64,000 nt of DNA from the NCBI GenBank assembly GCA_029907475.1, contig JARYLU010000005.1, positions 1-64,000 of the forward strand. Direction: 5' to 3'. The DNA comes from Bacillota bacterium (GTDB taxonomy: Bacteria > Bacillota > DSM-12270 > Thermacetogeniales > Thermacetogeniaceae). The notes under the pieces are model-generated. The model was not told the DNA's origin, ran no database searches, and saw only the letters and a program-made list of their open reading frames with translations. Position numbers and translations under genes: made by a program. Below, piece by piece: positions 1-64,000 of this stretch; position 1 is the first letter of the stretch, and the number at the start of each line of letters is the position of its first letter.

Positions 1-349
1 CCTGCACATTTTTCGGTCGTAATTCCCGAACCAGCTTTCTAACTGTCGAGGAAGAGCCGGTAAAACCTTGTTCGTTCACCAGACGTTCGTAAATGCGCTG
101 AGCAGTATGTTGTTGTTTGGCAGGTGCCTCCTTGTCTGCTTCCAGCCACTCTTTAACGGTTCCCCTAATGGGGTCGGTAATCGGGCATTTACACTCCCGA
201 GGTTTTCTTTCCCAGGGTACATTTTCACCGTTACAGTAACGCTTGACGGTATTGCGGGATACGCCCAGTCTTCTTGCAATTTCTCTTTTAGAAAGCTTTT
301 CCACGGCATAAAGGTACCTAATTTGTTCGTAAAGATTAATCTCAATCAC
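1..349 (-). CDS. istA: IS21-family transposase IstA, N-terminal part
   Basis: The GTG at 349 follows a GGAGAAAGGAA ribosome binding site and opens a frame that stays open to the window edge (116 codons). The N-terminus reads VIEINLYEQIRYLYAVEKLS, followed by the helix-turn-helix SKREIARRLGVSRNTVKRY at about residues 20-38, which is typical of IstA DNA-binding domains. The DDE catalytic core would lie beyond the left edge. IstA acts with the AAA helper IstB, which should be further left. An ATG-only search misses this start. Confidence 0.85.
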   Translation of the reverse strand, partial: MIEINLYEQIRYLYAVEKLSKREIARRLGVSRNTVKRYCNGENVPWERKPRECKCPITDPIRGTVKEWLEADKEAPAKQQHTAQRIYERLVNEQGFTGSSSTVRKLVRELRPKNVQ

Positions 350-410
350 TTCCTTTCTCCCCCCAGTACCTGGATGAATATACATCCAGTATAGGGGATT
401 GTTGAAGGAA

Positions 411-536
411 GTGGATCAGTTTCAGAGTAGCAATTTCGCCAAAGTGGATCAGTTTCACAGTATCATTTTGTCCACGGCGGCTTCCAGGGTGGATCAGTTT
501 GACAATATCACAGGGGCTAAAAATGGATCAGCTTTA
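411..536. repeat. Four tandemly spaced TGGATCAGTTT repeats (IS21 terminal sites)
   Basis: Copies start near 412, 445, 490 and 524, all in the same orientation and spaced about 33, 45 and 34 bp. The outermost copy reads TGGATCAGCTTTATAGTAGC. IS21 elements are known to carry several short transposase-binding repeats inside their ends, so these are best read as IstA sites. Confidence 0.7.
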
Positions 537-550
537 TAGTAGCAAATACA

Positions 551-699
551 AACGGTTCAGCTCAAAAAAAGTATACTGTTATTTACCCCCCTAAAAGGGG
601 AGGAATGTAAAATGACCGAAATCAAAAAAGATATTTACGGAAAAAATAAAAGTTGAGAACAATATTGCCAAGTATACTTTTGATAAAGAAGGGATTTCA
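551..699 (+). other. mgtE leader region with a 14-codon ORF
   Basis: A TATACT box lies near 572. CCCCT-AAA-AGGGG at about 587-600 can form a small hairpin whose right arm is the start of a strong ribosome binding site (GGGGAGGA, 597-604). That site serves the ATG at 612, which opens a 14-codon frame ending at TGA 654. The mgtE frame itself is open from 616. The short ORF could be a leader peptide or the original mgtE N-terminus cut off by a one-base frameshift in the A-runs at 641-651. No M-box magnesium riboswitch was recognised. Confidence 0.4.
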
Positions 700-2040
700 T
701 TGGATTCACTTCAACATAAAATTTATGCACTTTTAGAAAGGAAAAGCTTTTTAGAACTAAAGGATTTACTTGCCCGGCTGAATCCGGCTGATTTAGCGGA
801 ATTTATTTCTTTGGCTCCACTCGAACAAAAGGCAACTATTTTCAGGTTATTAGAAAAGCCGCAAGCAGTAGATGTTTTCGAGTTTCTGGAAGTAGAAGAG
901 CAACAAGAACTACTCCATGGTTTTCATAAAACACCTCTCATTGAAATTCTAGAAGAAATGTCTCCCGATGACCGGGCCAGGCTTTTAGACGAGATGCCTG
1001 CGGGAGTAGCTAAAAAGCTCCTGGCGGAGATCAGTCAAGAAGAACGCGAGATGACTTCACTGCTCCTGGGTTATCGCGAGAATTCTGCTGGTAGAATTAT
1101 GACCCCGGAATTCGTCGATCTAAAAAGCAATCTCACTGTTGGGCAGGCATTGGCACGTATCCGCCGTATCGGTGGAGAAAAAGAGACAATATATTACGGT
1201 TATATTATCGATGAAAAACGTCAACTGCTCGGTGTTACATCCTTACGAGAATTAGTTCTGGCAGACCCTTCAGAACCAATAAATAAGATTATGAACGAGC
1301 AGGTAATCTCTGTATCGGTTGATGATGATCAAGAGAAATGTGCCGATTATATCAAGAAATACGACTTATTGGCAATTCCTGTTGTAGACAGAGAGAGCAG
1401 GTTAGTTGGCATCATCACCGTTGATGACATCCTTGATATCTTGGAAGAAGAAGCTACCGAAGATTTTCATCGTACCAGCGGTGTGGCCCCAATTGAAATT
1501 GATTACCCCCGGGCCGGTGTTTCGATGCTATGGAAAAAAAGGATTGGTTGGCTGCTAATTTTACTTGTTACCGATTTTTTATCCAGTTCAGTTATTGCAT
1601 ATTTTGAAAAGGCCATACAAGCTGTCGTAGCCCTGGCATTCTTCATCCCAATGCTTATTGACACCGGCGGTAACACCGGAACCCAATCCGCAACACTGAT
1701 TATTCGTGGCATTGCTACGGGGCAGTTGGAAATGAGGGACTGGTTGGCTGTCGTATGGAAGGAACTGCGGGTGGGTCTCCTTTTAGGACTGGCTCTTGGC
1801 ATAATCGTATATGTGCGTGGCTTCTTTTGGCGGGGTGGGCCTGAAATCGGATTTGTTGTTGGCCTCACTATGATTGTTCTAGTTATATGGACTAACCTTG
1901 TCGGCGCAGTCTTGCCAATGGTCTTAATAAAATTCAAACTAGATCCCGCAGTTGTATCTAGCCCTTTTATTACTACGGCATCGGACGTAACAGGTTTAGT
2001 CATTTATTTTAGCATTGCCAAGTGGATTCTCGGAATTTAA
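700..2040 (+). CDS. mgtE: MgtE-type magnesium transporter
   Basis: This 446-residue protein has the standard MgtE order: an N-terminal superhelical Mg2+-sensing domain (about residues 1-130), a pair of CBS domains (about 135-255) and five membrane helices (about 285-446). The pore-signature stretch PMLIDTGGNTGTQSA is present around residue 320. MgtE is a homodimeric inner-membrane Mg2+ channel that closes when cytoplasmic Mg2+ fills the N/CBS domains. The start used is TTG 700 behind GAAGGGA, which gives a normal family length. A stronger site at 597-604 points to ATG 612 in another frame (see the leader entry). The gene sits directly next to the IS21 end, so its original promoter may have been displaced. 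Confidence 0.93.
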   Translation: MDSLQHKIYALLERKSFLELKDLLARLNPADLAEFISLAPLEQKATIFRLLEKPQAVDVFEFLEVEEQQELLHGFHKTPLIEILEEMSPDDRARLLDEMPAGVAKKLLAEISQEEREMTSLLLGYRENSAGRIMTPEFVDLKSNLTVGQALARIRRIGGEKETIYYGYIIDEKRQLLGVTSLRELVLADPSEPINKIMNEQVISVSVDDDQEKCADYIKKYDLLAIPVVDRESRLVGIITVDDILDILEEEATEDFHRTSGVAPIEIDYPRAGVSMLWKKRIGWLLILLVTDFLSSSVIAYFEKAIQAVVALAFFIPMLIDTGGNTGTQSATLIIRGIATGQLEMRDWLAVVWKELRVGLLLGLALGIIVYVRGFFWRGGPEIGFVVGLTMIVLVIWTNLVGAVLPMVLIKFKLDPAVVSSPFITTASDVTGLVIYFSIAKWILGI

Positions 2041-2054
2041 TTCCATCATTCAGG

Positions 2055-2351
2055 AAGCTCGTTACCTTTTGAACCACCGTCGAACAGGGCGCGGACGGCA
2101 AGTGGTACGCCGTGACACACGTCAACCACCTCACCAGGTTCGCCGCCTTCAGTGCCGCGGTCAAGGTTGAAGAACCGGCCCAGACGCCGGTGAAAGTGAT
2201 CAAGCTCACCATCGGCCAGCAGGCGGCCACTGTTGATGGCAGCCCCTACACCCTGGATGCCGTGCCCTTCGTGGATACGAAGGCCAACCGCAAAGGGCAA
2301 AGTATGGCTGCAGGGCAACCGGATCAAGACGGACACGCTGTCGCCGGGTAG
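2055..2351 (+). pseudogene. Remnant of a stalk-domain (copper amine oxidase N-terminal-like) protein
   Basis: The frame reads ADGKWYAVTHVNHLTRFAAF and then KVIKLTIGQQAATVDGSPY. The first resembles the end of a beta-rich surface domain and the second the beginning of a Cu-amine-oxidase N-like stalk repeat, common in secreted proteins of Clostridia. The repeat is cut short by a stop at 2351, and no start codon, ribosome site or signal peptide lies upstream. It is best read as the C-terminal relic of a surface protein. Confidence 0.5.
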
Positions 2352-2354
2352 CGG

Positions 2355-2679
2355 ATGATTAGTTTCTTTGACAGGGATACGAACACTGTCGTCATCTACT
2401 ACACCGACCGGAACAAAGCCGTAAGGCTTTCCGCCGCTAAGCAGCCGAAAACGGTCCTGCCCCCCGGCGGGGACGCGGGCGGGGTCGACCCGGGCAAAGC
2501 GAAGGTTCTGGAAACCGTCGTCTACGACGGCGTGCGCTGCCGGGTGCTGACGGTTCGGCGCGGGCGATCATGAAGAGGTGCGCATGTGGGTGCGCGAGGA
2601 CTACGGCCTCCCTGTGCGGGTGGAGGTTGCCTCCGCCGCGGGCGGCAAAACGGGTTACACGACAAAACCAGCCCGTTGA
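2355..2679 (+). pseudogene. Frameshifted fragment of a LolA-like/sigma-regulator-type outer-domain protein
   Basis: Residues MISFFDRDTNTVVIYYTD start a frame that stops after RRGRS near 2573. The continuation DHEEVRMWVREDYGLPVRVE is in another frame and runs to TGA 2677. Joined, they resemble the beta-sheet core of LolA-like outer-membrane-lipoprotein-sorting domains found in many Firmicutes lipoproteins. One indel near 2555-2565 explains the break. After it, DNA to 2779 encodes a hydrophobic stretch (TSLLVSGVAITAGIIMVLFF), a possible membrane anchor of unknown origin. Confidence 0.45.
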
Positions 2680-2891
2680 TAAAACTACTTTAACTTCCTT
2701 GCTGGTATCAGGAGTTGCCATAACTGCCGGGATCATCATGGTCTTGTTTTTCAAGCGGAGAAGCTATGTTAAAACCTAACCGGACATCCATCTTTACAAA
2801 TTCTGATAAATACCTGCTAAATTAACGAAAGCAGTTGGACACATGTTAGGAACTTGCTCAACTGCAAGAAAAAAATCATCTCCGCTTCTAC

Positions 2892-3224
2892 TCATTTTGT
2901 TAATATTTCGATAGTTTTATCAATAACGATACCTATTTTGTTGTTGTTTATTGTACCAGCCTTATAAACAACAATACTTTCGTCCGCTGTAAACAATCTA
3001 TTCGGCCTTATATTACTGTCTTGATTTAAATTACCTTCTTGAAATTCCCGGGTTAGTAAAGGTATCGCATAATCATCTTTTACTTCCTTACTTGTTATTT
3101 GACAAAGAATAATATCGTTACCTTTTAATCCAGCCAAAACTAAAGCCGGCCTGCGTTTACTGCTAGATAAGTCGGAAAACGGAAATGGAATTACCACAAC
3201 GTCACCTTTTACAAATCTGCCCAT
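2892..3224 (-). CDS. MazF/PemK-type toxin (type II toxin-antitoxin)
   Basis: The 110-residue protein begins MGRFVKGDVVVIPFPFSD and has RRPALVLA near residue 25, the signature of the MazF/PemK endoribonuclease fold. Family members cut mRNA at short sequences when free of antitoxin. The gene overlaps the upstream antitoxin frame by 16 bp, the usual translational coupling. The invariant R of the RPAL segment and a QITS-like strand are visible. No downstream partner is seen, and the DNA is AT-rich compared with the 10-64 kb region, which suggests recent arrival. Confidence 0.85.
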   Translation of the reverse strand: MGRFVKGDVVVIPFPFSDLSSSKRRPALVLAGLKGNDIILCQITSKEVKDDYAIPLLTREFQEGNLNQDSNIRPNRLFTADESIVVYKAGTINNNKIGIVIDKTIEILTK

Positions 3225-3490
3225 GCTTTATCTTCCTCCGGTTTTAACCAATCTTTACTTAAACTGCTTTCACTTGCAAAGAGTAAATTTTTTCTATTAC
3301 CATGTTCTTTTTGTTTCACTGATTGGATTATTTCTTTGATATTTTCACTGTTAAGATACTGGTTTATTGCGACTCTAATAACATTAGAAAAATCATAAAC
3401 ATCAGCGCCGGCTTTTTCATTTAAACCTTTTGCAACTAATTCCAAAGCTTCTACAACGTTGTCATCAAGCTTTATTGATTTAGTTACCAT
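3209..3490 (-). CDS. Antitoxin partner of the MazF-type toxin
   Basis: The protein begins MVTKSIKLDDNVVEALELVA, which looks like a ribbon-helix-helix DNA-binding N-terminus. A charged C-terminal tail (KPEEDKAWADL) probably wraps the toxin. ATG 3490 is preferred. GTG 3505 is also in frame, but its region overlaps the only purine-rich site (AAGGTGAA). The gene lies upstream of and overlaps the toxin. A palindrome at 3528-3552 directly upstream is the likely operator for autorepression. Confidence 0.75.
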   Translation of the reverse strand: MVTKSIKLDDNVVEALELVAKGLNEKAGADVYDFSNVIRVAINQYLNSENIKEIIQSVKQKEHGNRKNLLFASESSLSKDWLKPEEDKAWADL

Positions 3491-3527
3491 AATAATACAC
3501 TTCACCTTTCAATCAGATATTATTATA

Positions 3528-3552
3528 TATTATACTGTAATACACTATAATA
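3528..3552. promoter_or_regulatory. Palindromic operator of the MazF-type toxin-antitoxin pair
   Basis: TATTATACTG and CACTATAATA flank TAATA, making a near-perfect 25-bp palindrome (centre 3540). It lies about 40 bp upstream of the antitoxin start and overlaps promoter-like TATAAT sequence on the minus strand. This is where a ribbon-helix-helix antitoxin would autoregulate. Confidence 0.6.
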
Positions 3553-3851
3553 CTAATGTCAATAAAGCTTTTCAGCACAAAGAAGAAAAAAGCCTCTACC
3601 GGCTTTGCCGGTAGGGGTTTTTTGGTTGCCGGCATCCTGCCGATCCGGTTTGAAATCCGGACTGTCCCATCAAGGGGTTTTTCTTTTGCTTGCCGGCGCC
3701 CCTGGTTAGTTAAAAAAAACCGCTTGAGGTCCTGGGTGAAACGGCATGCTTCAGAATCGGGCCGGAAGAAACGGTAATTCACAACGAAAGCCGGGAAAAA
3801 CTTTTAGCTGCTGGCAGCTTATCATCGAGAAAGCCCGGGAAGACAAAGACT
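3553..3851. other. Gene-free stretch between the two toxin-antitoxin pairs
   Basis: Apart from the hairpin at 3590-3623 no gene is supported. A frame at about 3728-3874 reads ETACFRIGPEETVIHNESRE, which looks protein-like but has no start, no ribosome site and no recognised relatives. It may be a relic. Confidence 0.4.
3590..3623 (+). terminator. Strong intrinsic terminator
   Basis: CCTCTACCGGC, loop TTT, GCCGGTAGGGG, then TTTTTT. A run of A residues precedes the stem, so it can also act on the opposite strand. No gene directly upstream on the plus strand explains it. Confidence 0.75.
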
Positions 3852-4289
3852 TCAAGAAATCACGCCTCCATGTAAACCTTCGCCCATTGCCGCAACCATC
3901 AATCTATTATCAAAAGTCAACAAATAAAGTTCCGGGATCCTTTTTTGTAACGTTTTTGCAGTGGCCAGGTGCCATAAGTCGGCGCCCCGTAGCGGCCATT
4001 TCTGAGATAAGGATTTAAACTTACTCCAATCCGGCATTAAGTATAAACGCCTCCAGGGACCTTCTTCCAAGGATTCATAACCGGCGTTTATAAGCACATC
4101 AGCCAGAAGAACTTCGCGCCTTATGCGGGATATAACCGCATAAACCTCGGCGCAGGAAAGAGAAGAAATAAGATGAACACCTTCCCGGCGCGACCAGTTT
4201 ATCGCCTCTTCACTGTGTTTATCCTTGAAAAGCGCGGATAAAACGGCTGAAGCATCCCAATATATGACAACGGGATTATTGTTATGCAC
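3852..4289 (-). CDS. vapC: PIN-domain toxin (VapC-like)
   Basis: This 145-residue PIN-domain protein has the first catalytic Asp in YWDASAVLSALF (about residue 12), a Glu in SCAEVYAVISR (about 49), RGADLWHLATA (about 100) and TFDNRL (about 125). These are the acidic residues that bind metal in PIN ribonucleases. The GTG start overlaps the antitoxin TAG stop by one base, which indicates coupled translation. VapC toxins usually cut tRNA or rRNA; the target here is unknown. Confidence 0.88.
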   Translation of the reverse strand: MHNNNPVVIYWDASAVLSALFKDKHSEEAINWSRREGVHLISSLSCAEVYAVISRIRREVLLADVLINAGYESLEEGPWRRLYLMPDWSKFKSLSQKWPLRGADLWHLATAKTLQKRIPELYLLTFDNRLMVAAMGEGLHGGVIS

Positions 4290-4576
4290 TAACCTCTGTC
4301 CTCCTCCAACATTTTACGGGCCAATTCACCCGGTAGGGGCAAAGGAGGAGGTAAACTTCTCGCCTTTTTCTTTTTAGCAGGTTGGATCAAGCCCTCTCGC
4401 TCCAAGCTTGCTATGCGCTCGGCAAGAGGAAGGTTCTCTTCTGTAGAAACCGGAACGATTCGGCCCACAGGCTTATTCCGGTCGGTAATAATAACTTCTG
4501 CCCCTTTTTGAACCTCCTTAAGCAATTTGCTAAGGTTTATTTTTGCGTCACGGATACCAATGCTTATAGGTCTCAT
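4289..4576 (-). CDS. Phd/YefM-type antitoxin for the PIN toxin
   Basis: The N-terminus MRPISIGIRDAKINLSKLL with VIITDRNKPVGRIVP is the Phd/YefM fold that binds operator DNA. The Lys- and Pro-rich C-terminal half should neutralise the toxin. ATG 4576 is chosen because AGGAGGT lies five bases before it. An in-frame start at 4600 lacks such a site. The next gene is the PIN toxin. Confidence 0.85.
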   Translation of the reverse strand: MRPISIGIRDAKINLSKLLKEVQKGAEVIITDRNKPVGRIVPVSTEENLPLAERIASLEREGLIQPAKKKKARSLPPPLPLPGELARKMLEEDRG

Positions 4577-4599
4577 ACCTACCTCCTTCAAGGTAACCA

Positions 4600-4628
4600 T
4601 AGTAGTTATAAGTAAATTATAACCACTA
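4600..4628. promoter_or_regulatory. Inverted-repeat operator of the vapBC-like pair
   Basis: TAGTAGTTATAA, spacer GTAAA, TTATAACCACTA: eleven of twelve arm positions match. It lies 24-52 bp upstream of the antitoxin start and contains TATAAT-like promoter sequence, the expected place for toxin-antitoxin autorepression. Confidence 0.65.
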
Positions 4629-4691
4629 TGACTACAATAATCAAGGTTTGCGATTTTTTATCAAGCCTCCGCAGGGAATGAACAAACGCTC

Positions 4692-4737
4692 TTGATCCCG
4701 GACGTACATGGTGTATAATAGATATCGAAACACGATA
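4692..4737 (+). promoter_or_regulatory. padR promoter with inverted-repeat operator
   Basis: TTGATC (4692-4697), 16 bp, TATAAT (4714-4719), then TATCG-AAACA-CGATA (4723-4737) just downstream of the -10 box. The position suits autorepression by the PadR product. Confidence 0.6.
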
Positions 4738-4781
4738 ACGGTAGGCGATACCAAGTCTGATGGGGATCAGGGGATAGTTAT

Positions 4782-5090
4782 ATGGAAGCAAAAGTTATCC
4801 GTAAGTTGTTTCTGGGATTTATCCAGGTTCATATCCTGTTCCATGCCAGCCAGGAACCTTTTTTCGGGGTGTGGATGCTTGAAGAGTTGCAGCGGCACGG
4901 CTACCGGCTCAGCGCGGGGACGCTCTATCCCATCCTGCATGACCTGGAGGCAGGGGGCCTGCTAAAAAGGGAAGAGCGGGTGGTTGAGGGCCGGATGAGG
5001 AAATACTACACCATTACCGCAAAGGGGAGCGAGGTCCTGGAGGAAGCAAAGCAGAAGGCCCGGGAGCTTTTCAAGGAGATCGGCGGTTAG
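4782..5090 (+). CDS. PadR-family transcriptional regulator
   Basis: The 102-residue protein carries the PadR winged helix: FGVWMLEELQRHGYRLSAGT leading to LYPILHDLEAGGLLKR, then a wing with RKYYTITAKG and a C-terminal helix for dimerisation. PadR proteins are usually repressors released by a small molecule or metal. The gene is followed in the same direction, 100 bp on, by a FetAB-like ABC transporter, which it probably controls together with itself through the inverted repeat at 4723-4737. Confidence 0.88.
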   Translation: MEAKVIRKLFLGFIQVHILFHASQEPFFGVWMLEELQRHGYRLSAGTLYPILHDLEAGGLLKREERVVEGRMRKYYTITAKGSEVLEEAKQKARELFKEIGG

Positions 5091-5146
5091 ACTTCTTACC
5101 TTCAGTGACCTGAGCTTTCCTGCCGGGGCAGTAAGGCAGGAGTCTT

Positions 5147-5176
5147 CGGAGATCTGGAAGGCCGGAGATCTGGAAG
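5147..5176. repeat. 14-bp direct repeat before the ABC transporter
   Basis: CGGAGATCTGGAAG occurs twice (5147-5160 and 5163-5176). The second copy runs into the ribosome binding site of the ATPase gene. It may be a slippage duplication or a regulatory site. Confidence 0.6.
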
Positions 5177-5189
5177 GGAGGCCAGTTAC

Positions 5190-5834
5190 TTGTTTTGCTT
5201 GCGTGGAGTCAGATACCGGGACATTCTGGACATTGAAAGACTGGAAATCCCGGAGGGAAAAGTAACCTGCATTGTCGGGGAAAGCGGCAGCGGAAAGACA
5301 ACCCTACTGCGGCTGTTGAACAAGCTGATAAGCTACGATAACGGGGAAATAGTTTACAAGGGCCGCTCCCTGAAGGACATCGATTCCGTTGAATTGAGGC
5401 GAAGGGTTATCATGCTTCCCCAGACACCTGTCATCTTTCCGGGGACGGTACGGGACAACCTGCTGATCGGACTGGTATTTTCCGAAAAGCCGTTGGTGGG
5501 GGAGGAAAAGCTCCTGGAAATTATGGAAATGGTTCATTTAGACAAGAACTTCGATGAGGACGCCGAAAAACTGTCGGGTGGGGAGAAGCAGAGACTGGCG
5601 CTGGGGCGGGTGCTCCTGATGGACCCGGAGGCCTTTTTGCTCGATGAGCCATCCTCTGCCCTGGACGAGGATACGGAAGAGGTGGTCATCGGAGGCCTGG
5701 TGAAATACGCCAGGGAAAGGGGCAAAACAGTGGTCATGGTCACCCATTCGAAACAGGTTGCCCGGTCTTTCTCCGATAAAATCGTCGAGGTCAACCACGG
5801 GAGAGTGGTAAGTTGCTGGGAGGGGAGCCGGTGA
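5190..5834 (+). CDS. fetA: ABC transporter ATP-binding protein, FetA/YbbL-like
   Basis: The 214-residue nucleotide-binding subunit has Walker A GESGSGKTT (about residue 31), Q-loop MLPQTP, signature LSGGEKQR (about 127) and Walker B AFLLDEPSSALD (about 148). The TTG start follows GGGAGG. It overlaps the permease by four bases (GTGA). With a UPF0014-type permease next to it, the pair matches FetAB, a putative iron exporter in Escherichia coli. The transported substrate here is inferred only from that homology. Confidence 0.85.
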   Translation: MFCLRGVRYRDILDIERLEIPEGKVTCIVGESGSGKTTLLRLLNKLISYDNGEIVYKGRSLKDIDSVELRRRVIMLPQTPVIFPGTVRDNLLIGLVFSEKPLVGEEKLLEIMEMVHLDKNFDEDAEKLSGGEKQRLALGRVLLMDPEAFLLDEPSSALDEDTEEVVIGGLVKYARERGKTVVMVTHSKQVARSFSDKIVEVNHGRVVSCWEGSR

Positions 5835-6613
5835 AGGATATCATCGAGTTGCAAATGTGGCAGGTGGCGGTCGCCTATATATTTATTGTGATCCTGTTGT
5901 TCATCGTGAGAACCAGGGGCATCCCGAGAGAAAAGGAGATTCTGGTTGCCAGCCTGCGCATGACCCTGCAGCTGGTATTGACAGGGTACATCCTTGCCTA
6001 CATTTTCACCAACAGCCATCCCCTGTACACACTCCTTGCCATCTCCGTCATGGAGGCCTTTGCCATTTACAATATCTACAAGAGGGTGAAGACCCCCCTT
6101 TCACCCCGGCTCAGGGAGATCATAGCCGTGTCCATGGTTACCGGTACCCTGGCCAGCCTCTTTTATTTTCTGCTGGTGGTCGTCCGCATCTCCCCCTGGT
6201 ATGACCCCAGATATGTGATCACCATTGCCGGCATGCTCATCGGGAACTCTATGACAGGGATTTCCCTGGGGGTAAGCCGTCTGGTGGACAGTATACGAAT
6301 CCAGCAGCACCTGGTTGAGGCCGCTCTCATGCTCGGGGCCACCCCGGGGGCAGCCTCAAAGCAAATCGTCAATGCCTCCTTTGATGCAGCCATTCTTCCC
6401 ACCATCAACTCCATGGTGGGGATGGGGATCGTTTTTCTGCCAGGCATGATGACAGGCCAGATCCTGTCGGGGGTTTCCCCCTTAACTGCCATTGAATACC
6501 AGATCGCGATCATGCTGGGGATCCTGGGGAGTGTCGCCCTGACGGTGGTTATGTTCGTCCAGCTGGGATATAAGACCTTTTTCAACGAAGAGTGCCAGCT
6601 TGAGCTTCAATAA
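5831..6613 (+). CDS. fetB: ABC transporter permease, FetB/YbbM (UPF0014) family
   Basis: The hydrophobic protein (about 260 residues, six or seven membrane helices) carries the family stretches VASLRMTLQLVLTGY and MEAFAIYNIYKR, and GMMTGQILSGVSPL near residue 210. GTG 5831 is chosen because it overlaps the ATPase stop as GTGA and has GGGAGGGG upstream. An earlier in-frame start at 5813 would overlap more deeply. It should form a homodimeric channel with the preceding ATPase. Confidence 0.87.
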   Translation: MKDIIELQMWQVAVAYIFIVILLFIVRTRGIPREKEILVASLRMTLQLVLTGYILAYIFTNSHPLYTLLAISVMEAFAIYNIYKRVKTPLSPRLREIIAVSMVTGTLASLFYFLLVVVRISPWYDPRYVITIAGMLIGNSMTGISLGVSRLVDSIRIQQHLVEAALMLGATPGAASKQIVNASFDAAILPTINSMVGMGIVFLPGMMTGQILSGVSPLTAIEYQIAIMLGILGSVALTVVMFVQLGYKTFFNEECQLELQ

Positions 6614-6725
6614 ACTGTTTTACGGGGATTGCGTGGATTGCGTGGATGCTAGGCAGGCCCGAATATAGCTCCGGCCTGGCCGGAGGGCGGTTTCCCGGCG
6701 GCACCCGGGCGGAGAGGCAACGAGG

Positions 6726-6753
6726 GCCAGGCCGCAGGTACGGCCGCTTTTTT
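6726..6753 (+). terminator. Intrinsic terminator after the fetAB-like genes
   Basis: GGCCG-CAGGTA-CGGCC followed by GC and six T. A second perfect hairpin, CTCCGGCC-T-GGCCGGAG, lies upstream near 6669-6685. Confidence 0.55.
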
Positions 6754-6760
6754 GCTTACT

Positions 6761-6789
6761 TTTAGTTAATTAAAAGCGTTATATATAAT
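6761..6789 (+). promoter_or_regulatory. Promoter of the ECF sigma/anti-sigma operon
   Basis: TTTAGT (6761-6766), 17 bp, TATAAT (6784-6789), about 20 bp before the ribosome binding site. Confidence 0.5.
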
Positions 6790-6810
6790 AGAAGAACAAC
6801 AAGGGGGGAG

Positions 6811-7317
6811 GTGAAAATAAATAACCAGTTTTATCAACTAATAAGGCCAGATTTAAAAATAATATACAAGTACCTTATAAATATGGGAGCATATCCGGAA
6901 GATGCCGAAGATATTATCCAGGATACAGTAATTAAATTCTGGGAAAACATGGACAGAATAGAACCTAGAAAAGTAAAAGCGTGGCTGTTTAAAGTGGCAA
7001 TTAATAATTACTATACCCTTCGCCGTAAGAGAAAAAATGTATTACAGGTGAAAGACGCATTAAGAGAACAGTTGTGTACTGAAAGCGAGCCTTTGTTATC
7101 TACAGATAGGACAGAGCTAATGATTCAAGTTAAGGATATTTATAGCCAAATGTCAGATAGTGAAAAAACCTTGTTGATTCTTAAATACCATCACGATTTA
7201 TCCTATAAGGAGATAGCTGCTTTTTTGAACACTACAGAAGAAACGGTAAAGACATCTTTGTCTAGAGCGAGGAAAAGTTTTAAAAAGTTGTGGGAGGGCG
7301 ACAAAAGTGCCGGATAA
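6811..7317 (+). CDS. ECF-type RNA polymerase sigma factor
   Basis: The 168-residue protein has sigma region 2 (PEDAEDIIQDTVIKFWEN, about 28-46, and KAWLFKVAINNYYTLRRKRK) and region 4 with the helix-turn-helix LSYKEIAAFLNTTEETVKTS (about 131-150). The assigned GTG at 6811 touches the AAGGGGGGAG ribosome site, so spacing is unusually short and the true start may be a rarer codon just after it. The gene overlaps a membrane anti-sigma gene by 11 bp. Both are clearly AT-rich against the surrounding GC-rich genome, which suggests transfer. Confidence 0.9.
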   Translation: MKINNQFYQLIRPDLKIIYKYLINMGAYPEDAEDIIQDTVIKFWENMDRIEPRKVKAWLFKVAINNYYTLRRKRKNVLQVKDALREQLCTESEPLLSTDRTELMIQVKDIYSQMSDSEKTLLILKYHHDLSYKEIAAFLNTTEETVKTSLSRARKSFKKLWEGDKSAG

Positions 7318-8335
7318 AAATAATATAAATCCAAATGAGCAGGAAGAAAAAATTGATGAACTATTTAACGAGGCTAAAGATGGAAAAATAGCCAAGGAAT
7401 TAAAAAGATATAAGATTATCAATATTTTAAGAACAATTGCTATTTCCGCTGTTGTGGCAATCGTAACGTTGTTAATTGCCTATTTTGTGATTGATAGTAT
7501 AAACTTCCAATATTGTCAGTCCAAGCAGTGGAAGAAGGCTGATGAAATTCAAACCTATTATGAAGTAGCCTATCCTAACCGCTATATTGGCGTGATTCAC
7601 AGATATAATAACCTATTTTCGGCAGAGTTAGAATGTGAAACCTATAAAAATATAGGTGGAAGGATTGTATTTGCAGGACTGGAAAAAAGATTAATGGGCT
7701 TGTTTGCGATTAGAGCTGGTAGTGAATGGGGAGGCATGGTTGCTCAACAACCCACAGATGAAGATCAGAATAAAGATTTCAAATATAGATCAAGTAGTGT
7801 TTATGGGTTAAGGCATTTAACATTTTTTTACCCTTATGTTAATTATGACAATAGTTTCAATGATCTAGAAATGTTGCATGAAATAGGTAATGATAAAATT
7901 GTAGAAATGGCTATATCCTTTGATCGAGAATACAGCTATAAAGAGATATCTAAGCTATTGCCGGAACAGCTTGTAACTTTTTATTGGGTAGATGATAAAA
8001 CTAAAAATGATATGAAACAAATTCAGAAATGGAAGGATATCTCCAAGGAAAATGATGTTAATGGGATTAAATTAATTAATGAATGGGGACAACGGATTGA
8101 TGAGCCGGTAAAAAGCTTTATAATTGCTATGGAAAGGCTCAAAAATGGAGATTTTGGACACAATGCCTACAAGGATTTATATCGAAGAATAGCGGGCCAT
8201 GACGGAGAATTAAAGGAAGATGATTTAAGAATAATGGGGGCTGTCCTTGTTGGAAGTCCAAAAGAGCTAACTTCATTAGAAGGAATGTCTTTCATTAAAC
8301 ATGCTGCTCTAGGTACAGTTGTAGATAAATATTAG
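7307..8335 (+). CDS. Membrane anti-sigma factor with sigma-regulator domains
   Basis: The 342-residue protein has an acidic cytoplasmic N-terminus (about 1-40), one membrane helix (TIAISAVVAIVTLLIAYFVI, about 43-62) and a long extracytoplasmic part. Order and overlap with the ECF sigma gene fit the Sigma_reg_N/Sigma_reg_C anti-sigma type of Firmicutes. It should hold the sigma factor at the membrane until an external signal arrives. Target genes are not evident in the window. The GTG start has GGGAGG upstream. Confidence 0.75.
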   Translation: MPDKNNINPNEQEEKIDELFNEAKDGKIAKELKRYKIINILRTIAISAVVAIVTLLIAYFVIDSINFQYCQSKQWKKADEIQTYYEVAYPNRYIGVIHRYNNLFSAELECETYKNIGGRIVFAGLEKRLMGLFAIRAGSEWGGMVAQQPTDEDQNKDFKYRSSSVYGLRHLTFFYPYVNYDNSFNDLEMLHEIGNDKIVEMAISFDREYSYKEISKLLPEQLVTFYWVDDKTKNDMKQIQKWKDISKENDVNGIKLINEWGQRIDEPVKSFIIAMERLKNGDFGHNAYKDLYRRIAGHDGELKEDDLRIMGAVLVGSPKELTSLEGMSFIKHAALGTVVDKY

Positions 8336-8344
8336 TGTGAACCT

Positions 8345-8375
8345 CCCCCAGGACAAGCCTGGGGGCTTCTCATTT
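8345..8375 (+). terminator. Terminator of the sigma/anti-sigma operon
   Basis: CCCCCAGG-ACAAG-CCTGGGGG, an eight-base-pair GC stem, followed by a T-rich tail (CTTCTCATTTCAT). Confidence 0.75.
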
Positions 8376-8482
8376 CATCAATTTTTAATTTTTCAAATAG
8401 GAGAATTTAGGAGAAATTCTGGTAAGAAGCTCCCACTGTCGTATCATGTAATGTCTCTCCCACCATCACCCGACCATCATGT

Positions 8483-9295
8483 CTAAGCCGGTTTCACTAA
8501 AAACTCGTTGGCGATTACCACCTTGACCATGTGATCGTCGATCAGGCGCTTCTGCCTGATAGCAGCATCAAACAAGCATGCCAGACAGATGTTGTTCACC
8601 TTGCGGGCGATTCCCCCGGAGAATTCGAAGATCACATCCAGGGCGTCATCGGTAAAAATAGACGAAGCCGCCCCTGCCATTTTGAGATGGTGAGACACAT
8701 AGCCTCCCGTCTCATCCCGGTCCATAGGGGGAAGGTGATAGCGCAAGTTTAACCGCTGAGCGATCGCCTCATAGATCTGCAGCTGGAAGACCCGCCTCAA
8801 TTCCGGCTGCCCAACCAGAATCAGGCTCATCGGGTTGTAGGAGTCAAAGCGAAAATTGAGCAAGAACCTGATCTCCTCCAGCATTTCCCTGGCCAGCAGG
8901 TGGGCCTCGTCAACGATCACCACCGGAATCTAGCGGCCTGTCTCGGATAAGTCCAGAATAACCTGGTGTAGCTGCCGCTTGGCATCACCCCGGAGGAAAC
9001 GGGGCGTGCAGTCAAGCTGCTGTAAGGCCTCCCAGTAAAAGTTGCGTGGGGTCAGGGCAGAGTCGCTGATGTAGATCACCCGGTAGCGGTTAGGATTGAG
9101 CAGGGTCACCAGCTGGCGCAGGGCGGTGGTCTTACCTGACCCCACATCGCCTGTGGCCAGAGCGAATAAACGCTTCTCCGCCGCGTACTTGAGCCGGGAT
9201 ACCAACTCCTCAAAACCAGGGGCCCTGAAGCAGTCCTCTACCGGAAAATCTCTCTGGAAGGGCGTGCGCTCGAAACCGAAGAAGGGCTCAAACAT
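8483..9295 (-). pseudogene. ExeA/TniB-like transposition ATPase interrupted by an amber codon
   Basis: The frame encodes an AAA ATPase of the ExeA type that accompanies DDE transposases: FEPFFGFERTPFQRD at the N-terminus, Walker A GDVGSGKTTALRQL (about residue 50), Walker B VVIVDEAHLL, and a C-terminal lid. An in-frame TAG at 8930-8932, between LSETGR and IPVVIVDEAH, separates Walker A from Walker B. The sequence on either side is otherwise intact and in phase, so a single substitution explains it. The ATG at 9295 overlaps the stop of the upstream frame. Confidence 0.8.
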
Positions 9296-9482
9296 TCTTA
9301 TCACCGCCATCCAGGCTGCGGAAGGAGATCGCTCCGAACCTCCGCTGTAGCCGGTTCTTGCTCTTCTCTTCCAGAACCTTTAAAAGGCGGGAGCCGTCTG
9401 GTGTGGGACTGCCCGCCGGTATCTCCTCGCCGGCGCTGTCGCTAAACTCCTTGATGACCAGGGGCGCTGCCGTGCCCTTCAT
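9288..9482 (-). pseudogene. Small frame upstream of the ExeA-like gene, probable transposase tail
   Basis: This 64-residue frame (start MKGTAAPLVIKEFSDSAG) ends exactly over the ATPase start, the coupling expected between transposase and helper. It is too short for a transposase and is preceded by a TAA. It is probably the C-terminal remnant of the DDE transposase of the same element, whose remainder is lost. No recognisable domain is visible. Confidence 0.45.
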
Positions 9483-9752
9483 CCGATTATGAGCTATACA
9501 GGGTTAAATAATGTGGGAGGAAACAGTTTTTTTTGTGTGAAAATTGTTAATTAAAATATTAAAAATTATCCATGGAGCCAGGATTATTTGGATTTATCTG
9601 GGAAATCTGTACGCCTGTTTTTGGACTCGTGTAGTTGTTTTCTATTCATATATTATGGCATCTTGTGGACTTTTTGGTTAATAACTTAACGTTGTACACT
9701 AATTGCTTGTGGTAAAATATAGAATAGAAAGTTGTTTGTTGGGGGTGTAAAA
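9483..9752. other. AT-rich gene-free stretch
   Basis: No gene is supported. The DNA is strongly AT-rich and marks the edge where the transposon remnant was truncated. A GGGGGTGT ribosome site for the following lipoprotein lies at the right end. Confidence 0.5.
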
Positions 9753-10325
9753 GTGAGAAAAATAACTCTACTTATCATATCAGGATTATTATTAGTTGTG
9801 CTTGCAGGATGTAACGAAGCTAACCTTACACCGTCTTCGAGGGAAAAACGCCTGGAAGATAATCCAGATATAGTATATCGTGTTGACGCAGATGGGAACC
9901 TAAGAGGCCCTCTCCCTATCTCTCTGGAGTCGCTAATCATCAACGAGCTTGAGGAAAGATTAGGTATTTCTCCTGATAAAGTTGAGGATAAATCTCCAGA
10001 GGATTTTGAAAAACTCGGCCATGAGTTAAAGAGTACCTTAACCTCGTTTTCCCAAATCACAATCGTATCAGCTCATAAATTGTTGAATCGTTACTTCTGG
10101 CCGGAAGATGAAAGCGAGAAAATCTCCCTCAACCAGTTAAAGGAGGAGATTGCGGAACTAGAAAAAGAGTGGGAAAACGCTGTAGCGGAGATGGAAGAAT
10201 TTAAGGACATACCTGCTGTCGAAGCGTATACCGGGGTTAAGATAAATGTTATTTCCACATCCAGTGCTAAAAAAGCAGAAACCTCTCTCCTGGAAAAACT
10301 CAAATATTATCAAATATATGAGTGA
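9753..10325 (+). CDS. Predicted lipoprotein of unknown function
   Basis: GTG 9753 behind GGGGGTGT gives a classical lipoprotein signal: VRKITLLIISGLLLVVLAGC, with the lipobox Cys at about residue 20. The mature part (about 170 residues) is acidic and helical, with a likely coiled coil around NQLKEEIAELEKEWENAV, and resembles no family known to me. It should be tethered outside the membrane. It stands alone between mobile-element debris and the agr locus. A longer TTG start at 9732 would put charged residues out of register before the signal. Confidence 0.7.
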   Translation: MRKITLLIISGLLLVVLAGCNEANLTPSSREKRLEDNPDIVYRVDADGNLRGPLPISLESLIINELEERLGISPDKVEDKSPEDFEKLGHELKSTLTSFSQITIVSAHKLLNRYFWPEDESEKISLNQLKEEIAELEKEWENAVAEMEEFKDIPAVEAYTGVKINVISTSSAKKAETSLLEKLKYYQIYE

Positions 10326-10344
10326 TGTTTGAGGAAGTGATGCT

Positions 10345-10520
10345 GTGAAGCTAATGAAACGTGCGCCGTCCTCTGTCGGGTTTCCACAGAAGACCAAGCA
10401 GAACGAACCTCACTTGATACCCAAGCGGAAATCTGTATGGAGGAAGCAAGAAGGCGAGGTTATCGCGTTACAGAGGATGACATTTTTAAAGAAGACGTTA
10501 CAGCGGAGCACTGGAATTGA
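10345..10520 (+). pseudogene. N-terminal fragment of a serine recombinase, frameshifted
   Basis: GTG 10345 reads VKLMKRA. A one-base deletion then shifts to the frame AVLCRVSTEDQAERTSLDTQ followed by AEICMEEARRRGYRV, up to TGA 10518. RVSTEDQ is the catalytic-serine motif of the resolvase/invertase fold, and SLDTQ...RGY is typical of large serine integrases. Only about 55 residues remain, with no recombinase or zinc domain afterwards. An alternative 77-codon frame over the same DNA is not protein-like. Confidence 0.7.
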
Positions 10521-10680
10521 TGCGAGACCAGTGCTCCATCAACTTTGGGAGAAATATCGTATCTTCTGCGAATCCTAAATGCTGTTAATTTTTTTAGGTA
10601 TTCTGTTGTCAATAAGAAGGAATAATCGGAATTAATGTCGTATACTTGTTGCATGTAAAATTTATCATACGTGGATAAGG

Positions 10681-11358
10681 ATGGAAGCCATGCACCAGTT
10701 CGCCAGCAGGATCAGTGTGGGTTTAATAAAATTTTGCAACCTCCCGGAGGCGAAAATCCCGGTTCTCACCTATGGCCTCGAGGTGGTTCTTTCGACCCTT
10801 TTGAGCCTGGCGGTGCTGCTTTTGGGGGGGCTGTTGGCCGGGACCCCGATCCTAGTTCTCACCGCGGCATTTACCGGGGCGGCTTTACGTGCCGTCGCGG
10901 GTGGTGTTCACGCCTCGGGTCCCTATTTCTGTGCCTTTTTCGGGGGGGTTGTTTTTACCCTCATCGGCCTGGCGGCGCGGGAGGCCGGGATTGCTGTGAG
11001 CCTCCGGCTTTTATTGCTTATTGTGGCCTTAACCGGCTTTGCCGGTTTTTCAATGGTATCCCTTTACGCCCCGGCCGGCTGCGCAAGGCGGCCCTTCACC
11101 GGGAAAGAGGAGTTTTTAAAAAAGCGGCGCGCCAGATACGTGGTTTTAAGCTGGACGCTCCTGGCGGGTGCGGTTCCGGCTCTTACCTTGCTGTGGCCAG
11201 ATTTCCTGCTGCAGGAAAGCATTTTCCTGCGGCAGGTTCTTTTTGCAAGCACCCTGGGACTATGGTGGCAGCTTTTCACCCTGACGCCGGTCGCGTACCG
11301 GCTCCTCCCACGTCTTGAAAAAGGCGCGGGAAGGCTCTTGATTAGAAAGGAGGGATGA
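10681..11358 (+). CDS. agrB: AgrB-type peptide-processing membrane protease
   Basis: The 225-residue polytopic protein has the AgrB cysteine-protease motif AGGVHASGPYFC with His77 and Cys84, matching the catalytic pair known for staphylococcal AgrB. It has about five or six hydrophobic segments. AgrB cuts the AgrD propeptide and forms the thiolactone ring for export. The stop is followed within three bases by agrD. Start ATG 10681 or ATG 10690 are both possible. Confidence 0.92.
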   Translation: MEAMHQFASRISVGLIKFCNLPEAKIPVLTYGLEVVLSTLLSLAVLLLGGLLAGTPILVLTAAFTGAALRAVAGGVHASGPYFCAFFGGVVFTLIGLAAREAGIAVSLRLLLLIVALTGFAGFSMVSLYAPAGCARRPFTGKEEFLKKRRARYVVLSWTLLAGAVPALTLLWPDFLLQESIFLRQVLFASTLGLWWQLFTLTPVAYRLLPRLEKGAGRLLIRKEG

Positions 11359-11360
11359 GA

Positions 11361-11498
11361 ATGCTTAAAAAGCTGGCGGTTTGGCTGGCAGGCTGCACCG
11401 CCCTGGTGCTTTCAGTTGTCGCTGCCGGTTTTGTAGGACCTTTGTGTACTTTTTCTTTATATCAACCTGAAGTGCCGGAGGTGTTAAAGAATAGATAG
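11361..11498 (+). CDS. agrD: AgrD cyclic (thio)lactone autoinducer propeptide
   Basis: The 45-residue peptide starts at ATG 11361, seven bases after GGAGG (an ATG at 11355 overlaps the agrB stop). Amphipathic leader MLKKLAVWLAG, then the probable signal core around Cys29 (PLCTFSL), then the C-terminal recognition tail YQPEVPEVLKNR, which closely matches the Y-x-P-x-x-P-E tails of clostridial AgrD. The ring would form between Cys29 and a residue about four positions later. Its small size hides it from simple ORF calls. Confidence 0.88.
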   Translation: MLKKLAVWLAGCTALVLSVVAAGFVGPLCTFSLYQPEVPEVLKNR

Positions 11499-11516
11499 CT
11501 TAGGAGGCGGCTTTTT

Positions 11517-12026
11517 TTGGAGGATCTCAGGGTGCTCCTTTTTCTTCATTTGATTGAGCCAGGTATTATGTCGTATTGCTCCCTTTCCCTCTTGGGTTTG
11601 CGGATTCCTTTTAAGCTTCTGGCAGTCGTCAGCGCCGGGGGAGGGCTCGCGGTTTACCTGCTGCGGGGGCTTTATGCCTACACGGGAATTCCTTTCGGCT
11701 CCCACACCCTCCTGATGATTCTGGTGATGGTACTCTTATACCGGTTCGTTGCGAAGATCGAGTGGGGGATCGGCACTGTGGCCGCCCTCCTGGGCTTCAT
11801 TCTGGTGCAGCTGTCCGAGGCTTGCCTGGCGGTCCCGCTGGTAAGCTTATTTAAGCTGACCGTTGATGAAATTTTGGTTAACCCCTGGCTGCACATAGCT
11901 TTTGGCTGGCTGGTGGATCTACCCGTGGTCATCCTTGCCCTGGTCTGCGCCCTGACGGGGTTCCGCCTCGTTGATTTGAATAGGGAGCTCAAAGAGCTTC
12001 CGGGGGTAGAAGAAGAAAAAGAGTAA
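11517..12026 (+). CDS. Membrane protein of the agr locus, paralogue 1
   Basis: This 169-residue protein has four or five membrane helices and no catalytic domain. TTG start with TAGGAGG nine bases upstream. It shares with the next gene the pattern IP-x-G-x-HTLL, WGI, a long hydrophobic run, DEIL-x-x-P, DLP and GFRL, so the two are tandem duplicates. The size and placement between agrD and the kinase resemble a detached AgrC-like sensor domain, but the function is unknown. The C-terminal tail ends in acidic ELPGVEEEKE. Confidence 0.75.
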   Translation: MEDLRVLLFLHLIEPGIMSYCSLSLLGLRIPFKLLAVVSAGGGLAVYLLRGLYAYTGIPFGSHTLLMILVMVLLYRFVAKIEWGIGTVAALLGFILVQLSEACLAVPLVSLFKLTVDEILVNPWLHIAFGWLVDLPVVILALVCALTGFRLVDLNRELKELPGVEEEKE

Positions 12027-12152
12027 GGCGCCAGATCCGGGTCCGGTTTTTCTAATTTCTATAATACAGGAAGAAGCAATCACGGCCAGTGCTGGTCTGC
12101 GATTCTGTTTATCTTTTCCGGGAGACTCGTTGGAGAGAGGGGGCGGCGGGGT

Positions 12153-12635
12153 GTGGCGGCAATTAATGTTTTTCTGGAAGGATTCCTGTTGTCCTATGTA
12201 GGTCCCACCCTCCTGGGCTTTAGACCGTGCGCGAAAAAGGTCTTACTGGGTGGGATTGTGACCGGGGGTGCCGGTTTTTTCTTCCGGAGCCTCGCCGACC
12301 TCCACTACATTCCGCTGGGCGCCCATACCTTGCTCGGCGTTCTCGTCCTGACCCTTGTTCTGCGCTTTGCCTTGCCGGCGCCGTGGGGGATTGCCAGCGC
12401 CGCCTCCCTGCTCAGTTTCACCCTGCTCCTCCTCACGGGAACCCTGACCGTTTTCGGAGCGGTTTTAATCCTGGGCCTGGATTTGAAAGAAATACTGGCA
12501 GATCCACCCCGGCGTTTCCTGGTTGCGCTTCTGGAGGACCTCCCTTTAGGCATGCTCGCCCTGCTTTGCTGGAGCCGGGGGTTCCGGTTGTTCCGGATCG
12601 AGACAGGCGACCAGGATGTATCGGAGAGACTATAA
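12153..12635 (+). CDS. Membrane protein of the agr locus, paralogue 2
   Basis: The 160-residue polytopic protein aligns with the preceding gene over most of its length (IPLGAHTLLGVLVL, APWGIASAASLL, LKEILADPP, GFRLFRIE). GTG start behind a GAGGG-rich stretch. It has no enzymatic motif. It probably acts with the histidine kinase next to it as a signal-sensing membrane unit, or modulates the peptide processing. A much longer frame through the same DNA in another phase is spurious. Confidence 0.72.
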   Translation: MAAINVFLEGFLLSYVGPTLLGFRPCAKKVLLGGIVTGGAGFFFRSLADLHYIPLGAHTLLGVLVLTLVLRFALPAPWGIASAASLLSFTLLLLTGTLTVFGAVLILGLDLKEILADPPRRFLVALLEDLPLGMLALLCWSRGFRLFRIETGDQDVSERL

Positions 12636-12748
12636 GTATTATCGAGGGTGGAGCAGGATTTTTGAGGAAGCCCGTCGTAGCTTTATTAACAGGGAGTTTT
12701 TGGCTTCCCCGGGCAGGCGGGTGTGTTGTCATGTTCAGGAGCGAATCG

Positions 12749-13657
12749 ATGAACAGCTTCAAGTTGCCCTTTGACTGGAAGGCGGTCCTGTTCCTCAACG
12801 TAATCCTGGCGCAGGCCTTTCTTGTTCTGTTTTTTGGAGTGCTCCAGTTCTGGAACATTTTCGGTCTGTTGCAGGATCGTGTGCTCACGACCCTGGCAGT
12901 TTTTTACATTGCCGCGGGCGGGTTTTTTAGTCTGGCGGCTATTTTTATGCTCCGGAGCGTGGTCAGGCTGGTGCGCGCCCGGGCGGAGGCCGAAGTCAAC
13001 CGGATCCGCCTCCAGGAAACCCGGCAGATGCTGGATGTGCTGCGGACGCAGCGCCACGATTACTTAAACCACCTCCAGGTGATTTACGGTCTTATTCACG
13101 TAGGCAAAACCAGATTCATCCAGGATTATATCAGCCAGGTCAATGAAGAAATCCAAAATTCTTCAAGGGTCTTTACGGCATTAGTGCACCGGCCCGAGAT
13201 TGCGGGGCTGCTTATGCGGAAGTTGGCGCAGGCTGAAGCACTGGGAATTTCTTTTAATGTAGACTTGAAAACCGATTTGGTGTTGCTGGCGATCCCTCCT
13301 TTGGATTTTTCCAGGGTGTTGGGGAACCTGATCGATAACGCCCTGGACGCGGTACAGACGGTTCCCGAGGAGCAGCGGCGCATCTCCTTTGAGATGAAGG
13401 AAGAGGAGAATGGCTATGTCGTCAAGATCACCAATTTTCGCCCTCTCATCCCCCACGAGTATTTAACGAAAATTTTTCGTAAAGGCTTCACCACCAAAGC
13501 GGGAAAAGGGGAGGGGCTCGGTCTTTATATTGTGAAAAGTCTTGTTGAAAAAAACCACGGGATGATATCGGTTGAAAGCAACGAAGAGACAGGAACGTCC
13601 TTTACCCTCCGGTTTCCCAAACCTGCTTACCACCACGTTGAGCTTCCCCCTGCCTGA
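12749..13657 (+). CDS. AgrC/SpoOB-like sensor histidine kinase
   Basis: The start ATG 12749 has AGGAGC upstream (ATG 12731 is also in frame). Two membrane helices (about residues 10-70), a coiled linker, the phosphoacceptor box TQRHDYLNHLQVI (about 108) and an HATPase domain with NLIDNALDA (about 200) and GEGLGLYIVKSL (about 258). The RHDYxNHLQ form is that of AgrC/LytS-related and SpoOB-like kinases. It lacks the six-helix sensor of AgrC, which the two preceding genes may supply. No response regulator follows. Confidence 0.85.
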   Translation: MNSFKLPFDWKAVLFLNVILAQAFLVLFFGVLQFWNIFGLLQDRVLTTLAVFYIAAGGFFSLAAIFMLRSVVRLVRARAEAEVNRIRLQETRQMLDVLRTQRHDYLNHLQVIYGLIHVGKTRFIQDYISQVNEEIQNSSRVFTALVHRPEIAGLLMRKLAQAEALGISFNVDLKTDLVLLAIPPLDFSRVLGNLIDNALDAVQTVPEEQRRISFEMKEEENGYVVKITNFRPLIPHEYLTKIFRKGFTTKAGKGEGLGLYIVKSLVEKNHGMISVESNEETGTSFTLRFPKPAYHHVELPPA

Positions 13658-13738
13658 AAAAATTCATGCATAAATCCCTCCTGCCAGGCATAGGATGATC
13701 CAGGAAAGACGACCATTTAAAGGAAGGAGGTTTCATGT

Positions 13739-14380
13739 GTGTGGGATTTTGAGCGTCTGAGGGAGGAGCAAAAAGAGAGCCGCAGGTTCCTCCTGAGTTG
13801 TCTGGTGCTGGTAGGATTGGTGAGCGCGCTGCTTGTTACCGGTGGGTGCGATTTAGCAGAAAAGCTGCAGGGGTTTAAGCAAAACCGCGCCCCGGCGCAG
13901 TCGGAAGAAAATTTGCCGGACTTGTTTCCCGAGGACATCGGTACCCTTGCGGAAGAGCCGGAAAAAACAAGCGTATCCCTCTATTTTAAAGACGAAGAGG
14001 GGCGGTATCTTGTCCGGGAAACGCAGGAGATCGTTAAAGTTCCCGGCATCGCAAGGGCAACGCTGCAAGCCCTCTGCGAGGGGCCCGCGGGTACTGCTTT
14101 AAAACCGAGCCTTCCGGCAGGGACAGAGCTGCGGGAGCTAAACATCAGGCCTGACGGGACGTGTATCGTTGATTTAAGCCGGGCAGTTACAGAGATTCCC
14201 GGGCAGGATCCGAAGGCAGAGGCCCTGGCTGTTTATGCGGTTGTAAATACCCTCACGGAGTTCCCAACGGTGGAAAGAGTCAAAATCCTTGTGGAGGGGC
14301 AGCTCCGGGAAACCCTCGCCGGGCACATTCCCATTGATGAGCCGCTGCTCCGTAATCTTACCTTTGTTAAAAATTCGTAA
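13739..14380 (+). CDS. GerMN-domain lipoprotein
   Basis: GTG 13739 lies eight bases after GGAGG. A basic N-terminus, a hydrophobic segment (LLSCLVLVGLVSALLVTGGC) with lipobox Cys near residue 39, a linker, then a GerMN domain from about residue 75 (VSLYFKDEEGRYLV, IVDLSRAVTE, VNTLTEFPTVERVKIL). GerM proteins act in spore cortex peptidoglycan metabolism. In Bacillus gerM lies beside racE and rph, and murI and rph lie 5-8 kb downstream here. The next gene is a peptidoglycan amidase. Confidence 0.85.
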   Translation: MWDFERLREEQKESRRFLLSCLVLVGLVSALLVTGGCDLAEKLQGFKQNRAPAQSEENLPDLFPEDIGTLAEEPEKTSVSLYFKDEEGRYLVRETQEIVKVPGIARATLQALCEGPAGTALKPSLPAGTELRELNIRPDGTCIVDLSRAVTEIPGQDPKAEALAVYAVVNTLTEFPTVERVKILVEGQLRETLAGHIPIDEPLLRNLTFVKNS

Positions 14381-14395
14381 ATTCAATTATTTTTT

Positions 14396-14483
14396 CCCAC
14401 CCTTGTTTTTGGCAGGAAATTTGGCAATTGGTGTCGAACCTACCATTTTAAAAGAAATTCCAGCAGGATACAACAAGGGTGGG
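14396..14483 (+). promoter_or_regulatory. Sigma-H-like promoter inside an inverted repeat that masks the amidase ribosome site
   Basis: Arms CCCACCCTTGTT (14396-14407) and AACAAGGGTGGG (14472-14483) are perfect complements. The right arm contains the amidase ribosome site. Between them GCAGGAAAT, 12 bp, GTCGAACC (14412-14441) fits the RnAGGAwWW/RnnGAATww pattern of sigma-H promoters. RNA from the internal promoter would lack the left arm. Confidence 0.5.
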
Positions 14484-14488
14484 TTCAG

Positions 14489-16606
14489 ATGGAAAAGTTC
14501 GTGTCGAAAAAGGGCCGAAGAAATTTTAATCGGGGTCTTCCGGCGGGAAGGAGATTGTATCCCCCGGCGGCCCTTTTTATTTTGTTTCTTCTAGGAATAG
14601 GGATTTTGGGGAGTGTTATTCTTTTCTGCACCCCGGCGTTTGCTGCGGGTTTTTCAGATTTGCAGGGGCATTGGGCCGCCGGGGAGATTCAGAAAGCGGT
14701 TGCAGAGGGTTACCTGAAAGGTTACCCGGATGGAACCTTTCAGCCCGACCGGGTAGTGACCCGCGCCGAGTTTGTGGCACTCGTAAACGGTGCCTTCCAG
14801 GTGAAACCATCTCAAAAGGTGCAGGTATCTTTTAAAGATGTTAAGCCGGGCGACTGGTTTGCGCCCGCGGTCGAGGCGGCCCTGGCGGCAGGCTACATAG
14901 AAGGCTACCCGGACGGAACCTTCCGGCCCCAAAAAGCCGTGAACCGCCAGGAGGCGGCCTGCCTGCTGGCGAAACTCCTGAAGCTAGAGGGAGAGGGGAA
15001 CATCGCGTTTACAGATGCCGGGAAGATCGCGGCCTGGGCGCGGCCTGCTGTTGCTGCGCTTGTGGCAAAGGGGATCATGGGAGGGTATCCCGACGGGACC
15101 TTTCGCCCGGCCCGTTCCATCACGCGGGCGGAAGCGGCCGCGCTGGTGGGACGCGCCCGGGAGGGGCAGGAAGTGACTCCCGTTGCAGTTAGCCTGGTGG
15201 TGGTTGAGGAGATCGTCAACGTCCGGTCGGGACCGGGTACGAGTTACCAGGTTCTGGGACAGGTCCGTGCCGGGGATACCCTCCAGGCGCGCGGCCGCAG
15301 CGGTAATAACTGGTACGAAGTGGATTTTGGGGGAGGAAGGGGATGGATTGCGGGGTGGCTTGTTCAGGTTGCCCAGGCACCTCCTCCCAGCCGGGACGAG
15401 CCCGGCACCCTCGAGGTGAAAGTGGAGCGCCAGGCGAGACAACTGGTGGTTACTTTAGTAGGGAATAAGGATGCCTCCTACCTGTGGGAGGAGAAAGCGA
15501 ACCCCCAGCGCCTGGTAGTAGCCGCACGGGGGGTTACGGTTGTTCGCACGCCCTTAGAAATAAACGTCCGGGAAGCCGGATTGGAGCGAATCGTGACGAG
15601 TTTTCCTGCAGAGGAGCCGGGGACTGCGGAGGTGGAACTCCTTTTTGAGGAGCACCCCTTACCAGTGTTTTATCAGGTAGATGCAGGTGCGCCAGGGGAA
15701 TTCCGGGTAACCCTACCCAACCAGATCATGCAGGCAGAGACCGCTTCCGACGGAGAGACACTTCTGATCACCCTGCGGGGTACGGCGCCGCTTGCTTACC
15801 AATCTTTCAGCTTGAGCGGCCCGAAGCGGCTCGTTTTCGACTTTAACGATTTTGTCCTACACCCGGCTCTGCTTGGCTGGGAACAGGAGGCGAACCTTCC
15901 GGAGTTCGGCAGAGTGCGTCTCGGCCAATTCCAACCCGATGTAGCCCGGCTTGTTGTGGAGACGACGCGGGGTGCTTCTTTTGCGGCACAAACCCGGCTG
16001 GGGGGCAGGGAACTCCTTCTGAGCATCAGGACTGCGGGGCTGGCCGGAAGGCGGGTAGTCCTCGATCCGGGGCACGGGGGGCGCGATCCGGGAGCGATTG
16101 GGCCCGGTGGCGTCCAGGAAAAGGATGTCAACCTGGCGATTGCCCTTCAGGCCCGGGATATCCTCCGCCAGCAAGGGGTTGACGTAATTTTAACCAGAAA
16201 TGGAGATCAGGAAAAGGAACTGCCTGAACGCGCTCAAGAAGCTAACAACAGCAATGCGGAGGTTTTTGTGAGCATTCACGCCAATTCCGCTAACAACGCC
16301 GCGATCGGAGGGACGGCAACTTACACGTATGCACCCCCGAATACGGCTCTCGGCCTCCAGCGGGAGGCCCGCTTCTACCTGGCGCAACTGCTTCAGGAGG
16401 AGCTCGTTCGGGCTTTAGGGTTGCGAGACGCCGGGATCTATGAAGCGAACTTCGCGGTGTTGAGGTATACCGCGATGCCTGCTGTGCTGGTAGAGGTCGC
16501 TTTTCTCAGCAATCCCGCCGAGGAGCAGTTGCTGGTCAACCCCGAATTCCAGGGGCGGGCTGCGGCAGCCATCGCCCAGGCGATCATCCGCTTTTTAACA
16601 GAGTAG
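14489..16606 (+). CDS. SLH-domain N-acetylmuramoyl-L-alanine amidase
   Basis: The 705-residue exported protein has a signal peptide (to about 52), three SLH domains (FSDLQGHWA with GYPDGTFQP; GYPDGTFRP; GYPDGTFRP, about 53-220), a bacterial SH3 domain (VNVRSGPGTSYQVLG, about 245), two AMIN-type regions (about 305-505) and an Amidase_3 catalytic domain from about 520. Zinc ligands are visible: His in DPGHGGRDPG, the Glu in QEKDVNL, His in VSIHANS, and the catalytic Glu in LVEVAFLSN. It cleaves peptidoglycan stem peptides while bound to the wall through SLH. Its ribosome site lies in an inverted repeat. Confidence 0.95.
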   Translation: MEKFVSKKGRRNFNRGLPAGRRLYPPAALFILFLLGIGILGSVILFCTPAFAAGFSDLQGHWAAGEIQKAVAEGYLKGYPDGTFQPDRVVTRAEFVALVNGAFQVKPSQKVQVSFKDVKPGDWFAPAVEAALAAGYIEGYPDGTFRPQKAVNRQEAACLLAKLLKLEGEGNIAFTDAGKIAAWARPAVAALVAKGIMGGYPDGTFRPARSITRAEAAALVGRAREGQEVTPVAVSLVVVEEIVNVRSGPGTSYQVLGQVRAGDTLQARGRSGNNWYEVDFGGGRGWIAGWLVQVAQAPPPSRDEPGTLEVKVERQARQLVVTLVGNKDASYLWEEKANPQRLVVAARGVTVVRTPLEINVREAGLERIVTSFPAEEPGTAEVELLFEEHPLPVFYQVDAGAPGEFRVTLPNQIMQAETASDGETLLITLRGTAPLAYQSFSLSGPKRLVFDFNDFVLHPALLGWEQEANLPEFGRVRLGQFQPDVARLVVETTRGASFAAQTRLGGRELLLSIRTAGLAGRRVVLDPGHGGRDPGAIGPGGVQEKDVNLAIALQARDILRQQGVDVILTRNGDQEKELPERAQEANNSNAEVFVSIHANSANNAAIGGTATYTYAPPNTALGLQREARFYLAQLLQEELVRALGLRDAGIYEANFAVLRYTAMPAVLVEVAFLSNPAEEQLLVNPEFQGRAAAAIAQAIIRFLTE

Positions 16607-16653
16607 TGATCTGTCGGCAAGCCTTAGCCGGGGTTCTTTATTTTCACCACAGG

Positions 16654-16682
16654 TTGTTTTTTCCATCATCGGGTGCTACAAT
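16654..16682 (+). promoter_or_regulatory. Sigma-A promoter of the coiled-coil gene
   Basis: TTGTTT (16654-16659), 17 bp, TACAAT (16677-16682), 27 bp upstream of the gene start. Confidence 0.6.
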
Positions 16683-16709
16683 GAAAGCAGGTGAAAGTAG
16701 GTGAGCGCC

Positions 16710-17057
16710 ATGCCCGACGACATGCTTAAAGAGACTGCTACAAGCTACGATCAGCCGCCGCGCGGTTTGCTTTCCCAGGAGTTTTTCTTTTTGCTTCAGC
16801 GCATTGACAGGCTGGACGAGAAGCTGAGCGGGGAGATCAGGGCACTTGATGAAAAACTGAGCGGGGAGATCAAAGCAGGAGACGGCAGGCTGAGCGAAGA
16901 GATTAAAGCCCTTGATGATAAGTTGAGCAGGGAGATTAAAGCCCTGGAGGAAAAGTTGGGCAATAAACTGAGCAACCTCGGGTTATGGTTTGTTGGCGCC
17001 ATTGTGACTCTTATTGCAGGATTTGCGGGAGTTATTGTTACGCTTGTGCTGAAATAA
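16710..17057 (+). CDS. Coiled-coil membrane-anchored small protein with 11-residue repeats
   Basis: The start ATG 16710 follows AGGTGA by five bases (a GTG at 16701 overlaps that site). Four or five imperfect hendecads of the form LDEKLSGEIKA fill about residues 33-80, followed by one membrane helix (LWFVGAIVTLIAGFAGVIV) at the C-terminus. The layout resembles phage XhlA-type holin accessory proteins and small DUF1640-like proteins, but no firm family is claimed. It has its own promoter and terminator, so it is a single-gene unit. Confidence 0.75.
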   Translation: MPDDMLKETATSYDQPPRGLLSQEFFFLLQRIDRLDEKLSGEIRALDEKLSGEIKAGDGRLSEEIKALDDKLSREIKALEEKLGNKLSNLGLWFVGAIVTLIAGFAGVIVTLVLK

Positions 17058-17073
17058 ATCTATTGGTTTCCAG

Positions 17074-17100
17074 CCCCAATTCAAGGGGTTTTCTTTTTTT
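17074..17100 (+). terminator. Terminator of the coiled-coil gene
   Basis: CCCC-AATTCAA-GGGG followed by TTTTCTTTTTTT. The stem is short but the T tract is strong. Confidence 0.6.
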
Positions 17101-17138
17101 CAGGAGGTGGCGTCTGCAACAAAACGTCCTGAACTCAT

Positions 17139-17225
17139 AAAAAAGACCCGGCACTCAGAGAGGCAACAGGTCAGCCCGCTTTTGAGGAACAGGGTGCCAT
17201 CTCTGAAATGCCGGGTTTTATTTTC
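17139..17225 (-). terminator. Large terminator hairpin of the acetate carrier gene
   Basis: On the minus strand CCCGGCA and CAGAGA pair with TCTCTG and TGCCGGG (17147-17215) around a 38-nt loop, followed by TCTTTTTT. A T-rich tail also follows on the plus strand, so it can work both ways. Confidence 0.65.
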
Positions 17226-17262
17226 AGGCCGGGTAGGAAAAAGAATAATTTACTTAAATAAT

Positions 17263-17865
17263 TTACTTGTTCAGGGGACCTACCGGTAGCACCGTACGCC
17301 CGTAAACAGTGTTGAGGATTCCTGCCGCAGAAGCGTACCAGGCAGCAAAAGCAGTGATAATACCCATAATTCCTCCTGGGACACTGGAGATCAGGCCGAA
17401 TTCTGCAAGGTCCAGTAAAATAAAGGTGATTTCTAAGGTTGTAAAGACCGTGCACACGGCGACGTTCACACGGAAAGAGCCGATCCACATATAGGTGTTA
17501 AAAATGGTAAAGCCGATTAGGAAGATACCTGTGAGCGGCCCGCCCCACTTTACGGACACGCCGTACGGTTCGAGTAAAGTTAGTAAAGTCATCAAGGCGA
17601 CAGACAACCAGAAAGCCCCGTACGTGGAGAAGGCAGTCGCGCCAAAGACGTTGTTCTTCTTGTACTCCTGCATGCCGGCCAGCAACTGGGCGAGTCCCCC
17701 GTAGAAGAAGGCTAGCCCCAGGAAGGCATGGCCTTCAAGTATTTTGGCATTGGACATGCTCAGCACGAAAGTTGTCAGGGCGAACCCGCCAAGTCCCAGG
17801 GGAGCGGGATCGGCGGTGGCCGCGACCTGGCTTACTTCGGCCTTAACGTTGTTTTGCTCACACAT
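17263..17865 (-). CDS. satP: SatP/YaaH (GPR1/FUN34) acetate carrier
   Basis: The 200-residue protein has six membrane helices and the family signature DPAPLGLGGFALTTFVLS (about 19-36), with AFFYGGLAQLLAGMQEYKK and FSTYGAFWLS following. AceTr proteins move acetate or succinate, in bacteria as proton-coupled carriers or anion channels. It is a single gene ending in a strong hairpin, with a long untranslated upstream region. In an acetogen or acetate oxidiser it probably handles acetate; the direction of flux cannot be read. Confidence 0.93.
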   Translation of the reverse strand: MCEQNNVKAEVSQVAATADPAPLGLGGFALTTFVLSMSNAKILEGHAFLGLAFFYGGLAQLLAGMQEYKKNNVFGATAFSTYGAFWLSVALMTLLTLLEPYGVSVKWGGPLTGIFLIGFTIFNTYMWIGSFRVNVAVCTVFTTLEITFILLDLAEFGLISSVPGGIMGIITAFAAWYASAAGILNTVYGRTVLPVGPLNK

Positions 17866-18324
17866 ACTGTCTTAAACCCCCTTTACGCCTAAATTAAAGA
17901 CCTCCCGGAAATTTTTATCTACTATTTATCTGCCATCAGGGGTACCTGACTGAGAATGCCTACCCGGCCTTTGTGCGTGGATTTGTAAAGTAGCTTCGCA
18001 TTTCAGGTGCTTAAAAGTTAAAGTAACCCCTCCCCCCTCCCGTTCAGGTGGCATAAATTTACAAAAGTAAATTGGGATTTCGGAAGATTAAAACGGACGT
18101 GAGGCTTCTGTTGGAGCGATTCCCGTGTTGGGTTGCTGGAGAAACGCCTTTTCTGGTGAGATGAAGCGAATCATGTCAAGATAGGCGATTGCATGTATAT
18201 ATTTCTCATTATAAACCGGTGCTGAGATTTTTGTAAAGGGCACTTTTTAAAAAAAATTTATGATATAATCTATAAGAATTTGCGGTCATTGAAATAAATA
18301 AACTAAAATGGGGAGTGAATTCTT
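17866..18324. other. Long divergent intergenic region between satP and the DUF2179 gene
   Basis: It holds the regulatory regions of both flanking genes. TCAGG-GGTA-CCTGA near 17937-17950 is a short hairpin in the satP leader. TTGACATGATTC on the minus strand near 18175 could be a -35 box for satP. TATAAT at 18264-18269 is the likely -10 box for the plus-strand gene. No known riboswitch or coding sequence was recognised. Confidence 0.4.
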
Positions 18325-18849
18325 GTGTCCCCCCTCTGGCTCGTCTGGTTGTTGGTTTTCTTCGCCCGGGTTGCAGACATGTCTCTCGCTACCGTAAGGA
18401 CGCTTTTTCTTGTTCGGGGGCGGTCATGGCAGGCGGGGAGTATTGGCTTTGTGGAGGCCTTCCTTTATATCATAGCCCTGAACATGGTCTTCAGGCATCT
18501 GGATAATATCTGGGGTTTTCTGTTTTATGCCGCCGGTTTTGCCTGCGGAAACATTTTAGGCGCTTTCGTTGAAGAGAAGCTTGCGGTAGGGTATCTGGCG
18601 GTTCAGGTTATTCCCAAGCGCGATCCGGACCTTCTTACGGAAAAGCTGCGGAATGCGGGGTTTGGGGTGACCGTCTGGGAAGGGGAAGGACGCGAAGGAA
18701 GACATCAGGTTTTAAATATTGTCTTAAATCGCAAGGACCGGGACCGGCTGTTTTCTCTTGTGAACGACTACGATCAGAGCGCCTTTATTTCTGTCAGCGA
18801 GGCACGGGCAAGGCAGGGTGGCGTTTTTGGACGGCGCAAGGCGAAATGA
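18325..18849 (+). CDS. UPF0316/DUF2179 membrane protein
   Basis: The 174-residue protein starts at GTG behind GGGGAG. Three membrane helices occupy the first 90 residues, with DMSLATVRTLFLVRG as the family landmark, followed by a cytoplasmic DUF2179 domain (GYLAVQVIPK ... AGFGVTVWEGEGREG). The biochemical role is unknown. DUF2179 domains also occur in YitT-type transporters and may bind a ligand. It is 15 bp upstream of murI and probably co-transcribed. Confidence 0.85.
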   Translation: MSPLWLVWLLVFFARVADMSLATVRTLFLVRGRSWQAGSIGFVEAFLYIIALNMVFRHLDNIWGFLFYAAGFACGNILGAFVEEKLAVGYLAVQVIPKRDPDLLTEKLRNAGFGVTVWEGEGREGRHQVLNIVLNRKDRDRLFSLVNDYDQSAFISVSEARARQGGVFGRRKAK

Positions 18850-18864
18850 AATGGAGATGATAGC

Positions 18865-19713
18865 GTGATGCAGCAGCCGGTTGGAATCTTTGATTCCGGT
18901 GTGGGCGGTTTAACCGTTACCCGGCTCATTTTTTCCCACCTTCCCGATCAAGAAATCGTCTATTTCGGAGATACGGCTCACGTTCCTTACGGGTCCCGTT
19001 CCCCCCAGGAACTGATCAGGTTCGGAGACCAGATCGTTTCTTTTTTAATTAAGTTCGGAGTTAAGGTTATCATTGCCGCTTGCAATACCAGTTCCTCGAT
19101 TTCCCTCCCCTTTTTGCGGGAGAAATACGATCTCCCCATTCTGGGCGTGGTGGAACCGGGTGTGAAAGCCGCGCTGAAAGTGACGAAAAATAAAAAAGTG
19201 GGGATCATTGCCACAGAAGCCACGGTCAGGAGCGGCGCTTACCCGCGCACGATAAAGCTTTTCGATGCAGGGGTAGAAGTTTTTATGCAGGCCTGCCCCC
19301 GTTTTGTTCCGCTGGTAGAGGCGGGGAAAGTTGCATCCCCGGAGGCGCGGGAGGCTGCCGTCTCTTATCTTGAACCCCTCAAAAGGGCAGAGATTGATAC
19401 CCTCGTCCTCGGCTGTACCCATTACCCTTTCCTTACCCCTGTGATTGCCGAAATCCTGGGACCTGGTGTAAAACTTGTGGATCCTGCCGAGGAAACAGTC
19501 AAAGAACTCATATCTCTGCTTGCAGAGGAGAGAGTTGCCCTGGTCCAGGCCCGGGGTCCAAAACACCGCTTTTTTGCGAGCGGCCCTCCAGGCTCGTTTT
19601 ATACCGCCGGGCGGCATTTCCTGGGCGCCTTCCCTTTTACGGTGGAGCAGGTTAACCTGAACGAGGAAAGGCGGAAAATTATAACCGGGGAGAGTCCTCC
19701 GGGGAGTGAGTGA
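18865..19713 (+). CDS. murI: Glutamate racemase
   Basis: MurI converts L- to D-glutamate for peptidoglycan. The 282-residue protein has both catalytic cysteines: AACNTSSS (about residue 73) and LGCTHYPFL (about 184), plus FDSGVGGLTV at the N-terminus and YFGDTAHVPYGS. GTG 18865 or ATG 18868 may be used. It overlaps the following hydrolase gene by four bases. In Bacillus racE lies in the same neighbourhood as gerM and rph, in agreement with this cluster. Confidence 0.95.
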   Translation: MMQQPVGIFDSGVGGLTVTRLIFSHLPDQEIVYFGDTAHVPYGSRSPQELIRFGDQIVSFLIKFGVKVIIAACNTSSSISLPFLREKYDLPILGVVEPGVKAALKVTKNKKVGIIATEATVRSGAYPRTIKLFDAGVEVFMQACPRFVPLVEAGKVASPEAREAAVSYLEPLKRAEIDTLVLGCTHYPFLTPVIAEILGPGVKLVDPAEETVKELISLLAEERVALVQARGPKHRFFASGPPGSFYTAGRHFLGAFPFTVEQVNLNEERRKIITGESPPGSE

Positions 19714-20504
19714 TTCCGGTGTACTTTACGGTTTTGGGCTGCTGGGCTCCCTATCCTGCAGCAGGAGGGGCCTGCCCGGGATACCTGCTTGTTTCGAACA
19801 ACCTTTCCCTTTTTCTGGACTGCGGGAACGGAAGCCTTGCCTGGCTCCGGCGCTGCACCGATTTCCGGGAGCTGACGGCGGTTTTTATTTCCCATTTTCA
19901 TCCCGATCATTACGTCGATCTCTTTGGCCTCCGCCATGCCCTTGCCGGGGCGCGCCGGGAGGGGTCGCGGCCCCTTCCCCTTCCCCTGATCGCTCCCCTG
20001 GCGCCTGAAAAAGACGCGGAAGTCTGGAGGAATTACCCCGATGTTTTGGAGTTCAGAGGGATTGCCCCCGAAGCCTGCAGGTCCCCCCTTGCCGTTCCGT
20101 TGGAGGAGCTGCTGGGGAATTCTTTTCAGGGAGCATCCGGCGGGCGGATTTCCTTTCTTTTAACGGAGCATCCCCTGCCGAATCTGGCCGTAAAGTTCGA
20201 AAACGGGGGAAAGACCCTGGTTTACACCGGCGATACGGGGTTTTTCGAGGCTTTGGTGGAGTTTGTGGGAGGCGCCGACCTGCTGGTTTGCGAGGCCACC
20301 TTGCAGGAAAAGGACCGTTTGGGGGTGCCCGGTCACCTCACTGCGAGGGAGGCCGGCCTGCTGGCGGCATCTGCTGGCGTGAAGAGGCTCCTTCTCACCC
20401 ACTTCTGGCCCGAACATGACTTAAGAGTCACCTATCGGGAGGCGCGGGCGGTTTTTGCCGGGGATCTCCTGCTGGCGCGGGAGGGGCTGACCGTCTTCTT
20501 GTGA
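19710..20504 (+). CDS. Metallo-beta-lactamase-fold hydrolase
   Basis: The 264-residue protein belongs to the RNase Z-like branch of the MBL superfamily. It has the metal motif SHFHPDHYVDL (about residue 62), later YTGDTGFFE and LTHFWPEHD. GTG start overlaps the murI stop (GTGA). Such proteins hydrolyse phosphodiesters or small-molecule esters; the substrate is not evident. It is transcribed with murI and probably fumarase. Confidence 0.85.
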   Translation: MIPVYFTVLGCWAPYPAAGGACPGYLLVSNNLSLFLDCGNGSLAWLRRCTDFRELTAVFISHFHPDHYVDLFGLRHALAGARREGSRPLPLPLIAPLAPEKDAEVWRNYPDVLEFRGIAPEACRSPLAVPLEELLGNSFQGASGGRISFLLTEHPLPNLAVKFENGGKTLVYTGDTGFFEALVEFVGGADLLVCEATLQEKDRLGVPGHLTAREAGLLAASAGVKRLLLTHFWPEHDLRVTYREARAVFAGDLLLAREGLTVFL

Positions 20505-20542
20505 AATCTTTTATCCCATTTTGTGGTGCGGGAGGGTGAAAA

Positions 20543-21403
20543 GTGCGGGAGTTGACTGCAGACCTGATCGAGGCGAGGGTCGCGGAGATGTGCCAGGAAG
20601 CCAACTATGAGCTTCCTGGCGATGTCGAAGCTGCGCTGGCAGCGGCGCGGGAACAGGAAGAGTCTCCCCTGGGAAGAATGATTCTCAAAGACCTTTTAGA
20701 AAATGCCAGCATCGCCCGGCAGGAACGCATCCCCCTCTGTCAGGATACCGGCCTGGTGGTGGTTTTTGTCGAGATCGGGCAGGAGGTCCGGGTTACAGGA
20801 GGGAGTCTGGGGAATGCTATTAACCGGGGTGTGGCAAAGGGTTACCGGGAGGGCTACTTGCGGAAGTCTGTTGTCTCCGATCCTTTGCACCGGGTCAACA
20901 CCGGTGACAATACGCCGGCCGTCATTTTTTACGAAGTCGTACCCGGTGAGACCTTTCGCCTCACCGTGATGCCGAAAGGCTTCGGGAGCGAGAACTGCAC
21001 TGCTCTTGGAATGCTGAAGCCCGCCGAGGGCGTGGAGGGTGTCAAAAGATTCATTGTCGACGCTGTAGAGCGGGCCGGAGCCAACCCCTGCCCCCCTGTT
21101 GTCGTTGGAGTGGGGCTGGGGGGAACGGCCGAGAAGGCCCTGCTGCTTGCCAAGCGCGCTCTTTTGCGGCCGCTGGGTGTTCCTCACTCCGATCCCGGGG
21201 TGGCGGCACTGGAGGCCGAACTGAAAGAAGCAGTCAATGCCCTGGGCTCCGGGCCCGGGGGGCTGGGGGGCAGGGTGACTACCCTTGCCGTCCACATCGA
21301 AACGTATCCCACTCACATCGCGGGGCTGCCTGTTGCCGTCAACATCAACTGTCACGCTGCGCGCCACCGGACCTGGGTTTGGGAGGGGGGAGAGCATGAG
21401 TGA
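20543..21403 (+). CDS. fumA: Fumarate hydratase class I, alpha (N-terminal) subunit
   Basis: The two-subunit iron-sulfur fumarase interconverts fumarate and malate. This 286-residue subunit has IPLCQDTGLVVVF (about 62) and GSENCTALGML (about 150), whose cysteines bind the [4Fe-4S] cluster, and VVGVGLGGTAEKAL. GTG start behind GGGAGGGTGA. It overlaps the beta subunit by eight bases. L-tartrate dehydratase is a close relative; fumarase is more likely given the anaerobic central metabolism. Confidence 0.9.
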   Translation: MRELTADLIEARVAEMCQEANYELPGDVEAALAAAREQEESPLGRMILKDLLENASIARQERIPLCQDTGLVVVFVEIGQEVRVTGGSLGNAINRGVAKGYREGYLRKSVVSDPLHRVNTGDNTPAVIFYEVVPGETFRLTVMPKGFGSENCTALGMLKPAEGVEGVKRFIVDAVERAGANPCPPVVVGVGLGGTAEKALLLAKRALLRPLGVPHSDPGVAALEAELKEAVNALGSGPGGLGGRVTTLAVHIETYPTHIAGLPVAVNINCHAARHRTWVWEGGEHE

Positions 21404-21959
21404 GTTTCTTTGTCTTGAGGTTCCCTTTTCTGCGGCGGTTACCCGGGGGTTGGAGGCCGGGCAGCGGCTTTTGCTGACAGGTATGATTTACGGGGCGCGG
21501 GATCAGGCCCACAGGCGCTTTGCCGCGGTGCTGGCGCGCGGGGAAGAGCTTCCTCTCAATCTCAAGGGTGAGGTGATTTATTACGTTGGCCCCACCCCAC
21601 CCCGCCCCGGGCAGGTCTGCGGGGCTGCCGGGCCTACCACGAGCGGCCGCATGGACCCCTTCACGCCCCCCCTCCTCGCGTACGGAGTGCGGGGACTGAT
21701 GGGAAAGGGTAACCGGAGCGCGGAGGTGGTTGCGGCCCTGAAACAATACGGTGCGGTTTACCTTGCAGCGACGGGAGGGGCAGGCGCGCTCCTTTCCCGG
21801 TGCATTGAGGAAATCGAGGTCGTTGCTTATCCCGAATTGGGGCCTGAGGCCGTTTTTCGCTTGCGCGTTAGGGATTTTCCCGCGATTGTCGCGGTTGACA
21901 GCCGGGGCCGGAATCTTTACGAAACCGGCCCTACCCGCTACCGGGTGGCCCTTCCTTAA
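21396..21959 (+). CDS. fumB: Fumarate hydratase class I, beta (C-terminal) subunit
   Basis: ATG 21396 overlaps the alpha-subunit stop, so the longer frame starting at 21285 is not used. The 187-residue protein has GMIYGARDQAHRR (about 31), YVGPTPPRPGQVCGAAGPTT (about 65) and KGNRSAEVV, then TGGAGALLSRC, all standard for the FumA C-terminal swivel domain. It works as a heterodimer or heterotetramer with the preceding gene product. Confidence 0.9.
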   Translation: MSEFLCLEVPFSAAVTRGLEAGQRLLLTGMIYGARDQAHRRFAAVLARGEELPLNLKGEVIYYVGPTPPRPGQVCGAAGPTTSGRMDPFTPPLLAYGVRGLMGKGNRSAEVVAALKQYGAVYLAATGGAGALLSRCIEEIEVVAYPELGPEAVFRLRVRDFPAIVAVDSRGRNLYETGPTRYRVALP

Positions 21960-22010
21960 ATTGGGTTATTGTGCTAAACTTGGGATAACAATGGTCAGGA
22001 GTTGGTGTTG

Positions 22011-22766
22011 ATGCGCCCGGATGGAAGAAAACCAGAAGAATTGCGTCCCGTTCGGATTTACCGTCACTACTTGAAATATGCCGAGGGTTCGGTCCTCATC
22101 GAGATGGGGGATACAAAGGTAATCTGTACCGCCAGCGTTGAGGATAAAGTGCCCCCCTTTATGAAGGGGGAAGGAAGGGGATGGGTTACGGCAGAGTACA
22201 GCATGCTGCCTCGATCCACCTCGGTCCGGACGCCCCGGGATATTACGAAAGGGAGGCTTAACGGGAGGTCCTGCGAAATCCAGCGGCTGATCGGCCGTTC
22301 TTTGCGGGCGGTTGTCGATTTGGAGAAGCTGGGGGAGCGGACGATCTGGATCGATTGTGATGTCATTCAGGCCGATGGGGGAACGAGAACGGCTGCGATC
22401 ACAGGCTCCTTTGTGGCGCTTGCAGATGCCGTGCGGACCCTCCGGGAGCAGGGGGTCCTGGAGGCGATACCGTTGCGCGACTATGTTGCCGCTGTAAGTG
22501 TCGGAAAAGTGGATGGGGAACTCCGGCTCGACCTCTCTTTCGAAGAGGATGCCCGCGCCGAGGTCGATATGAATGTGGTCATGACCGGGGGCGGGGAGTT
22601 CGTTGAAATTCAAGGGACTGCCGAGGGAGAGCCTTTTACCGGCGAAGAACTGTCCCTCCTCCTTGACCTGGCTGCCCGGGGGACAGAAAAGCTGATTGCA
22701 GTCCAAAAAGATTTGCTGGGTGAAATTCATGCAGAAGATCGTGATTGCCAGTCGGAATCGGGGTAA
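22011..22766 (+). CDS. rph: Ribonuclease PH
   Basis: A phosphorolytic 3'-exoribonuclease that trims tRNA precursors. ATG 22011 follows AGGAG by eight bases. Landmarks: [29 protein letters not shown] (about 60), [16 protein letters not shown] (about 85) and [18 protein letters not shown] (about 115). Its length of about 250 residues is normal. It overlaps rdgB by 38 bp. The order rph-rdgB-yfcE matches rph-ysnA-ysnB of Bacillus subtilis. Confidence 0.96.
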
Positions 22767-23367
22767 GATTTCCGAGTTCCGGGAACTCCTGGCAGGGCTT
22801 CCTGTTGAAATACTCTCTCTGGTGGACTTTCCCGGCCTGCCTGAGATTTTAGAGACCGGGTCTACCTTCCGGGAAAATGCCCTTTTAAAGGCCCGCGCCG
22901 TTGCCGCCGCGACTGGCTCAATTACCCTCGCAGATGATTCCGGGCTGGAGGTAGACCACATTGGGGGCGCCCCGGGTGTTCATTCCTCGCGTTTTGCCGG
23001 CCCCGAACAGGACGATGAAGCCAATAACAGGAAACTCCTGGCTGCTCTGAAGGGAGTCCCCTTCCACCGGCGGACGGCGCGCTTTCGCTGCGTGATCGCC
23101 GTCGTAACGCCCTGGGGGCAGGAATTTTTAAGTGAAGGGCTCTGCGAAGGAAGAATAACCTTCTTTCCCAGGGGGAAGCAAGGGTTTGGTTATGACCCTC
23201 TATTTTTCGTTCCCTCGCTGGGAAAAACTTTTGCAGAACTTGGCTCCGGGGTGAAAAACCAGATCAGCCACCGCGCCCGGGCCCTGCGCCTGGCGCGGAA
23301 GGTTCTCGTCCGTTTACTGGAGGAAAAGAGGGAGGAAGGACGGGATGCGGATCGGGATCTTGAGTGA
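22729..23367 (+). CDS. rdgB: XTP/dITP diphosphatase (RdgB/HAM1)
   Basis: It removes non-canonical purine nucleotides. ATG 22729 (GGGTGA upstream) gives [17 protein letters not shown], the family N-terminus. An upstream TTG at 22696 would add a non-homologous tail. [20 protein letters not shown] (about 66) and [13 protein letters not shown] (about 145) are diagnostic. It overlaps rph and yfcE at its two ends, forming a tight operon. Confidence 0.95.
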
Positions 23368-23821
23368 CTCGCACGGCGATTTGAGCCGGGCCGAACAGGC
23401 GGTGGCGCAAATGGGAGCGGTTGACCTGCTGGTCCATGCCGGGGACTATTACCGCGATGCCCTTCACCTGGGAAAGTTGTTCGGATTCGAAGTAAGAGCG
23501 GTCGTGGGCAACTGCGACCGGAGCGCCCCGGGGCCCGCGGAAGAAATCCTGGAAATCCAGGGGCACCGCATCTACCTGACTCACGGCCACCTGTACGGCG
23601 TCAAGCACGGTTTGATGCGACTCTACTACCGCACCTGCGAAATCGGGGCCGAAATGGTCATTTTCGGGCACACCCATGTCGCTCAAAGCGAGGAGATCGA
23701 GGGGATTTATTTTCTTAACCCGGGGAGCGTCGCCTGGCCCCGGATCGGAGGGAAATCGACTTATGCAGTTTTAGAGTTCCGGGCTCCGGGCTATGCTGTC
23801 GAAATTTTTGAGCTGCCTTGA
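23345..23821 (+). CDS. YfcE/MJ0936-type metallophosphoesterase
   Basis: The 158-residue protein has calcineurin-like motifs in order: GILSDSHGD (3-11), HAGDYY (about 34), GNCD (about 55), LTHGHLYG (about 78) and FGHTHVA (about 104). It overlaps rdgB by 23 bp. Family members hydrolyse phosphodiesters with Mn2+; the physiological substrate is not known. Confidence 0.92.
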   Translation: MRIGILSDSHGDLSRAEQAVAQMGAVDLLVHAGDYYRDALHLGKLFGFEVRAVVGNCDRSAPGPAEEILEIQGHRIYLTHGHLYGVKHGLMRLYYRTCEIGAEMVIFGHTHVAQSEEIEGIYFLNPGSVAWPRIGGKSTYAVLEFRAPGYAVEIFELP

Positions 23822-24317
23822 AAATATGTCCCGGGCCGGAAACTCGTTCTTTTTGAAAAAACTGTTGACATCCACCCGGGGACCTGCTAACCTATTATTA
23901 AACTTCAAACTCGCCTATTAAAACAAAACCCTCTTATTTTTAAACGAAACTTCTTGATATGAGAAGCCGCCTACCTTCAACGATCTGTCCACTCAACAGA
24001 GAGAGATTTACCTACTGAAACACACTTGTACCTCAAGGCATAACTTTTTCGAGCAGCTTACGTTTATCCTCTGTCATTGCTTTAGATCTCCCTTTTATTT
24101 GGTTGTTTGATGGAAAGAGAAAGACAATCAATTATTATTTTTATTATTATTTTTAGCCTCTTATGACCCGAAGCCTGTCAAGCCGAGAGGAAGGAGGTGC
24201 TTTTACTTCAATTCAGGAAGGGAGGTGTGTTTGGAGTCACCATTTAAGTGAAAATTCAAGGGATAAAAAATTGAAACCATTTTTTGGGCGTTTTAATTAA
24301 GATGGAGGTGGTTTTTA
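23822..24317. other. Long AT-rich region upstream of the OFA carrier gene
   Basis: TTGACA (23865-23870), 17 bp, TAACCT (23888-23893) is a good promoter. It is followed by about 400 bp of untranslated DNA with T-rich tracts (around 24140-24165) and two purine-rich sites (AGGAAGGAGG near 24190, GGGAGGTG near 24222) that precede only tiny frames of up to 16 codons. A long leader may be regulatory, but no known riboswitch was recognised. Confidence 0.45.
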
Positions 24318-25556
24318 GTGAGTGATAGCCAGGCAAGGGGGTGGATTGTTACCTTTGCAGGGATGGGGGTTAACCTCTGCCTGGGGGTGCTTTACTCCTG
24401 GAGTGTCTTCAAGAAGGCCCTGACCGAGCAGCTCGGTTGGTCTCATACCGATGCCTCCTGGCCCTATACGGTGGCAATTATCATGTTTGCCTTAATTATG
24501 GTTCCTGCAGGCCGTTTGACAGATAAGTGGGGCCCCCGGATCGTGGCCACTTTAGGTGGGATTTTTGCCGGCGTCGGAATGATCCTCGCCAGTCTTACCC
24601 AGAGCTTATCAATGCTAATTGTCGCTTTTGGAATTCTGCTCGGAACAGGGATGGGTTTGGGTTATGCCGCTCCTACCCCGGCTGCTGTAAAGTGGTTTGG
24701 TCCCCACAAGCGGGGTTTGATTTCCGGTCTTGTGGTGGCCGGATTTGGTCTGGCTTCTGTTTACATTGCGCCCCTGACTAATTATTTATTGAAGTTTGGA
24801 ATCCAGCGAGCTTTCCTTGTTGAGGGGATAATTTTCCTGGTGGCGATCGTCCTTCTCTCCCAGTTCGTAATTTTCCCGCCAAAAGGTTACCAGCCGGCGC
24901 AACCCCCGGCTCCTCCTCAAGAAGAACAAAAACCGCGCCCTGCTGTAGTGAAGCACGAGTACGACTGGCCTGAAATGTTAAAGACCCCTGCCTTTTACCT
25001 GATCTGGTTCACCTACGTCCTGGGAGCTTCCGCGGGACTGATGATCATCGGTCACCTGGCCTCGATCGCAAAAACCCAGGCTGGAGTTGCTTATGGTTTT
25101 ATCCTTGTCGCCCTGCTGGCAGTCTTAAATGCCGGAGGCCGTGTGATTTCAGGCTGGTTAGGAGATTTCATCGGACGTACCAATACCTTGCTGCTCGTTC
25201 TTTTAATCCAGGCCCTGAACATGTTTTTCTTTATGAATTATACTACGATGTTAACCCTGACCATCGGCGCCCTTATTGCCGGTTACTGCTACGGCTCTCT
25301 CCTTTCTCTCTTTCCTTCAATTACTTATGAATACTACGGAACCAAACATGCCGGAGTTAACTACGGTTTTGTCTTTACGGCCTGGGGCGTGGGCGGTGTC
25401 GTGGGCCCGATCATTGCCGGAAAGGTAGTAGATTTGACGGGAGTCTACAACCAGGCTTACTTGATCGCTGCGGGGTTATGTTTGATCGGGGCTTTGCTGA
25501 CCCGGTTCACGCGGCCGCCGAAGGCTCCCGAGATTTCGTCGTCAGTTGGGGCATAA
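24318..25556 (+). CDS. OFA-family MFS transporter (oxalate/formate antiporter-like)
   Basis: The 412-residue protein has twelve membrane helices with the OFA hallmarks GMGVNLCLGVLYSWSVFKKA at helix 1, a MFS loop GRLTDKWGPR, GTGMGLGYAAPTPAAVKWF and a central hydrophilic, Pro-rich loop. GTG start behind GGAGGTGG. OFA members exchange oxalate and formate or move other monocarboxylates. It lies 450 bp from a flavoprotein/cytochrome reductase pair on the other strand and could supply that enzyme's substrate or export its product. The substrate is uncertain. Confidence 0.88.
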   Translation: MSDSQARGWIVTFAGMGVNLCLGVLYSWSVFKKALTEQLGWSHTDASWPYTVAIIMFALIMVPAGRLTDKWGPRIVATLGGIFAGVGMILASLTQSLSMLIVAFGILLGTGMGLGYAAPTPAAVKWFGPHKRGLISGLVVAGFGLASVYIAPLTNYLLKFGIQRAFLVEGIIFLVAIVLLSQFVIFPPKGYQPAQPPAPPQEEQKPRPAVVKHEYDWPEMLKTPAFYLIWFTYVLGASAGLMIIGHLASIAKTQAGVAYGFILVALLAVLNAGGRVISGWLGDFIGRTNTLLLVLLIQALNMFFFMNYTTMLTLTIGALIAGYCYGSLLSLFPSITYEYYGTKHAGVNYGFVFTAWGVGGVVGPIIAGKVVDLTGVYNQAYLIAAGLCLIGALLTRFTRPPKAPEISSSVGA

Positions 25557-25605
25557 AAAAACAGAAAAAAGCCCGGGCAAAAAGCTTTTGCTCACCATAC
25601 TGTTT

Positions 25606-25628
25606 CCCCCGCGCGGGGACTTTTTTTG
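25606..25628 (+). terminator. Terminator of the OFA carrier gene
   Basis: CCCCGCGCGGGG stem, then AC and seven T. Confidence 0.65.
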
Positions 25629-25670
25629 TTCCGATCCTCCTGCTTCCGGAAGCTCTTCAAGAAAAAAAAT

Positions 25671-25952
25671 TTACAGCCTCTGGCACCCGTCACAGTAATA
25701 AATACTTCCGCCCAGGTAAGTTTCTTTTTTGATCGTACCGCCGCATATGGGACAGGGCCTGCCTGCGGTATACTTGCTTAGTTTGGTTCTATATCCTCCG
25801 GGGCGGCCGTATAAATCTTTTTCTGTATCCCTGCCGCCCCGGCGCGTCATCTCCGCAAGAGTGGTTTTGATCGAGTTGTAAAGTATTTCCCTGTCAATAT
25901 CGCAAAGAGCATTGATTTTTTTCTTGGGATGAACTGCATCGAGGCCAGAAAA
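25671..25952 (-). pseudogene. C-terminal remnant of a MutM/Fpg-type DNA glycosylase
   Basis: Minus-strand reading gives GLDAVHPKKKINALCD, then EILYNSIKTTLAEM, GRPGGYRTKLSKYTAGRPC and a zinc finger CPICGGTIKKETYLGGSIYY with CDGC at the end. This is the helix-two-turn-helix and zinc-finger half of formamidopyrimidine glycosylases. The catalytic N-terminal half (starting P-E-L) is missing. The sequence ends about 25952, next to the terminator of the flavoprotein gene, so a deletion or rearrangement joined them. Confidence 0.8.
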
Positions 25953-25993
25953 TTAAAGGAAAACTGGAGCAGCGCCCGGATCCGCTGCTCCAG
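25950..25993 (-). terminator. Terminator of the flavoprotein gene
   Basis: CTGGAGCAGCG-GATCCGGG-CGCTGCTCCAG (11-bp perfect stem) followed by TTTTCCTTTAATTTT on the minus strand. Confidence 0.8.
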
Positions 25994-26013
25994 CATCACC
26001 CTAACAGACCGGT

Positions 26014-27540
26014 TCAGCTCCAGGCTTCCTCCTTGGCAGCCGCCTGGCCTGCGATGCGACCAAAGATAATGCAGTCCGCGACAGCACAGCCTCCCAGGCG
26101 TACCGCTCCGTGTGTGCCGCCCGTGACCTCCCCCGCAGCGTATAAACCTTTAATGGGTACATAGTCCTGATTGATGACCTGACCCTTGGTGTTGGTGTTT
26201 AAACCGCCCATGCAATGGTGAACCTTCGGCCAAAGCCTCGCAGCATAGAAGGGCGCTTCTCCCATCGGCTTAGCCCCCTTCAGAATCAGGCAATTGAAAT
26301 CGTCGTCTTTGCCCTTAGTGACCATGGAGTTCCATCGTTTGATCTCCTCCAGGAAGGGCTGCAAGGGGATGTTGTAAAATTTCGCTACTTCTTCCAGGGA
26401 CGCGAACTCTTTGATGGCACCGTTCTTCATCCCGCCTTCCAGGGCTTCGGGCACTACCCCGATTTTTACCGCGTATGAATCGCCCACGATAATCACAGGC
26501 TCGCCTATAACCATCATGGCGTCTGCTCTTACCTTGCGATCCCCAGTCTCGTTGACGAAACGTTTTCCGGTTTTGGGGTTAATCATTGGCGCATAACCGA
26601 CGAGCGGTTCGCAAAAATGCGGGACCCAGCCGAATCCTTTTTCATCGGGGCTAGTCCATGGACCGAGTTGGATCCAGTCCCTTTGAACGTCCATGGCTCC
26701 AATTTTGAGCGCCTCCCGCAACGCTTAGCCCGTAGCTCCGGGCTGGTTCGTGCTCTCGAACTCCTCGGTGAGGCGCGGGACGTGGACCGTTCGCATCTGG
26801 ATGTCCCTGGAGAAGCCGCCGGAGGCGAGCACAACTGCTTTCTTCGCCTTGATGAAGACAGGAGTGCCGCTGTTCTCATCCCCGAACTTGTAGCCATCGC
26901 CCACCTCGATACCAGCAACTCGTCCGTCCTCGTTCTCAATGAGACGAACTAGTTTTCTATTCGTCTCAACCTTTACCCCCTTCTCCTCGAGCTTGGCGAG
27001 CATCGGGGATACAATACCCGAGCCTGAGGCATTAGCTGTTCTGTGGGCCCTGGGTACCGCGTGACCGCCGTGGTACTGGACGCTTGCGAATTTGACGCCA
27101 AGATAGTTCATAGCCCACTCGAGGTTCTCGTTGGATTTTTCGGCAACAATGCGGGCTTTCTCTACGTGATTCAAGAATAGGCCTGCTTTCAGCATGTCCT
27201 GTAACATGACTTCGGGTGAGTCTTTGATGCCCGCCTCTGCCTGCATCTTGGTCCCAGCAGCGGAGAAGACCCCGCCGTTGATAATCGAGTTCCCTCCTGC
27301 AGTTGGCATTTTCTCGATCACCTTAACGGAAGCGCCAGCTTCAATTGCCTCAAGCGCAGCAGCTAGGCCCGCAAAGCCAGAGCCAACCACCACCACATCA
27401 GCCTCTTCGTTCCACTTGATGGACTCTGCAGACGGTGCTCCCCCGCAGCCCGAGAGCGTGGCCGCCCCGGCAACTGCAAGCCCTGTGGCGGCCAACCCTT
27501 TCACAAAATCCCGCCGTCCGATCTTCCTCTCCGTCACCAT
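26014..27540 (-). pseudogene. Tat-exported FAD reductase (fumarate reductase/flavocytochrome c type) with one in-frame stop
   Basis: ATG 27540 has AAAGGAGG nine bases upstream. A twin-arginine signal (GRRDFVKGLA) ends at a lipobox-like LSGC, then FAD-binding VVVGSGFAGLAAALEA (about residue 50) and GGNSIINGGVF. The second half has NPKTGKRFVNETGD, HHCMGGLNT and GGTHGAVRLGGCAVAD. At 26725-26727 a TAA replaces the expected Glu codon between QPGATG and ALREALKIGA; the frame is unchanged. If translated whole it would be a membrane-attached reductase of fumarate, urocanate or a similar unsaturated acid. It could be a pseudogene, two polypeptides or a sequencing error. Confidence 0.85.
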
Positions 27541-27584
27541 GTCCTCCAACCTCCTTTAAACTTTTTGTTGATAATCAGCGATGA

Positions 27585-28145
27585 TCAGCCTGTTGCAGGC
27601 TGAACCTTCCAGCCCTCGTCGAGCTTCTCGAACCAGTCGAAGTCGTGGCACTGGGCGCAGTAAACCTCGGACTGGCGGTGCATCTTGTGGCAGAGATGGC
27701 ACTTGAGGTCCGCGAGGTGAGAGTCGTGGGGGTTCGAGGAATCGAAGTTAGTGGCTGCGACCGCCCTCTCGAAGTCGTCCTCGTGGCACTTAAGGCACTC
27801 TTCCTGTGAAAAATCGCGCTCCTTAAGCGGGTTCTCGTAGTTCCCGGTCAGATAACTGAGCCCTTCTTTCAGCTTCTCTGAGGTGCCCTGGTGGTGGCAG
27901 TCGAGGCAGGCCGCATCTGCCTCGGCGTGCCTGGCCGCAAGAAGTGCGCCCTCCTCCCAGGACTGGTAGTAGGGCTTGATGATGTGGCAGCTTGCGCAAA
28001 AGCCGGGCTTTTTGCTTGCCTGCAGGAGGATTGCCCCGGCCCCGGCACCGGCAACCAGCAGGGCGGCGAGCACCACGAGCACGACCTTTGGCCTAAAGAG
28101 GCCTTTTTTCCGTACCTCGTTTGTTTGGGCATCACGAGCATCCAT
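27585..28145 (-). CDS. NapC/NirT-like membrane cytochrome c with five haem motifs
   Basis: The 186-residue protein has one N-terminal membrane helix (VVLVVLAALLVAGAGAGAIL) and five CxxCH sites: CASCH, CLDCH, CLKCH, CHLCH and CAQCH. NapC, NrfH and CymA have four, so this is one more than the classical type. Such proteins oxidise menaquinol and pass electrons to a periplasm-side reductase. The stop is about 40 bp before the flavoprotein start, so the two form an operon and probably one enzyme. Confidence 0.9.
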   Translation of the reverse strand: MDARDAQTNEVRKKGLFRPKVVLVVLAALLVAGAGAGAILLQASKKPGFCASCHIIKPYYQSWEEGALLAARHAEADAACLDCHHQGTSEKLKEGLSYLTGNYENPLKERDFSQEECLKCHEDDFERAVAATNFDSSNPHDSHLADLKCHLCHKMHRQSEVYCAQCHDFDWFEKLDEGWKVQPATG

Positions 28146-28414
28146 TTAATACTTAAGTCCCCCTTTGAAAATGCGGAGGTTTCCTTCGTGCCTCCCATTT
28201 TCAGCCGTCCTCGTTAAAAACTATTACTATCCGTCCTCGTCAAAAGCTTTTGTTAACTTTTTATTCACCGGCGAAAAAACTCCCTTTGTCTTGCAGAACA
28301 AATAAAAAAGTTGTATTTTGTTGTTAAGAACATTCGACAATATTCGCGCGGTTCTGCTCGTGCTCTTTTGATGGTAAGAGACCTGCCGCAAAAAAGTAAG
28401 GGGCTTTCGGTAGC
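28146..28414. promoter_or_regulatory. Divergent control region of the reductase operon and pucR-type gene
   Basis: CCGTCCTCGT occurs at 28205-28214 and again at 28231-28240, 26 bp apart, each followed by AAAA-type sequence. CAAAAGCTTTTG (about 28240-28251) is a perfect palindrome. AGAACAA and TTGTTGTT flank an AT-rich core near 28300-28335. These are candidate sites for the adjacent PucR-type activator. Confidence 0.45.
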
Positions 28415-29617
28415 ATGGCGAAAAAGAACTCCGAAAAAAGAATGAGGGACTTTCTCGTGGAATCAGTCCTGGAGGAAGGAGGGCTGGGAGAGGTTCTCGC
28501 CTACCTCCGCGAAGTTACCGGCAGACCTGTCACCATTGCTGACTACCGGGGAAGAGTTTACGCCCAAACCGAAATGATTGAGATTTCGTCGCCCGATGAA
28601 CGCTACCTCGCGCTCCCCCAAAGGGACGGTAAAAAACAGTTCTATAATCCTAAAACAAATAACTTGTACTACTGGGCGGGATACAGCGAAAAAGAAGCCT
28701 GCATAGTCATCGAAAACATTGAGCCAGGAACTCTCGAGACGCTGGAGAGCTACCTGGAAGAGACTTCCCTGGCCGTCAAAGTCTATTTCACCAAAGCGCA
28801 TACCGCGGAAAGCGTAGAAAATACTCTCACCCACAAGTTAATCGAAGACCTGCTGGTACGGAACATAAATATCAAAGAAATCATTAAACGCGCCAACCTC
28901 CCTTTAGACATCAGCGGCTTGTACTACGTTCCCATCATGGAGGTTGAGGAGGCTTCAGAAAGAGAGATGAGCATCCTCCACGCCCATACTAAAGAGTGGC
29001 TGCGCTTCAACAACCTGGATATCATCTGTACGATCTGGGACAAGAAATACCTCGTCTTCATTTGCCCGACCCACTACCACGGGAAAACCTTGGAAGTTGA
29101 CTTCGGCTGGGATAAGCACCTGGGCAACATTAAAAGGCACCAGAAAGACATCAAAGCCAAATTCAACATCTCCGTCTCCTTCGGAGTCGGCCGGAAATAC
29201 CCTCTTGCTGAACTGCACAAGAGCTACCAGGAGGCCCTGGTTGCGCTCAACCTCTCCAAACTTCTGGGCAAGACAAACTTTGTCGAACATTTTTTAGACC
29301 TCGGGGTGTTCACCCTGATCTGCCACCAGGATGTTAACCTTCTGGAGCGCTTTTGCGATCAATATCTCGGGAAACTCCTGGAATATGATAAACTACACAA
29401 CAATGAGCTCATGCCCAGCCTCCGTTTTTTCTTTGACGCTAACCTCGACGTAAAGGAAGCTGCGCGAAAGATGTACGTCCATATCAACACCTTGAGATAC
29501 CGCCTGAAGAAGATCGAAGAGTTGACGGGGATGAGATTGCAGCGAATTGAGGAGAGGGTAAATCTTTTCGTTGCCCTGAAGCTGTATGACCTCCTCGTCG
29601 CCAATGGCCTGCCCTGA
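28415..29617 (+). CDS. PucR/CdaR-type transcriptional regulator
   Basis: The 400-residue protein ends in a PucR-type helix-turn-helix domain (DVKEAARKMYVHINTLRYRL, about 348-367), preceded by a GGDEF-like CdaR middle domain (KFNISVSFGVGRKYPLAEL) and an N-terminal sensory part. Members control purine, sugar-acid and other organic-acid catabolism. It diverges from the cytochrome/flavoprotein operon and lies near the OFA carrier, so it probably senses the acid that the reductase uses. Confidence 0.85.
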   Translation: MAKKNSEKRMRDFLVESVLEEGGLGEVLAYLREVTGRPVTIADYRGRVYAQTEMIEISSPDERYLALPQRDGKKQFYNPKTNNLYYWAGYSEKEACIVIENIEPGTLETLESYLEETSLAVKVYFTKAHTAESVENTLTHKLIEDLLVRNINIKEIIKRANLPLDISGLYYVPIMEVEEASEREMSILHAHTKEWLRFNNLDIICTIWDKKYLVFICPTHYHGKTLEVDFGWDKHLGNIKRHQKDIKAKFNISVSFGVGRKYPLAELHKSYQEALVALNLSKLLGKTNFVEHFLDLGVFTLICHQDVNLLERFCDQYLGKLLEYDKLHNNELMPSLRFFFDANLDVKEAARKMYVHINTLRYRLKKIEELTGMRLQRIEERVNLFVALKLYDLLVANGLP

Positions 29618-29934
29618 AAAATATGATCCAGGTCATCCTTACGCTCGCTCCCGCTCTCTTACTTGACCCGCCCTAAAATCACCGCCGGCGTCAGCCGGTG
29701 GCCCTTCATTATTACCAGGCAAGCTTCCGCTTGCTCCGGTAGATGGCGGAAATTAGCGCTCGCTTTTTGTGCTACGGTTGAACTTACCCTAAGAATCGTT
29801 GCAATGGTGAGCCGACGCCTCTCGTCCTGAATATGTTCTTTGAACCGGTAAAGGGATAAAAAAGGGAGAAACTGGCCATACTTCAGGATGAAGCCTTTCC
29901 CTGTCAAGGGCGGCTTGAACCTGGAGGTGAGATG
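29618..29934 (-). pseudogene. Decayed mobile-element tail, copy A of a repeated remnant
   Basis: Minus-strand frame 29659-29907 (ending ACLVIMKGHRLTPAVILGRV) has no recognised start context. Its last third and 3' flank match a second locus at about 62697-62880: both read ACL(V/A)IM in the same frame and share the tail GGATCATATTTT. The two are diverged copies of the end of one element, probably a transposase C-terminus. Confidence 0.45.
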
Positions 29935-30072
29935 ATGGCAGCATCCAAAAAGGAGGAATTTTTTGTCATCCGGCGGATTCCGGAGCGCGGTGCGATCTTC
30001 GACCTTTTCCGGCAGGTAACCGAAAAAATCCTCAGCAGTCGGAGGACGACTGCCGCCTCAGAACCCCGCTGA
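29935..30072 (+). CDS. Small 45-residue protein upstream of the DUF421 gene
   Basis: ATG 29935 lies seven bases after GGAGG (ATG 29932 is also possible). The peptide starts MAASKKEEFFVIRRIPERGA and ends RRTTAASEPR; it is basic with one short amphipathic helix (FDLFRQVTEKIL). It ends 34 bp before the DUF421 gene in the same direction, which suggests joint transcription. No family is recognised. The good ribosome site is the main support. Confidence 0.45.
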   Translation: MAASKKEEFFVIRRIPERGAIFDLFRQVTEKILSSRRTTAASEPR

Positions 30073-30106
30073 AAAAACACGCATTTTTACGGAGGTGTGA
30101 GACGCT

Positions 30107-30853
30107 TTGCTCTTTCCCTTTTATTTCAAAATAATTCTCCAAACAGTACTTGCTTTTTTTGCGATTCTGGTTTTAACCCGGATTTTAGAAAAAGAACAGT
30201 TGAGCCAGTTGACTTTTTACGAGTACGTTACGGGGATTACGATCGGGTCCCTCGCCTCCGCCCTGGCTATTGATACCCTGATCAGCCCGTGGGCGGTCCT
30301 TGTTGCCCTCGTCACCTTTGCAGCTTTGACCTACCTGATGGGATACGTCGCTCTAAAAAGCCGGGTTGCACGGAAATTGCTGGAAGGAGAACCGACCATC
30401 GTTGTCCAGAATGGCAAAATCATGGAAAAGAACATGGGCCGCATTCGTTATAATATTGATGATCTGCTTGCCCAGCTGCGCGAGAAGGGCGTTTTTAATA
30501 TTTCTGACGTGGAGTATGCAATCCTGGAACCAAACGGCCATTTGAGCGTCCTGTTGAAATCCCACAAAAAACCGGTGACTAGGGAGGACCTGCAGGTTCC
30601 CGGCTCTTATGAAGGAATCAGCAGCGAACTGATTGTTGACGGTGAGGTAATTTACCAGAACCTCCAGCAAAACAACCTGGATGAGGCGTGGCTCATCAAC
30701 GAGTTGAAGAAGCAGGGGATTAACTCCCCGAAGCAGGTGATGCTTGCCAGTCTGGATACCCAGGGGAACCTTTATGTTGATAAAAAACGGGATGAGTTAA
30801 CTCACGACACCCAGGTGCAGGATGATCCTCGCCAGAAGAATCAGGCAGGTTAA
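30107..30853 (+). CDS. DUF421/YetF-family membrane protein
   Basis: The 248-residue protein starts at TTG behind GGAGGTGTGA. Three membrane helices (about 5-90) are followed by a cytoplasmic DUF421 domain with the hallmarks LTFYEYVTGITIGSLAS, GEPTIVVQNGKIMEKNM and a Y/F-x-DLL-x-QLRE segment, then a duplicated half (VDGEVIYQNLQ). YetF-type proteins are common in sporulating Firmicutes, where some relatives act in spores; the molecular role is unknown. Confidence 0.88.
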   Translation: MLFPFYFKIILQTVLAFFAILVLTRILEKEQLSQLTFYEYVTGITIGSLASALAIDTLISPWAVLVALVTFAALTYLMGYVALKSRVARKLLEGEPTIVVQNGKIMEKNMGRIRYNIDDLLAQLREKGVFNISDVEYAILEPNGHLSVLLKSHKKPVTREDLQVPGSYEGISSELIVDGEVIYQNLQQNNLDEAWLINELKKQGINSPKQVMLASLDTQGNLYVDKKRDELTHDTQVQDDPRQKNQAG

Positions 30854-31016
30854 AGATCACGGATGTAAAAAATCAAAAACTGCGCGAGCGTCCCGGACTT
30901 TAAGAAACGGACGCTTTTTTGTTCCCGGCCCTTTCCGTAACGGCAGAAGATCTACTATAATTAGACAGGGAACCCGGAATGGAAAGAATCCCCACCTTGA
31001 TGAAAGGAGACCTGGA

Positions 31017-32438
31017 ATGAGTGAAATTAAGTTTGGGACCGATGGCTGGCGCGCCGTAATTGCCGAGGATTTTACTTTTGCGAACGTGCGCCTGGTGGCC
31101 CAGGCGGTCGCCCGGTATGTGAAAGAGGCGGGGTTGGAGAAACGCGGGATTGTGATCGGCTACGATAACCGTTTTCTTTCAGAGCGCTTTGCTGCTGCCG
31201 TGGCGGAGGTCATGGCAGGAAATGAGATACCCTGCTGGCTTACTGTTGAAGCTACCCCGACGCCGGTCACGGCTTATGCCATTAAGGCGCTGGGCGCAGG
31301 GGGCGCGGTGATGATTACAGCCAGCCACAACCCCCCCGAATATAACGGGATCAAATTTATCCCGGAATATGCAGGCCCTGCGGTCCCCGAGATTACGGAG
31401 GCGATTGAGGGGAACATCCGGCTTTTGAAAAACAACGGGGCAGTGCAGGCTCTTCCCCTGACGGCTGCCCGGGAAAAGGGGCTCGTCCGGGAGCACGACG
31501 CGAAACCCGGGTATCTTGCCCACGTCCGGCAGTTGCTCGATTACAGGACTGTTTGCCGGGGGAACCTGAAGGTCGTGATTGACCCGATGTGGGGAGCGGG
31601 GATCGGCTATGTAGAAGAAATTTTGCGGGATGGCTGCAAGAACCTCGAAATCATCCACAACTACAGGGATGTTTTGTGCGGGGGATTTCTTCCCGAACCC
31701 ACTGCTGCCGTGCTTATCGACCTGAAACAAGCAGTTTTGGAGGAAAAGGCCGATTTGGGTCTCGCCCTGGATGGTGACGCCGATCGCTTTGGCGTAATCG
31801 ACCGGGATGGAAGCTATGTGACTCCAAACGAGGTATTGTATTTGCTTCTCCACTACCTCCTCGAGTACCGGCGCTGGCGCGGGGCGGTGGCCCGGACCGT
31901 CGCCACAACCCACATGCTGGATCGGATTGCTGAAGACTACGGGCTTCCGGTTGTCGAAACCCCGGTCGGGTTTAAGTACATCGGACAGTCGCTCTTACAC
32001 CACCACAGTATGTTAGGGGGGGAAGAAAGCGGGGGCCTGAGCATCCAGGGGCATATTCCGGAAAAGGACGGGATTCTCGCCCTTGCCTTGATTGTTGAGA
32101 TGGTTGCCGCAAGGGGTAAATCTTTAAGGGAGTACCAGGCCGAGGTCCATACAAAATTCGGTCGCCTTGTCAGCGCCCGGCTTGATGTGAAGTGTGATCC
32201 TGCGCAAAAGGAAGAGATCCTGGCCCGGCTTCGGGAGTGGTCTCCGGAGAACCTTGCCGGGCGGCAGGTAGCAGAGCGCAGTACCAGGGACGGCGCCAAG
32301 CTTCTCCTCGAGGACGGGAGCTGGGTACTGGTGCGGGCCTCGGGAACGGAACCGTTGTTCCGGATTTACACGGAGGCGCCTGATGAAGAAAAACTCCGCA
32401 GCCTCCAGGAAAGTGCGCGCCGAGTCCTAGGCCTCTAG
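31017..32438 (+). CDS. Phosphoglucomutase/phosphomannomutase-family enzyme
   Basis: ATG 31017 follows AAAGGAG by seven to eight bases. The 473-residue alpha-D-phosphohexomutase has all four domain landmarks: KFGTDGWRA (5-13), the phosphoserine loop TASHNPPEYNGIK (about 101), the metal loop DGDADRFGVID (about 248) and ESGG in LGGEESGGLS (about 335), with the phosphate-binding RASGTEPLFRIY (about 440). It interconverts hexose 1- and 6-phosphates; the sugar cannot be assigned. Confidence 0.92.
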   Translation: MSEIKFGTDGWRAVIAEDFTFANVRLVAQAVARYVKEAGLEKRGIVIGYDNRFLSERFAAAVAEVMAGNEIPCWLTVEATPTPVTAYAIKALGAGGAVMITASHNPPEYNGIKFIPEYAGPAVPEITEAIEGNIRLLKNNGAVQALPLTAAREKGLVREHDAKPGYLAHVRQLLDYRTVCRGNLKVVIDPMWGAGIGYVEEILRDGCKNLEIIHNYRDVLCGGFLPEPTAAVLIDLKQAVLEEKADLGLALDGDADRFGVIDRDGSYVTPNEVLYLLLHYLLEYRRWRGAVARTVATTHMLDRIAEDYGLPVVETPVGFKYIGQSLLHHHSMLGGEESGGLSIQGHIPEKDGILALALIVEMVAARGKSLREYQAEVHTKFGRLVSARLDVKCDPAQKEEILARLREWSPENLAGRQVAERSTRDGAKLLLEDGSWVLVRASGTEPLFRIYTEAPDEEKLRSLQESARRVLGL

Positions 32439-32492
32439 CCCGGGTATTCTCCTGGCAAGCTTGAAGAAAATTGGTTTTTGTTCACAGGTTTT

Positions 32493-32521
32493 GCAGGAAA
32501 CTTCTTTTTTATGTCGAATTG
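32493..32521 (+). promoter_or_regulatory. Sigma-H-like promoter of degSU
   Basis: GCAGGAAAC (32493-32501), 11 bp, GTCGAATTG (32513-32521) fits RnAGGAwWW-N11-12-RnnGAATww. It lies about 75 bp before degS. A related element precedes the amidase gene at 14412. Confidence 0.5.
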
Positions 32522-32597
32522 CGCAAACAAGCCATAAAATGGCGGTTTCAGTTTTTTTGGTCTTCTACCTGGTTGGACGGTAGGGGGTTACGAAGGA

Positions 32598-33767
32598 ATG
32601 GAATTCGAGGCGCTGGACCGGGTTGTCAAAGAAACCGTTAATGCCATAGAAAAAGGGAAAGAGGCAATTTTCGATATTGCAGAAACAGCCCGGAGCGAAG
32701 TCGAACGGGTCAAAAAAGAGCTCATTACGATTAAGCAGGAGACGCTGGAGACGATTCAAGCAGTTGACCGTTATTCCTGTTTAGAAAAACAGGCCCGCCT
32801 CCGTTTAATGGAGGTCAGCCGCGATTTCTACAAGCACAGCGAGGAGGCGATTAAGGAAGCCTATGACCATGCGAAAGAGGTTCAGATCCAGCTCTTTCTT
32901 TTAGAGGAGAAGGAGAAAAACCTGCGCCAGCGCCGGGATGAACTGGAGCGGAGTCTGAAACGCCTCTCCTCTACCGTGGAAAGGGCCGAAACGCTGGTGA
33001 CCCAGATCGGGGTTGTTCTCCAGTTTCTCCAGGGTACGTTGCAGGAAATCAGCTTAAAACTCGATGGTTTGCAGCGGCAGCAGCAGCTCGGACTGCGGAT
33101 TATCCGGGCCCAGGAGGAGGAGCGGCGGCGGGTGGCGCGGGAAATTCACGACGGACCGGCTCAGGCTCTAGCGAATATAGTATTAAGAGCGGAGTTCTGT
33201 GAACAACTCCTGACCCGGGACCCAGCCCGCGTGAAGAACGAACTGGCCCGCCTTAAGGAACTGGTAAAAAGCAGCCTCCAGGACATCCGGAAAATAATTT
33301 TCGACCTCCGGCCGATGTCACTCGACGATTTGGGCCTGGTTGGGGGATTGCGCCGCTTGCTGGCGGAGTATGAGGAGCGATACGGGTTACCCGTTGAATT
33401 TCTCTTCTTCGGGCGTGAAAGAAGGTTGGGCCGGACCTATGAAATCGCCGTTTTCAGGATTGTCCAGGAGGCCGTGAACAATGTTTTCAAGCACGCTGAG
33501 GCAAGAGAGGTTGTTGTGAAACTGGAGCTTCTTTCGGAACGGGTGGTTGCTGTAATCAGGGATGACGGCAGGGGATTCGATCTTCAGGCCGTAGAGGCAG
33601 GGGGCGAGCATTACGGCTTGTTAAACATGCGGGAACGCGCCCAGTTGCTGGAGGGAGAATTAAGGATGAAGTCTACCCCCGGGCAGGGGACGGAAATCAT
33701 CGTAACGATTCCTATCAAAGAGGGGGATGAAACATTTGGAGGAGATTCGGATTCTGATCGCCGATGA
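32598..33767 (+). CDS. degS: DegS-type cytoplasmic sensor histidine kinase
   Basis: The 389-residue protein has no membrane helix. An N-terminal DegS sensor coiled coil (about 1-165) is followed by a HisKA_3 phosphoacceptor (EEERRRVAREIHDGPAQAL, His at about 185) and an HATPase domain (EAVNNVFKHAEA, DDGRGFDL, GLLNMRERAQLL). DegS phosphorylates DegU and controls motility, competence and exoproducts in Bacillus. It overlaps degU by 41 bp. Confidence 0.95.
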   Translation: MEFEALDRVVKETVNAIEKGKEAIFDIAETARSEVERVKKELITIKQETLETIQAVDRYSCLEKQARLRLMEVSRDFYKHSEEAIKEAYDHAKEVQIQLFLLEEKEKNLRQRRDELERSLKRLSSTVERAETLVTQIGVVLQFLQGTLQEISLKLDGLQRQQQLGLRIIRAQEEERRRVAREIHDGPAQALANIVLRAEFCEQLLTRDPARVKNELARLKELVKSSLQDIRKIIFDLRPMSLDDLGLVGGLRRLLAEYEERYGLPVEFLFFGRERRLGRTYEIAVFRIVQEAVNNVFKHAEAREVVVKLELLSERVVAVIRDDGRGFDLQAVEAGGEHYGLLNMRERAQLLEGELRMKSTPGQGTEIIVTIPIKEGDETFGGDSDSDRR

Positions 33768-34386
33768 CCATCCTCTCATCAGGGAGGGGTTACGCCGCGT
33801 CTTGGAGCTCGATCCGCGTCTAAAGGTAATCGGAGAGGCGGGAGATGGGCAGGGAGCGATCAACCTGGCCCGGAACTTACGCCCGGACGTAATCCTCATG
33901 GATTTAAAAATGCCGGGGACAGGCGGGATCGAAGCGAGCCGTGTCATCCGGCGGGAGTTCCCGGAGATCAGGGTCATCATCCTCACGGTTGCCGAGGATG
34001 AGGAAGTTCTTGAGGTGATCCGGACGGGGGCGTCGGGATACCTGCTTAAAGATGTGGAACCGGCGGAGCTCCTGAAGTCAATTTATAATGTGATGGAGGG
34101 AAAGCCCGCCCTTCACCCTGTCGTTACCGGGAGGTTGCTGAGCGAACTCAACCGCCTCAGTACGCCGGTGCGGGAAGAGGACGGGATCAGTGCTCTAACG
34201 GAAAGAGAAAAAGAGGTGCTTGCTTTAATTGCCCGCGGGGAGTCAAACCGCAATATTGCCCGCAAGCTGTTCATCAGCGAGAAAACTGTAAAAAATCACA
34301 TTACCAGCATCTTTCGCAAGTTAAAAGTGGAAGACCGCACCCAGGCAGCCATCTACGCCATTAAGAAGAGGATGGTGGAAGTCTAG
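33727..34386 (+). CDS. degU: DegU-type response regulator
   Basis: The 219-residue NarL/FixJ-type regulator has a receiver domain with acidic pair ADDHP, phosphoacceptor ILMDLKMPG (about Asp58) and Lys in YLLKDV, and a C-terminal LuxR helix-turn-helix (LTEREKEVLALIARGESNRN ... SEKTVKNHITSIFRKL). The partner is DegS upstream. It is followed by a Tad pilus operon, then com and flagellar genes, all plausible targets. Confidence 0.95.
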   Translation: MKHLEEIRILIADDHPLIREGLRRVLELDPRLKVIGEAGDGQGAINLARNLRPDVILMDLKMPGTGGIEASRVIRREFPEIRVIILTVAEDEEVLEVIRTGASGYLLKDVEPAELLKSIYNVMEGKPALHPVVTGRLLSELNRLSTPVREEDGISALTEREKEVLALIARGESNRNIARKLFISEKTVKNHITSIFRKLKVEDRTQAAIYAIKKRMVEV

Positions 34387-34394
34387 CTTTTTAA

Positions 34395-34441
34395 CCCTCC
34401 CTTTCTCCCCGGCATATACTGGAGCAAGGGAGAAGGGAGGG
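34395..34441 (+). promoter_or_regulatory. Inverted repeat masking the next ribosome site, with a TATACT box in its loop
   Basis: CCCTCCCTTTCTCCC (34395-34409) pairs with GGGAGAAGGGAGGG (34428-34441) with one bulged base. The right arm holds the ribosome site (GGGAGGG) of GTG 34448. TATACT lies in the loop at 34414-34419. Read-through from degU would form the hairpin. Confidence 0.5.
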
Positions 34442-34447
34442 AAAGCC

Positions 34448-34987
34448 GTGACCGAAAGCTTTTTTTTGTGCTTTGTTTACCTGTTAGCCCTTTACGGGCT
34501 AATTTTACTTACCTGCCAGATCGCCCGCCTTTTCAGGAGCCGCGCAGGTGCCAGCCCCTACGCGAGCCTGCTCTTTATCGTCCGGAACCAGGCTCCGGTC
34601 ATTGAAGGGCTGGTGCGGAACATCCTTTCTTTTTACCACACGCTCATACCTTCCTTTGAACTGATCGTGGTAGATGACGCCTCCAGCGACGAAACACCTC
34701 AAATTTTACAGCGTTTAAGCCGGGTGGCTCCTTTCCAGTTCATTTGGATGGAGGAGCACTGCCCGGGCGGCAAGCCCCTTGAGGTGGGACTGCGCGCCTG
34801 CCGGGGGGAGGTGATCTGTTATTTTCACCTCACCGGAGAGGTGCATCCTCGCCTGATTACCCGTCTCGCGGCGCGCCTCTTAAAGGGGGAAGCAATCCAG
34901 GCCCCCTTCGAGCACTGTGCCGTCACCCTGGTCAAAAGGGGAAAACCGGGCGGGAGGCCCGGAACTGAGCTTCGTGATAGGATTTAA
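34448..34987 (+). CDS. Membrane-anchored GT-A (family 2-like) glycosyltransferase
   Basis: The 179-residue protein has an N-terminal membrane helix (FFLCFVYLLALYGLILLTC) and a truncated GT2-like fold with FELIVVDDASSDET (about 76), the nucleotide-sugar-binding region. It is shorter than typical GT2 enzymes (about 250-350), and the second acidic motif is not clear, so it may be an inactive or minimal form. It is the first gene after degU and precedes the pilin gene. Confidence 0.7.
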   Translation: MTESFFLCFVYLLALYGLILLTCQIARLFRSRAGASPYASLLFIVRNQAPVIEGLVRNILSFYHTLIPSFELIVVDDASSDETPQILQRLSRVAPFQFIWMEEHCPGGKPLEVGLRACRGEVICYFHLTGEVHPRLITRLAARLLKGEAIQAPFEHCAVTLVKRGKPGGRPGTELRDRI

Positions 34988-35175
34988 GTTTTATTTAAAA
35001 GTTGAAGCAGGGGTCCTGGTATCTAGCGACTCGAGGACGATTTTACTGCTTGCAAAACCTGCTACAATTTATGTAAAACTTTATCGGAACTTGACGAAAA
35101 CTTGCGAGAATTTCTGGCTGGCCTGAGTTTGCGGTGTGGTGAAATTCCAAAATTGGACCGGAGGGGGTGAAAGTC

Positions 35176-35340
35176 GTGCGGGAAGTTCTCAAGAGGCTGG
35201 TGTGGGAGGAAGATGGACAAACCTTAACGGAATATGGGATCCTTCTTGCTCTAATTGCTGTTGGCGTGATAGCTGTTCTTGTCGTAATGGGGCCGAAAAT
35301 TAAAGCAGCTTTCCAAGAGGTTAATGATAATCTGCCGTAA
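35176..35340 (+). CDS. flp: Flp/Fap-type pilin
   Basis: GTG 35176 follows GGAGGGGG by nine bases. The 54-residue prepilin has a short basic leader, then the class IVb pilin core EDGQTLTEYGILLALIAVGV (Glu of the TEYG motif at about position 19) and a hydrophobic helix. The prepilin peptidase downstream should cut before this core. Such small pilins form the Flp/Tad adhesion pilus. Confidence 0.88.
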   Translation: MREVLKRLVWEEDGQTLTEYGILLALIAVGVIAVLVVMGPKIKAAFQEVNDNLP

Positions 35341-35590
35341 ACAATTAAATGGAAAAAGCAAAGAGTTAACTCCTCTCCCTGTTTCGACCCTACCCGCAGT
35401 AGGGTCTCTGTTTATCCGTGAAGCTGTCCGGTTCAAGCGCCCGGCAAAGACTTTTTTTAACGGGTGCTGTTACCGTCGCTCCATATGTCGCTTCGCCGGA
35501 AAGCTTGCCTGCCAAACTCATGCCGGCTCTCGAGGCAGGCAACGTCTCTGCGATTCGGTGTTTGGTGTAACAAGTTGGGGAGGGTTGGGG
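35341..35590 (+). other. Structured spacer between flp and cpaA
   Basis: GACCCTAC-CCGCA-GTAGGGTC (35386-35406) is an eight-bp perfect hairpin, and TTGCCTGCC ... GGCAGGCAA near 35506-35550 is a second one. The spacer probably slows transcription or stabilises the pilin message so that pilin is made in excess. No gene is present, though a frame continues into cpaA from upstream. Confidence 0.5.
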
Positions 35591-36130
35591 ATGGCAGGGC
35601 TGCCTGATCTAGTTCTGTTCATTACCCTTGCGATTTGTCTTTACACGGATCTCAAGGAGCGAAAAATTTCCAACAGGGTAGTCTTTCCGGCGGCGGCCGC
35701 CGGAGTCCTCTTTCACGCGGCCCGGGACGGCCTCTCCGGCGTGAAATTCAGCACGCTGGGCCTTGGTTTGGGCCTGCTTCTCTTTTTCCTCCCCTTTGCC
35801 CTGGGAGGCCTGGGCGCGGGAGACGTGAAACTGCTGGGAGTGGTCGGGGCACTGAAGGGCCCCCTTTTTGTCTTCCACGCCGCCTTGGGAACCGCCTGCG
35901 CCGGGGGACTGATCGCCCTGGGGATCCTTCTCTGGCGCCGGCAGCTCTGGAACACCTTGAAGCGGCTGGTGTTTGCCTGCGGAATTTTGTTCGTGGGGGG
36001 AAGGAGCAGGATTTCGGGGGCGTTCCTTTTGCTGGAACGGACTCCTTACAGCTCTCTTTTCCCCTACGGTGCGGCGATCTTTTTGGGTACCCTGATGGCC
36101 TACTGGCTCGGAAACCTCCTGTATTTCTAA
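35591..36130 (+). CDS. cpaA: Prepilin peptidase TadV/CpaA
   Basis: ATG 35591 follows GGGGAGGG. The 179-residue A24 aspartic peptidase has the catalytic Asp in YTDLKERKISN (about 20) and GAGDVKLLGVVG (about 77), plus six hydrophobic helices. It lacks the N-methyltransferase zinc domain of PilD, as usual for Tad systems. It processes the Flp prepilin and TadE/TadF-like pseudopilins. Confidence 0.9.
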   Translation: MAGLPDLVLFITLAICLYTDLKERKISNRVVFPAAAAGVLFHAARDGLSGVKFSTLGLGLGLLLFFLPFALGGLGAGDVKLLGVVGALKGPLFVFHAALGTACAGGLIALGILLWRRQLWNTLKRLVFACGILFVGGRSRISGAFLLLERTPYSSLFPYGAAIFLGTLMAYWLGNLLYF

Positions 36131-36154
36131 AAGGCTGGCACGGGGGTGAGGCTC

Positions 36155-36571
36155 ATGTCGAGCAAGAACCGCCTTTCGCTTTTCGCCCTGGTACCCGGCA
36201 CCCGGGGGCAGGCCCTATTGGAACTGGCTTTAATCCTTCCCGTGCTCTTGCTGCTGGTCTTCGGGATCATTGAGTTCGGCAGGGTTTTTCACGGCTATCT
36301 GGTGGTGACACAGGCCGCCCGCGAGGGGGCGCGGGTGGGTGTTGTTGGGGGAACTGATGAAGAGATCGGCACAACCGTCGAGCAGGTTGCGGCGAGCCTC
36401 GATGCAAGCCGCCTCCAGATCAACGTCGATCCCCCGGAAGGAATGCGGGTGCGGGGGGAGAGCCTGCGCGTGGAAGTGAACTACAGCGTTCCCCTGGTAG
36501 TGCCGCTCATCGCCGAGCTTGCTCCAAATCCCTTTCCTTTGACGGCTGCGGCCACGATGCGGGTGGAATAA
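36155..36571 (+). CDS. tadE: TadE-like pilus assembly protein
   Basis: The start ATG 36155 follows GGTGAGG (a GTG at 36146 is in frame). The 138-residue protein has the TadE motif RGQALLELALILPVLLLLVF, a cleavable pseudopilin-like segment with Glu, and a small extracytoplasmic domain. It belongs to the Tad operon. Confidence 0.85.
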   Translation: MSSKNRLSLFALVPGTRGQALLELALILPVLLLLVFGIIEFGRVFHGYLVVTQAAREGARVGVVGGTDEEIGTTVEQVAASLDASRLQINVDPPEGMRVRGESLRVEVNYSVPLVVPLIAELAPNPFPLTAAATMRVE

Positions 36572-36586
36572 GCGCGTTCACCCTGT

Positions 36587-37588
36587 GTGATGGGGAGGTT
36601 ATGGGAAGTGCTCACAAAAAAGGGCAGGCAGTTAATTGTTAACATAATCCACCAGGCGCGGGATGAAAAGGGTACCGCCCTTGTCCTGGTTGCGCTTGCT
36701 CTCGTCGCTCTGCTGGGCTGTACCGCCCTGGTAACCGACGTCGGCCTCCTTTACAGCCACCGGGCGCGCCTCGTCAATGCTGCGGACGCCGCGGCCCTGG
36801 CGGGTGTTCAGGAGCTTCCCGAGCGTCCCCAGACCGCCCGGGTGGTGGCAGAGGATTATGCTGAAGCAAACGGCATCAAACCGGACCAGCTGGAACTCGA
36901 GGTGGCGGATGACTGCCGCTCCCTTACTGTAAACGTCAGCCGGACCGTCCAGCTTCTTTTCGCCCGAGTTCTCGGAATTTCCAGCCAGGATGTGAAAGCC
37001 GCGGCCACGGCTGCGGTCGCCCCTTTGTCCGGCGTTGTTGGGGTTGTCCCCTTCAGTATTGAGGAGCAAGAACTAACCTTTGACCGGGAGTACGTCCTGA
37101 AAGAGGGGGCGGGAAGCGGGGGAGCCGGAGAAGGGGAAGACGGGCGGATGCACGGCTGGTACGGCGCTCTTGACCCCGACAACCGCTCCGGGGGAGGGGC
37201 CAGCGACTACAGGGAAAGAGTGAAAAACGGCTTCCAGGGGATGCTCCGGGTAGGCGACGTTGTCCTGACCGAAGCCGGAAACATGTCGGGCCCCACGGCG
37301 GACGGGGTGGAGTACCGCATCTCCCAGTGTAAGGAGGGATGTACTTTTGAGAACTTCACCCGGGATTGCCCCCGGCTGGTGATTGTCCCGGTGGTCAGGG
37401 TCGTAGAGGAGGAGGGAGGGCACCCCAAAAGTGTCGAGATCCGGGGTTTTGCCGCCTTTTTCCTGGAAGGTGTAGAAGGGCAGGGGAACAAAAACAACGT
37501 GATCGGGCGCTTTGTCCGGACGGTTTACCCAGGAGAAATGCAGGCCGGGGCTGATTACGGTGTTTATGCAGCCAGGTTAATCCATTAA
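36587..37588 (+). CDS. tadG: TadG-like pilus assembly protein
   Basis: The 333-residue protein has one membrane helix in the segment EKGTALVLVALALVALLGC followed by DVGLLYSHRARLVNAADAAAL, the Tad (PF13400-type) consensus. The large extracytoplasmic part contains a Gly- and Glu-rich linker (about 173-200). It is a putative envelope component of the pilus machine. Confidence 0.85.
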   Translation: MMGRLWEVLTKKGRQLIVNIIHQARDEKGTALVLVALALVALLGCTALVTDVGLLYSHRARLVNAADAAALAGVQELPERPQTARVVAEDYAEANGIKPDQLELEVADDCRSLTVNVSRTVQLLFARVLGISSQDVKAAATAAVAPLSGVVGVVPFSIEEQELTFDREYVLKEGAGSGGAGEGEDGRMHGWYGALDPDNRSGGGASDYRERVKNGFQGMLRVGDVVLTEAGNMSGPTADGVEYRISQCKEGCTFENFTRDCPRLVIVPVVRVVEEEGGHPKSVEIRGFAAFFLEGVEGQGNKNNVIGRFVRTVYPGEMQAGADYGVYAARLIH

Positions 37589-37598
37589 TGCCCAACAG

Positions 37599-38552
37599 TT
37601 GAGAGGCGGAGAAAAGTTAAGGACAGGAGTGAGGAGAGTGTCCCGTCCTAAAATCATGATTTTGATTGCACTTGTTCTGGCGGCCCTGGCTACGGGGGCG
37701 GGCTACCTTTACCTGCACCGGGCGGAGGAAGCCCTGACGCACGTTGAAAAGGGGGTTGTTGTTGTGGCGCGGACCGGGGTTCCGGCTAAAACCCTGGTGG
37801 GGCGGGCAATGGTGGAGGAGGTGGAAATGCCCGCTGCGTACATCCACCCCCGCGCCGCGCGGAAGGTGGAAGAGGTGATTGGAGCGATCACACGGGAGCC
37901 GTTAGTTGCAGGTGAACAGGTGCTCCTCGACCGCGTGGTCCGGGAGAAGGAGACGAAGGCGGGATTGCCCTACCTCGTCCCTTCGGGAAAACGGGCCGTC
38001 ACGGTCGCTGTTGATGAAGTAACGGCGGTCGGCTGGCATGTGCAGCCCGGGGACCGGGTAGATATCATTGGGACGGTAGAGGTCCCCATGCCCAGCAAAA
38101 ATGAGCCGGGAAAACGGGAAGACAGGGTGATCACAGTGGTTGCCCTCCAGGATGTGGAAGTGCTGGCTGTGGGCAAGAACCTGGAGCTCGTCCGGGAACA
38201 GGGGAAGGAGCAAAAAGTAGAGGTCAAAACAATGACGGTTGCCGTGACGCTGGAAGAGGCGAAGCCGCTCGTGCTGGCGGATGAAGAAGGAAAGATCAGG
38301 ATGGCTTTGCGATCACCTTTGGAAAAAGGAAAGGTCCTCTCCGCTCCCTTTGAGCTTGAGGACTTCCTGTACCTGCCGACTGTTCCCGAGGCCTACCACC
38401 GCCTCCACCGGAAAGATCAGAGGTTGGAGGCCGAGCTGCAGCGCTGGCGCCAGCTTGCTGCTTATTACGAATCTCTCTTGAATTTTTCAGGAACCGGTGC
38501 CGCGGGTGTGACGGGGAGCCAGGAGGCTCGAGAGGGTCCTGTTTTGAAATAG
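37599..38552 (+). CDS. cpaB: CpaB/RcpC-type pilus protein with SAF domain
   Basis: The 317-residue protein has an N-terminal membrane helix (IMILIALVLAALATGAGYLY), then a SAF/CpaB domain (VVARTGVPAKTLVGRAM) and the RcpC-type region (VTVAVDEVTAVGWHVQPGDR). The true start may be one of the GTGs at 37629 or 37638, which sit behind GAGGAG-like sites. In other Tad systems CpaB links the pilus base to the wall. Confidence 0.88.
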   Translation: MRGGEKLRTGVRRVSRPKIMILIALVLAALATGAGYLYLHRAEEALTHVEKGVVVVARTGVPAKTLVGRAMVEEVEMPAAYIHPRAARKVEEVIGAITREPLVAGEQVLLDRVVREKETKAGLPYLVPSGKRAVTVAVDEVTAVGWHVQPGDRVDIIGTVEVPMPSKNEPGKREDRVITVVALQDVEVLAVGKNLELVREQGKEQKVEVKTMTVAVTLEEAKPLVLADEEGKIRMALRSPLEKGKVLSAPFELEDFLYLPTVPEAYHRLHRKDQRLEAELQRWRQLAAYYESLLNFSGTGAAGVTGSQEAREGPVLK

Positions 38553-38606
38553 TCTGGAGCTGCAAAGAGTGTGGCATTTAGAAGGGCGCCGGAAGAGGGT
38601 GAAAAC

Positions 38607-39827
38607 TTGGAAGCGATTCGGGTCTTGATTGTCGACGATGTTTCCGAGACTTGCGAAAACATTAAATGCCTGCTTCATTTCGAACCCCGGATCGAGGTCG
38701 TCGGAGACGCCCGGGACGGGGAAGAAGCGGTGAAAAAGGCCGAGAAGCTCCGGCCCGACATTATCTTGATGGATATTAACATGCCGGTTCTGGATGGAAT
38801 TGCCGCTACCGAGGCCATTTCCCTCCGGGTGCCGGGAAGCGCGATCGTCATCATGTCCGTCCAGGGGGAGCAGGAGTACTTGCGCCGGGCGATGGCGGCC
38901 GGGGCGCGGGAGTATATCATTAAGCCCTTCACCAGCGATGAACTTATCGCGACCATTTACCGGGTTTACGAACTGGAAAAGAAGCGGCAAATTCACGCGC
39001 AGGGCACCCCCCGTTTCCCGGGTGCAAGGTCCGAGGCGCAGGTGATTACCGTTTTCAGCACCAAGGGCGGGGTAGGCAAGACGACCCTCGCAGTCAACCT
39101 GGGGGTTTGTCTGGTGCAGGATTTTGGCTGTTCTGTTGCCTTGCTGGATCTCGACCTGCAGTTTGGGGATGTGACGGTAATGCTTAACCTCACGCCGCGC
39201 CAGACCTTTTCGGACCTCGCGGCGGAGTTTCAGCAGCTGGATGGGGAACTCCTGGATTCTTGCCTTGGGAGGCACAGCTCCGGGTTGCGGGTCCTGGCCG
39301 CTCCCTCCCGTCCCGAATACGCAGAACTGGTTACGGCACCCCTTGTCGAAAAGGTGATCAATCTTTTAAAGGCGCGCTACGATTACATTCTCGTTGATAC
39401 ACCCGGACTCTTCACGGACCCGAGCCTGGTTGCGCTGGATTATTCCCAGGTAATTTTGCTGGTTCTTTCCCTGGACCTCCCGACGTTAAAAAATGTAAAA
39501 CTTGGCCTTGAAGTGCTTGACTCTCTTCACCATAAAGACAAAGTAAAGGTTATCCTGAACCGGGCGACCCCGGAAATGGGGATTGGGCCCGGCGATGTGG
39601 AAAAGGTTCTTGCGCTTCCTTTGACCTGCCAGATTCCGAGCGACGGCCGGCTGGTGGTGGGGGCGGCCAACAAGGGGATTCCCTTCTTCCTGAGCCATCC
39701 CCAAAGCCGGGTCGCCGAGAGTCTGCGCCAGCTGTCTTATCTTTTGGTGCAGCACGGAAGCCGGAACGGGCAGAAAAAGGGGCGGGTTTCCTCAGCCGCC
39801 TGCGTTCTTAAATTGTTTGGCAGATAA
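38607..39827 (+). CDS. cpaE: CpaE/TadZ: receiver domain fused to ParA-like ATPase
   Basis: TTG 38607 has GAGGGTGA four bases upstream; a GTG at 38571 is in frame. The receiver domain (about 1-120) keeps the acidic pair, the phosphoacceptor IILMDINMPVLDG and Lys in IIKPF. The MinD/ParA-like ATPase has deviant Walker A STKGGVGKTT (about residue 150) and LLDLDLQFGD. TadZ positions the pilus machine at the pole in other bacteria, usually with a degenerate receiver; here the residues look functional. Confidence 0.9.
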   Translation: MEAIRVLIVDDVSETCENIKCLLHFEPRIEVVGDARDGEEAVKKAEKLRPDIILMDINMPVLDGIAATEAISLRVPGSAIVIMSVQGEQEYLRRAMAAGAREYIIKPFTSDELIATIYRVYELEKKRQIHAQGTPRFPGARSEAQVITVFSTKGGVGKTTLAVNLGVCLVQDFGCSVALLDLDLQFGDVTVMLNLTPRQTFSDLAAEFQQLDGELLDSCLGRHSSGLRVLAAPSRPEYAELVTAPLVEKVINLLKARYDYILVDTPGLFTDPSLVALDYSQVILLVLSLDLPTLKNVKLGLEVLDSLHHKDKVKVILNRATPEMGIGPGDVEKVLALPLTCQIPSDGRLVVGAANKGIPFFLSHPQSRVAESLRQLSYLLVQHGSRNGQKKGRVSSAACVLKLFGR

Positions 39828-39845
39828 GTGAGAGAAGGTGGTCTT

Positions 39846-41216
39846 ATGTCTCTCCTGAAGAGGCTCCAGGAACAAAAACCCGACCTCCAGGAAACCGACC
39901 GCACTCCCGGAGTGAACCGGCCGGCTCCGCGCCGGGACCTGCTGTGGGATTTAAAAATTGAGCTACATCAGAGGGTTGTTGAGGAATTGGAGGAAGAGCT
40001 CCGGACCGCAAAGGCCGGGGAGGAGGAAAACCGGCGGCGCGCCGCAGGCCTGGTCGGAGGAATCATCCAATCTTTTCTTGCGGAAAAAGGGCTTGCCTTG
40101 AGCCGCGCCGAGCAGCAGCGTTTGTTGCGGGAACTTCTGGACGAAGTCTTTGATCTCGGGCCGATTACACCCCTTTTGGAGGACCCCTCTGTTTCTGAGG
40201 TGATGGTTAACGGGCCCTATCAGGTTTACGTCGAAAGGGCCGGAAAGCTGGAAAAAACCGAGATCCAGTTTCGCGATCACGCCCACGTCCTGCATGTCAT
40301 CGAAAAGATCGTGGCTCCTCTCGGGCGGCGGATCGATGAGGCTTCTCCGATGGTGGACGCCCGGCTCCCTGACGGCTCCCGGGTGAACGCGATCATTCCC
40401 CCCCTCGCTCTCAACGGTCCCACCCTCACCATCAGGAAGTTCAGCAAGGACCCCCTCCAGGTTGCAGACCTGGTCCGCTTCGGAACCCTCACGGTTGAGA
40501 TGGCCAAATTTCTCGAAGGATGCGTGAAGGCCCGTTTAAACATTATCGTCTCAGGAGGAACCGGCTCCGGGAAAACCACTACCCTTAACGTCCTATCCTC
40601 TTTTATTCCTGAAGAGGAGCGGATTATTACGATTGAGGACGCGGCGGAACTTCAGCTTCACCAGGAACACTGGGTGCGCTTGGAAACCCGCCCCCCTAAC
40701 ATCGAAGGAAAGGGAGCCGTAACGATGCGGGATCTGGTGCGGAATGCCTTGCGGATGCGCCCGGAGCGGATTGTTGTCGGAGAGGTCCGGGGCGGCGAGG
40801 CGCTGGATATGCTCCAGGCAATGAATACGGGGCACGACGGTTCTTTGACTACCGGCCACGCCAATTCCCCCCGCGATATGCTGGCGCGGCTCGAAACGAT
40901 GGTTTTGATGGCAGGGATGGATCTTCCGGTGCGGGCGATCCGGGAGCAGATTGCTGCGGCCCTCGATCTGATCGTCCACCAGAGCCGGCTCCGGGACGGG
41001 AGCCGCAAGATCACCCACCTCACGGAGGTGCAGGGAATGGAGGGGGATGCCATCGTGCTGCAGGACCTCTTTGTTTTCGAACAGACCGGGATCGAGGCGC
41101 GTGGGCGGGTGGCAGGCTACTTCCGGAGTACGGGGATCAGGCCGAAGTTTTTAAATAAGCTCCAGGCGGCAGGGATTGTGCTGCCTGCGGAGATCTTCCG
41201 CAGTCCGGGTTCATAA
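39846..41216 (+). CDS. cpaF: CpaF/TadA secretion ATPase
   Basis: ATG 39846 follows AAGGTGG. The 456-residue hexameric ATPase has the VIRB11-like N-terminal part ([16 protein letters not shown]), Walker [16 protein letters not shown] (about 240), Asp box [10 protein letters not shown], and [19 protein letters not shown] (about 305) as Walker B/His box. It powers Flp pilus assembly through TadB and TadC. Confidence 0.95.
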
Positions 41217-41241
41217 GACTTGATTGGGCGGTGTTCTCAAA

Positions 41242-42204
41242 ATGCTCCTCAAACTGGTTTTAGTTTTGGTTTTTGGGGCGGTTGTCCTGCTGGTTCTCGG
41301 TCTGGGAGATCTTGTCACAGGGGAGCGGCAGCTTGTTCGGGCGCGGCTCCTCCGTTACACCGCACCAGAAGGGGAGAAGGAGGAGAGGTTAGCGCGCAGG
41401 AGAAAAACGCTCGGCCGCGCCGTTCTCCGGCAGGGAGGGCGCTTTTTTGCGTCCTTAAAGTTTGCCGAAAAGGTAGAGGCAAAACTGGCGCGGGCGGACC
41501 TCCCGTTGCGGGGGGAGGAGTTCCTCTTTCTCAATTTCCTGCTGGCGGCAGGAGCGCCCCTTCTCTTCTGGCTTTTTACGAATAACTTGAGTCTGGCCAT
41601 CCCGGTTGGGTTGGTTTTCCTCCTCGCGCCCTGGTTTTACCTGGAGAGCGTACAGCAGAGGCGCTTGCACGCTTTCAACAACCAGCTCTCCGATGCGCTG
41701 GTCGTGATGACCAATTCCCTGCGGGCGGGTTACAGCTTTCTGCAGGCTATGGAAATGGTCGCCAGGGAAATGCCCCCTCCGCTTGCGGACGAGTTCAGCC
41801 GGACTTTACGCGAGATGCAGTTGGGAACAGCCACCGAGGCCGCCCTCAGCAATCTGGCGCGGCGGGTAGGGAGCGAAGACCTCGACCTGATCATCGTGGC
41901 GCTCTTAATCCAGCGCCAGATCGGGGGAAATTTAGCCGAAATCCTGGACAACATCGCCGAAACCATCCGGGAGCGCGTCCGCATCAAAGGAGAAATTAAG
42001 ACTCTGACCGCCCAGGGGAGGCTTTCGGGGTTGATTATCGGTCTTCTACCGGTCGTGCTCCTGGTAATTCTGTTCCTCATCAATCCGGTTTATATCGGGC
42101 TTCTTTTTACCGAGCCGCTGGGTCTGATTCTCTTGGGCGGGGCTGCTTTGGGGGAAATCATGGGTGTTTTCTTGCTCCGCCGGATTGTCGACATTCGGGT
42201 CTAG
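41242..42204 (+). CDS. tadB: TadB, GspF-type membrane platform protein
   Basis: The start ATG 41242 is preferred over TTG 41224. The 320-residue protein has hydrophobic N-terminal helices and the T2SSF domain with DALVVMTNSLRAGYSFLQAM, REMQLGTATEAAL and GSEDLDLIIVALLIQRQIGG. With TadC it forms the inner-membrane platform that CpaF turns or drives. Confidence 0.9.
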   Translation: MLLKLVLVLVFGAVVLLVLGLGDLVTGERQLVRARLLRYTAPEGEKEERLARRRKTLGRAVLRQGGRFFASLKFAEKVEAKLARADLPLRGEEFLFLNFLLAAGAPLLFWLFTNNLSLAIPVGLVFLLAPWFYLESVQQRRLHAFNNQLSDALVVMTNSLRAGYSFLQAMEMVAREMPPPLADEFSRTLREMQLGTATEAALSNLARRVGSEDLDLIIVALLIQRQIGGNLAEILDNIAETIRERVRIKGEIKTLTAQGRLSGLIIGLLPVVLLVILFLINPVYIGLLFTEPLGLILLGGAALGEIMGVFLLRRIVDIRV

Positions 42205-42252
42205 GTTCCCCGGACTGGTTCCGGAGAGCCGCCGGGAGAGGAGATTGGGATC

Positions 42253-43182
42253 ATGGAACTTTTGCTATACCTCACGCTCGGCCTGATCTTTTGCGGTGTT
42301 TATTTGGCCCTCGCGGGCTTGTACGGCTTTGTTTTCCAGGACCGGATCCTTGTGGGGGAGCGGGTCGCAAGGCTCCAGAAGGGAAAAGTGAATGAAGGGA
42401 GCGTCCTGCGGGAAGAACTGCGCAGGCCGGTATGGGAACGGCTCGGGAAACCCCTTTGGGATAAGCTGTCACAACTTTTTACCAGGCGGATGGGGGCCGA
42501 GAAGAGGCATCACTTCCAGCGGCGCTTGCAGGCGGCGGGCAACCCCGCCGGGCTGGACCCGGGTGAGTTTCGCCTGGTTCAATATCTCTGCGCCCTTTGC
42601 CTGGGGGGAGCAGGGGCAGGGTTGGGACGGGTGCTCGGTTTTTCCGGCTTAGAAAGCTCCCTTCCGCTTCTGGTCGGTGTGATTTTAGGGGCCTTTTCTC
42701 CAGAACTTTACCTCGGTTTCCGGATTAAAGAGAGGCGTGCGGCAGTGATGCGCGGCCTCCCCGACGTCCTGGATCTCCTCACCGTGAGTGTTGAGGCCGG
42801 TCTGGGTTTTGAAATCGCTCTTGTTAAGGTGACGGAAAGGTTTCAGGGAGTTTTAGCCGAAGAGTTCGGCCGCGTCCTGCAGGAAATGAAACTGGGAAAA
42901 CCCCGGCGGGAGGCCTTAAAAGATATGGCGGAGCGGGTCGGGGCGGAGGACCTCACAACTTTTGTGGGGGCTCTGACGCAGGCCGACCAGTTAGGTGTGA
43001 GCATCGGAAATATTCTTCGTTTGCAGGCCGGGCAAATGCGCCGGAAGCGGCGCCAGCGGGCCGAAGAGCAGGCGATGCAGGCCCCGGTAAAAATGCTGCT
43101 CCCGCTTGTTTTCTTCATTTTCCCTGCCCTTTTTGTCGTTCTGCTCGGTCCCGCCCTGATACAGATCATGCGTCATTTATAG
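42253..43182 (+). CDS. tadC: TadC, GspF-type membrane platform protein
   Basis: The 309-residue protein has the T2SSF domain with LPDVLDLLTVSVEAGLGFE (about 175) and GAEDLTTFVGALTQADQLG (about 235), the second half of the TadBC pair. ATG start behind GAGGAGATTGGG. It is the last pilus-machine gene of the operon. Confidence 0.9.
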   Translation: MELLLYLTLGLIFCGVYLALAGLYGFVFQDRILVGERVARLQKGKVNEGSVLREELRRPVWERLGKPLWDKLSQLFTRRMGAEKRHHFQRRLQAAGNPAGLDPGEFRLVQYLCALCLGGAGAGLGRVLGFSGLESSLPLLVGVILGAFSPELYLGFRIKERRAAVMRGLPDVLDLLTVSVEAGLGFEIALVKVTERFQGVLAEEFGRVLQEMKLGKPRREALKDMAERVGAEDLTTFVGALTQADQLGVSIGNILRLQAGQMRRKRRQRAEEQAMQAPVKMLLPLVFFIFPALFVVLLGPALIQIMRHL

Positions 43183-43248
43183 GATTTCAGAATTTCTTTG
43201 AGCCGGGCTCCAGCGGAGAATCCCGGTTTTGATTTCAGAGGTGAGAAT

Positions 43249-43602
43249 GTGGAGGTTTATAACATCACCCGCCAGGTTGTCCTGGCGCGGGAGGTTGAGG
43301 TTGCCTTCTCCTTTTGGAGGCGCTTGAAGGGGTTGCTGGGGGAGCCCCGCCTCCCTGCGGGGAAGGCCCTTCTGCTGAAACCCTGCAATGCCGTCCATTC
43401 CTGGTTTATGTCCTTCCCTTTTGACGTGGTTTTCCTGGATGAGGATCTGGTGATCGTCCACGCCATCGAGGCGATGCCTCCCTTCCGGTTCAGTCCTATC
43501 GTCCGGGAAGCGCGCGCCGTGCTGGAGCTTCCCGCAGGTATTGTACGGTGGAGCGAAAGCCGGATCGGCGACCGCCTCGCCTTGCGCGCCCGCTTCTCCT
43601 GA
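43249..43602 (+). CDS. DUF192-family protein
   Basis: GTG 43249 follows GAGGTGA by four bases. The 117-residue protein has the DUF192 signature: FSFWRRLKGLLGEPRLPAGK, CNAVHSWFMSFPFDVVFLD and the C-terminal VLELPAGIV. These small beta-barrel proteins are often lipoproteins, but no signal peptide is seen. The function is unknown, and DUF192 genes are frequent neighbours of Tad loci. Confidence 0.88.
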   Translation: MEVYNITRQVVLAREVEVAFSFWRRLKGLLGEPRLPAGKALLLKPCNAVHSWFMSFPFDVVFLDEDLVIVHAIEAMPPFRFSPIVREARAVLELPAGIVRWSESRIGDRLALRARFS

Positions 43603-43798
43603 CCCTCCTTTTTTCTTTTGCCGGGCCGGTTCGAATGAGCGCATGTAATGCCTAGCCCGGCAGAGCCGGTGATCCCTTACCTGCCCGCGAGAAATCAAAT
43701 CTAAGACGGCTTCAAAAGGCTAAAGTCCCTGCGCAAAATATGATAAAATAAAAGGTGTTCCGGGCTAAATTTTTAGTTGACGCCCGGGAGGGTGCGAG

Positions 43799-46039
43799 AT
43801 GGGACTGTTTTCTTTATATCTGGCACAGGGTGGAGGGGAAAGGCTCTTTTTCCTTTCACCCAACCCGGTTTTTGATTTCACTTACCTGCAAAGGAGCCGG
43901 GGTTACGGGAGTTTCGCTTATTTAAGCAACCCTCTGCCGGTGGGGCTTGCTGTCTACCTCCTCTTTGCCCTGCAGAAAAACCTGCGACAAGAAGTGCGTG
44001 CTGTTTCAGGCGGTCAATTCTCCCAACTGTTGGAACAGCTCCAAAACCGGTCCCTGCGTGCTATGGGGTTGCTGGCTTATCCCTCCCAGAAGGATGCTTT
44101 GCGGCAGTTCTGGAAAAACTTCTCCCCTGGCTCTTTCTTTTTCCGGGAGGTTGGGGGTGCAGCCCCCCCGGGTCCGGTACTTCTCCCCAAAAAGGATGAA
44201 CTTGACGAAGTGGAAAAATTGCTTGCCGGGCGCCTGCTGCGCGAGAGAGAAATCGCCCGCCTGCTTGGTCTCGGCAGCGCGGCCCAAAAAAACCATCTGA
44301 CCGGGATTTTACAGGTACTTTGCCTTACCGGAAGAATTTTTCTGCTCCCTGCCCTTCTGCCCCTTAAGGGCAATGTGGTCTTCTGCCAGCGCTGCGGCTG
44401 GGAGGGGATTCCCCGGCTGCGGGTCTGCCGGGGATGCGGGAGCAGGGAATGCGCTGTTTGTCCGGAATGTTTGATTATGGGAGAGCTGAGCCTCTGCGAA
44501 CCTCTCTACACGGCAGGGCGGCCGCAGGTCTTTCTGCCGGACCCCGCGCCTTCGCACCGGCTGTTTTCCCTGCTTGCGCCGGTTATACGGGCTTTTTTTG
44601 ATCCTCAAGGTTCCCGCCGTCGGGAGGCGGTGGGGCGGGAGAGGGTTTTATGCCATCCCCTTATTTTTCAGGTTCCGGACGCTCTTCGATCGGGCTCTCC
44701 TTGCCCGGGCCTGGTCTCCCCGGGCTCCGGTCGCCCGGGTTATTCCCGCTCCGGTTTCCCGGGCGCAGGCTCTCCCCGCCAGGAAGGAGAGCGAGATGCG
44801 CCGGCCCTGCAAGGGGCGGCGCCACACCGGAAAAAGGAAATACCGGGCGGTGAAGCAGGCCAGAGGGCAGATCTGCGTCTGGAGGTTGAGTTTACAGCCC
44901 CCCAGGCGGCTGCCGCCGGCGCCCTTTTAGAGTTCGGAGCCGAAGCAAACCCCCACCGGGAATGCCTTGTCTGGGCTGCCTGCGGTGCCGGAAAAACTGA
45001 AGTCTCTTTCCCGCTCATAGGAGAGGTCCTCGCCGCCGGGAAACAGGTACTGTTTACTACACCCCGGCGGGATGTAGTTTTAGAAGTCGCACCCCGGCTG
45101 GCCCGAACTTTCGGGAGCCGGCAGGTAACGGCGCTCTACGGAGGGAGCGGCAATCAGGGGAGGCAATCCCCTCTAGTTGTTGCGACTACTCACCAGGCGC
45201 TCCGCTTTGACCAGCACTTTGATCTGGTGATCCTCGATGAAGGGGATGCCTTTCCCTATCCGGGCAGCCGGATGCTTCATTTTGGAGTGGCGCAGGCGCG
45301 CCGGCAAGAGGGGAAGGTGGTTTACCTCACGGCGACTCCGGAGAAAGAGATCCTGGCCCGGGCGCGGGCCGGGCTTGTTGACATAATTAAGATTCCAGCC
45401 AGGCCGCACGGCTTTCCCCTACCCGAGCCCCGTTTTTTAAAGATCCAACCTGTTCGAACAACACGGAGGGGACCCGTCTTGCACGGGGATCTCCTTGCCT
45501 TAATTAAACAGGCCGTAACAAGATTCAGGGCGCAGCTTTTTCTCTTCGTCCCTACCGTTGAACTGGCAAGGATTGTTGGGGAGGCTCTGCGTGCTGCGGC
45601 GGGAGAGCCTCCTCTTGAGGACTTCTCTCCCGGCTGGATTGAGTGGAGCCACGCCGGGGACCGCGACCGTTTGCAAAAAAGGGAACGTTTTTTTGCCGGG
45701 AAGTTCCCCGTCCTGGTTACCACGACCATCATGGAGCGCGGGGTTACTGTCCCGCGGGTTCACGTTCTCGTCATCAACGCGGATCAGGCTGCGGTCTTCG
45801 ATGCACCTACCCTGGTGCAGATCGCCGGTCGCTGCGGGCGGAGCGCTTCATACCCTACCGGCGAGGTTTGGTTTCTCGCTCCCCGGGTCAGCCGGGAAAT
45901 GGATGATGCCCTGGGCCAGATCCGGTCCTTCAATAACGAGGCTGACCGCGCCGGTTATCTGCGCCCCGATTATCCTTTTGTCCTCCAGGAGATTCTAAGG
46001 AAAGAGACGGTGAAAGATGGTCTTCAGGGATGTTGTTAA
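43799..46039 (+). CDS. comFA: ComFA-type DNA helicase/translocase
   Basis: The 746-residue protein has an N-terminal region of about 190 residues with no clear family, a zinc finger (CQRCGWEGI, CRGCG, CAVCPEC, about 200-225) and a superfamily 2 helicase: Walker A ACGAGKTE (about 399), DEAD box VILDEGDAF (about 479), LTATPEKEI and a C-terminal half ending QIAGRCGRSASYPTGEV. A Pro/Gly/Ser-rich insert (about 295-345) separates the finger and helicase. ComFA moves transforming DNA into the cell. It overlaps comFC. Confidence 0.9.
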   Translation: MGLFSLYLAQGGGERLFFLSPNPVFDFTYLQRSRGYGSFAYLSNPLPVGLAVYLLFALQKNLRQEVRAVSGGQFSQLLEQLQNRSLRAMGLLAYPSQKDALRQFWKNFSPGSFFFREVGGAAPPGPVLLPKKDELDEVEKLLAGRLLREREIARLLGLGSAAQKNHLTGILQVLCLTGRIFLLPALLPLKGNVVFCQRCGWEGIPRLRVCRGCGSRECAVCPECLIMGELSLCEPLYTAGRPQVFLPDPAPSHRLFSLLAPVIRAFFDPQGSRRREAVGRERVLCHPLIFQVPDALRSGSPCPGLVSPGSGRPGYSRSGFPGAGSPRQEGERDAPALQGAAPHRKKEIPGGEAGQRADLRLEVEFTAPQAAAAGALLEFGAEANPHRECLVWAACGAGKTEVSFPLIGEVLAAGKQVLFTTPRRDVVLEVAPRLARTFGSRQVTALYGGSGNQGRQSPLVVATTHQALRFDQHFDLVILDEGDAFPYPGSRMLHFGVAQARRQEGKVVYLTATPEKEILARARAGLVDIIKIPARPHGFPLPEPRFLKIQPVRTTRRGPVLHGDLLALIKQAVTRFRAQLFLFVPTVELARIVGEALRAAAGEPPLEDFSPGWIEWSHAGDRDRLQKRERFFAGKFPVLVTTTIMERGVTVPRVHVLVINADQAAVFDAPTLVQIAGRCGRSASYPTGEVWFLAPRVSREMDDALGQIRSFNNEADRAGYLRPDYPFVLQEILRKETVKDGLQGCC

Positions 46040-46778
46040 CGTCATTCAGGAATTCATCTTTCCACCCGGAGCTGTTTGCCCGGCATGCGGGCGCGCCGGG
46101 ACCCCCCGGCAGTTGTGTCCGGCCTGTTTAAAAGCCTGGTCGGAGCTGGCGCAGGGGATGGGAATTTGCTCTCACTGCGGCCGTTTTGGGAATTTTTTGC
46201 CTCCCGCGGCACTCTGCCGGGACTGCCGGACGGAGCGGCCCCCTTTCAGCCTTGCCCGCGGTGTGGCGCCTTACGAAGGGCCGGTGCGGGATGCTCTCTA
46301 CCTTTTTAAATTTGCGGGAAAGCAGGAGCTGGCCTTTCCCCTCGGGAGTTTGATGGCCGGGCTGGCCAGAGAACTCTTTCCCCGCCGTGCTCTCGCGGGA
46401 GTGGTCCCGGTTCCCCTTCACCCCGACCGGGAAAGGGAGCGCCGCTTTAATCAGGCAGCCCTCCTTGCGGCGGCCGTGGCGCGGGAACTGCGGCTTCTCC
46501 TGCTGAACGAGGCTTTATTCCGGGTCAGAGAAACTCCCAGCCAGACCACGCTCTCCGGGGCAAGCCGGAGGGTCAATCTAGCCGGAGCATTTTCGCCCGG
46601 TAAAGCTGCTGCTCACTTGCAGGGGAAAGGGGTGGTCCTGGTAGATGACGTTTACACCACAGGCGCCACTGCTGCTGAGTGCAGCCGGAGCCTGCTCGCA
46701 GCCGGAGCCTCCTCTGTTTACGTGCTCACCCTTGCCACGGCAGTATTAAAAGAAGGCAACCGACAGGAGGAAAGCTAG
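46017..46778 (+). CDS. comFC: ComFC-type phosphoribosyltransferase-like competence protein
   Basis: The 253-residue protein has an N-terminal double zinc finger (CPACGRAG, CPACLKA, CSHCGRF, CRDCRTE) and a PRTase domain with VPVPLHPDRERERRFNQA (about 126) and GVVLVDDVYTTGATA (about 203). It overlaps comFA by 23 bp. ComFC works with ComFA in DNA uptake; its close relatives (GntX) are of similar layout. Confidence 0.93.
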   Translation: MVFRDVVNVIQEFIFPPGAVCPACGRAGTPRQLCPACLKAWSELAQGMGICSHCGRFGNFLPPAALCRDCRTERPPFSLARGVAPYEGPVRDALYLFKFAGKQELAFPLGSLMAGLARELFPRRALAGVVPVPLHPDRERERRFNQAALLAAAVARELRLLLLNEALFRVRETPSQTTLSGASRRVNLAGAFSPGKAAAHLQGKGVVLVDDVYTTGATAAECSRSLLAAGASSVYVLTLATAVLKEGNRQEES

Positions 46779-48173
46779 ATGCAAAAAAGGTGGTGGATTC
46801 TTGCCAGCATTGCTTTCGGGACGTTCATTTCGGTGGTCAACGGCAGCATTGTCAATGTCGCCCTCCCTACGATCGCACGGTTCCTGGGTCTTGAGCTTAC
46901 GGTTTTGCAGTGGGTGATCCTGATATTTCTCCTGACGATCTCGGCGACTTTGCTGGTGGCAGGCCGGCTTGCGGATCTGGTCGGGAGAAAGCGGATTTAT
47001 ACCGGCGGCTTTCCTGTTTTAATGACCGGTTCTTTAATCTGCGGTCTTGCCCCGAACTTTCTTACTTTACTGGCAGGCCGTATCATCCAGGCCCTCGGTG
47101 CGGCCATGCCTATGGCCAACGGGATGGCCATTATCACTGCGACCTTTCCTCCGGAGGAGAGGGGCCAGGCCCTGGGAATTGTGGGAAGCGTCGTGGCGAT
47201 CGGCGCTCTGTTAGGCCCGGTTTTAGGTGGTTTTCTGGTCGATACTTTTGGCTGGCGCTGGGTTTTTTTCATCAACCTCCCGCTGGGCACCCTCGCCTTT
47301 TTGACCGCCCTCGCGCTGTTGCCGCACGACTGCCCTGCGCACCGGGGGGATGGATTTGACTACCCGGGTGCCCTCCTTTTTGCCGGCACGATTGTCATAC
47401 TCTTGCTGGCTTTATCCGGGGTTGGTGCCCCCCTTTTGCGCGGGGGGCTGGCGCTGGCAGGGATCCTCGCTTTTGCGGTTTTTATCCTGTGGGAAAGGAG
47501 GCAGCCCCATCCGCTCCTGGATTTGGAGTTGTTTCGCCTTCCCCTCTTCAGCACATCGCTTGCGGCAGCCTTTCTCGCCTTCGTATCCATGTCGGGGTTA
47601 ATGCTGCTTGCTCCCTTTTATCTAGAAGAGGTGCTTGGGTATCCCCCGTACCAGGTCGGCCTCTTGATGAGCCCGTACCCCTTGCTGATGGCGATTGCCG
47701 CACCGGTGAGCGGCTGGCTCTCCGACCGCCTGGGGCCCGTCGGGCTTACAACAGGAGGACTTTCGCTGAATATCCTCGCCCTGCTCTCACTCGGCTTTTT
47801 GGGAAGCAAAGCCTCGTATTTCGACATCGCCTCCCGCCTGGCGGTGCTGGGCATCGGGATGGGGATGTTCCAGTCTCCGAACAACAGTACCGTCATGGGT
47901 TCGGTTCCCTTTGCAAAGTTGGGTATCGCAGGAGGGGTTAACGCCCTGGTCCGCAACGTCGGGATGATCATCGGAACTGCAGTTGTTGTCCTGTTGTTTT
48001 CAGGCGTACAGCAGATCTACCTGAAAGGTGTGGTACATCCCACGCCGGGACAGGAGGTGGCCGCCTTTCTTCACGGATGGCAGGCGGTATTCGTTTTTGC
48101 GGCAGCAATGACGGCTCTGGCGGTGGTTTTTTCGGCCGTGAGGGCGCGGCTCTTTTCTCAAATTCCTCAATAG
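46779..48173 (+). CDS. MFS transporter, DHA2 (EmrB/QacA) family
   Basis: The 464-residue protein has about 14 helices with FISVVNGSIVNVALPTI (DHA2 motif D1-like), the loop GRLADLVGRKRIY and GPVLGGFLVDTFGWRWVFF (motif C). It directly follows comFC (ATG right after the stop) behind GGAGG, so it is co-transcribed. It is probably a proton-driven drug or metabolite exporter; the substrate is unknown. Confidence 0.88.
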   Translation: MQKRWWILASIAFGTFISVVNGSIVNVALPTIARFLGLELTVLQWVILIFLLTISATLLVAGRLADLVGRKRIYTGGFPVLMTGSLICGLAPNFLTLLAGRIIQALGAAMPMANGMAIITATFPPEERGQALGIVGSVVAIGALLGPVLGGFLVDTFGWRWVFFINLPLGTLAFLTALALLPHDCPAHRGDGFDYPGALLFAGTIVILLLALSGVGAPLLRGGLALAGILAFAVFILWERRQPHPLLDLELFRLPLFSTSLAAAFLAFVSMSGLMLLAPFYLEEVLGYPPYQVGLLMSPYPLLMAIAAPVSGWLSDRLGPVGLTTGGLSLNILALLSLGFLGSKASYFDIASRLAVLGIGMGMFQSPNNSTVMGSVPFAKLGIAGGVNALVRNVGMIIGTAVVVLLFSGVQQIYLKGVVHPTPGQEVAAFLHGWQAVFVFAAAMTALAVVFSAVRARLFSQIPQ

Positions 48174-48191
48174 CAGGAGGTTTATTCCAGG

Positions 48192-48830
48192 ATGCCCTTT
48201 ATTTTTCTCATCTTTTTAATTCCCTTTTTGCTCTTGCTCCTCTTTTTCAACGTGGCGACCCTTTCCTTCGCGCGGCTCGGGCTTTCCCCCGCGGGAGCGA
48301 TGCTTTTCTTAACCGCTTCGGTGGTAGGGAGCCTGATCAACATCCCCCTTTCCAGGCGCCGGACGATCCTCAGGGAGCCCCGGAGGCTTCCCTTCCCTTT
48401 CCTTTTGTTTTACTACCCGCCTGTTGTCCAGGAGCAGGTGATCTGCTTTAATGTAGGGGGGGCCGGTCTTCCCGTCCTCTTCTCACTCTACCTTCTCCTG
48501 ACCGGGGCCCCGCTGGTGCCTGCTCTCCTGGCGCTTGTTCTCGTCGCCCTCGTAGCCAAGCTGATGGCCCGGCCGCAGCCCGGGGTCGGGATCGTAATGC
48601 CGGCATTTGTTCCTCCCCTGGTTGCGGCGGCAGCTGCCCTCCTTCTGGCGCCCGCCGGACAGACCGCTCCTGTCGCCTATGTGGCAGGGACGATGGGTAC
48701 CTTGATCGGCGCCGATCTTTTGAACTGGAGGGCGATTCAGAATTTGGGGGCGCAGGTGGTGAGCATCGGCGGAGCAGGGATTTTCGACGGAATCTTTTTA
48801 GTGGGAATCATCGCTGCTTTCCTGGGTTGA
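48192..48830 (+). CDS. DUF1614 membrane protein
   Basis: The 212-residue protein is very hydrophobic with six or seven helices and the DUF1614 landmarks INIPLSRRRT, FYYPPVVQEQVICFNVGGA, and GTLIGADLLNWRAIQNLGAQ. ATG start behind GCAGGAGG. The family occurs in anaerobic Firmicutes and archaea; no function is known. Confidence 0.85.
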   Translation: MPFIFLIFLIPFLLLLLFFNVATLSFARLGLSPAGAMLFLTASVVGSLINIPLSRRRTILREPRRLPFPFLLFYYPPVVQEQVICFNVGGAGLPVLFSLYLLLTGAPLVPALLALVLVALVAKLMARPQPGVGIVMPAFVPPLVAAAAALLLAPAGQTAPVAYVAGTMGTLIGADLLNWRAIQNLGAQVVSIGGAGIFDGIFLVGIIAAFLG

Positions 48831-49033
48831 GGCACCCTGGTTTGGAGGAGTTGGAGGCAGACCACCGCGCCGCCTCCGGCGGCCTCCCTGTTCTTCAGGC
48901 CATTTTTTTTTGTTGAAGGATTCATCTTCTTCTGGTATACTTGTGATGGGTCTTCAATCCTTATTCAGTGAAAATTTCCAGAATTCCTGACAGCAGGCAT
49001 CCGGCCAAACGCCAGGTTTGGGGGGGAAAAGAA

Positions 49034-49474
49034 ATGGAACTTCGTAATTGCCCTGAGTGCGGCAGATTGTTTACGTTCATAGGCCGCAATCTTTGCCCGG
49101 CCTGTATCGAACAAGAAGAAGCCTCTTTTAAAGAAGTGGAAAAATATCTGGAGGAAAATCCCGGTGCTAAGGTTTCTGAAGTAAGTAAAGCTACAGGGGT
49201 TTCCGAGGAAAAAATTGTTTCTTTTCTCCGGACGGGAAGGTTGATCCCGTCAGGCACGCAGCTTTTTTTAGAATGCGAGCGCTGCCACCAGCCGATTTCA
49301 AGTGGCCGTTTCTGTTCAGAGTGCCGGGCGGTTTTAAGTAGTTCTTTAAGAGAACGAAGCTCTGTGCCCCTGCCTCAAACGGAGGAAGCGCCTTTGATCC
49401 GGCGCCGGGAACCGGACTCACACCAAAAAGCCCGGATGCATACGGCGGACCGCTACCGGAAAACCCACCGGTAA
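49034..49474 (+). CDS. yvyF: YvyF-like flagellar-operon zinc-ribbon protein
   Basis: The start ATG 49034 follows GGGGGGAAAAG. The 146-residue protein has a zinc ribbon (CPECGRLF...CPACIEQE) and a helix-turn-helix-like middle (KVSEVSKATGVSEEKIVSFL), then a second cysteine set (CERCHQPIS...CSECR). It matches the TIGR03826-type protein between comFC and flgM in Bacilli. It is thought to help control late flagellar genes. Confidence 0.85.
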   Translation: MELRNCPECGRLFTFIGRNLCPACIEQEEASFKEVEKYLEENPGAKVSEVSKATGVSEEKIVSFLRTGRLIPSGTQLFLECERCHQPISSGRFCSECRAVLSSSLRERSSVPLPQTEEAPLIRRREPDSHQKARMHTADRYRKTHR

Positions 49475-49799
49475 TGATTTAAACGGCAGTGCCGCGGTGA
49501 AAGAGGGAGAAAAAAGGAGCTTTTTTGGCTCTAGAGGATGATGCGGGGGTTAAGATCTGGTTTGCTTTTTTCGAGTAATAAATAGAATATAATCTGTAAG
49601 TTTCCAGAGCTTTATCCACCATACTATGTAACAATCCCTGTGTACCAACGGCATTTCTGGCTTCAGTAAGGAGTTGCGCTGGGGCGAATTCAGAGGAGCC
49701 TCCGTGTTTCGTTTGTGTGTAGGTGCGGAAAACCGGCTCTAAAGGCAAGGAGAAGCAGGCTTTAATTCGAGTTTATAAAACCGGAAAGAAGGGACTGCG
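49475..49799. other. Intergenic stretch between yvyF and flgM
   Basis: TATAAT at 49588-49593 is a possible -10 box. AGC-TTTTTT-GGCT-type sequence near 49522-49537 could be a weak terminator. An 89-codon minus-strand frame fills the gap but has no ribosome site and no recognisable relatives. Confidence 0.4.
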
Positions 49800-50111
49800 G
49801 TGATCGTGTCAAGCCAGCAAATTCAAATGGTCCTCCGTTTATACGGGGTCCGGCAGGCAAATGCCCCCGAAGAGCAGCGTACCCCGGGCGAAACGCAGGT
49901 AAGGCGCGCTGAGGAGGGGGACAGGGTTGAGCTTTCGGAAGAAGTGCTTTTTTATCAAAAGGCGCGGGAGGCTGCCCAAAAAGCACCTGAGGTGAGGGAA
50001 GACCGTGTCCGGCAGATAAAAGACGCCCTGGCGCGGGGCACTTACGCGGTTCCTGTTGAAGTTGTAGCGGAAAAAATGCTAGGGAGGTTTTTGATCGACC
50101 GTCTGGTATAG
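49800..50111 (+). CDS. flgM: FlgM anti-sigma-28 factor
   Basis: The 103-residue protein has an N-terminal MIVSSQQIQMVLRLYG, a flexible middle, and the sigma-28-binding C-terminus (RQIKDALARGTYAVP and AEKMLGRFLIDRLV) typical of FlgM. It blocks the flagellar sigma factor until the hook is complete. GTG start; flgN follows. Confidence 0.92.
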   Translation: MIVSSQQIQMVLRLYGVRQANAPEEQRTPGETQVRRAEEGDRVELSEEVLFYQKAREAAQKAPEVREDRVRQIKDALARGTYAVPVEVVAEKMLGRFLIDRLV

Positions 50112-50229
50112 TAAGTCAAAAGTTTTATCGCAGGTGAAAAATCAGGTGACCGCAGAACAGGGTGCGGTTGCCCCCGGGAATCCGGGAGAAAAGAGAAAAG
50201 AAAGATTTTATCCTGCGGGGGGTTGGGAG

Positions 50230-50832
50230 ATGGCCCGAAAAAAGAATGAAGAGGCTAGGGTGGTCTCCTCTGTTCCCGAGTCTCCGGAATTGCCCGAGGC
50301 CTGGAAAGAAGAGTTTACCGCCCGGCTTTTTCGTCAGGAGCAACTGTACGTAAAACTGTTGGAGTTGGCGCGGGAGAAACGCCAGGTACTTCTCGCCGGC
50401 CCGGTGGGTCAAGCCCAGATCGGCGCGCTGGAATCAATCTTAAAAGAAGAAACGATTTTGCTCGCCGAGGTCAGGGTGCTTGAAGAGACCCGTGACGCTC
50501 TATTCGAGCGGCTGGAGCGGGAATTTAAGCAAACACAGGATGATGCCTGTCCCGCGGGCCTGGACCTGATGAAACAGGTGCAGTCCTGTGCAGTCCGTTG
50601 CCTTCCTGATTTAGCGGACCGTTACGCTTCTCTCTATGTGCTCCTGGAAGAGTTGCGGCGTTTAAACCGGGAGAACGGGGAAATCCTGGAGCGTTTTCAA
50701 CGTTACGTAGAATTTTCTCTCGATCTCCTGGGGAAGAGCACGGAAAACGGGACCTATCAGCAGGTGGGGACTAAAAAGGGTGCCGTAAAAAAAGCGGTTT
50801 CCCCGCAGAGTCGCATTATCCGGCGGGTTTAA
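50230..50832 (+). CDS. flgN: FlgN-type flagellar chaperone
   Basis: The protein is helical, with EEFTARLFRQEQLYVKLLEL opening a FlgN domain and coiled coils through to about residue 180. The start ATG 50230 has GGGGGG seven bases upstream; GTG 50134 is in frame but lacks a good site. FlgN chaperones the hook-junction proteins FlgK and FlgL, encoded next. Confidence 0.82.
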   Translation: MARKKNEEARVVSSVPESPELPEAWKEEFTARLFRQEQLYVKLLELAREKRQVLLAGPVGQAQIGALESILKEETILLAEVRVLEETRDALFERLEREFKQTQDDACPAGLDLMKQVQSCAVRCLPDLADRYASLYVLLEELRRLNRENGEILERFQRYVEFSLDLLGKSTENGTYQQVGTKKGAVKKAVSPQSRIIRRV

Positions 50833-50880
50833 GGTTAGAAGAGAGGAACGGGGGCAGTTGACCCGGGGGAGGGATTTTAT

Positions 50881-52383
50881 TTGCGCTCAACCTTTTTCGG
50901 TCTCGAAATCGGGCGGCGCGGCCTGCAGGCCCAGCAGCGCGCCTTGGACGTAACCGGTCACAATGTTACTAATGCCAATACGCCTGGCTTCACGCGCCAG
51001 GAAGCGGTCCTCGTTACCACCACTCCTTTTCCGGTTCCTTCCCTGAACCGACCCTGGGGCGCGGGGCAGGTCGGTACGGGCGTGGAGATCGCCGAAATTC
51101 GCCGCTTGCGTGATGCGTTTCTGGACCTCCAGGTGCGCCACGAAAACAGGGCACTGGGCTACTGGGAGGCGCGGCGGGATGCCCTCCAGAAGGTAGAGGT
51201 TATCTTTAACGAGCCTTCCGACAGCGGGTTGCGCACCGTTTTTGAGCAATTCTGGCAAGCTCTGGAAGATTTAAGCAAAAACCCGGAGAGCTCGGCGGCG
51301 CGCTCGGTGGTACGCCAGCGGGGGATTGCCCTTGCCGAGACCTTTAATCACATGGACCGCCAGCTCCGGGAGCTCCAGGAGGACCTCGACGGCGCACTCA
51401 AGGTAAAGGTAAGTGAAATTAATTCCCTCGGCCGCCAGATTGCCGACTTGAACCAGCAGATCCTCAAGATCGAGGTCACCGGGGCGCGGGCGAATGACCT
51501 GCGCGACAAGAGGGATGTTTTGCTGGACCAGATGGCGAAGCTGATCAACTTCCAGGCGCATGAGGATGAGAAGGGACTCGTAAATATCAACATCGGGGGT
51601 CGCCCTCTGGTGCAGGGGGAGCAGTTTTACGGCTTTAAAACCAGGGAGGACCCTGCCAACGAGGGCTTGACCGTCGTTTGTTGGGAGACTGACGGCGAGC
51701 CCGTACAGATCGAGGCGGGGGTGATGCGCGGCCTGATCGAAATGCGGGGGTATGTGGAGAACGGCGAACAGAAAGGTTTTGTCCGGGAAATGCGCAAGAA
51801 ACTGGATGCTCTTGCAGCTACCCTCGTAGAGAAATTTAATAACGGATTTGATGTCGGGTCGGATCATTATAATGGCCATCGTGATGGATATGGTTTAGAC
51901 GGGACAACTGAAAATGTCTTTTTCTCAGGCAACAGCGCCGCCACCATTGAGGTTGTTATTGCTGACCTCAATAAAATTGCCGCCGCGACAACCTGGGATG
52001 GAGATGGAGATGGAGAGTGGGATGAAGATGGAGAGCCGGGCGATGGCAGCAACGCCTTGAAGCTTGCGCAGTTAAAGCAGCAGTTGATTATGAAGATGAG
52101 CGAGGACGCAGAACCTACAGCGACCTTTGAGGATTACCTGCGGGCGGCGATCGGCCAGCTTGGAGTGGAAGCGCAAGAAGCCGACCGGATGGTGGAAAAC
52201 CAGGAGCTTCTTGTGGCCCAGCTGGAGAACAACCGCCAGGCTGTTTCCGGCGTTTCCCTCGATGAGGAGATGGTGAACATGATCCGGTTCCAGCACGCAT
52301 ACAACGCCGCGGCGCGGGTGATCACCGCAATGGACGAAATGCTCGACCTGATCATCAGCAGGATGGGTCTGGTCGGCCGCTGA
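50881..52383 (+). CDS. flgK: FlgK hook-filament junction protein
   Basis: The TTG start lies behind GGGGGAGGG. The 500-residue protein begins with the rod/hook consensus GLEIGRRGLQAQQRALDVTG and NVTNANTPGFTRQ, and ends SLDEEMVNMIRFQHAYNAAA, the C-terminal coiled coil of HAP1. It has a coiled core and an acidic Asp/Gly-rich stretch at about 370-385. It caps the hook. Confidence 0.95.
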   Translation: MRSTFFGLEIGRRGLQAQQRALDVTGHNVTNANTPGFTRQEAVLVTTTPFPVPSLNRPWGAGQVGTGVEIAEIRRLRDAFLDLQVRHENRALGYWEARRDALQKVEVIFNEPSDSGLRTVFEQFWQALEDLSKNPESSAARSVVRQRGIALAETFNHMDRQLRELQEDLDGALKVKVSEINSLGRQIADLNQQILKIEVTGARANDLRDKRDVLLDQMAKLINFQAHEDEKGLVNINIGGRPLVQGEQFYGFKTREDPANEGLTVVCWETDGEPVQIEAGVMRGLIEMRGYVENGEQKGFVREMRKKLDALAATLVEKFNNGFDVGSDHYNGHRDGYGLDGTTENVFFSGNSAATIEVVIADLNKIAAATTWDGDGDGEWDEDGEPGDGSNALKLAQLKQQLIMKMSEDAEPTATFEDYLRAAIGQLGVEAQEADRMVENQELLVAQLENNRQAVSGVSLDEEMVNMIRFQHAYNAAARVITAMDEMLDLIISRMGLVGR

Positions 52384-52547
52384 TTCATCTTTCTATCGTC
52401 TTGTCCCCGGCGCAATCCGTTTCGGGTTTCCCCGGTAATTCCTTTTGGGGCTTCCCATCTTCCTTGAATCCAAAAGCGGGTTGTTACGTGAGTTCTTCTC
52501 AACAGCTAATGAAGCAGTTTAAGTCAGAAATCCGCCTTCCGAAAGTG

Positions 52548-53162
52548 TCAGGTTTCGAGAAACACGATCTTGTTGACATAGTTTTCCCGCTCGGATTGGC
52601 TGGAAAGCAGGGCGAGATTGTGCCGCGCAACCGCAAGCGCGGCCTTTTTGCTCCCCCGCGCCAGGTGCAAGGCGGTTTCCGCATCTGCCCGGACCGGAGC
52701 GTACGACTCCGGGAGCGCCCGCTCGATCAAGTACGCCGTTTCCCGGGAGCACTCTGCTACCTGGAGCGGGATTTCCAGGGCGTGCGCGGGCCCCTGCGGG
52801 TTTCCGTCAACCACCTCCCGGTAGGCAAGCCCATCTGCTTGAGCCAGTTCCAGGCAGCGCCTCAGATAAGCTTCTGACCGCTCAAGCATTTTTTGCCAGA
52901 AACTGCACCCTCCTCCTTCCCCTTTTCTTTCCCTCCCGGTAGCGGTGCTCCCTGTTTCGACATCCTCCCGGCCGGCCTGTCCTTTTTTCTTCAGTTTCCT
53001 GAGGTTGACACGGCAGACCATCGCGAACAGGGCCGCCGCCTGGGCGCCGGTTAATGCCGCGGCCGCTCCGGCGCTTGGAAAAAGGGAGTCGGCGGCAAGC
53101 TCTGCAAGGTACGCCCTTACGGTTAAGTTTTTGACTTCGGAAAAACCACCCACCGGCGTCAC
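52548..53162 (-). CDS. fchA: Formiminotransferase-cyclodeaminase C-domain protein (FchA-like)
   Basis: The 204-residue helical protein has the cyclodeaminase landmarks LAADSLFPSAGAAAALTGAQ (about 20-40), AYREVV and EIPLQVAECSRETA (about 128). FchA is methenyl-tetrahydrofolate cyclohydrolase or formimino-THF cyclodeaminase; in acetogens it belongs to the methyl branch of the Wood-Ljungdahl pathway. It is transcribed against flgK and flgL, between which it sits. A hydrophilic insert near residue 70-85 differs from typical members. Confidence 0.85.
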   Translation of the reverse strand: MTPVGGFSEVKNLTVRAYLAELAADSLFPSAGAAAALTGAQAAALFAMVCRVNLRKLKKKGQAGREDVETGSTATGRERKGEGGGCSFWQKMLERSEAYLRRCLELAQADGLAYREVVDGNPQGPAHALEIPLQVAECSRETAYLIERALPESYAPVRADAETALHLARGSKKAALAVARHNLALLSSQSERENYVNKIVFLET

Positions 53163-53333
53163 TTCCTTTTAGGATCCTGGGTTGCATAGGTTGCGTGTGA
53201 GAAATTTCACTTATTGTATTTCGAGCTCTTTTCGCTTTTTCCTGCGCGGTTATTAGTGTTCGGGAGGAGTCTTATCAGGCCAAAAATAGAGAACAAAGGA
53301 GCAAAGCCGGGGGATTTCAGGGAACAGGGGGGT

Positions 53334-53360
53334 TAAGTAAGTTGTCCAAAAAAACGATAT
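53334..53360 (+). promoter_or_regulatory. Sigma-28 (sigma-D)-like promoter of flgL
   Basis: TAAG (53334-53337), 15 bp, AACGATAT (53353-53360) matches the TAAA-N15-GCCGATAT pattern at most positions. It lies about 60 bp before flgL, the usual place for a late flagellar promoter. Confidence 0.5.
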
Positions 53361-53421
53361 AAAAAGAGAAAAAAGGGTTGGAGATAAAATAAGGAAGGTA
53401 TACCGGGAAAGGAGGATTTTT

Positions 53422-54312
53422 TTGCGGGTAACGAATATCATGCTGACCAACAACTTCCTGCGCAACATGTACCTTAATTTAAGGCGACTCGAAGCGGCCC
53501 AGGACCAGCTCGCCTCCGGGAAGAAGGTGCGGCGGCCCTCGGACGATCCCGTGCGGGTAGTGACTTCTCTCGCCCTCCGCAGCGATCTGGGAGAATCAGG
53601 GCAGTACACGCGTAACATCAAGGACGCCCGGACCTGGATGGAGGTGACCGAGGGGGCCCTGGGCAACGCCACCGAGGTCCTCCAGCGGGCGCGTGAGCTT
53701 GCGCTGTACGGGGCCAGCGACACTTTGCCCCAGGAATCCCGGGAGGCCCTGGCGAGAGAGGTTGAGCAACTGAGGGATCAACTCGGCATGATCGCAAACA
53801 CCACTCTAGGCGGCCGCTACATTTTCGGCGGCACGAGAACCAATAAGCCCCCTTACGAGGGTGGTCCCTGGGCGGGGAACGAAAATGAAATCAATTACGA
53901 GATAGCGCCTGGGGTCACAATTCCTGTTAATTGTAACGGCAAGGCAATTTTCACCGCCGTGGCGGGAGTGCATGATGATGTTTTTCAAGTGCTGCAAAAT
54001 TTAGCTGATAACCTTAATGATCCGGCTAAACAAGGGAGCGATATTTCCGCCTCAGTTGGCGAAATCGATAAAGTCCTGGACAGCATCATTGCCACCCGGG
54101 GGGAGCTGGGAGCGAGGGTAAACAGGGCGGAGATGGCTCTGGACCGCCTCCAGCAGAGCGAGGTCAAGCAGACGGAGCTCCTTTCTCTGGCGGAGGACGC
54201 CGACATCGCCGAGGCGATCATGGATTTAAAGAACCAGGAGAACGTCTATAGGGTCTCTCTTGCGACCGGGGCGAGGATCATCATGCCGACCCTGGTCGAT
54301 TTCCTCCGCTGA
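53422..54312 (+). CDS. flgL: FlgL hook-filament junction protein
   Basis: The TTG start is behind GGAGG. The 296-residue protein has the flagellin-like N-terminus MLTNNFLRNMYLNLRRLEAA with ASGKKVRRPSDDPV, and the C-terminal ENVYRVSLATGARIIMPTLV. It joins filament to hook after FlgK. It begins a new transcription unit because fchA on the other strand separates it from flgK. Confidence 0.95.
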   Translation: MRVTNIMLTNNFLRNMYLNLRRLEAAQDQLASGKKVRRPSDDPVRVVTSLALRSDLGESGQYTRNIKDARTWMEVTEGALGNATEVLQRARELALYGASDTLPQESREALAREVEQLRDQLGMIANTTLGGRYIFGGTRTNKPPYEGGPWAGNENEINYEIAPGVTIPVNCNGKAIFTAVAGVHDDVFQVLQNLADNLNDPAKQGSDISASVGEIDKVLDSIIATRGELGARVNRAEMALDRLQQSEVKQTELLSLAEDADIAEAIMDLKNQENVYRVSLATGARIIMPTLVDFLR

Positions 54313-54385
54313 GCCGTTTGAAAATTTTACATCGCGGGACCGGTTAATGAAAAACGGAGTGATGTGAAAAACTAGGAGGGAGAAG

Positions 54386-54847
54386 ATGCAGGTAAAGACA
54401 AGCAGGTTTGGAAGTTTAGAAGTAGCGCCTGAGCGGTTGATCAGGTTCCCCCGGGGGATGGTGGGATTCCCCGGCTTAAAAGAATATTTTTTCGTTCCCG
54501 TTCCGGAGAACACGGTATTCGCCTGGATGCAGGCTAAAGACGACCCGGATGTCGCCTTTCTGATGGTGGATCCCTTTGTCTTTTACCCTGATTATCAGGT
54601 GGAATTAAGTGAGGGAGTCTGTCATTTTCTTCAGCTCAGGAATCCCGGTGAGGCAACTTTGCTTACGGTAGTTACAATCCCGGCCCAGGGGGTAAAAGGA
54701 ATGACGACAAATCTGCTGGCACCTGTTGTCATCAACCACGTGAAGGGATTGGGTCAACAGGTTGTTTTAGAAACAGGAGAATACCATACAAAGCACCCAC
54801 TTTTTCGCTTTCTTCCCCCAACTGCAGCGCGGCGGGCCTGCGGCTAG
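54386..54847 (+). CDS. fliW: FliW flagellar assembly factor
   Basis: The 153-residue protein has the FliW consensus [16 protein letters not shown] (about 20) and [19 protein letters not shown] (about 112). FliW binds flagellin and sequesters CsrA, releasing flagellin translation when flagellin is exported. GGAGGGAG ribosome site. csrA follows at 15 bp. Confidence 0.95.
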
Positions 54848-54861
54848 GTGGGAATCCCAAG

Positions 54862-55137
54862 ATGCTTGTGTTAACGCGTAAACCGGGTCAGAGTATTATC
54901 ATTGGAGAAGAAATTATCATAACCGTGCTTGAGGTCCGGGGGGACCAGGTACGTCTTGGGGTTCAGGCTCCCAGGGAGTTGCCGATTCACAGGGAAGAGG
55001 TTTACAACCTGATCCGGAGCGAAAACATCGCCGCCGTCCGGGTTGATTCCCGCGCCCTAAACGGGTTGGGAAAACTTCTCAAAAAGGAAGAGGAGTTGGC
55101 TCCCGGAGAAGATGAAGCCGCGCGGGAGGTAAAATAA
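54862..55137 (+). CDS. csrA: CsrA RNA-binding regulator
   Basis: The 91-residue protein opens [18 protein letters not shown] with [15 protein letters not shown] and [11 protein letters not shown], the complete CsrA fold of about 60 residues. The acidic C-terminal tail ([13 protein letters not shown]) is an extension beyond the family core. CsrA represses flagellin (hag) translation and is antagonised by FliW. No hag gene follows in the window. Confidence 0.96.
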
Positions 55138-55236
55138 TAGTCGTTTAGCAGGGTTATTGAGGAAGGAACCGGTAAGGTTTAAAATAGGAGCGAGAGCAGT
55201 GTCTGGAAAGCCATTCAAATCGACCTGGTGAGGCAG

Positions 55237-56496
55237 ATGCCACAGACAAGTAATTTCAAAGAACCCGGTTTCCGCTCCTATTTCAGAATTTTCAAGGTCT
55301 ATCCCTTTTTACCCGGGATCGGGCTCGTTTCTTTTTTCAGCACAGTCGGTCTCGCGGTCATCATTCCGACACTCCCCCTTTACCTGAAAAACACCCTGGG
55401 CTTTAATGCCGGCTTGATCGGTCTTCTGCTCTCGGTTTACGCAACAACCGAGACTTTAGCGAAAACGCCTTTCGGAATCTGGAGCGACCGCTTCGGACGG
55501 CGCCCTCTGATTCTTTTCGGCCTCCTGCTTGCCGCGCTTGTTCCTTTAGGTTTCATGTCTGCACGCTCTCCCCTGTCCTTCATTTTTTTACAGGTCCTCA
55601 ACGGGCTGGGGGTCGCCGCCTACTGGCCAATCCTTTCCGCCCTGATTGCGGATGGGGTCCGGGTTGAGGAGCGCGCTACAGCACTTTCTGTTATTAATAT
55701 GGCTTATCTTGCAGCGCTTGGGGTTGGTCCCGCTCTCGGCACTTATCTCAACCATTTTTTGAAAACCGGTACCGGTGCCTTTCAGGCTGCTGCGGTCCTG
55801 CTGTTCGGATCCTTTTGCTTTGGTTTGATTGTGCTGCCCCGGCATCACTCCCGGCCTGCCGCGCGTCAGGAAGCAAGCGGTGTGCAGGAAAAGCGAAGCC
55901 CAGGGCCGCTACCTGCGCCCCCCCGCGACTCCAACCCCTTCCCCGCGATGCTTTTTATTTCGCTCCTGCAGCAATTTGGGATCGGGTTGCTTGCCGGTAC
56001 CTTTATCCTGTACATTAACCGGCAGTTGGGTTTCAGCCAGGGTGAAATCGGGACCGCCTTGTTGATTCCTGCGGCCGCCGTTGCTCTCCTTGCTCTTCCC
56101 CTGGGCGAGTACGCCGACCGGATCGGGAAGCGCCGTGCCGTTCAGTTTGCCTACCTGATCAGCGCGGGAGCGTTAGCCCTTGTTCCTTTTTCGCGTCAAA
56201 TCTGGGAGTTGGTGCTTGCCGTTGCTTTCCTGGCGCTGGCGTACGTGGCGGGAGCTCCGGCCTGGCTTGCCCTGGCGAGCGCTGTCGCGCCTGCCGGGAG
56301 AAAGGGTACGGCTCTCGCAGGAATTAGTACGATGCAGAGTTTCGGCTTTATTCTCGGTTCTCCGGCGGGAGGTTTTCTCTACGACCATCTCCACCCCCGC
56401 GCTCCTCTTTTTGCCAGCAGTGCGATTCTTGTTGCCTGCCTGGTCCTCGCCCTGATTTTCCTGCCCGCCGATCCCCCGGAAACGCCGCATTCCTGA
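55237..56496 (+). CDS. MFS transporter (drug-efflux-like)
   Basis: The start ATG 55237 (or GTG 55228). The protein of about 419 residues has twelve helices: FFSTVGLAVIIPTLPLYL at helix 1, the loop GIWSDRFGRRPLILF (motif A) and GEYADRIGKRRAVQF at the half-point. A hydrophilic central loop (about 200-235) joins two halves. The substrate is unknown. It follows csrA with 100 bp between. Confidence 0.85.
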   Translation: MPQTSNFKEPGFRSYFRIFKVYPFLPGIGLVSFFSTVGLAVIIPTLPLYLKNTLGFNAGLIGLLLSVYATTETLAKTPFGIWSDRFGRRPLILFGLLLAALVPLGFMSARSPLSFIFLQVLNGLGVAAYWPILSALIADGVRVEERATALSVINMAYLAALGVGPALGTYLNHFLKTGTGAFQAAAVLLFGSFCFGLIVLPRHHSRPAARQEASGVQEKRSPGPLPAPPRDSNPFPAMLFISLLQQFGIGLLAGTFILYINRQLGFSQGEIGTALLIPAAAVALLALPLGEYADRIGKRRAVQFAYLISAGALALVPFSRQIWELVLAVAFLALAYVAGAPAWLALASAVAPAGRKGTALAGISTMQSFGFILGSPAGGFLYDHLHPRAPLFASSAILVACLVLALIFLPADPPETPHS

Positions 56497-56585
56497 GTGA
56501 AGATCTCCGGAGAATCCGGCAGGATTTTCGAGAGCTTCAGCGAAGTCAACCAGGAGAGGAGTTCGAAAAGAGGAGGTGAGAGAGG

Positions 56586-57092
56586 TTGAAAGAGGTGTTC
56601 ATTGATGTGAGCCGCTGTTTAGGCTGTAAATCGTGCGAACTTGCCTGTGCCGTCGCCCATTCAGGGTCCCGGTCTCTCTTCGGTGCTCTCTATGAATCCG
56701 TCCCCCCTCGCAAACGGGTATACGTTCATGCCGGAGAGCACGCTTCCGTCCCCATCAACTGCCGCCACTGCCAGGAAGCCGGTTGTGCTGCCGTCTGTCC
56801 GACAGGGGCCATGTATCAAGAAGCAGGGACGGGAACGGTACTCCATGACCCTGGCCGCTGTCTCGGCTGTGGATTTTGCGAAATGGCATGTCCGTTCGGT
56901 GTCATTACCCGCTCTCCTGGAAGCAAAATCGTGGCAAAATGTGACCGCTGTTTGGAACGCGAAATTCCTGCATGTGTCGAAGCATGCCCGACCGGCGCGC
57001 TTCTCTTCATCACTTCTGAAGAGGCTCAGCAAATGAAGCGCCAGAGTCTCGCAGCACAGTTTTTCTTGCCCCGCACTCCCATATCTGCTTAA
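56586..57092 (+). CDS. cooF: CooF-like polyferredoxin (4Fe-4S dicluster protein)
   Basis: The 168-residue protein opens with FIDVSRCLGCKSCELACAVA (about 4-23) and later has INCRHCQEAGCAAVCPTGAM (about 57), CLGCGFCEMACPFGV (about 96) and CDRCLEREIPACVEACPTGA (about 120): four cysteine quartets for four [4Fe-4S] clusters. CooF accepts electrons from CO dehydrogenase. The cooS gene lies 3.6 kb downstream with Nuo-like genes between, so the assignment to CODH is by context; HycB-like proteins of formate enzymes have the same layout. TTG start. Confidence 0.85.
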   Translation: MKEVFIDVSRCLGCKSCELACAVAHSGSRSLFGALYESVPPRKRVYVHAGEHASVPINCRHCQEAGCAAVCPTGAMYQEAGTGTVLHDPGRCLGCGFCEMACPFGVITRSPGSKIVAKCDRCLEREIPACVEACPTGALLFITSEEAQQMKRQSLAAQFFLPRTPISA

Positions 57093-57280
57093 GAAAATCC
57101 CAAAGAGTCCAACCCTTGAAGTGCAACATTGAGTTGTTTGCCGTTCAAGTTAATTTCCGGATGAGTTTCCCCATGCCTAGCGAAACCTGTACTTTGATCT
57201 GCTTTTTACTTTAAGCCAGGTCGCCTGAAAGGCTGAGCCTGGAAAAGCGTTAAACGACCTTGTCCTGAGGGGGGATCGTA

Positions 57281-57778
57281 ATGGGTAGTCCGGAGACGGA
57301 TCACTTGTCGGAGGCGAATACAGCCCCCGCGGGGGCGAATGGTGCCGCGGTTGAAGCCGCCGGGCGGTTATCGGGCGGTGCGGTACTTGAGGCTCTTTTT
57401 TCTCTCCAGCGCCACGCGGGCTACCTCTCGGAGGCGGGCCTGCGTGAGGTGAGCACCCGGCTGGGAATCCCTCTGAGCCAGGTTTACGGTGTGGCGACTT
57501 TTTACAATGCCTTCACTTTTGCTCCCCCGGGTCGCCACCGGGTTCACGTATGCTGCGGAACGGCCTGCCACGTGCGGGGCGCGCCCCGGATCCTGGAAAA
57601 GCTGGAACGAGAACTGGGGATTAAACCCGGCGGAACAACACCCGACCGCGCTTTCAGTTTACAGGTCGTCCGCTGTCTCGGTTCTTGCAGCCTTGCTCCT
57701 GTTGTTGTGATCGACGGGGAGGTGCGGGGTCGCTTCAAAGTTGAGCAGGTATCCCGGCTCCTGGACGGTTCGGAGTAG
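57281..57778 (+). CDS. NuoE/HoxE/HydC-like [2Fe-2S] subunit
   Basis: The 165-residue thioredoxin-like ferredoxin has VCCGTACHVRGAPRIL (about 87) and RCLGSCSLAPVVVIDG (about 131), the four cysteines of the [2Fe-2S] cluster, and the helical segment GYLSEAGLREVSTRLGIPLS. It is usually partner of a NuoF-like flavoprotein, which follows at 15 bp. The N-terminus is Ala/Gly-rich and disordered (about 1-30). ATG start after GGGGGG. Confidence 0.9.
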   Translation: MGSPETDHLSEANTAPAGANGAAVEAAGRLSGGAVLEALFSLQRHAGYLSEAGLREVSTRLGIPLSQVYGVATFYNAFTFAPPGRHRVHVCCGTACHVRGAPRILEKLERELGIKPGGTTPDRAFSLQVVRCLGSCSLAPVVVIDGEVRGRFKVEQVSRLLDGSE

Positions 57779-57793
57779 GAAGAAGGTGGAATT

Positions 57794-59701
57794 GTGAACA
57801 ACAAGCTTGAGGAACTGCGTGAAAGCGGTCTGGATACCCTTTACCCGGTAAAAACGAAAATCTCCGTCGGTTTGGCCACGTGCGGGCGTGCCGCGGGGGC
57901 GGACCGGGTGTATGAAGCAATTTCCCGTCTCCTTGCAGGGCGCGGCCTGGACTGGCTGCTGGCAAAGACGGGGTGCCTGGGCTTTTGCGCCCGGGAGCCC
58001 CTGGTTACAGTCCGGTTGCCCGGGAGCCCGCGGTTCGTCTACGGTCCGGTGACTCCTGACGATGTACCCCGGCTGCTTGAGACATGCCTCACCGGAAGGT
58101 TTACGGACGAGCTTTTGCTGGGGCGAATTGAGGTTGATGAAAATCTCCTGCTCGACGCAGGGATTTCCCTGGTGAATTCAGGTTTTCAAGAAGAAAGAGG
58201 GGACGGGGCCCCCTTTTTCTGGGAAATTCCCTTCTACCGCAATCAGGTGCGGGTGGTGCTCCGGAACTGCGGGCTGATTGACCCCTCCTCCCTTCCCGAG
58301 TACGTCGCCCGGGGGGGTTACCGCGCACTGGCGCTGGCCCTCGATGGGATGCAGCCCGAGGCCGTGATCGACCTCGTGCTGGATGCCGGGCTGCGCGGCC
58401 GGGGCGGTGCCGGTTTTCTCACGGGCCGGAAGTGGGCCGCCGCCAGGTCGGCGCCCGGGACGGTTAAATATCTCATTTGTAACGCCGACGAAGGGGACCC
58501 CGGCGCCTATATGGACCGGAGCATTCTTGAAGGGGACCCCTTCAGCGTTCTCGAGGGAATGACCATAGGAGCTTACGCCGTGGGAGCCCGGGAGGGGTAC
58601 ATCTACGTGCGGGATGAGTACCCCCTGGCCGTGGCGACACTCGATGAGGCGATCCGGCAGGCCGGGGCGCAGGGTCTTTTGGGAGATAACATCCTCGGCA
58701 CCGGGTTCAGCTTTCACGTGAGCCTGGTCCGGGGGGCGGGAGCTTTCGTCTGCGGGGAAGAGACTGCTTTGCTTGCGTCCCTCGAGGGAAGAATGGGAGA
58801 GCCCCGGCCGCGTCCTCCCTATCCCGTGGAAAGCGGCCTCTGGGGGGAGCCCACCTGTATCAACAATGTTGAAACTTGGGCGAACGTTCCTGTAATCGTC
58901 TGCCGGGGTGCGGACTGGTTCCGCGGCTTGAGCCGGGACGCAGGTGCAAGCGCGGGAACGAAGGTTTTTTCGGTGGTGGGGCAGGTCAGGCATACCGGCC
59001 TGGTAGAGGTACCCCTGGGCACAACCCTTGAGGAAATCGTTTCCGGGATTGCCGGGGGGCCGCCCGGCACGGCGCAGATCAAGGCCGTGCAGACAGGTGG
59101 CCCCTCGGGAGGGTGTATTCCGGCGGCGCTCCTGCATCTCCCGGTGGATTTTGAAACTTTGGCAGAGGCCGGGAGCATCATGGGTTCCGGCGGTTTTGTG
59201 GTGATGGATGAGACAACCTGCATGGTCGATGTGGCCCGGTTCTTTCTGGAATTCACCCTGGACGAGTCCTGCGGCAAGTGCACTACCTGCCGGGAGGGAT
59301 TGCTCCAGATGCACCACCTGCTGGAGAAGATCGCCGGGGGCAGGGGAACGGAGGCGGACCTTGCAACCCTTAAAGAACTTGCCTGGCTCGTCCAGGAGGG
59401 GTCCCTCTGCGGCCTGGGAAAAACCGCACCAAACCCTGTTTTGAGCACCCTGAACCACTTCTGCAAGGAGTACCTGGCGCACGTCAGAGAAAAACGGTGC
59501 CCGGCGGGTGTCTGCCGCGGCCTGCTCATTTACGAGATCGTGCAGGAAGAGTGCACCGGCTGCCAGGCCTGTCTTGAAGCGTGCCCTGCGGGCGCCATCA
59601 GTGCCGCCTCCGATGGGTACTGCTTAATCGATGCCGGGAAGTGCATCAAGTGCGGGACCTGCATGGATGTTTGTCCTGCCGGTGCCATCAGGAGCCGCTA
59701 G
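57794..59701 (+). CDS. NuoF/HoxF/HydB-like flavoprotein with C-terminal ferredoxin domain
   Basis: The 635-residue subunit has a [2Fe-2S] thioredoxin-like start (ATCGRAAG ... TGCLGFCARE), an FMN/NAD(P)H-binding core (LRGRGGAGFLTGRKW at about 198, NADEGDPGAYMDR at about 228, GAGAFVCGEETALL), a SLBB domain, the [4Fe-4S] set SCGKCTTCREG (about 492) and two C-terminal [4Fe-4S] motifs (CTGCQACLEACPAGAI, CIKCGTCMDVCPAGAI). This is the HydB type found in bifurcating or NAD(P)-linked enzymes. Confidence 0.93.
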   Translation: MNNKLEELRESGLDTLYPVKTKISVGLATCGRAAGADRVYEAISRLLAGRGLDWLLAKTGCLGFCAREPLVTVRLPGSPRFVYGPVTPDDVPRLLETCLTGRFTDELLLGRIEVDENLLLDAGISLVNSGFQEERGDGAPFFWEIPFYRNQVRVVLRNCGLIDPSSLPEYVARGGYRALALALDGMQPEAVIDLVLDAGLRGRGGAGFLTGRKWAAARSAPGTVKYLICNADEGDPGAYMDRSILEGDPFSVLEGMTIGAYAVGAREGYIYVRDEYPLAVATLDEAIRQAGAQGLLGDNILGTGFSFHVSLVRGAGAFVCGEETALLASLEGRMGEPRPRPPYPVESGLWGEPTCINNVETWANVPVIVCRGADWFRGLSRDAGASAGTKVFSVVGQVRHTGLVEVPLGTTLEEIVSGIAGGPPGTAQIKAVQTGGPSGGCIPAALLHLPVDFETLAEAGSIMGSGGFVVMDETTCMVDVARFFLEFTLDESCGKCTTCREGLLQMHHLLEKIAGGRGTEADLATLKELAWLVQEGSLCGLGKTAPNPVLSTLNHFCKEYLAHVREKRCPAGVCRGLLIYEIVQEECTGCQACLEACPAGAISAASDGYCLIDAGKCIKCGTCMDVCPAGAIRSR

Positions 59702-59714
59702 GGAGGTGGAATCC

Positions 59715-60509
59715 GTGTTTATTAACGGCTGTCAGGTAGAAATCCGGGCCGGGGAGACCGTCCTGGAAACCGCCCGCCGTTCCGGTTTTCAGATCCCCTC
59801 GCTCTGTTACCACGAGGGGCTGGGTGCTTACGGGGGCTGCCGTCTCTGCCTTGTTGAAGTGGAAGAGGGGAAAAACAGGTTTCTTGCCGCTTCCTGTACC
59901 CTGCCGGCGCGCGCCGGCCTGCGCATTCTGACCGAATCTCAGCCTGTCCAAAAGGCGCGCGCTCAGGTAATCGCCCTCCTGCTGGCGCGGTGCGGGAACC
60001 TGCCCGTCCTCCACGATCTGGCGGAGCGGTGTGGTGTGCCGCAGGACCTTTACCCCCGCCTGGTTGAAGATGAGTGCATTCTTTGCGGGCTTTGCGTGCG
60101 CGCCTGTGAGGCTGTGGGTGGAAGGGCGCTCAGCTTTACGTGGAGGGGGATCAAGAGAAAGGTCTCCCCGCCTTTCGAAAAGCCGAGCGAGGAGTGCCTG
60201 GGCTGCCGGGCCTGTGCCCATGTTTGTCCAACCGGGGCAATCAAGGTTGAAGAGGGGCCGGTGAGCTTTACTCTGCTTCGCTGGAAGACGGAACATACAT
60301 ATGTCCGGTGCCGTTCCTGCGGAAGGCCCTTTGCCCCCCTCCGGTTTACGGAGAATTTCGGAACAATTCTTGAAGGTGGCGCGGGGGTTTCTTCGGGAAC
60401 CGGTGCGGGCACCGCCGCTGTTGCCGGCGCTCTTGCCGGGGAACTCTGCCCCGCCTGCCGGAGAAGTTTACGCGCCCGGGAGTTGTCTCGTACGGCCGCA
60501 AAGCGGTAG
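59715..60509 (+). CDS. NuoG/HoxU-like iron-sulfur subunit without a catalytic domain
   Basis: GTG 59715 follows GGGAGGTG. The 264-residue protein has an N-terminal [2Fe-2S] ferredoxin (CYHEGLGAYGGCRLCLVEV), two [4Fe-4S] motifs (CILCGLCVRACEAVGG, about 117, and CLGCRACAHVCPTGAI, about 160), and an extra C-terminal set CRSCGRPF ... CPACRRSL (about 197-250) like a zinc or rubredoxin-type site. There is no hydrogenase or molybdopterin domain. It should wire the flavoprotein to a catalytic partner, most likely the CODH. Confidence 0.85.
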   Translation: MFINGCQVEIRAGETVLETARRSGFQIPSLCYHEGLGAYGGCRLCLVEVEEGKNRFLAASCTLPARAGLRILTESQPVQKARAQVIALLLARCGNLPVLHDLAERCGVPQDLYPRLVEDECILCGLCVRACEAVGGRALSFTWRGIKRKVSPPFEKPSEECLGCRACAHVCPTGAIKVEEGPVSFTLLRWKTEHTYVRCRSCGRPFAPLRFTENFGTILEGGAGVSSGTGAGTAAVAGALAGELCPACRRSLRARELSRTAAKR

Positions 60510-60698
60510 GGACTCCCCTCTTACATTGTTGACATAATTTTCTCCGGATAGAGCGCTGATGGCAATTTTTGCCCGGATGCCCGGTTGAACCACACACTAC
60601 CGGGATAGTCTCACTGGAGGTTCGAGTTTGACGTGACGCTGCTTTAACTGCCGGACGGCGAGACTTGTTATGATTGGGTTTGAAAGGAGGAGGTTCTG

Positions 60699-62564
60699 GT
60701 GGGAGGAAAAAGTGTTGATCAAGCTTCCTTGAAAATGCTGAAAAAAGCGAAGCGCGAAGAAATCGGGACCGCCTGGGACCGCTTTGAAAAGCAGCAGCCC
60801 CAGTGCGGGTTTGGCCTCTTGGGAATTTGCTGCCGGAACTGCAACATGGGGCCCTGCCGGATCGATCCTTTTGGTGAGGGGCCGGACCAAGGGGTCTGCG
60901 GGGCGACTGCGGATATCATCGCCGCCCGCAACCTGCTCCGGATGATTGCCGCCGGGGCTGCGGCACATTCCGACCACGGGCGGGACGTGGTGAGCACCCT
61001 GTACGCAACCGCGCAGGGGGAAGCCCAAGGCTACCAGATTAAGGACGAAGCCAAGCTGCGCGCCCTTGCTGCTGAATTCGGGATTGCAACTGAGGGGAGA
61101 AGCAAAGAGGAGCTCGCCCGGGACCTGGCGCGGGAGGCGATGGAGGAATTTGGAATGGTCAAGGGCGCCCTGCAGTTTTTAAGGCGCGCCCCGGAAAAGA
61201 GGAGGACGCTCTGGGAAAAGCTGGGGATTACCCCGCGCGGGATTGACCGCGAAATTGTGGAAGCGATGCACCGCACGAATATCGGGGTCGATAACGACTA
61301 CGTCAACATTACCCTGCACGGGGTGCGGACCGGTTTGAGCGACGGCTGGGGAGGCTCGATGTTTGCCACCGAGCTTTCCGATGTTCTCTTTGGGACCCCG
61401 GAGCCGGTCCGGGGCAGGAGCAACCTCGGCGTCTTGAAGGGGGACCAGGTAAACATCATTGTCCACGGCCACGAGCCCACACTTTCCGAAATGATCGTGC
61501 TGGCGGCGCGGGATGAGGGGCTCCTTGCTGCGGCGCGGGAAAAGGGCGCCCAGGGGATCAATGTCTGCGGGATGTGCTGCACCGGGAACGAACTCCTGAT
61601 GCGCCACGGCGTTCCCGTTGCCGGAAACTTCCTGCAGCAGGAGCTCGCTCTCGTCACCGGAGCGGTAGAGGCGATGGTCGTCGACGTCCAGTGTATCATG
61701 CCGGCCGTTGCCCAGGCGGCTAAATGCTACCACACGAAGATCATTTCCACATCGCCCAAGGCGAGATTCCCGGGAGCGGAACACGTTCCCTTCGAGGAAC
61801 ACACCGCTCTGGATACAGCCCGGAAAATTGTGCAGATGGCCGTTGAAAACTACCCCAACCGGAAACAGGAACTCGTCGAGATTCCCGGTGAAGAGGTGGA
61901 ATACGTCGGCGGCTTCAGCGTGGAGACGATCTTGAAGGCCCTGGGCGGCACCCTCAACCCCTTGCTGGATGCAGTCAAAGCCGGGCAGATCAAAGGGATT
62001 GCGGCCGTTGTGGGCTGCAACAACCCCAAGACCACCCAGGACCGCGGGCACCTCACCCTGACCAGGGGACTGATCAAAAATGATGTCCTGGTCGTGCAAA
62101 CGGGCTGCGCCGCCATTGCCTGCGCCAAGGCCGGGCTTCTCCTGCCGGAGGCTGCTGCAGAAGCAGGTGCCGGGCTGCGGGCGGTTTGCGAGGCCCTGAA
62201 GGTCCCTCCCGTTCTGCACATGGGCTCCTGCGTGGACATCAGCCGCATCCTGGTGGTGGCCTCCGCCATCGCCAATGCCCTGGGTGTGGACATCAGCGAC
62301 CTGCCGGTGGCGGGTGCGGCTCCCGAGTGGATGTCTGAAAAGGCGGTTTCCATCGGGGCATACGTTGTGGGCTCCGGGGTCTTCACGGTGCTCGGCACTG
62401 TTCCCCCGGTTCTGGGCGGCAAAAACCTCGTGGAACTGCTCACCAGAGGTGCGCAGGATGTCCTGGGCGCGGTCTTTGCCGTTGAGGAAGATCCCCTCAA
62501 GGCGGCTTCGCTGATCCTGGCGCACATCGCGGCAAAGCGCCGGGCGCTCGGCCTCGAAGCGTAA
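60699..62564 (+). CDS. cooS: Anaerobic Ni-Fe carbon monoxide dehydrogenase
   Basis: The 621-residue CooS oxidises CO to CO2. It has the D/B-cluster cysteines (GFGLLGICCRNCNMGPCRID, about 46-65), the histidine in VHGHEPTLSE (about 258) and C-cluster cysteines in CGMCCTGNE (about 290), VVDVQCIMPA (about 328), VVGCNNPKTTQ (about 435), VQTGCAAIACAKAGL (about 467) and MGSCVDISRI (about 510). The GTG start is behind AAAGGAGGAGG. No acetyl-CoA synthase or CooC lies in the window. Preceded by CooF- and Nuo-like genes in the same direction. Confidence 0.97.
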   Translation: MGGKSVDQASLKMLKKAKREEIGTAWDRFEKQQPQCGFGLLGICCRNCNMGPCRIDPFGEGPDQGVCGATADIIAARNLLRMIAAGAAAHSDHGRDVVSTLYATAQGEAQGYQIKDEAKLRALAAEFGIATEGRSKEELARDLAREAMEEFGMVKGALQFLRRAPEKRRTLWEKLGITPRGIDREIVEAMHRTNIGVDNDYVNITLHGVRTGLSDGWGGSMFATELSDVLFGTPEPVRGRSNLGVLKGDQVNIIVHGHEPTLSEMIVLAARDEGLLAAAREKGAQGINVCGMCCTGNELLMRHGVPVAGNFLQQELALVTGAVEAMVVDVQCIMPAVAQAAKCYHTKIISTSPKARFPGAEHVPFEEHTALDTARKIVQMAVENYPNRKQELVEIPGEEVEYVGGFSVETILKALGGTLNPLLDAVKAGQIKGIAAVVGCNNPKTTQDRGHLTLTRGLIKNDVLVVQTGCAAIACAKAGLLLPEAAAEAGAGLRAVCEALKVPPVLHMGSCVDISRILVVASAIANALGVDISDLPVAGAAPEWMSEKAVSIGAYVVGSGVFTVLGTVPPVLGGKNLVELLTRGAQDVLGAVFAVEEDPLKAASLILAHIAAKRRALGLEA

Positions 62565-62657
62565 CCCCGCAGGTTCGAGCCAGGTTTCTTCTCTTTGGGT
62601 GTAAGCGGCAGAACCTTATATTTGCAATCACAAAGTAAATTTACCGGAACAGCCATT

Positions 62658-62690
62658 GAGAGAACTCAAATGAGGGTTCTCTCTTTTTTC
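62658..62690 (+). terminator. Terminator of cooS
   Basis: GAGAGAAC-TCAAATGA-GGGTTCTCTC followed by TTTTTTC. Confidence 0.8.
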
Positions 62691-63046
62691 GCCGCCCCGA
62701 AAATATGATCCGGTTATCCTTGCGCCTGCTCCCGCCCAGCACTCAACGCGGCTTTGTTAGGAAAGTTCATGATTGCCAGGCAAGCCTTTCCGCTCGCTCC
62801 GGAAAGTGATGGAAAGGTCGCTCGCGCTTAAAATTCCATCTTTTGCGAAGACCTCACTTCGATTCCTGCACAAAGAGAATGGCCCGCAACGACGTTGACC
62901 TGACACAGTTGTTCACTGGATTAAGAGCGGGAAACGAACGATCTTGGTATTTTTTCCCTGAAGATTTCTGGGAGGGTGCAGGTGAATTTTCAAGGAAAGG
63001 CAAGGGAAGACTTTGAATGTACCGGTGCCTTAGGGGAGGATTTGTT
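62691..63046. other. Copy B of the decayed mobile-element tail and region before the P-type ATPase
   Basis: At about 62697-62880 the minus strand matches the remnant at 29618-29790: AAAATATGATCC-GGT, GCTCCCGC, and CCAGGCAAGC with following TTCCGCT-GCTCCGG all recur in the same order. Reading the minus strand, copies share the residues ACL(A/V)IM. After 62880 no gene is supported until the ATPase ribosome site at 63033-63039. Confidence 0.5.
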
Positions 63047-64000
63047 TTGGGAGATCAACCTGTTTTTCCCGAAGATGTAAAAGACGTCCCGCGCCTGGCA
63101 CCTCTCGATGTTTACGGGGCTCTGGGAACCGCTCCCGGGGGGCTCCAGGAGTCCGAAGTTGCAAGGCGCCGGGCACGTTACGGCTGGAATAAACTGCAAA
63201 GGGCGCGGCGGCGCTCTCCACTGGCGCGCTTCTTTTTGCAATTTACGGATCTCTTTGCCGTCCTCCTCATCGTTGCGGCAGGGATTACCTTTACCGTTTA
63301 CCTGCTCGGCCGCAACCCGGGGGACCTGCATTTGTCTGTCGCCATCCTTGGGGTTGTTTTTCTCAACGCCTTAGTCGGTTTTATTCAGGAGTACCGGGCT
63401 GAGCGGGCAACAGAGGTTTTAAACAAGCTGGTTCCCGCCAAGGCGAGGGTCTACAGGGAAGGGAAGGAGCTTGAAATCGATGCCGCAGAACTGGTTCCCG
63501 GGGACGTTATCCTCCTGGAAGAAGGAGACAACATTCCCGCAGATGCCCGGCTCGTCCAGGTCTTCGAGCTTTCCACCAACAACGTCAACCTGACCGGGGA
63601 GGCAGACCCTCAGCGGAAGACCGCCGCTGCAGTACTGGAAGAAGAGTTGGGGTGGATCGAGCTTCCCAACCTTGTTTTTATGGGGACATTTATCGCCTCC
63701 GGCTCCGGGATCGCAGTCGTGGTCGCCACCGGTGCAGAGACCCAGTTTGGGAAAATCTTCACCTTAACGGCGGGAGTTCCAGATGTCCCCAGCCCCCTGC
63801 AAAAAGAGGTTCGTAATATGGCGCGCGTGGTTGCCCGCGCCGCCCTGGTGATCGGGGGTGTAATTTTTGGCCTGGGGAGGTTCCTGGGGTTGGGCTGGAT
63901 CGAGGACTTCCTTTTTGCGATGGGGGTCATGGTGGCGATGGTCCCTGAGGGTTTACCGGCTACGATGTCTGTTTCGCTGGCGGTTGGTGTCCAGCGGATG
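63047..64000 (+). CDS. P-type cation-transporting ATPase, N-terminal part
   Basis: TTG 63047 has GGGGAGG seven bases upstream; an in-frame ATG at 63017 lies before the site. The protein runs off the window after about 318 residues. It has a cation-ATPase N-domain (LAPLDVYGALGT, RRARYGWNKLQ), helices M1-M2, actuator loop NVNLTGEADPQRK (about 180) and the M4 motif VPEGLPATMS (about 303). The actuator reads TGEA instead of TGES. PEGL points to the P2-type (calcium or sodium) branch; the phosphorylated Asp (DKTGT) lies outside. Confidence 0.9.
   Translation, partial: MGDQPVFPEDVKDVPRLAPLDVYGALGTAPGGLQESEVARRRARYGWNKLQRARRRSPLARFFLQFTDLFAVLLIVAAGITFTVYLLGRNPGDLHLSVAILGVVFLNALVGFIQEYRAERATEVLNKLVPAKARVYREGKELEIDAAELVPGDVILLEEGDNIPADARLVQVFELSTNNVNLTGEADPQRKTAAAVLEEELGWIELPNLVFMGTFIASGSGIAVVVATGAETQFGKIFTLTAGVPDVPSPLQKEVRNMARVVARAALVIGGVIFGLGRFLGLGWIEDFLFAMGVMVAMVPEGLPATMSVSLAVGVQRM

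Follow-up and report, generated by a model that had tools for sequence, protein, structure and literature searches.

The agr-type locus at positions 10,681–13,657 of the window (the whole stretch of 64,000 nucleotides of Bacillota DNA that was analysed) very probably encodes a quorum-sensing system in which the AgrC receptor is naturally split into two polypeptides. AgrC is normally a single protein, and in staphylococci the sensor and the kinase form one chain, with AgrA following. In the window, agrB and agrD are followed by two tandem genes for membrane proteins, here termed OrfA and OrfB, and then by a gene for a histidine kinase (Table 1). The proposal of the initial annotation, that sensing is detached from the kinase, gains support from four observations: sensor and kinase are naturally fused in relatives, the separate parts tile these fusions end to end, the two parts have similar trees, and the pair is kept in genomes where AgrB was not detected.

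Table 1. Features of the agr-type locus, with positions in the window
Feature	Position	Strand	Description
agrB	10681..11358	+	Membrane peptidase maturing the signal peptide; Pfam PF04647, E=4e-25
agrD	11355..11498	+	47-aa autoinducing peptide precursor; TIGR04223, E=1.7e-8
Predicted signal core Cys-Thr-Phe-Ser-Leu	11445..11459	+	From sequence and placement before PEVP
orfA	11517..12026	+	169 aa, predicted five-helix sensor subunit; TTG start, AGGAGG upstream
orfB	12153..12635	+	160 aa, tandem paralogue of orfA; predicted second sensor subunit
Kinase	12749..13657	+	Alternative ATG at 12731; SPOB_a 4e-17, HATPase_c 3e-19 (Pfam)

Both features by which an agr system was recognised on the signal-producing side are present, namely an AgrB protein with its catalytic His and Cys residues and an AgrD protein with a core Cys and a P-E-x-P motif, and a cyclic peptide product is predicted. 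The AgrB pair is His77-x6-Cys84, an arrangement shared by 95 of the 96 AgrB homologues collected, and a genome-wide search found this to be the only AgrB copy. The start of agrD and the end of agrB share 4 bases, and the spacing in its product, C-x6-PEVP, is the commonest among the AgrD candidates collected (73 of 101). Judged from the sequence, the signal core would end at the Leu residue or at the Tyr that comes next; the AgrD orthologue of the same genus has CTLSF at this place. The placement of the core relative to PEVP is the same as in staphylococcal AgrD.

The kinase consists of a SPOB_a dimerisation domain, which contains the phospho-accepting His (QRHDYLNH), followed by a HATPase domain. 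Its frame opens at 12227 in the list of open reading frames; a 302-aa orthologue places the gene start at 12731 or 12749, and the latter is favoured by this orthologue together with an upstream AGGAG. Hydropathy analysis gave two membrane helices, as did a low-confidence structural model (pLDDT 54), and the genome has one kinase of this type. The initial annotation of a two-helix histidine kinase located after agrB, agrD and a pair of paralogues is in agreement with both hydropathy and Pfam.

OrfA and OrfB share 38% identity over 138 aa (E=3e-13), consistent with their description as tandem homologous polytopic proteins. Hydropathy analysis gave mostly 4–5 helices in OrfA-type proteins, and an AlphaFold2 model of OrfA displayed five long helices at low confidence (pLDDT 56). 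It had been considered that the pair might prove to belong to an unrelated, well-known transporter family; however, neither protein had a meaningful match in Pfam or NCBIfam, transporter profiles included, and a sequence search of the PDB with the OrfA family gave no match. Searches of genome contigs with OrfA and OrfB as single-protein queries, and of phages and plasmids by tblastn with two OrfA-family members, were also without a match.

All five genes are present, in the same order, in another genome from this genus (G001), with protein identities of 65–83%. The pN/pS values between the two genomes are 0.37 for agrB, 0.31 for agrD, 0.27 for orfA, 0.46 for orfB and 0.21 for the kinase gene, which indicates that these are real genes under purifying selection. 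The GerM-like and amidase genes downstream are also conserved in G001. Just upstream of the agr region, the window encodes a sigma factor and an anti-sigma factor (Sigma_reg_N/C; 6811–8335), and two adjacent minus-strand frames (8483–8923 and 8930–9310) resemble pieces of one ExeA-like ATPase gene, as would result from a stop or a frameshift within it.

Protein searches identified relatives of OrfA in 31 of 101 related genomes, and four of the matches fell in frames of ~450 residues encoding AgrC-type kinases that start with an OrfA-like domain. With a profile made from 33 members, the family was detected in 162 of the 398 genomes sampled from the phylum (~40%). Among the full-length matches listed, frame lengths were two-peaked, at ~151–214 or 440–496 aa, with one outlier of 282. 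In total, 27 of 132 family members from this phylum have the OrfA-like domain and the kinase fused in one frame and 105 are standalone; the profile that found the fused members included four fused sequences. Profiles for the tiling analysis were built from 60 standalone OrfA-type proteins and 56 small kinases, with no fused sequences used. The standalone OrfA profile matched the 27 fused kinases at E values of 1e-22 to 1e-44. In every one of them the OrfA profile covered the N-terminal ~155 residues (model positions 1–155 of 163) and the kinase profile, beginning with two membrane helices, covered the rest (5–285 of 288), leaving 4–22 residues (median 12) between the two matches. The lowest score of a fused protein was 68.5 bits, whereas the 663 controls (AgrB proteins, and N-termini that had been shuffled or reversed) reached at most 5.9 bits. 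By hydropathy the fused proteins have seven (18 proteins) or six (9 proteins) membrane helices and the small kinases mostly two, and the split form has about five plus two.

Residues 25–276 of the window kinase align with positions 141–397 of the AgrC model NF046015 (414 positions). Several fused relatives align with most of the same model, for example from residue 19 to 422 (positions 8–395) and from residue 27 to 426 (positions 16–398); the scores are far under the equivalog cut-off, as expected of distant homologues. Since the window kinase matches the AgrC model only from position 141 onwards, OrfA would be the missing N-terminal sensor. Both halves of AgrC therefore have homologues at the locus, the kinase directly and OrfA through the fused N-termini, but they are found in two polypeptides and not in one. 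The predicted split point lies inside the AgrC sensor region, with the kinase running from the last two membrane helices onward; the regions equivalent to extracellular loops 1 and 2 of AgrC should lie in OrfA and OrfB, and that equivalent to loop 3 in the kinase. The initial annotation had regarded the kinase as minimal. It does lack a full sensor, but it is not simply minimal, as it corresponds to AgrC from the last two helices onward.

Approximately 120 neighbourhoods were mapped for agrB, agrD, kinase, LytTR regulator and OrfA-type genes. Either agrB or agrD lies within 5 kb of 91 of the 105 standalone members, and about 60 OrfA-type genes adjoin a same-strand small kinase gene, most of them overlapping it or lying <20 bases away. 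The fused members are mostly near agrB (21 of 27) and near a LytTR-type regulator (26 of 27). In a tree of the OrfA domain (132 rows), clade 1 holds 92 rows, comprising 60 split and 27 fused members and a few others, and includes both window proteins. The window subclade (17 rows from 15 loci, support 96) has the usual order agrB-agrD-orfA-kinase and is entirely split. The fused label requires 6 changes on the OrfA tree, at least 3 of them forced by well-supported branches, and 7 split/fused changes, at least 4 forced, are required on the kinase tree, where the groups are largely those of the OrfA tree; both trees are unrooted, so that individual changes are not assigned to fusion or fission.

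Clade 2 (40 rows) counts against a split AgrC, because its members are mostly located beside agrB with no small kinase, and the family is thus not restricted to AgrC kinases. Most clade 2 OrfA-type genes precede and overlap agrB, which would fit a model in which OrfA and OrfB help AgrB to make or export the peptide while sensing is left to the two-helix kinase alone. Such a role for the kinase would also be compatible with an engineered two-helix S. aureus AgrC that reportedly shows an AIP effect (PMC3841183). However, both window proteins fall in clade 1, which is tied to the kinase by adjacency and fusion. Moreover, two genomes in which AgrB was not detected, G005 (94% complete) and G012 (95% complete), keep the OrfA-kinase pair (loci L033 and L194, respectively), in G005 at the same place beside GerM and amidase genes. 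This suggests that in clade 1 OrfA goes with the kinase and not with peptide maturation. OrfA distances also track those of the kinase slightly better than those of AgrB (r=0.88, a value reached in 0 of 1000 permutations and partly reflecting shared species history, against 0.84). In addition, the part of AgrC that corresponds to OrfA contains loops 1 and 2, which set peptide recognition in S. aureus (PMC10482373). Together, these data make a role as AgrB partners very unlikely and favour the split receptor. The pairs in G005 and G012 could possibly be receptors that eavesdrop or that respond to another ligand.

Several further arrangements were observed in the family. A second arrangement consists of OrfA, agrB and agrD genes, the first two overlapping by a few bases, with kinase genes absent from the surrounding 5 kb (L164, L168, L173, L175, L177, L193, L061, L065, L069 and similar loci). 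Clade 2 loci (L057, L200, L055, L213, L197, L210, L221, L224, L183 and L229) have different output proteins beside agrB and agrD, among them a Cache-domain chemoreceptor, a GGDEF-HD protein, and hybrid kinases or PAS-HisKA kinases, and the free AgrC-type sensors of this clade may feed other signalling pathways. The tree label ‘L’ denotes a large neighbour that is not always a kinase; some neighbours matched by the large-kinase profile were rejected on their Pfam domains (an MCP in L057 and the GGDEF-HD protein in L200). Insertions of 1.5–1.8 kb that contain a transposase interrupt the small agr kinase gene in three genomes (L037:6614-8104, L155:6921-8763 and L234:4147-5664). The transposases are by appearance of three different kinds, as if the receptor had been repeatedly switched off.

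The presence of two sensor genes beside one kinase gene raises the question of what OrfB does. If only OrfA were the receptor half, OrfB could act as an immunity protein, decoy or antagonist that would titrate either kinase or peptide. OrfB has evolved faster than OrfA, with 65% as opposed to 76% identity to the same-genus protein and the higher pN/pS value of the two, and sits on a long branch of the OrfA-type tree; moreover, the G005 kinase has a single adjacent sensor. Nevertheless, OrfB retains the conserved Arg and Gly positions, is under purifying selection, and has parallels in the tandem sensors that recur elsewhere (L046, L183, L196, L206, L215, L219 and L229), so that such a role of OrfB is considered rather unlikely. 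It is tentatively proposed that the split AgrC is modular, with interchangeable OrfA and OrfB sharing one kinase and either two peptides being read or mixed receptors being formed. One relative (L034) has tandem kinases, and if the modular proposal holds, these and the tandem sensors would be modules of the system.

The initial annotation also placed the response regulator elsewhere, and indeed none was found near the locus (window positions 4001–20000 scanned), nor at any of the 15 subclade loci, some of which are near contig ends, to a distance of 5 kb from OrfA. An AgrA-type receiver-LytTR regulator is therefore absent from the locus, and AgrA is not the normal next gene in the window subclade (0 loci). 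Outside this subclade LytTR regulators are found with many relatives, split and fused alike, and G006 has two complete orfA-kinase-agrB-LytTR-agrD sets. The 114-contig window genome, which is 99.65% complete, gave 22 receiver matches, one of them under the family cut-off. Its only LytTR protein, 135 aa long and with no receiver, is encoded near the end of contig C33 (L100:4871-5278) and shares 54% identity with the C-terminal half of a complete G001 regulator; it is either a truncated gene or reflects an assembly limit. Two single-domain receivers (C3:71599 and C16:40264) and Spo0A (C1:31527), all unlinked to the locus, are candidates only.

The lone LytTR gene with no receiver, taken together with G005, in which AgrB was not detectable, could be read as the decay of an agr system whose receptor gene broke in two and whose regulator was lost. 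All of the genes are under purifying selection, however, and the kinase, AgrB and AgrD motifs are intact. Furthermore, about 60 loci belonging to many families show the split state, which is common to the whole window subclade. On the grounds of selection and distribution a decaying locus was rejected as extremely improbable.

The split receptor could operate as follows. AgrB, judged from its conserved residues, would cut and cyclise AgrD to give a thiolactone peptide. OrfA, and probably OrfB, would be five-helix sensor subunits equivalent to the N-terminal part of AgrC, where extracellular loops 1 and 2 are located, and would assemble in the membrane with the 302–308-residue kinase. The kinase subunit would give the last two sensor helices, loop 3, and the dimerisation/phosphotransfer and ATPase domains. 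Binding of the peptide to a sensor subunit may then alter kinase activity via the two kinase helices. With two sensors and one kinase, either a mixed receptor on a kinase dimer or alternative receptors may be formed. The phosphoryl group would pass to a regulator encoded elsewhere; as the genome has no intact AgrA-type regulator, an orphan receiver is, tentatively, the best guess, and it might conceivably feed sporulation control. Another of the Clostridia has a verified phosphorelay (PMC11210211).

The likeness to S. aureus AgrC (NF046015, HPK10-type) lies in the kinase half (model positions 141–397), the fused relatives and the linkage to agrB and agrD, whereas here there are two genes, cut in the membrane region, with a duplicated sensor half and no adjacent AgrA. 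Nearly the same cut was made in the engineered AgrC-TM5-6C (S. aureus residues 134–430, two helices plus kinase; 297 aa as opposed to 302–308 aa here), which is active alone as a constitutive kinase (PMC3841183). That protein is a laboratory truncation with no separate sensor half, whereas at this locus the sensor half is encoded naturally. The agr3 genes of the C. difficile phage phiCDHM1 likewise have no response regulator, but their AgrC is one protein (PMC3901668). The nearest published remark concerns cassettes of the phages Abouo, Davies and Emery, which also have no response regulator; beside agrB and agrD they encode one or two membrane proteins with no kinase domain (PMC3901668). In Abouo (gp44-gp46; L235:26243-27550) the gene for a 222-aa membrane protein overlaps agrB by 8 bases and precedes an agrD-like gene; this protein, gp44, has a merely suggestive similarity to the OrfA model (E=0.03) and was not confirmed as an OrfA relative. 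A membrane protein encoded as two assembling pieces is also known from Split-Doa10 of Kluyveromyces (PMC3464245), an unrelated eukaryotic ubiquitin ligase that underwent one fission, whereas the present case is a receptor kinase with several split/fused changes. No description of a split AgrC was found in the open-licence papers searched, and an earlier report elsewhere is possible.

Although AgrC has been studied heavily as a peptide receptor and is a drug target, a 2023 review records no full-length structure and an unknown peptide-binding site (PMC10482373). The split AgrC is apparently an undescribed, widespread form of this well-known communication system, in which the receptor appears to have been cut between its recognition helices and its signalling helices with both pieces maintained. 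With such a pair, the peptide-binding part and the route of the signal to the kinase could be tested directly. The analysis also gives a likely function to an unnamed family of membrane proteins found in ~40% of the sampled genomes of the phylum, and it suggests that genome surveys seeking a one-piece AgrC will miss agr receptors.
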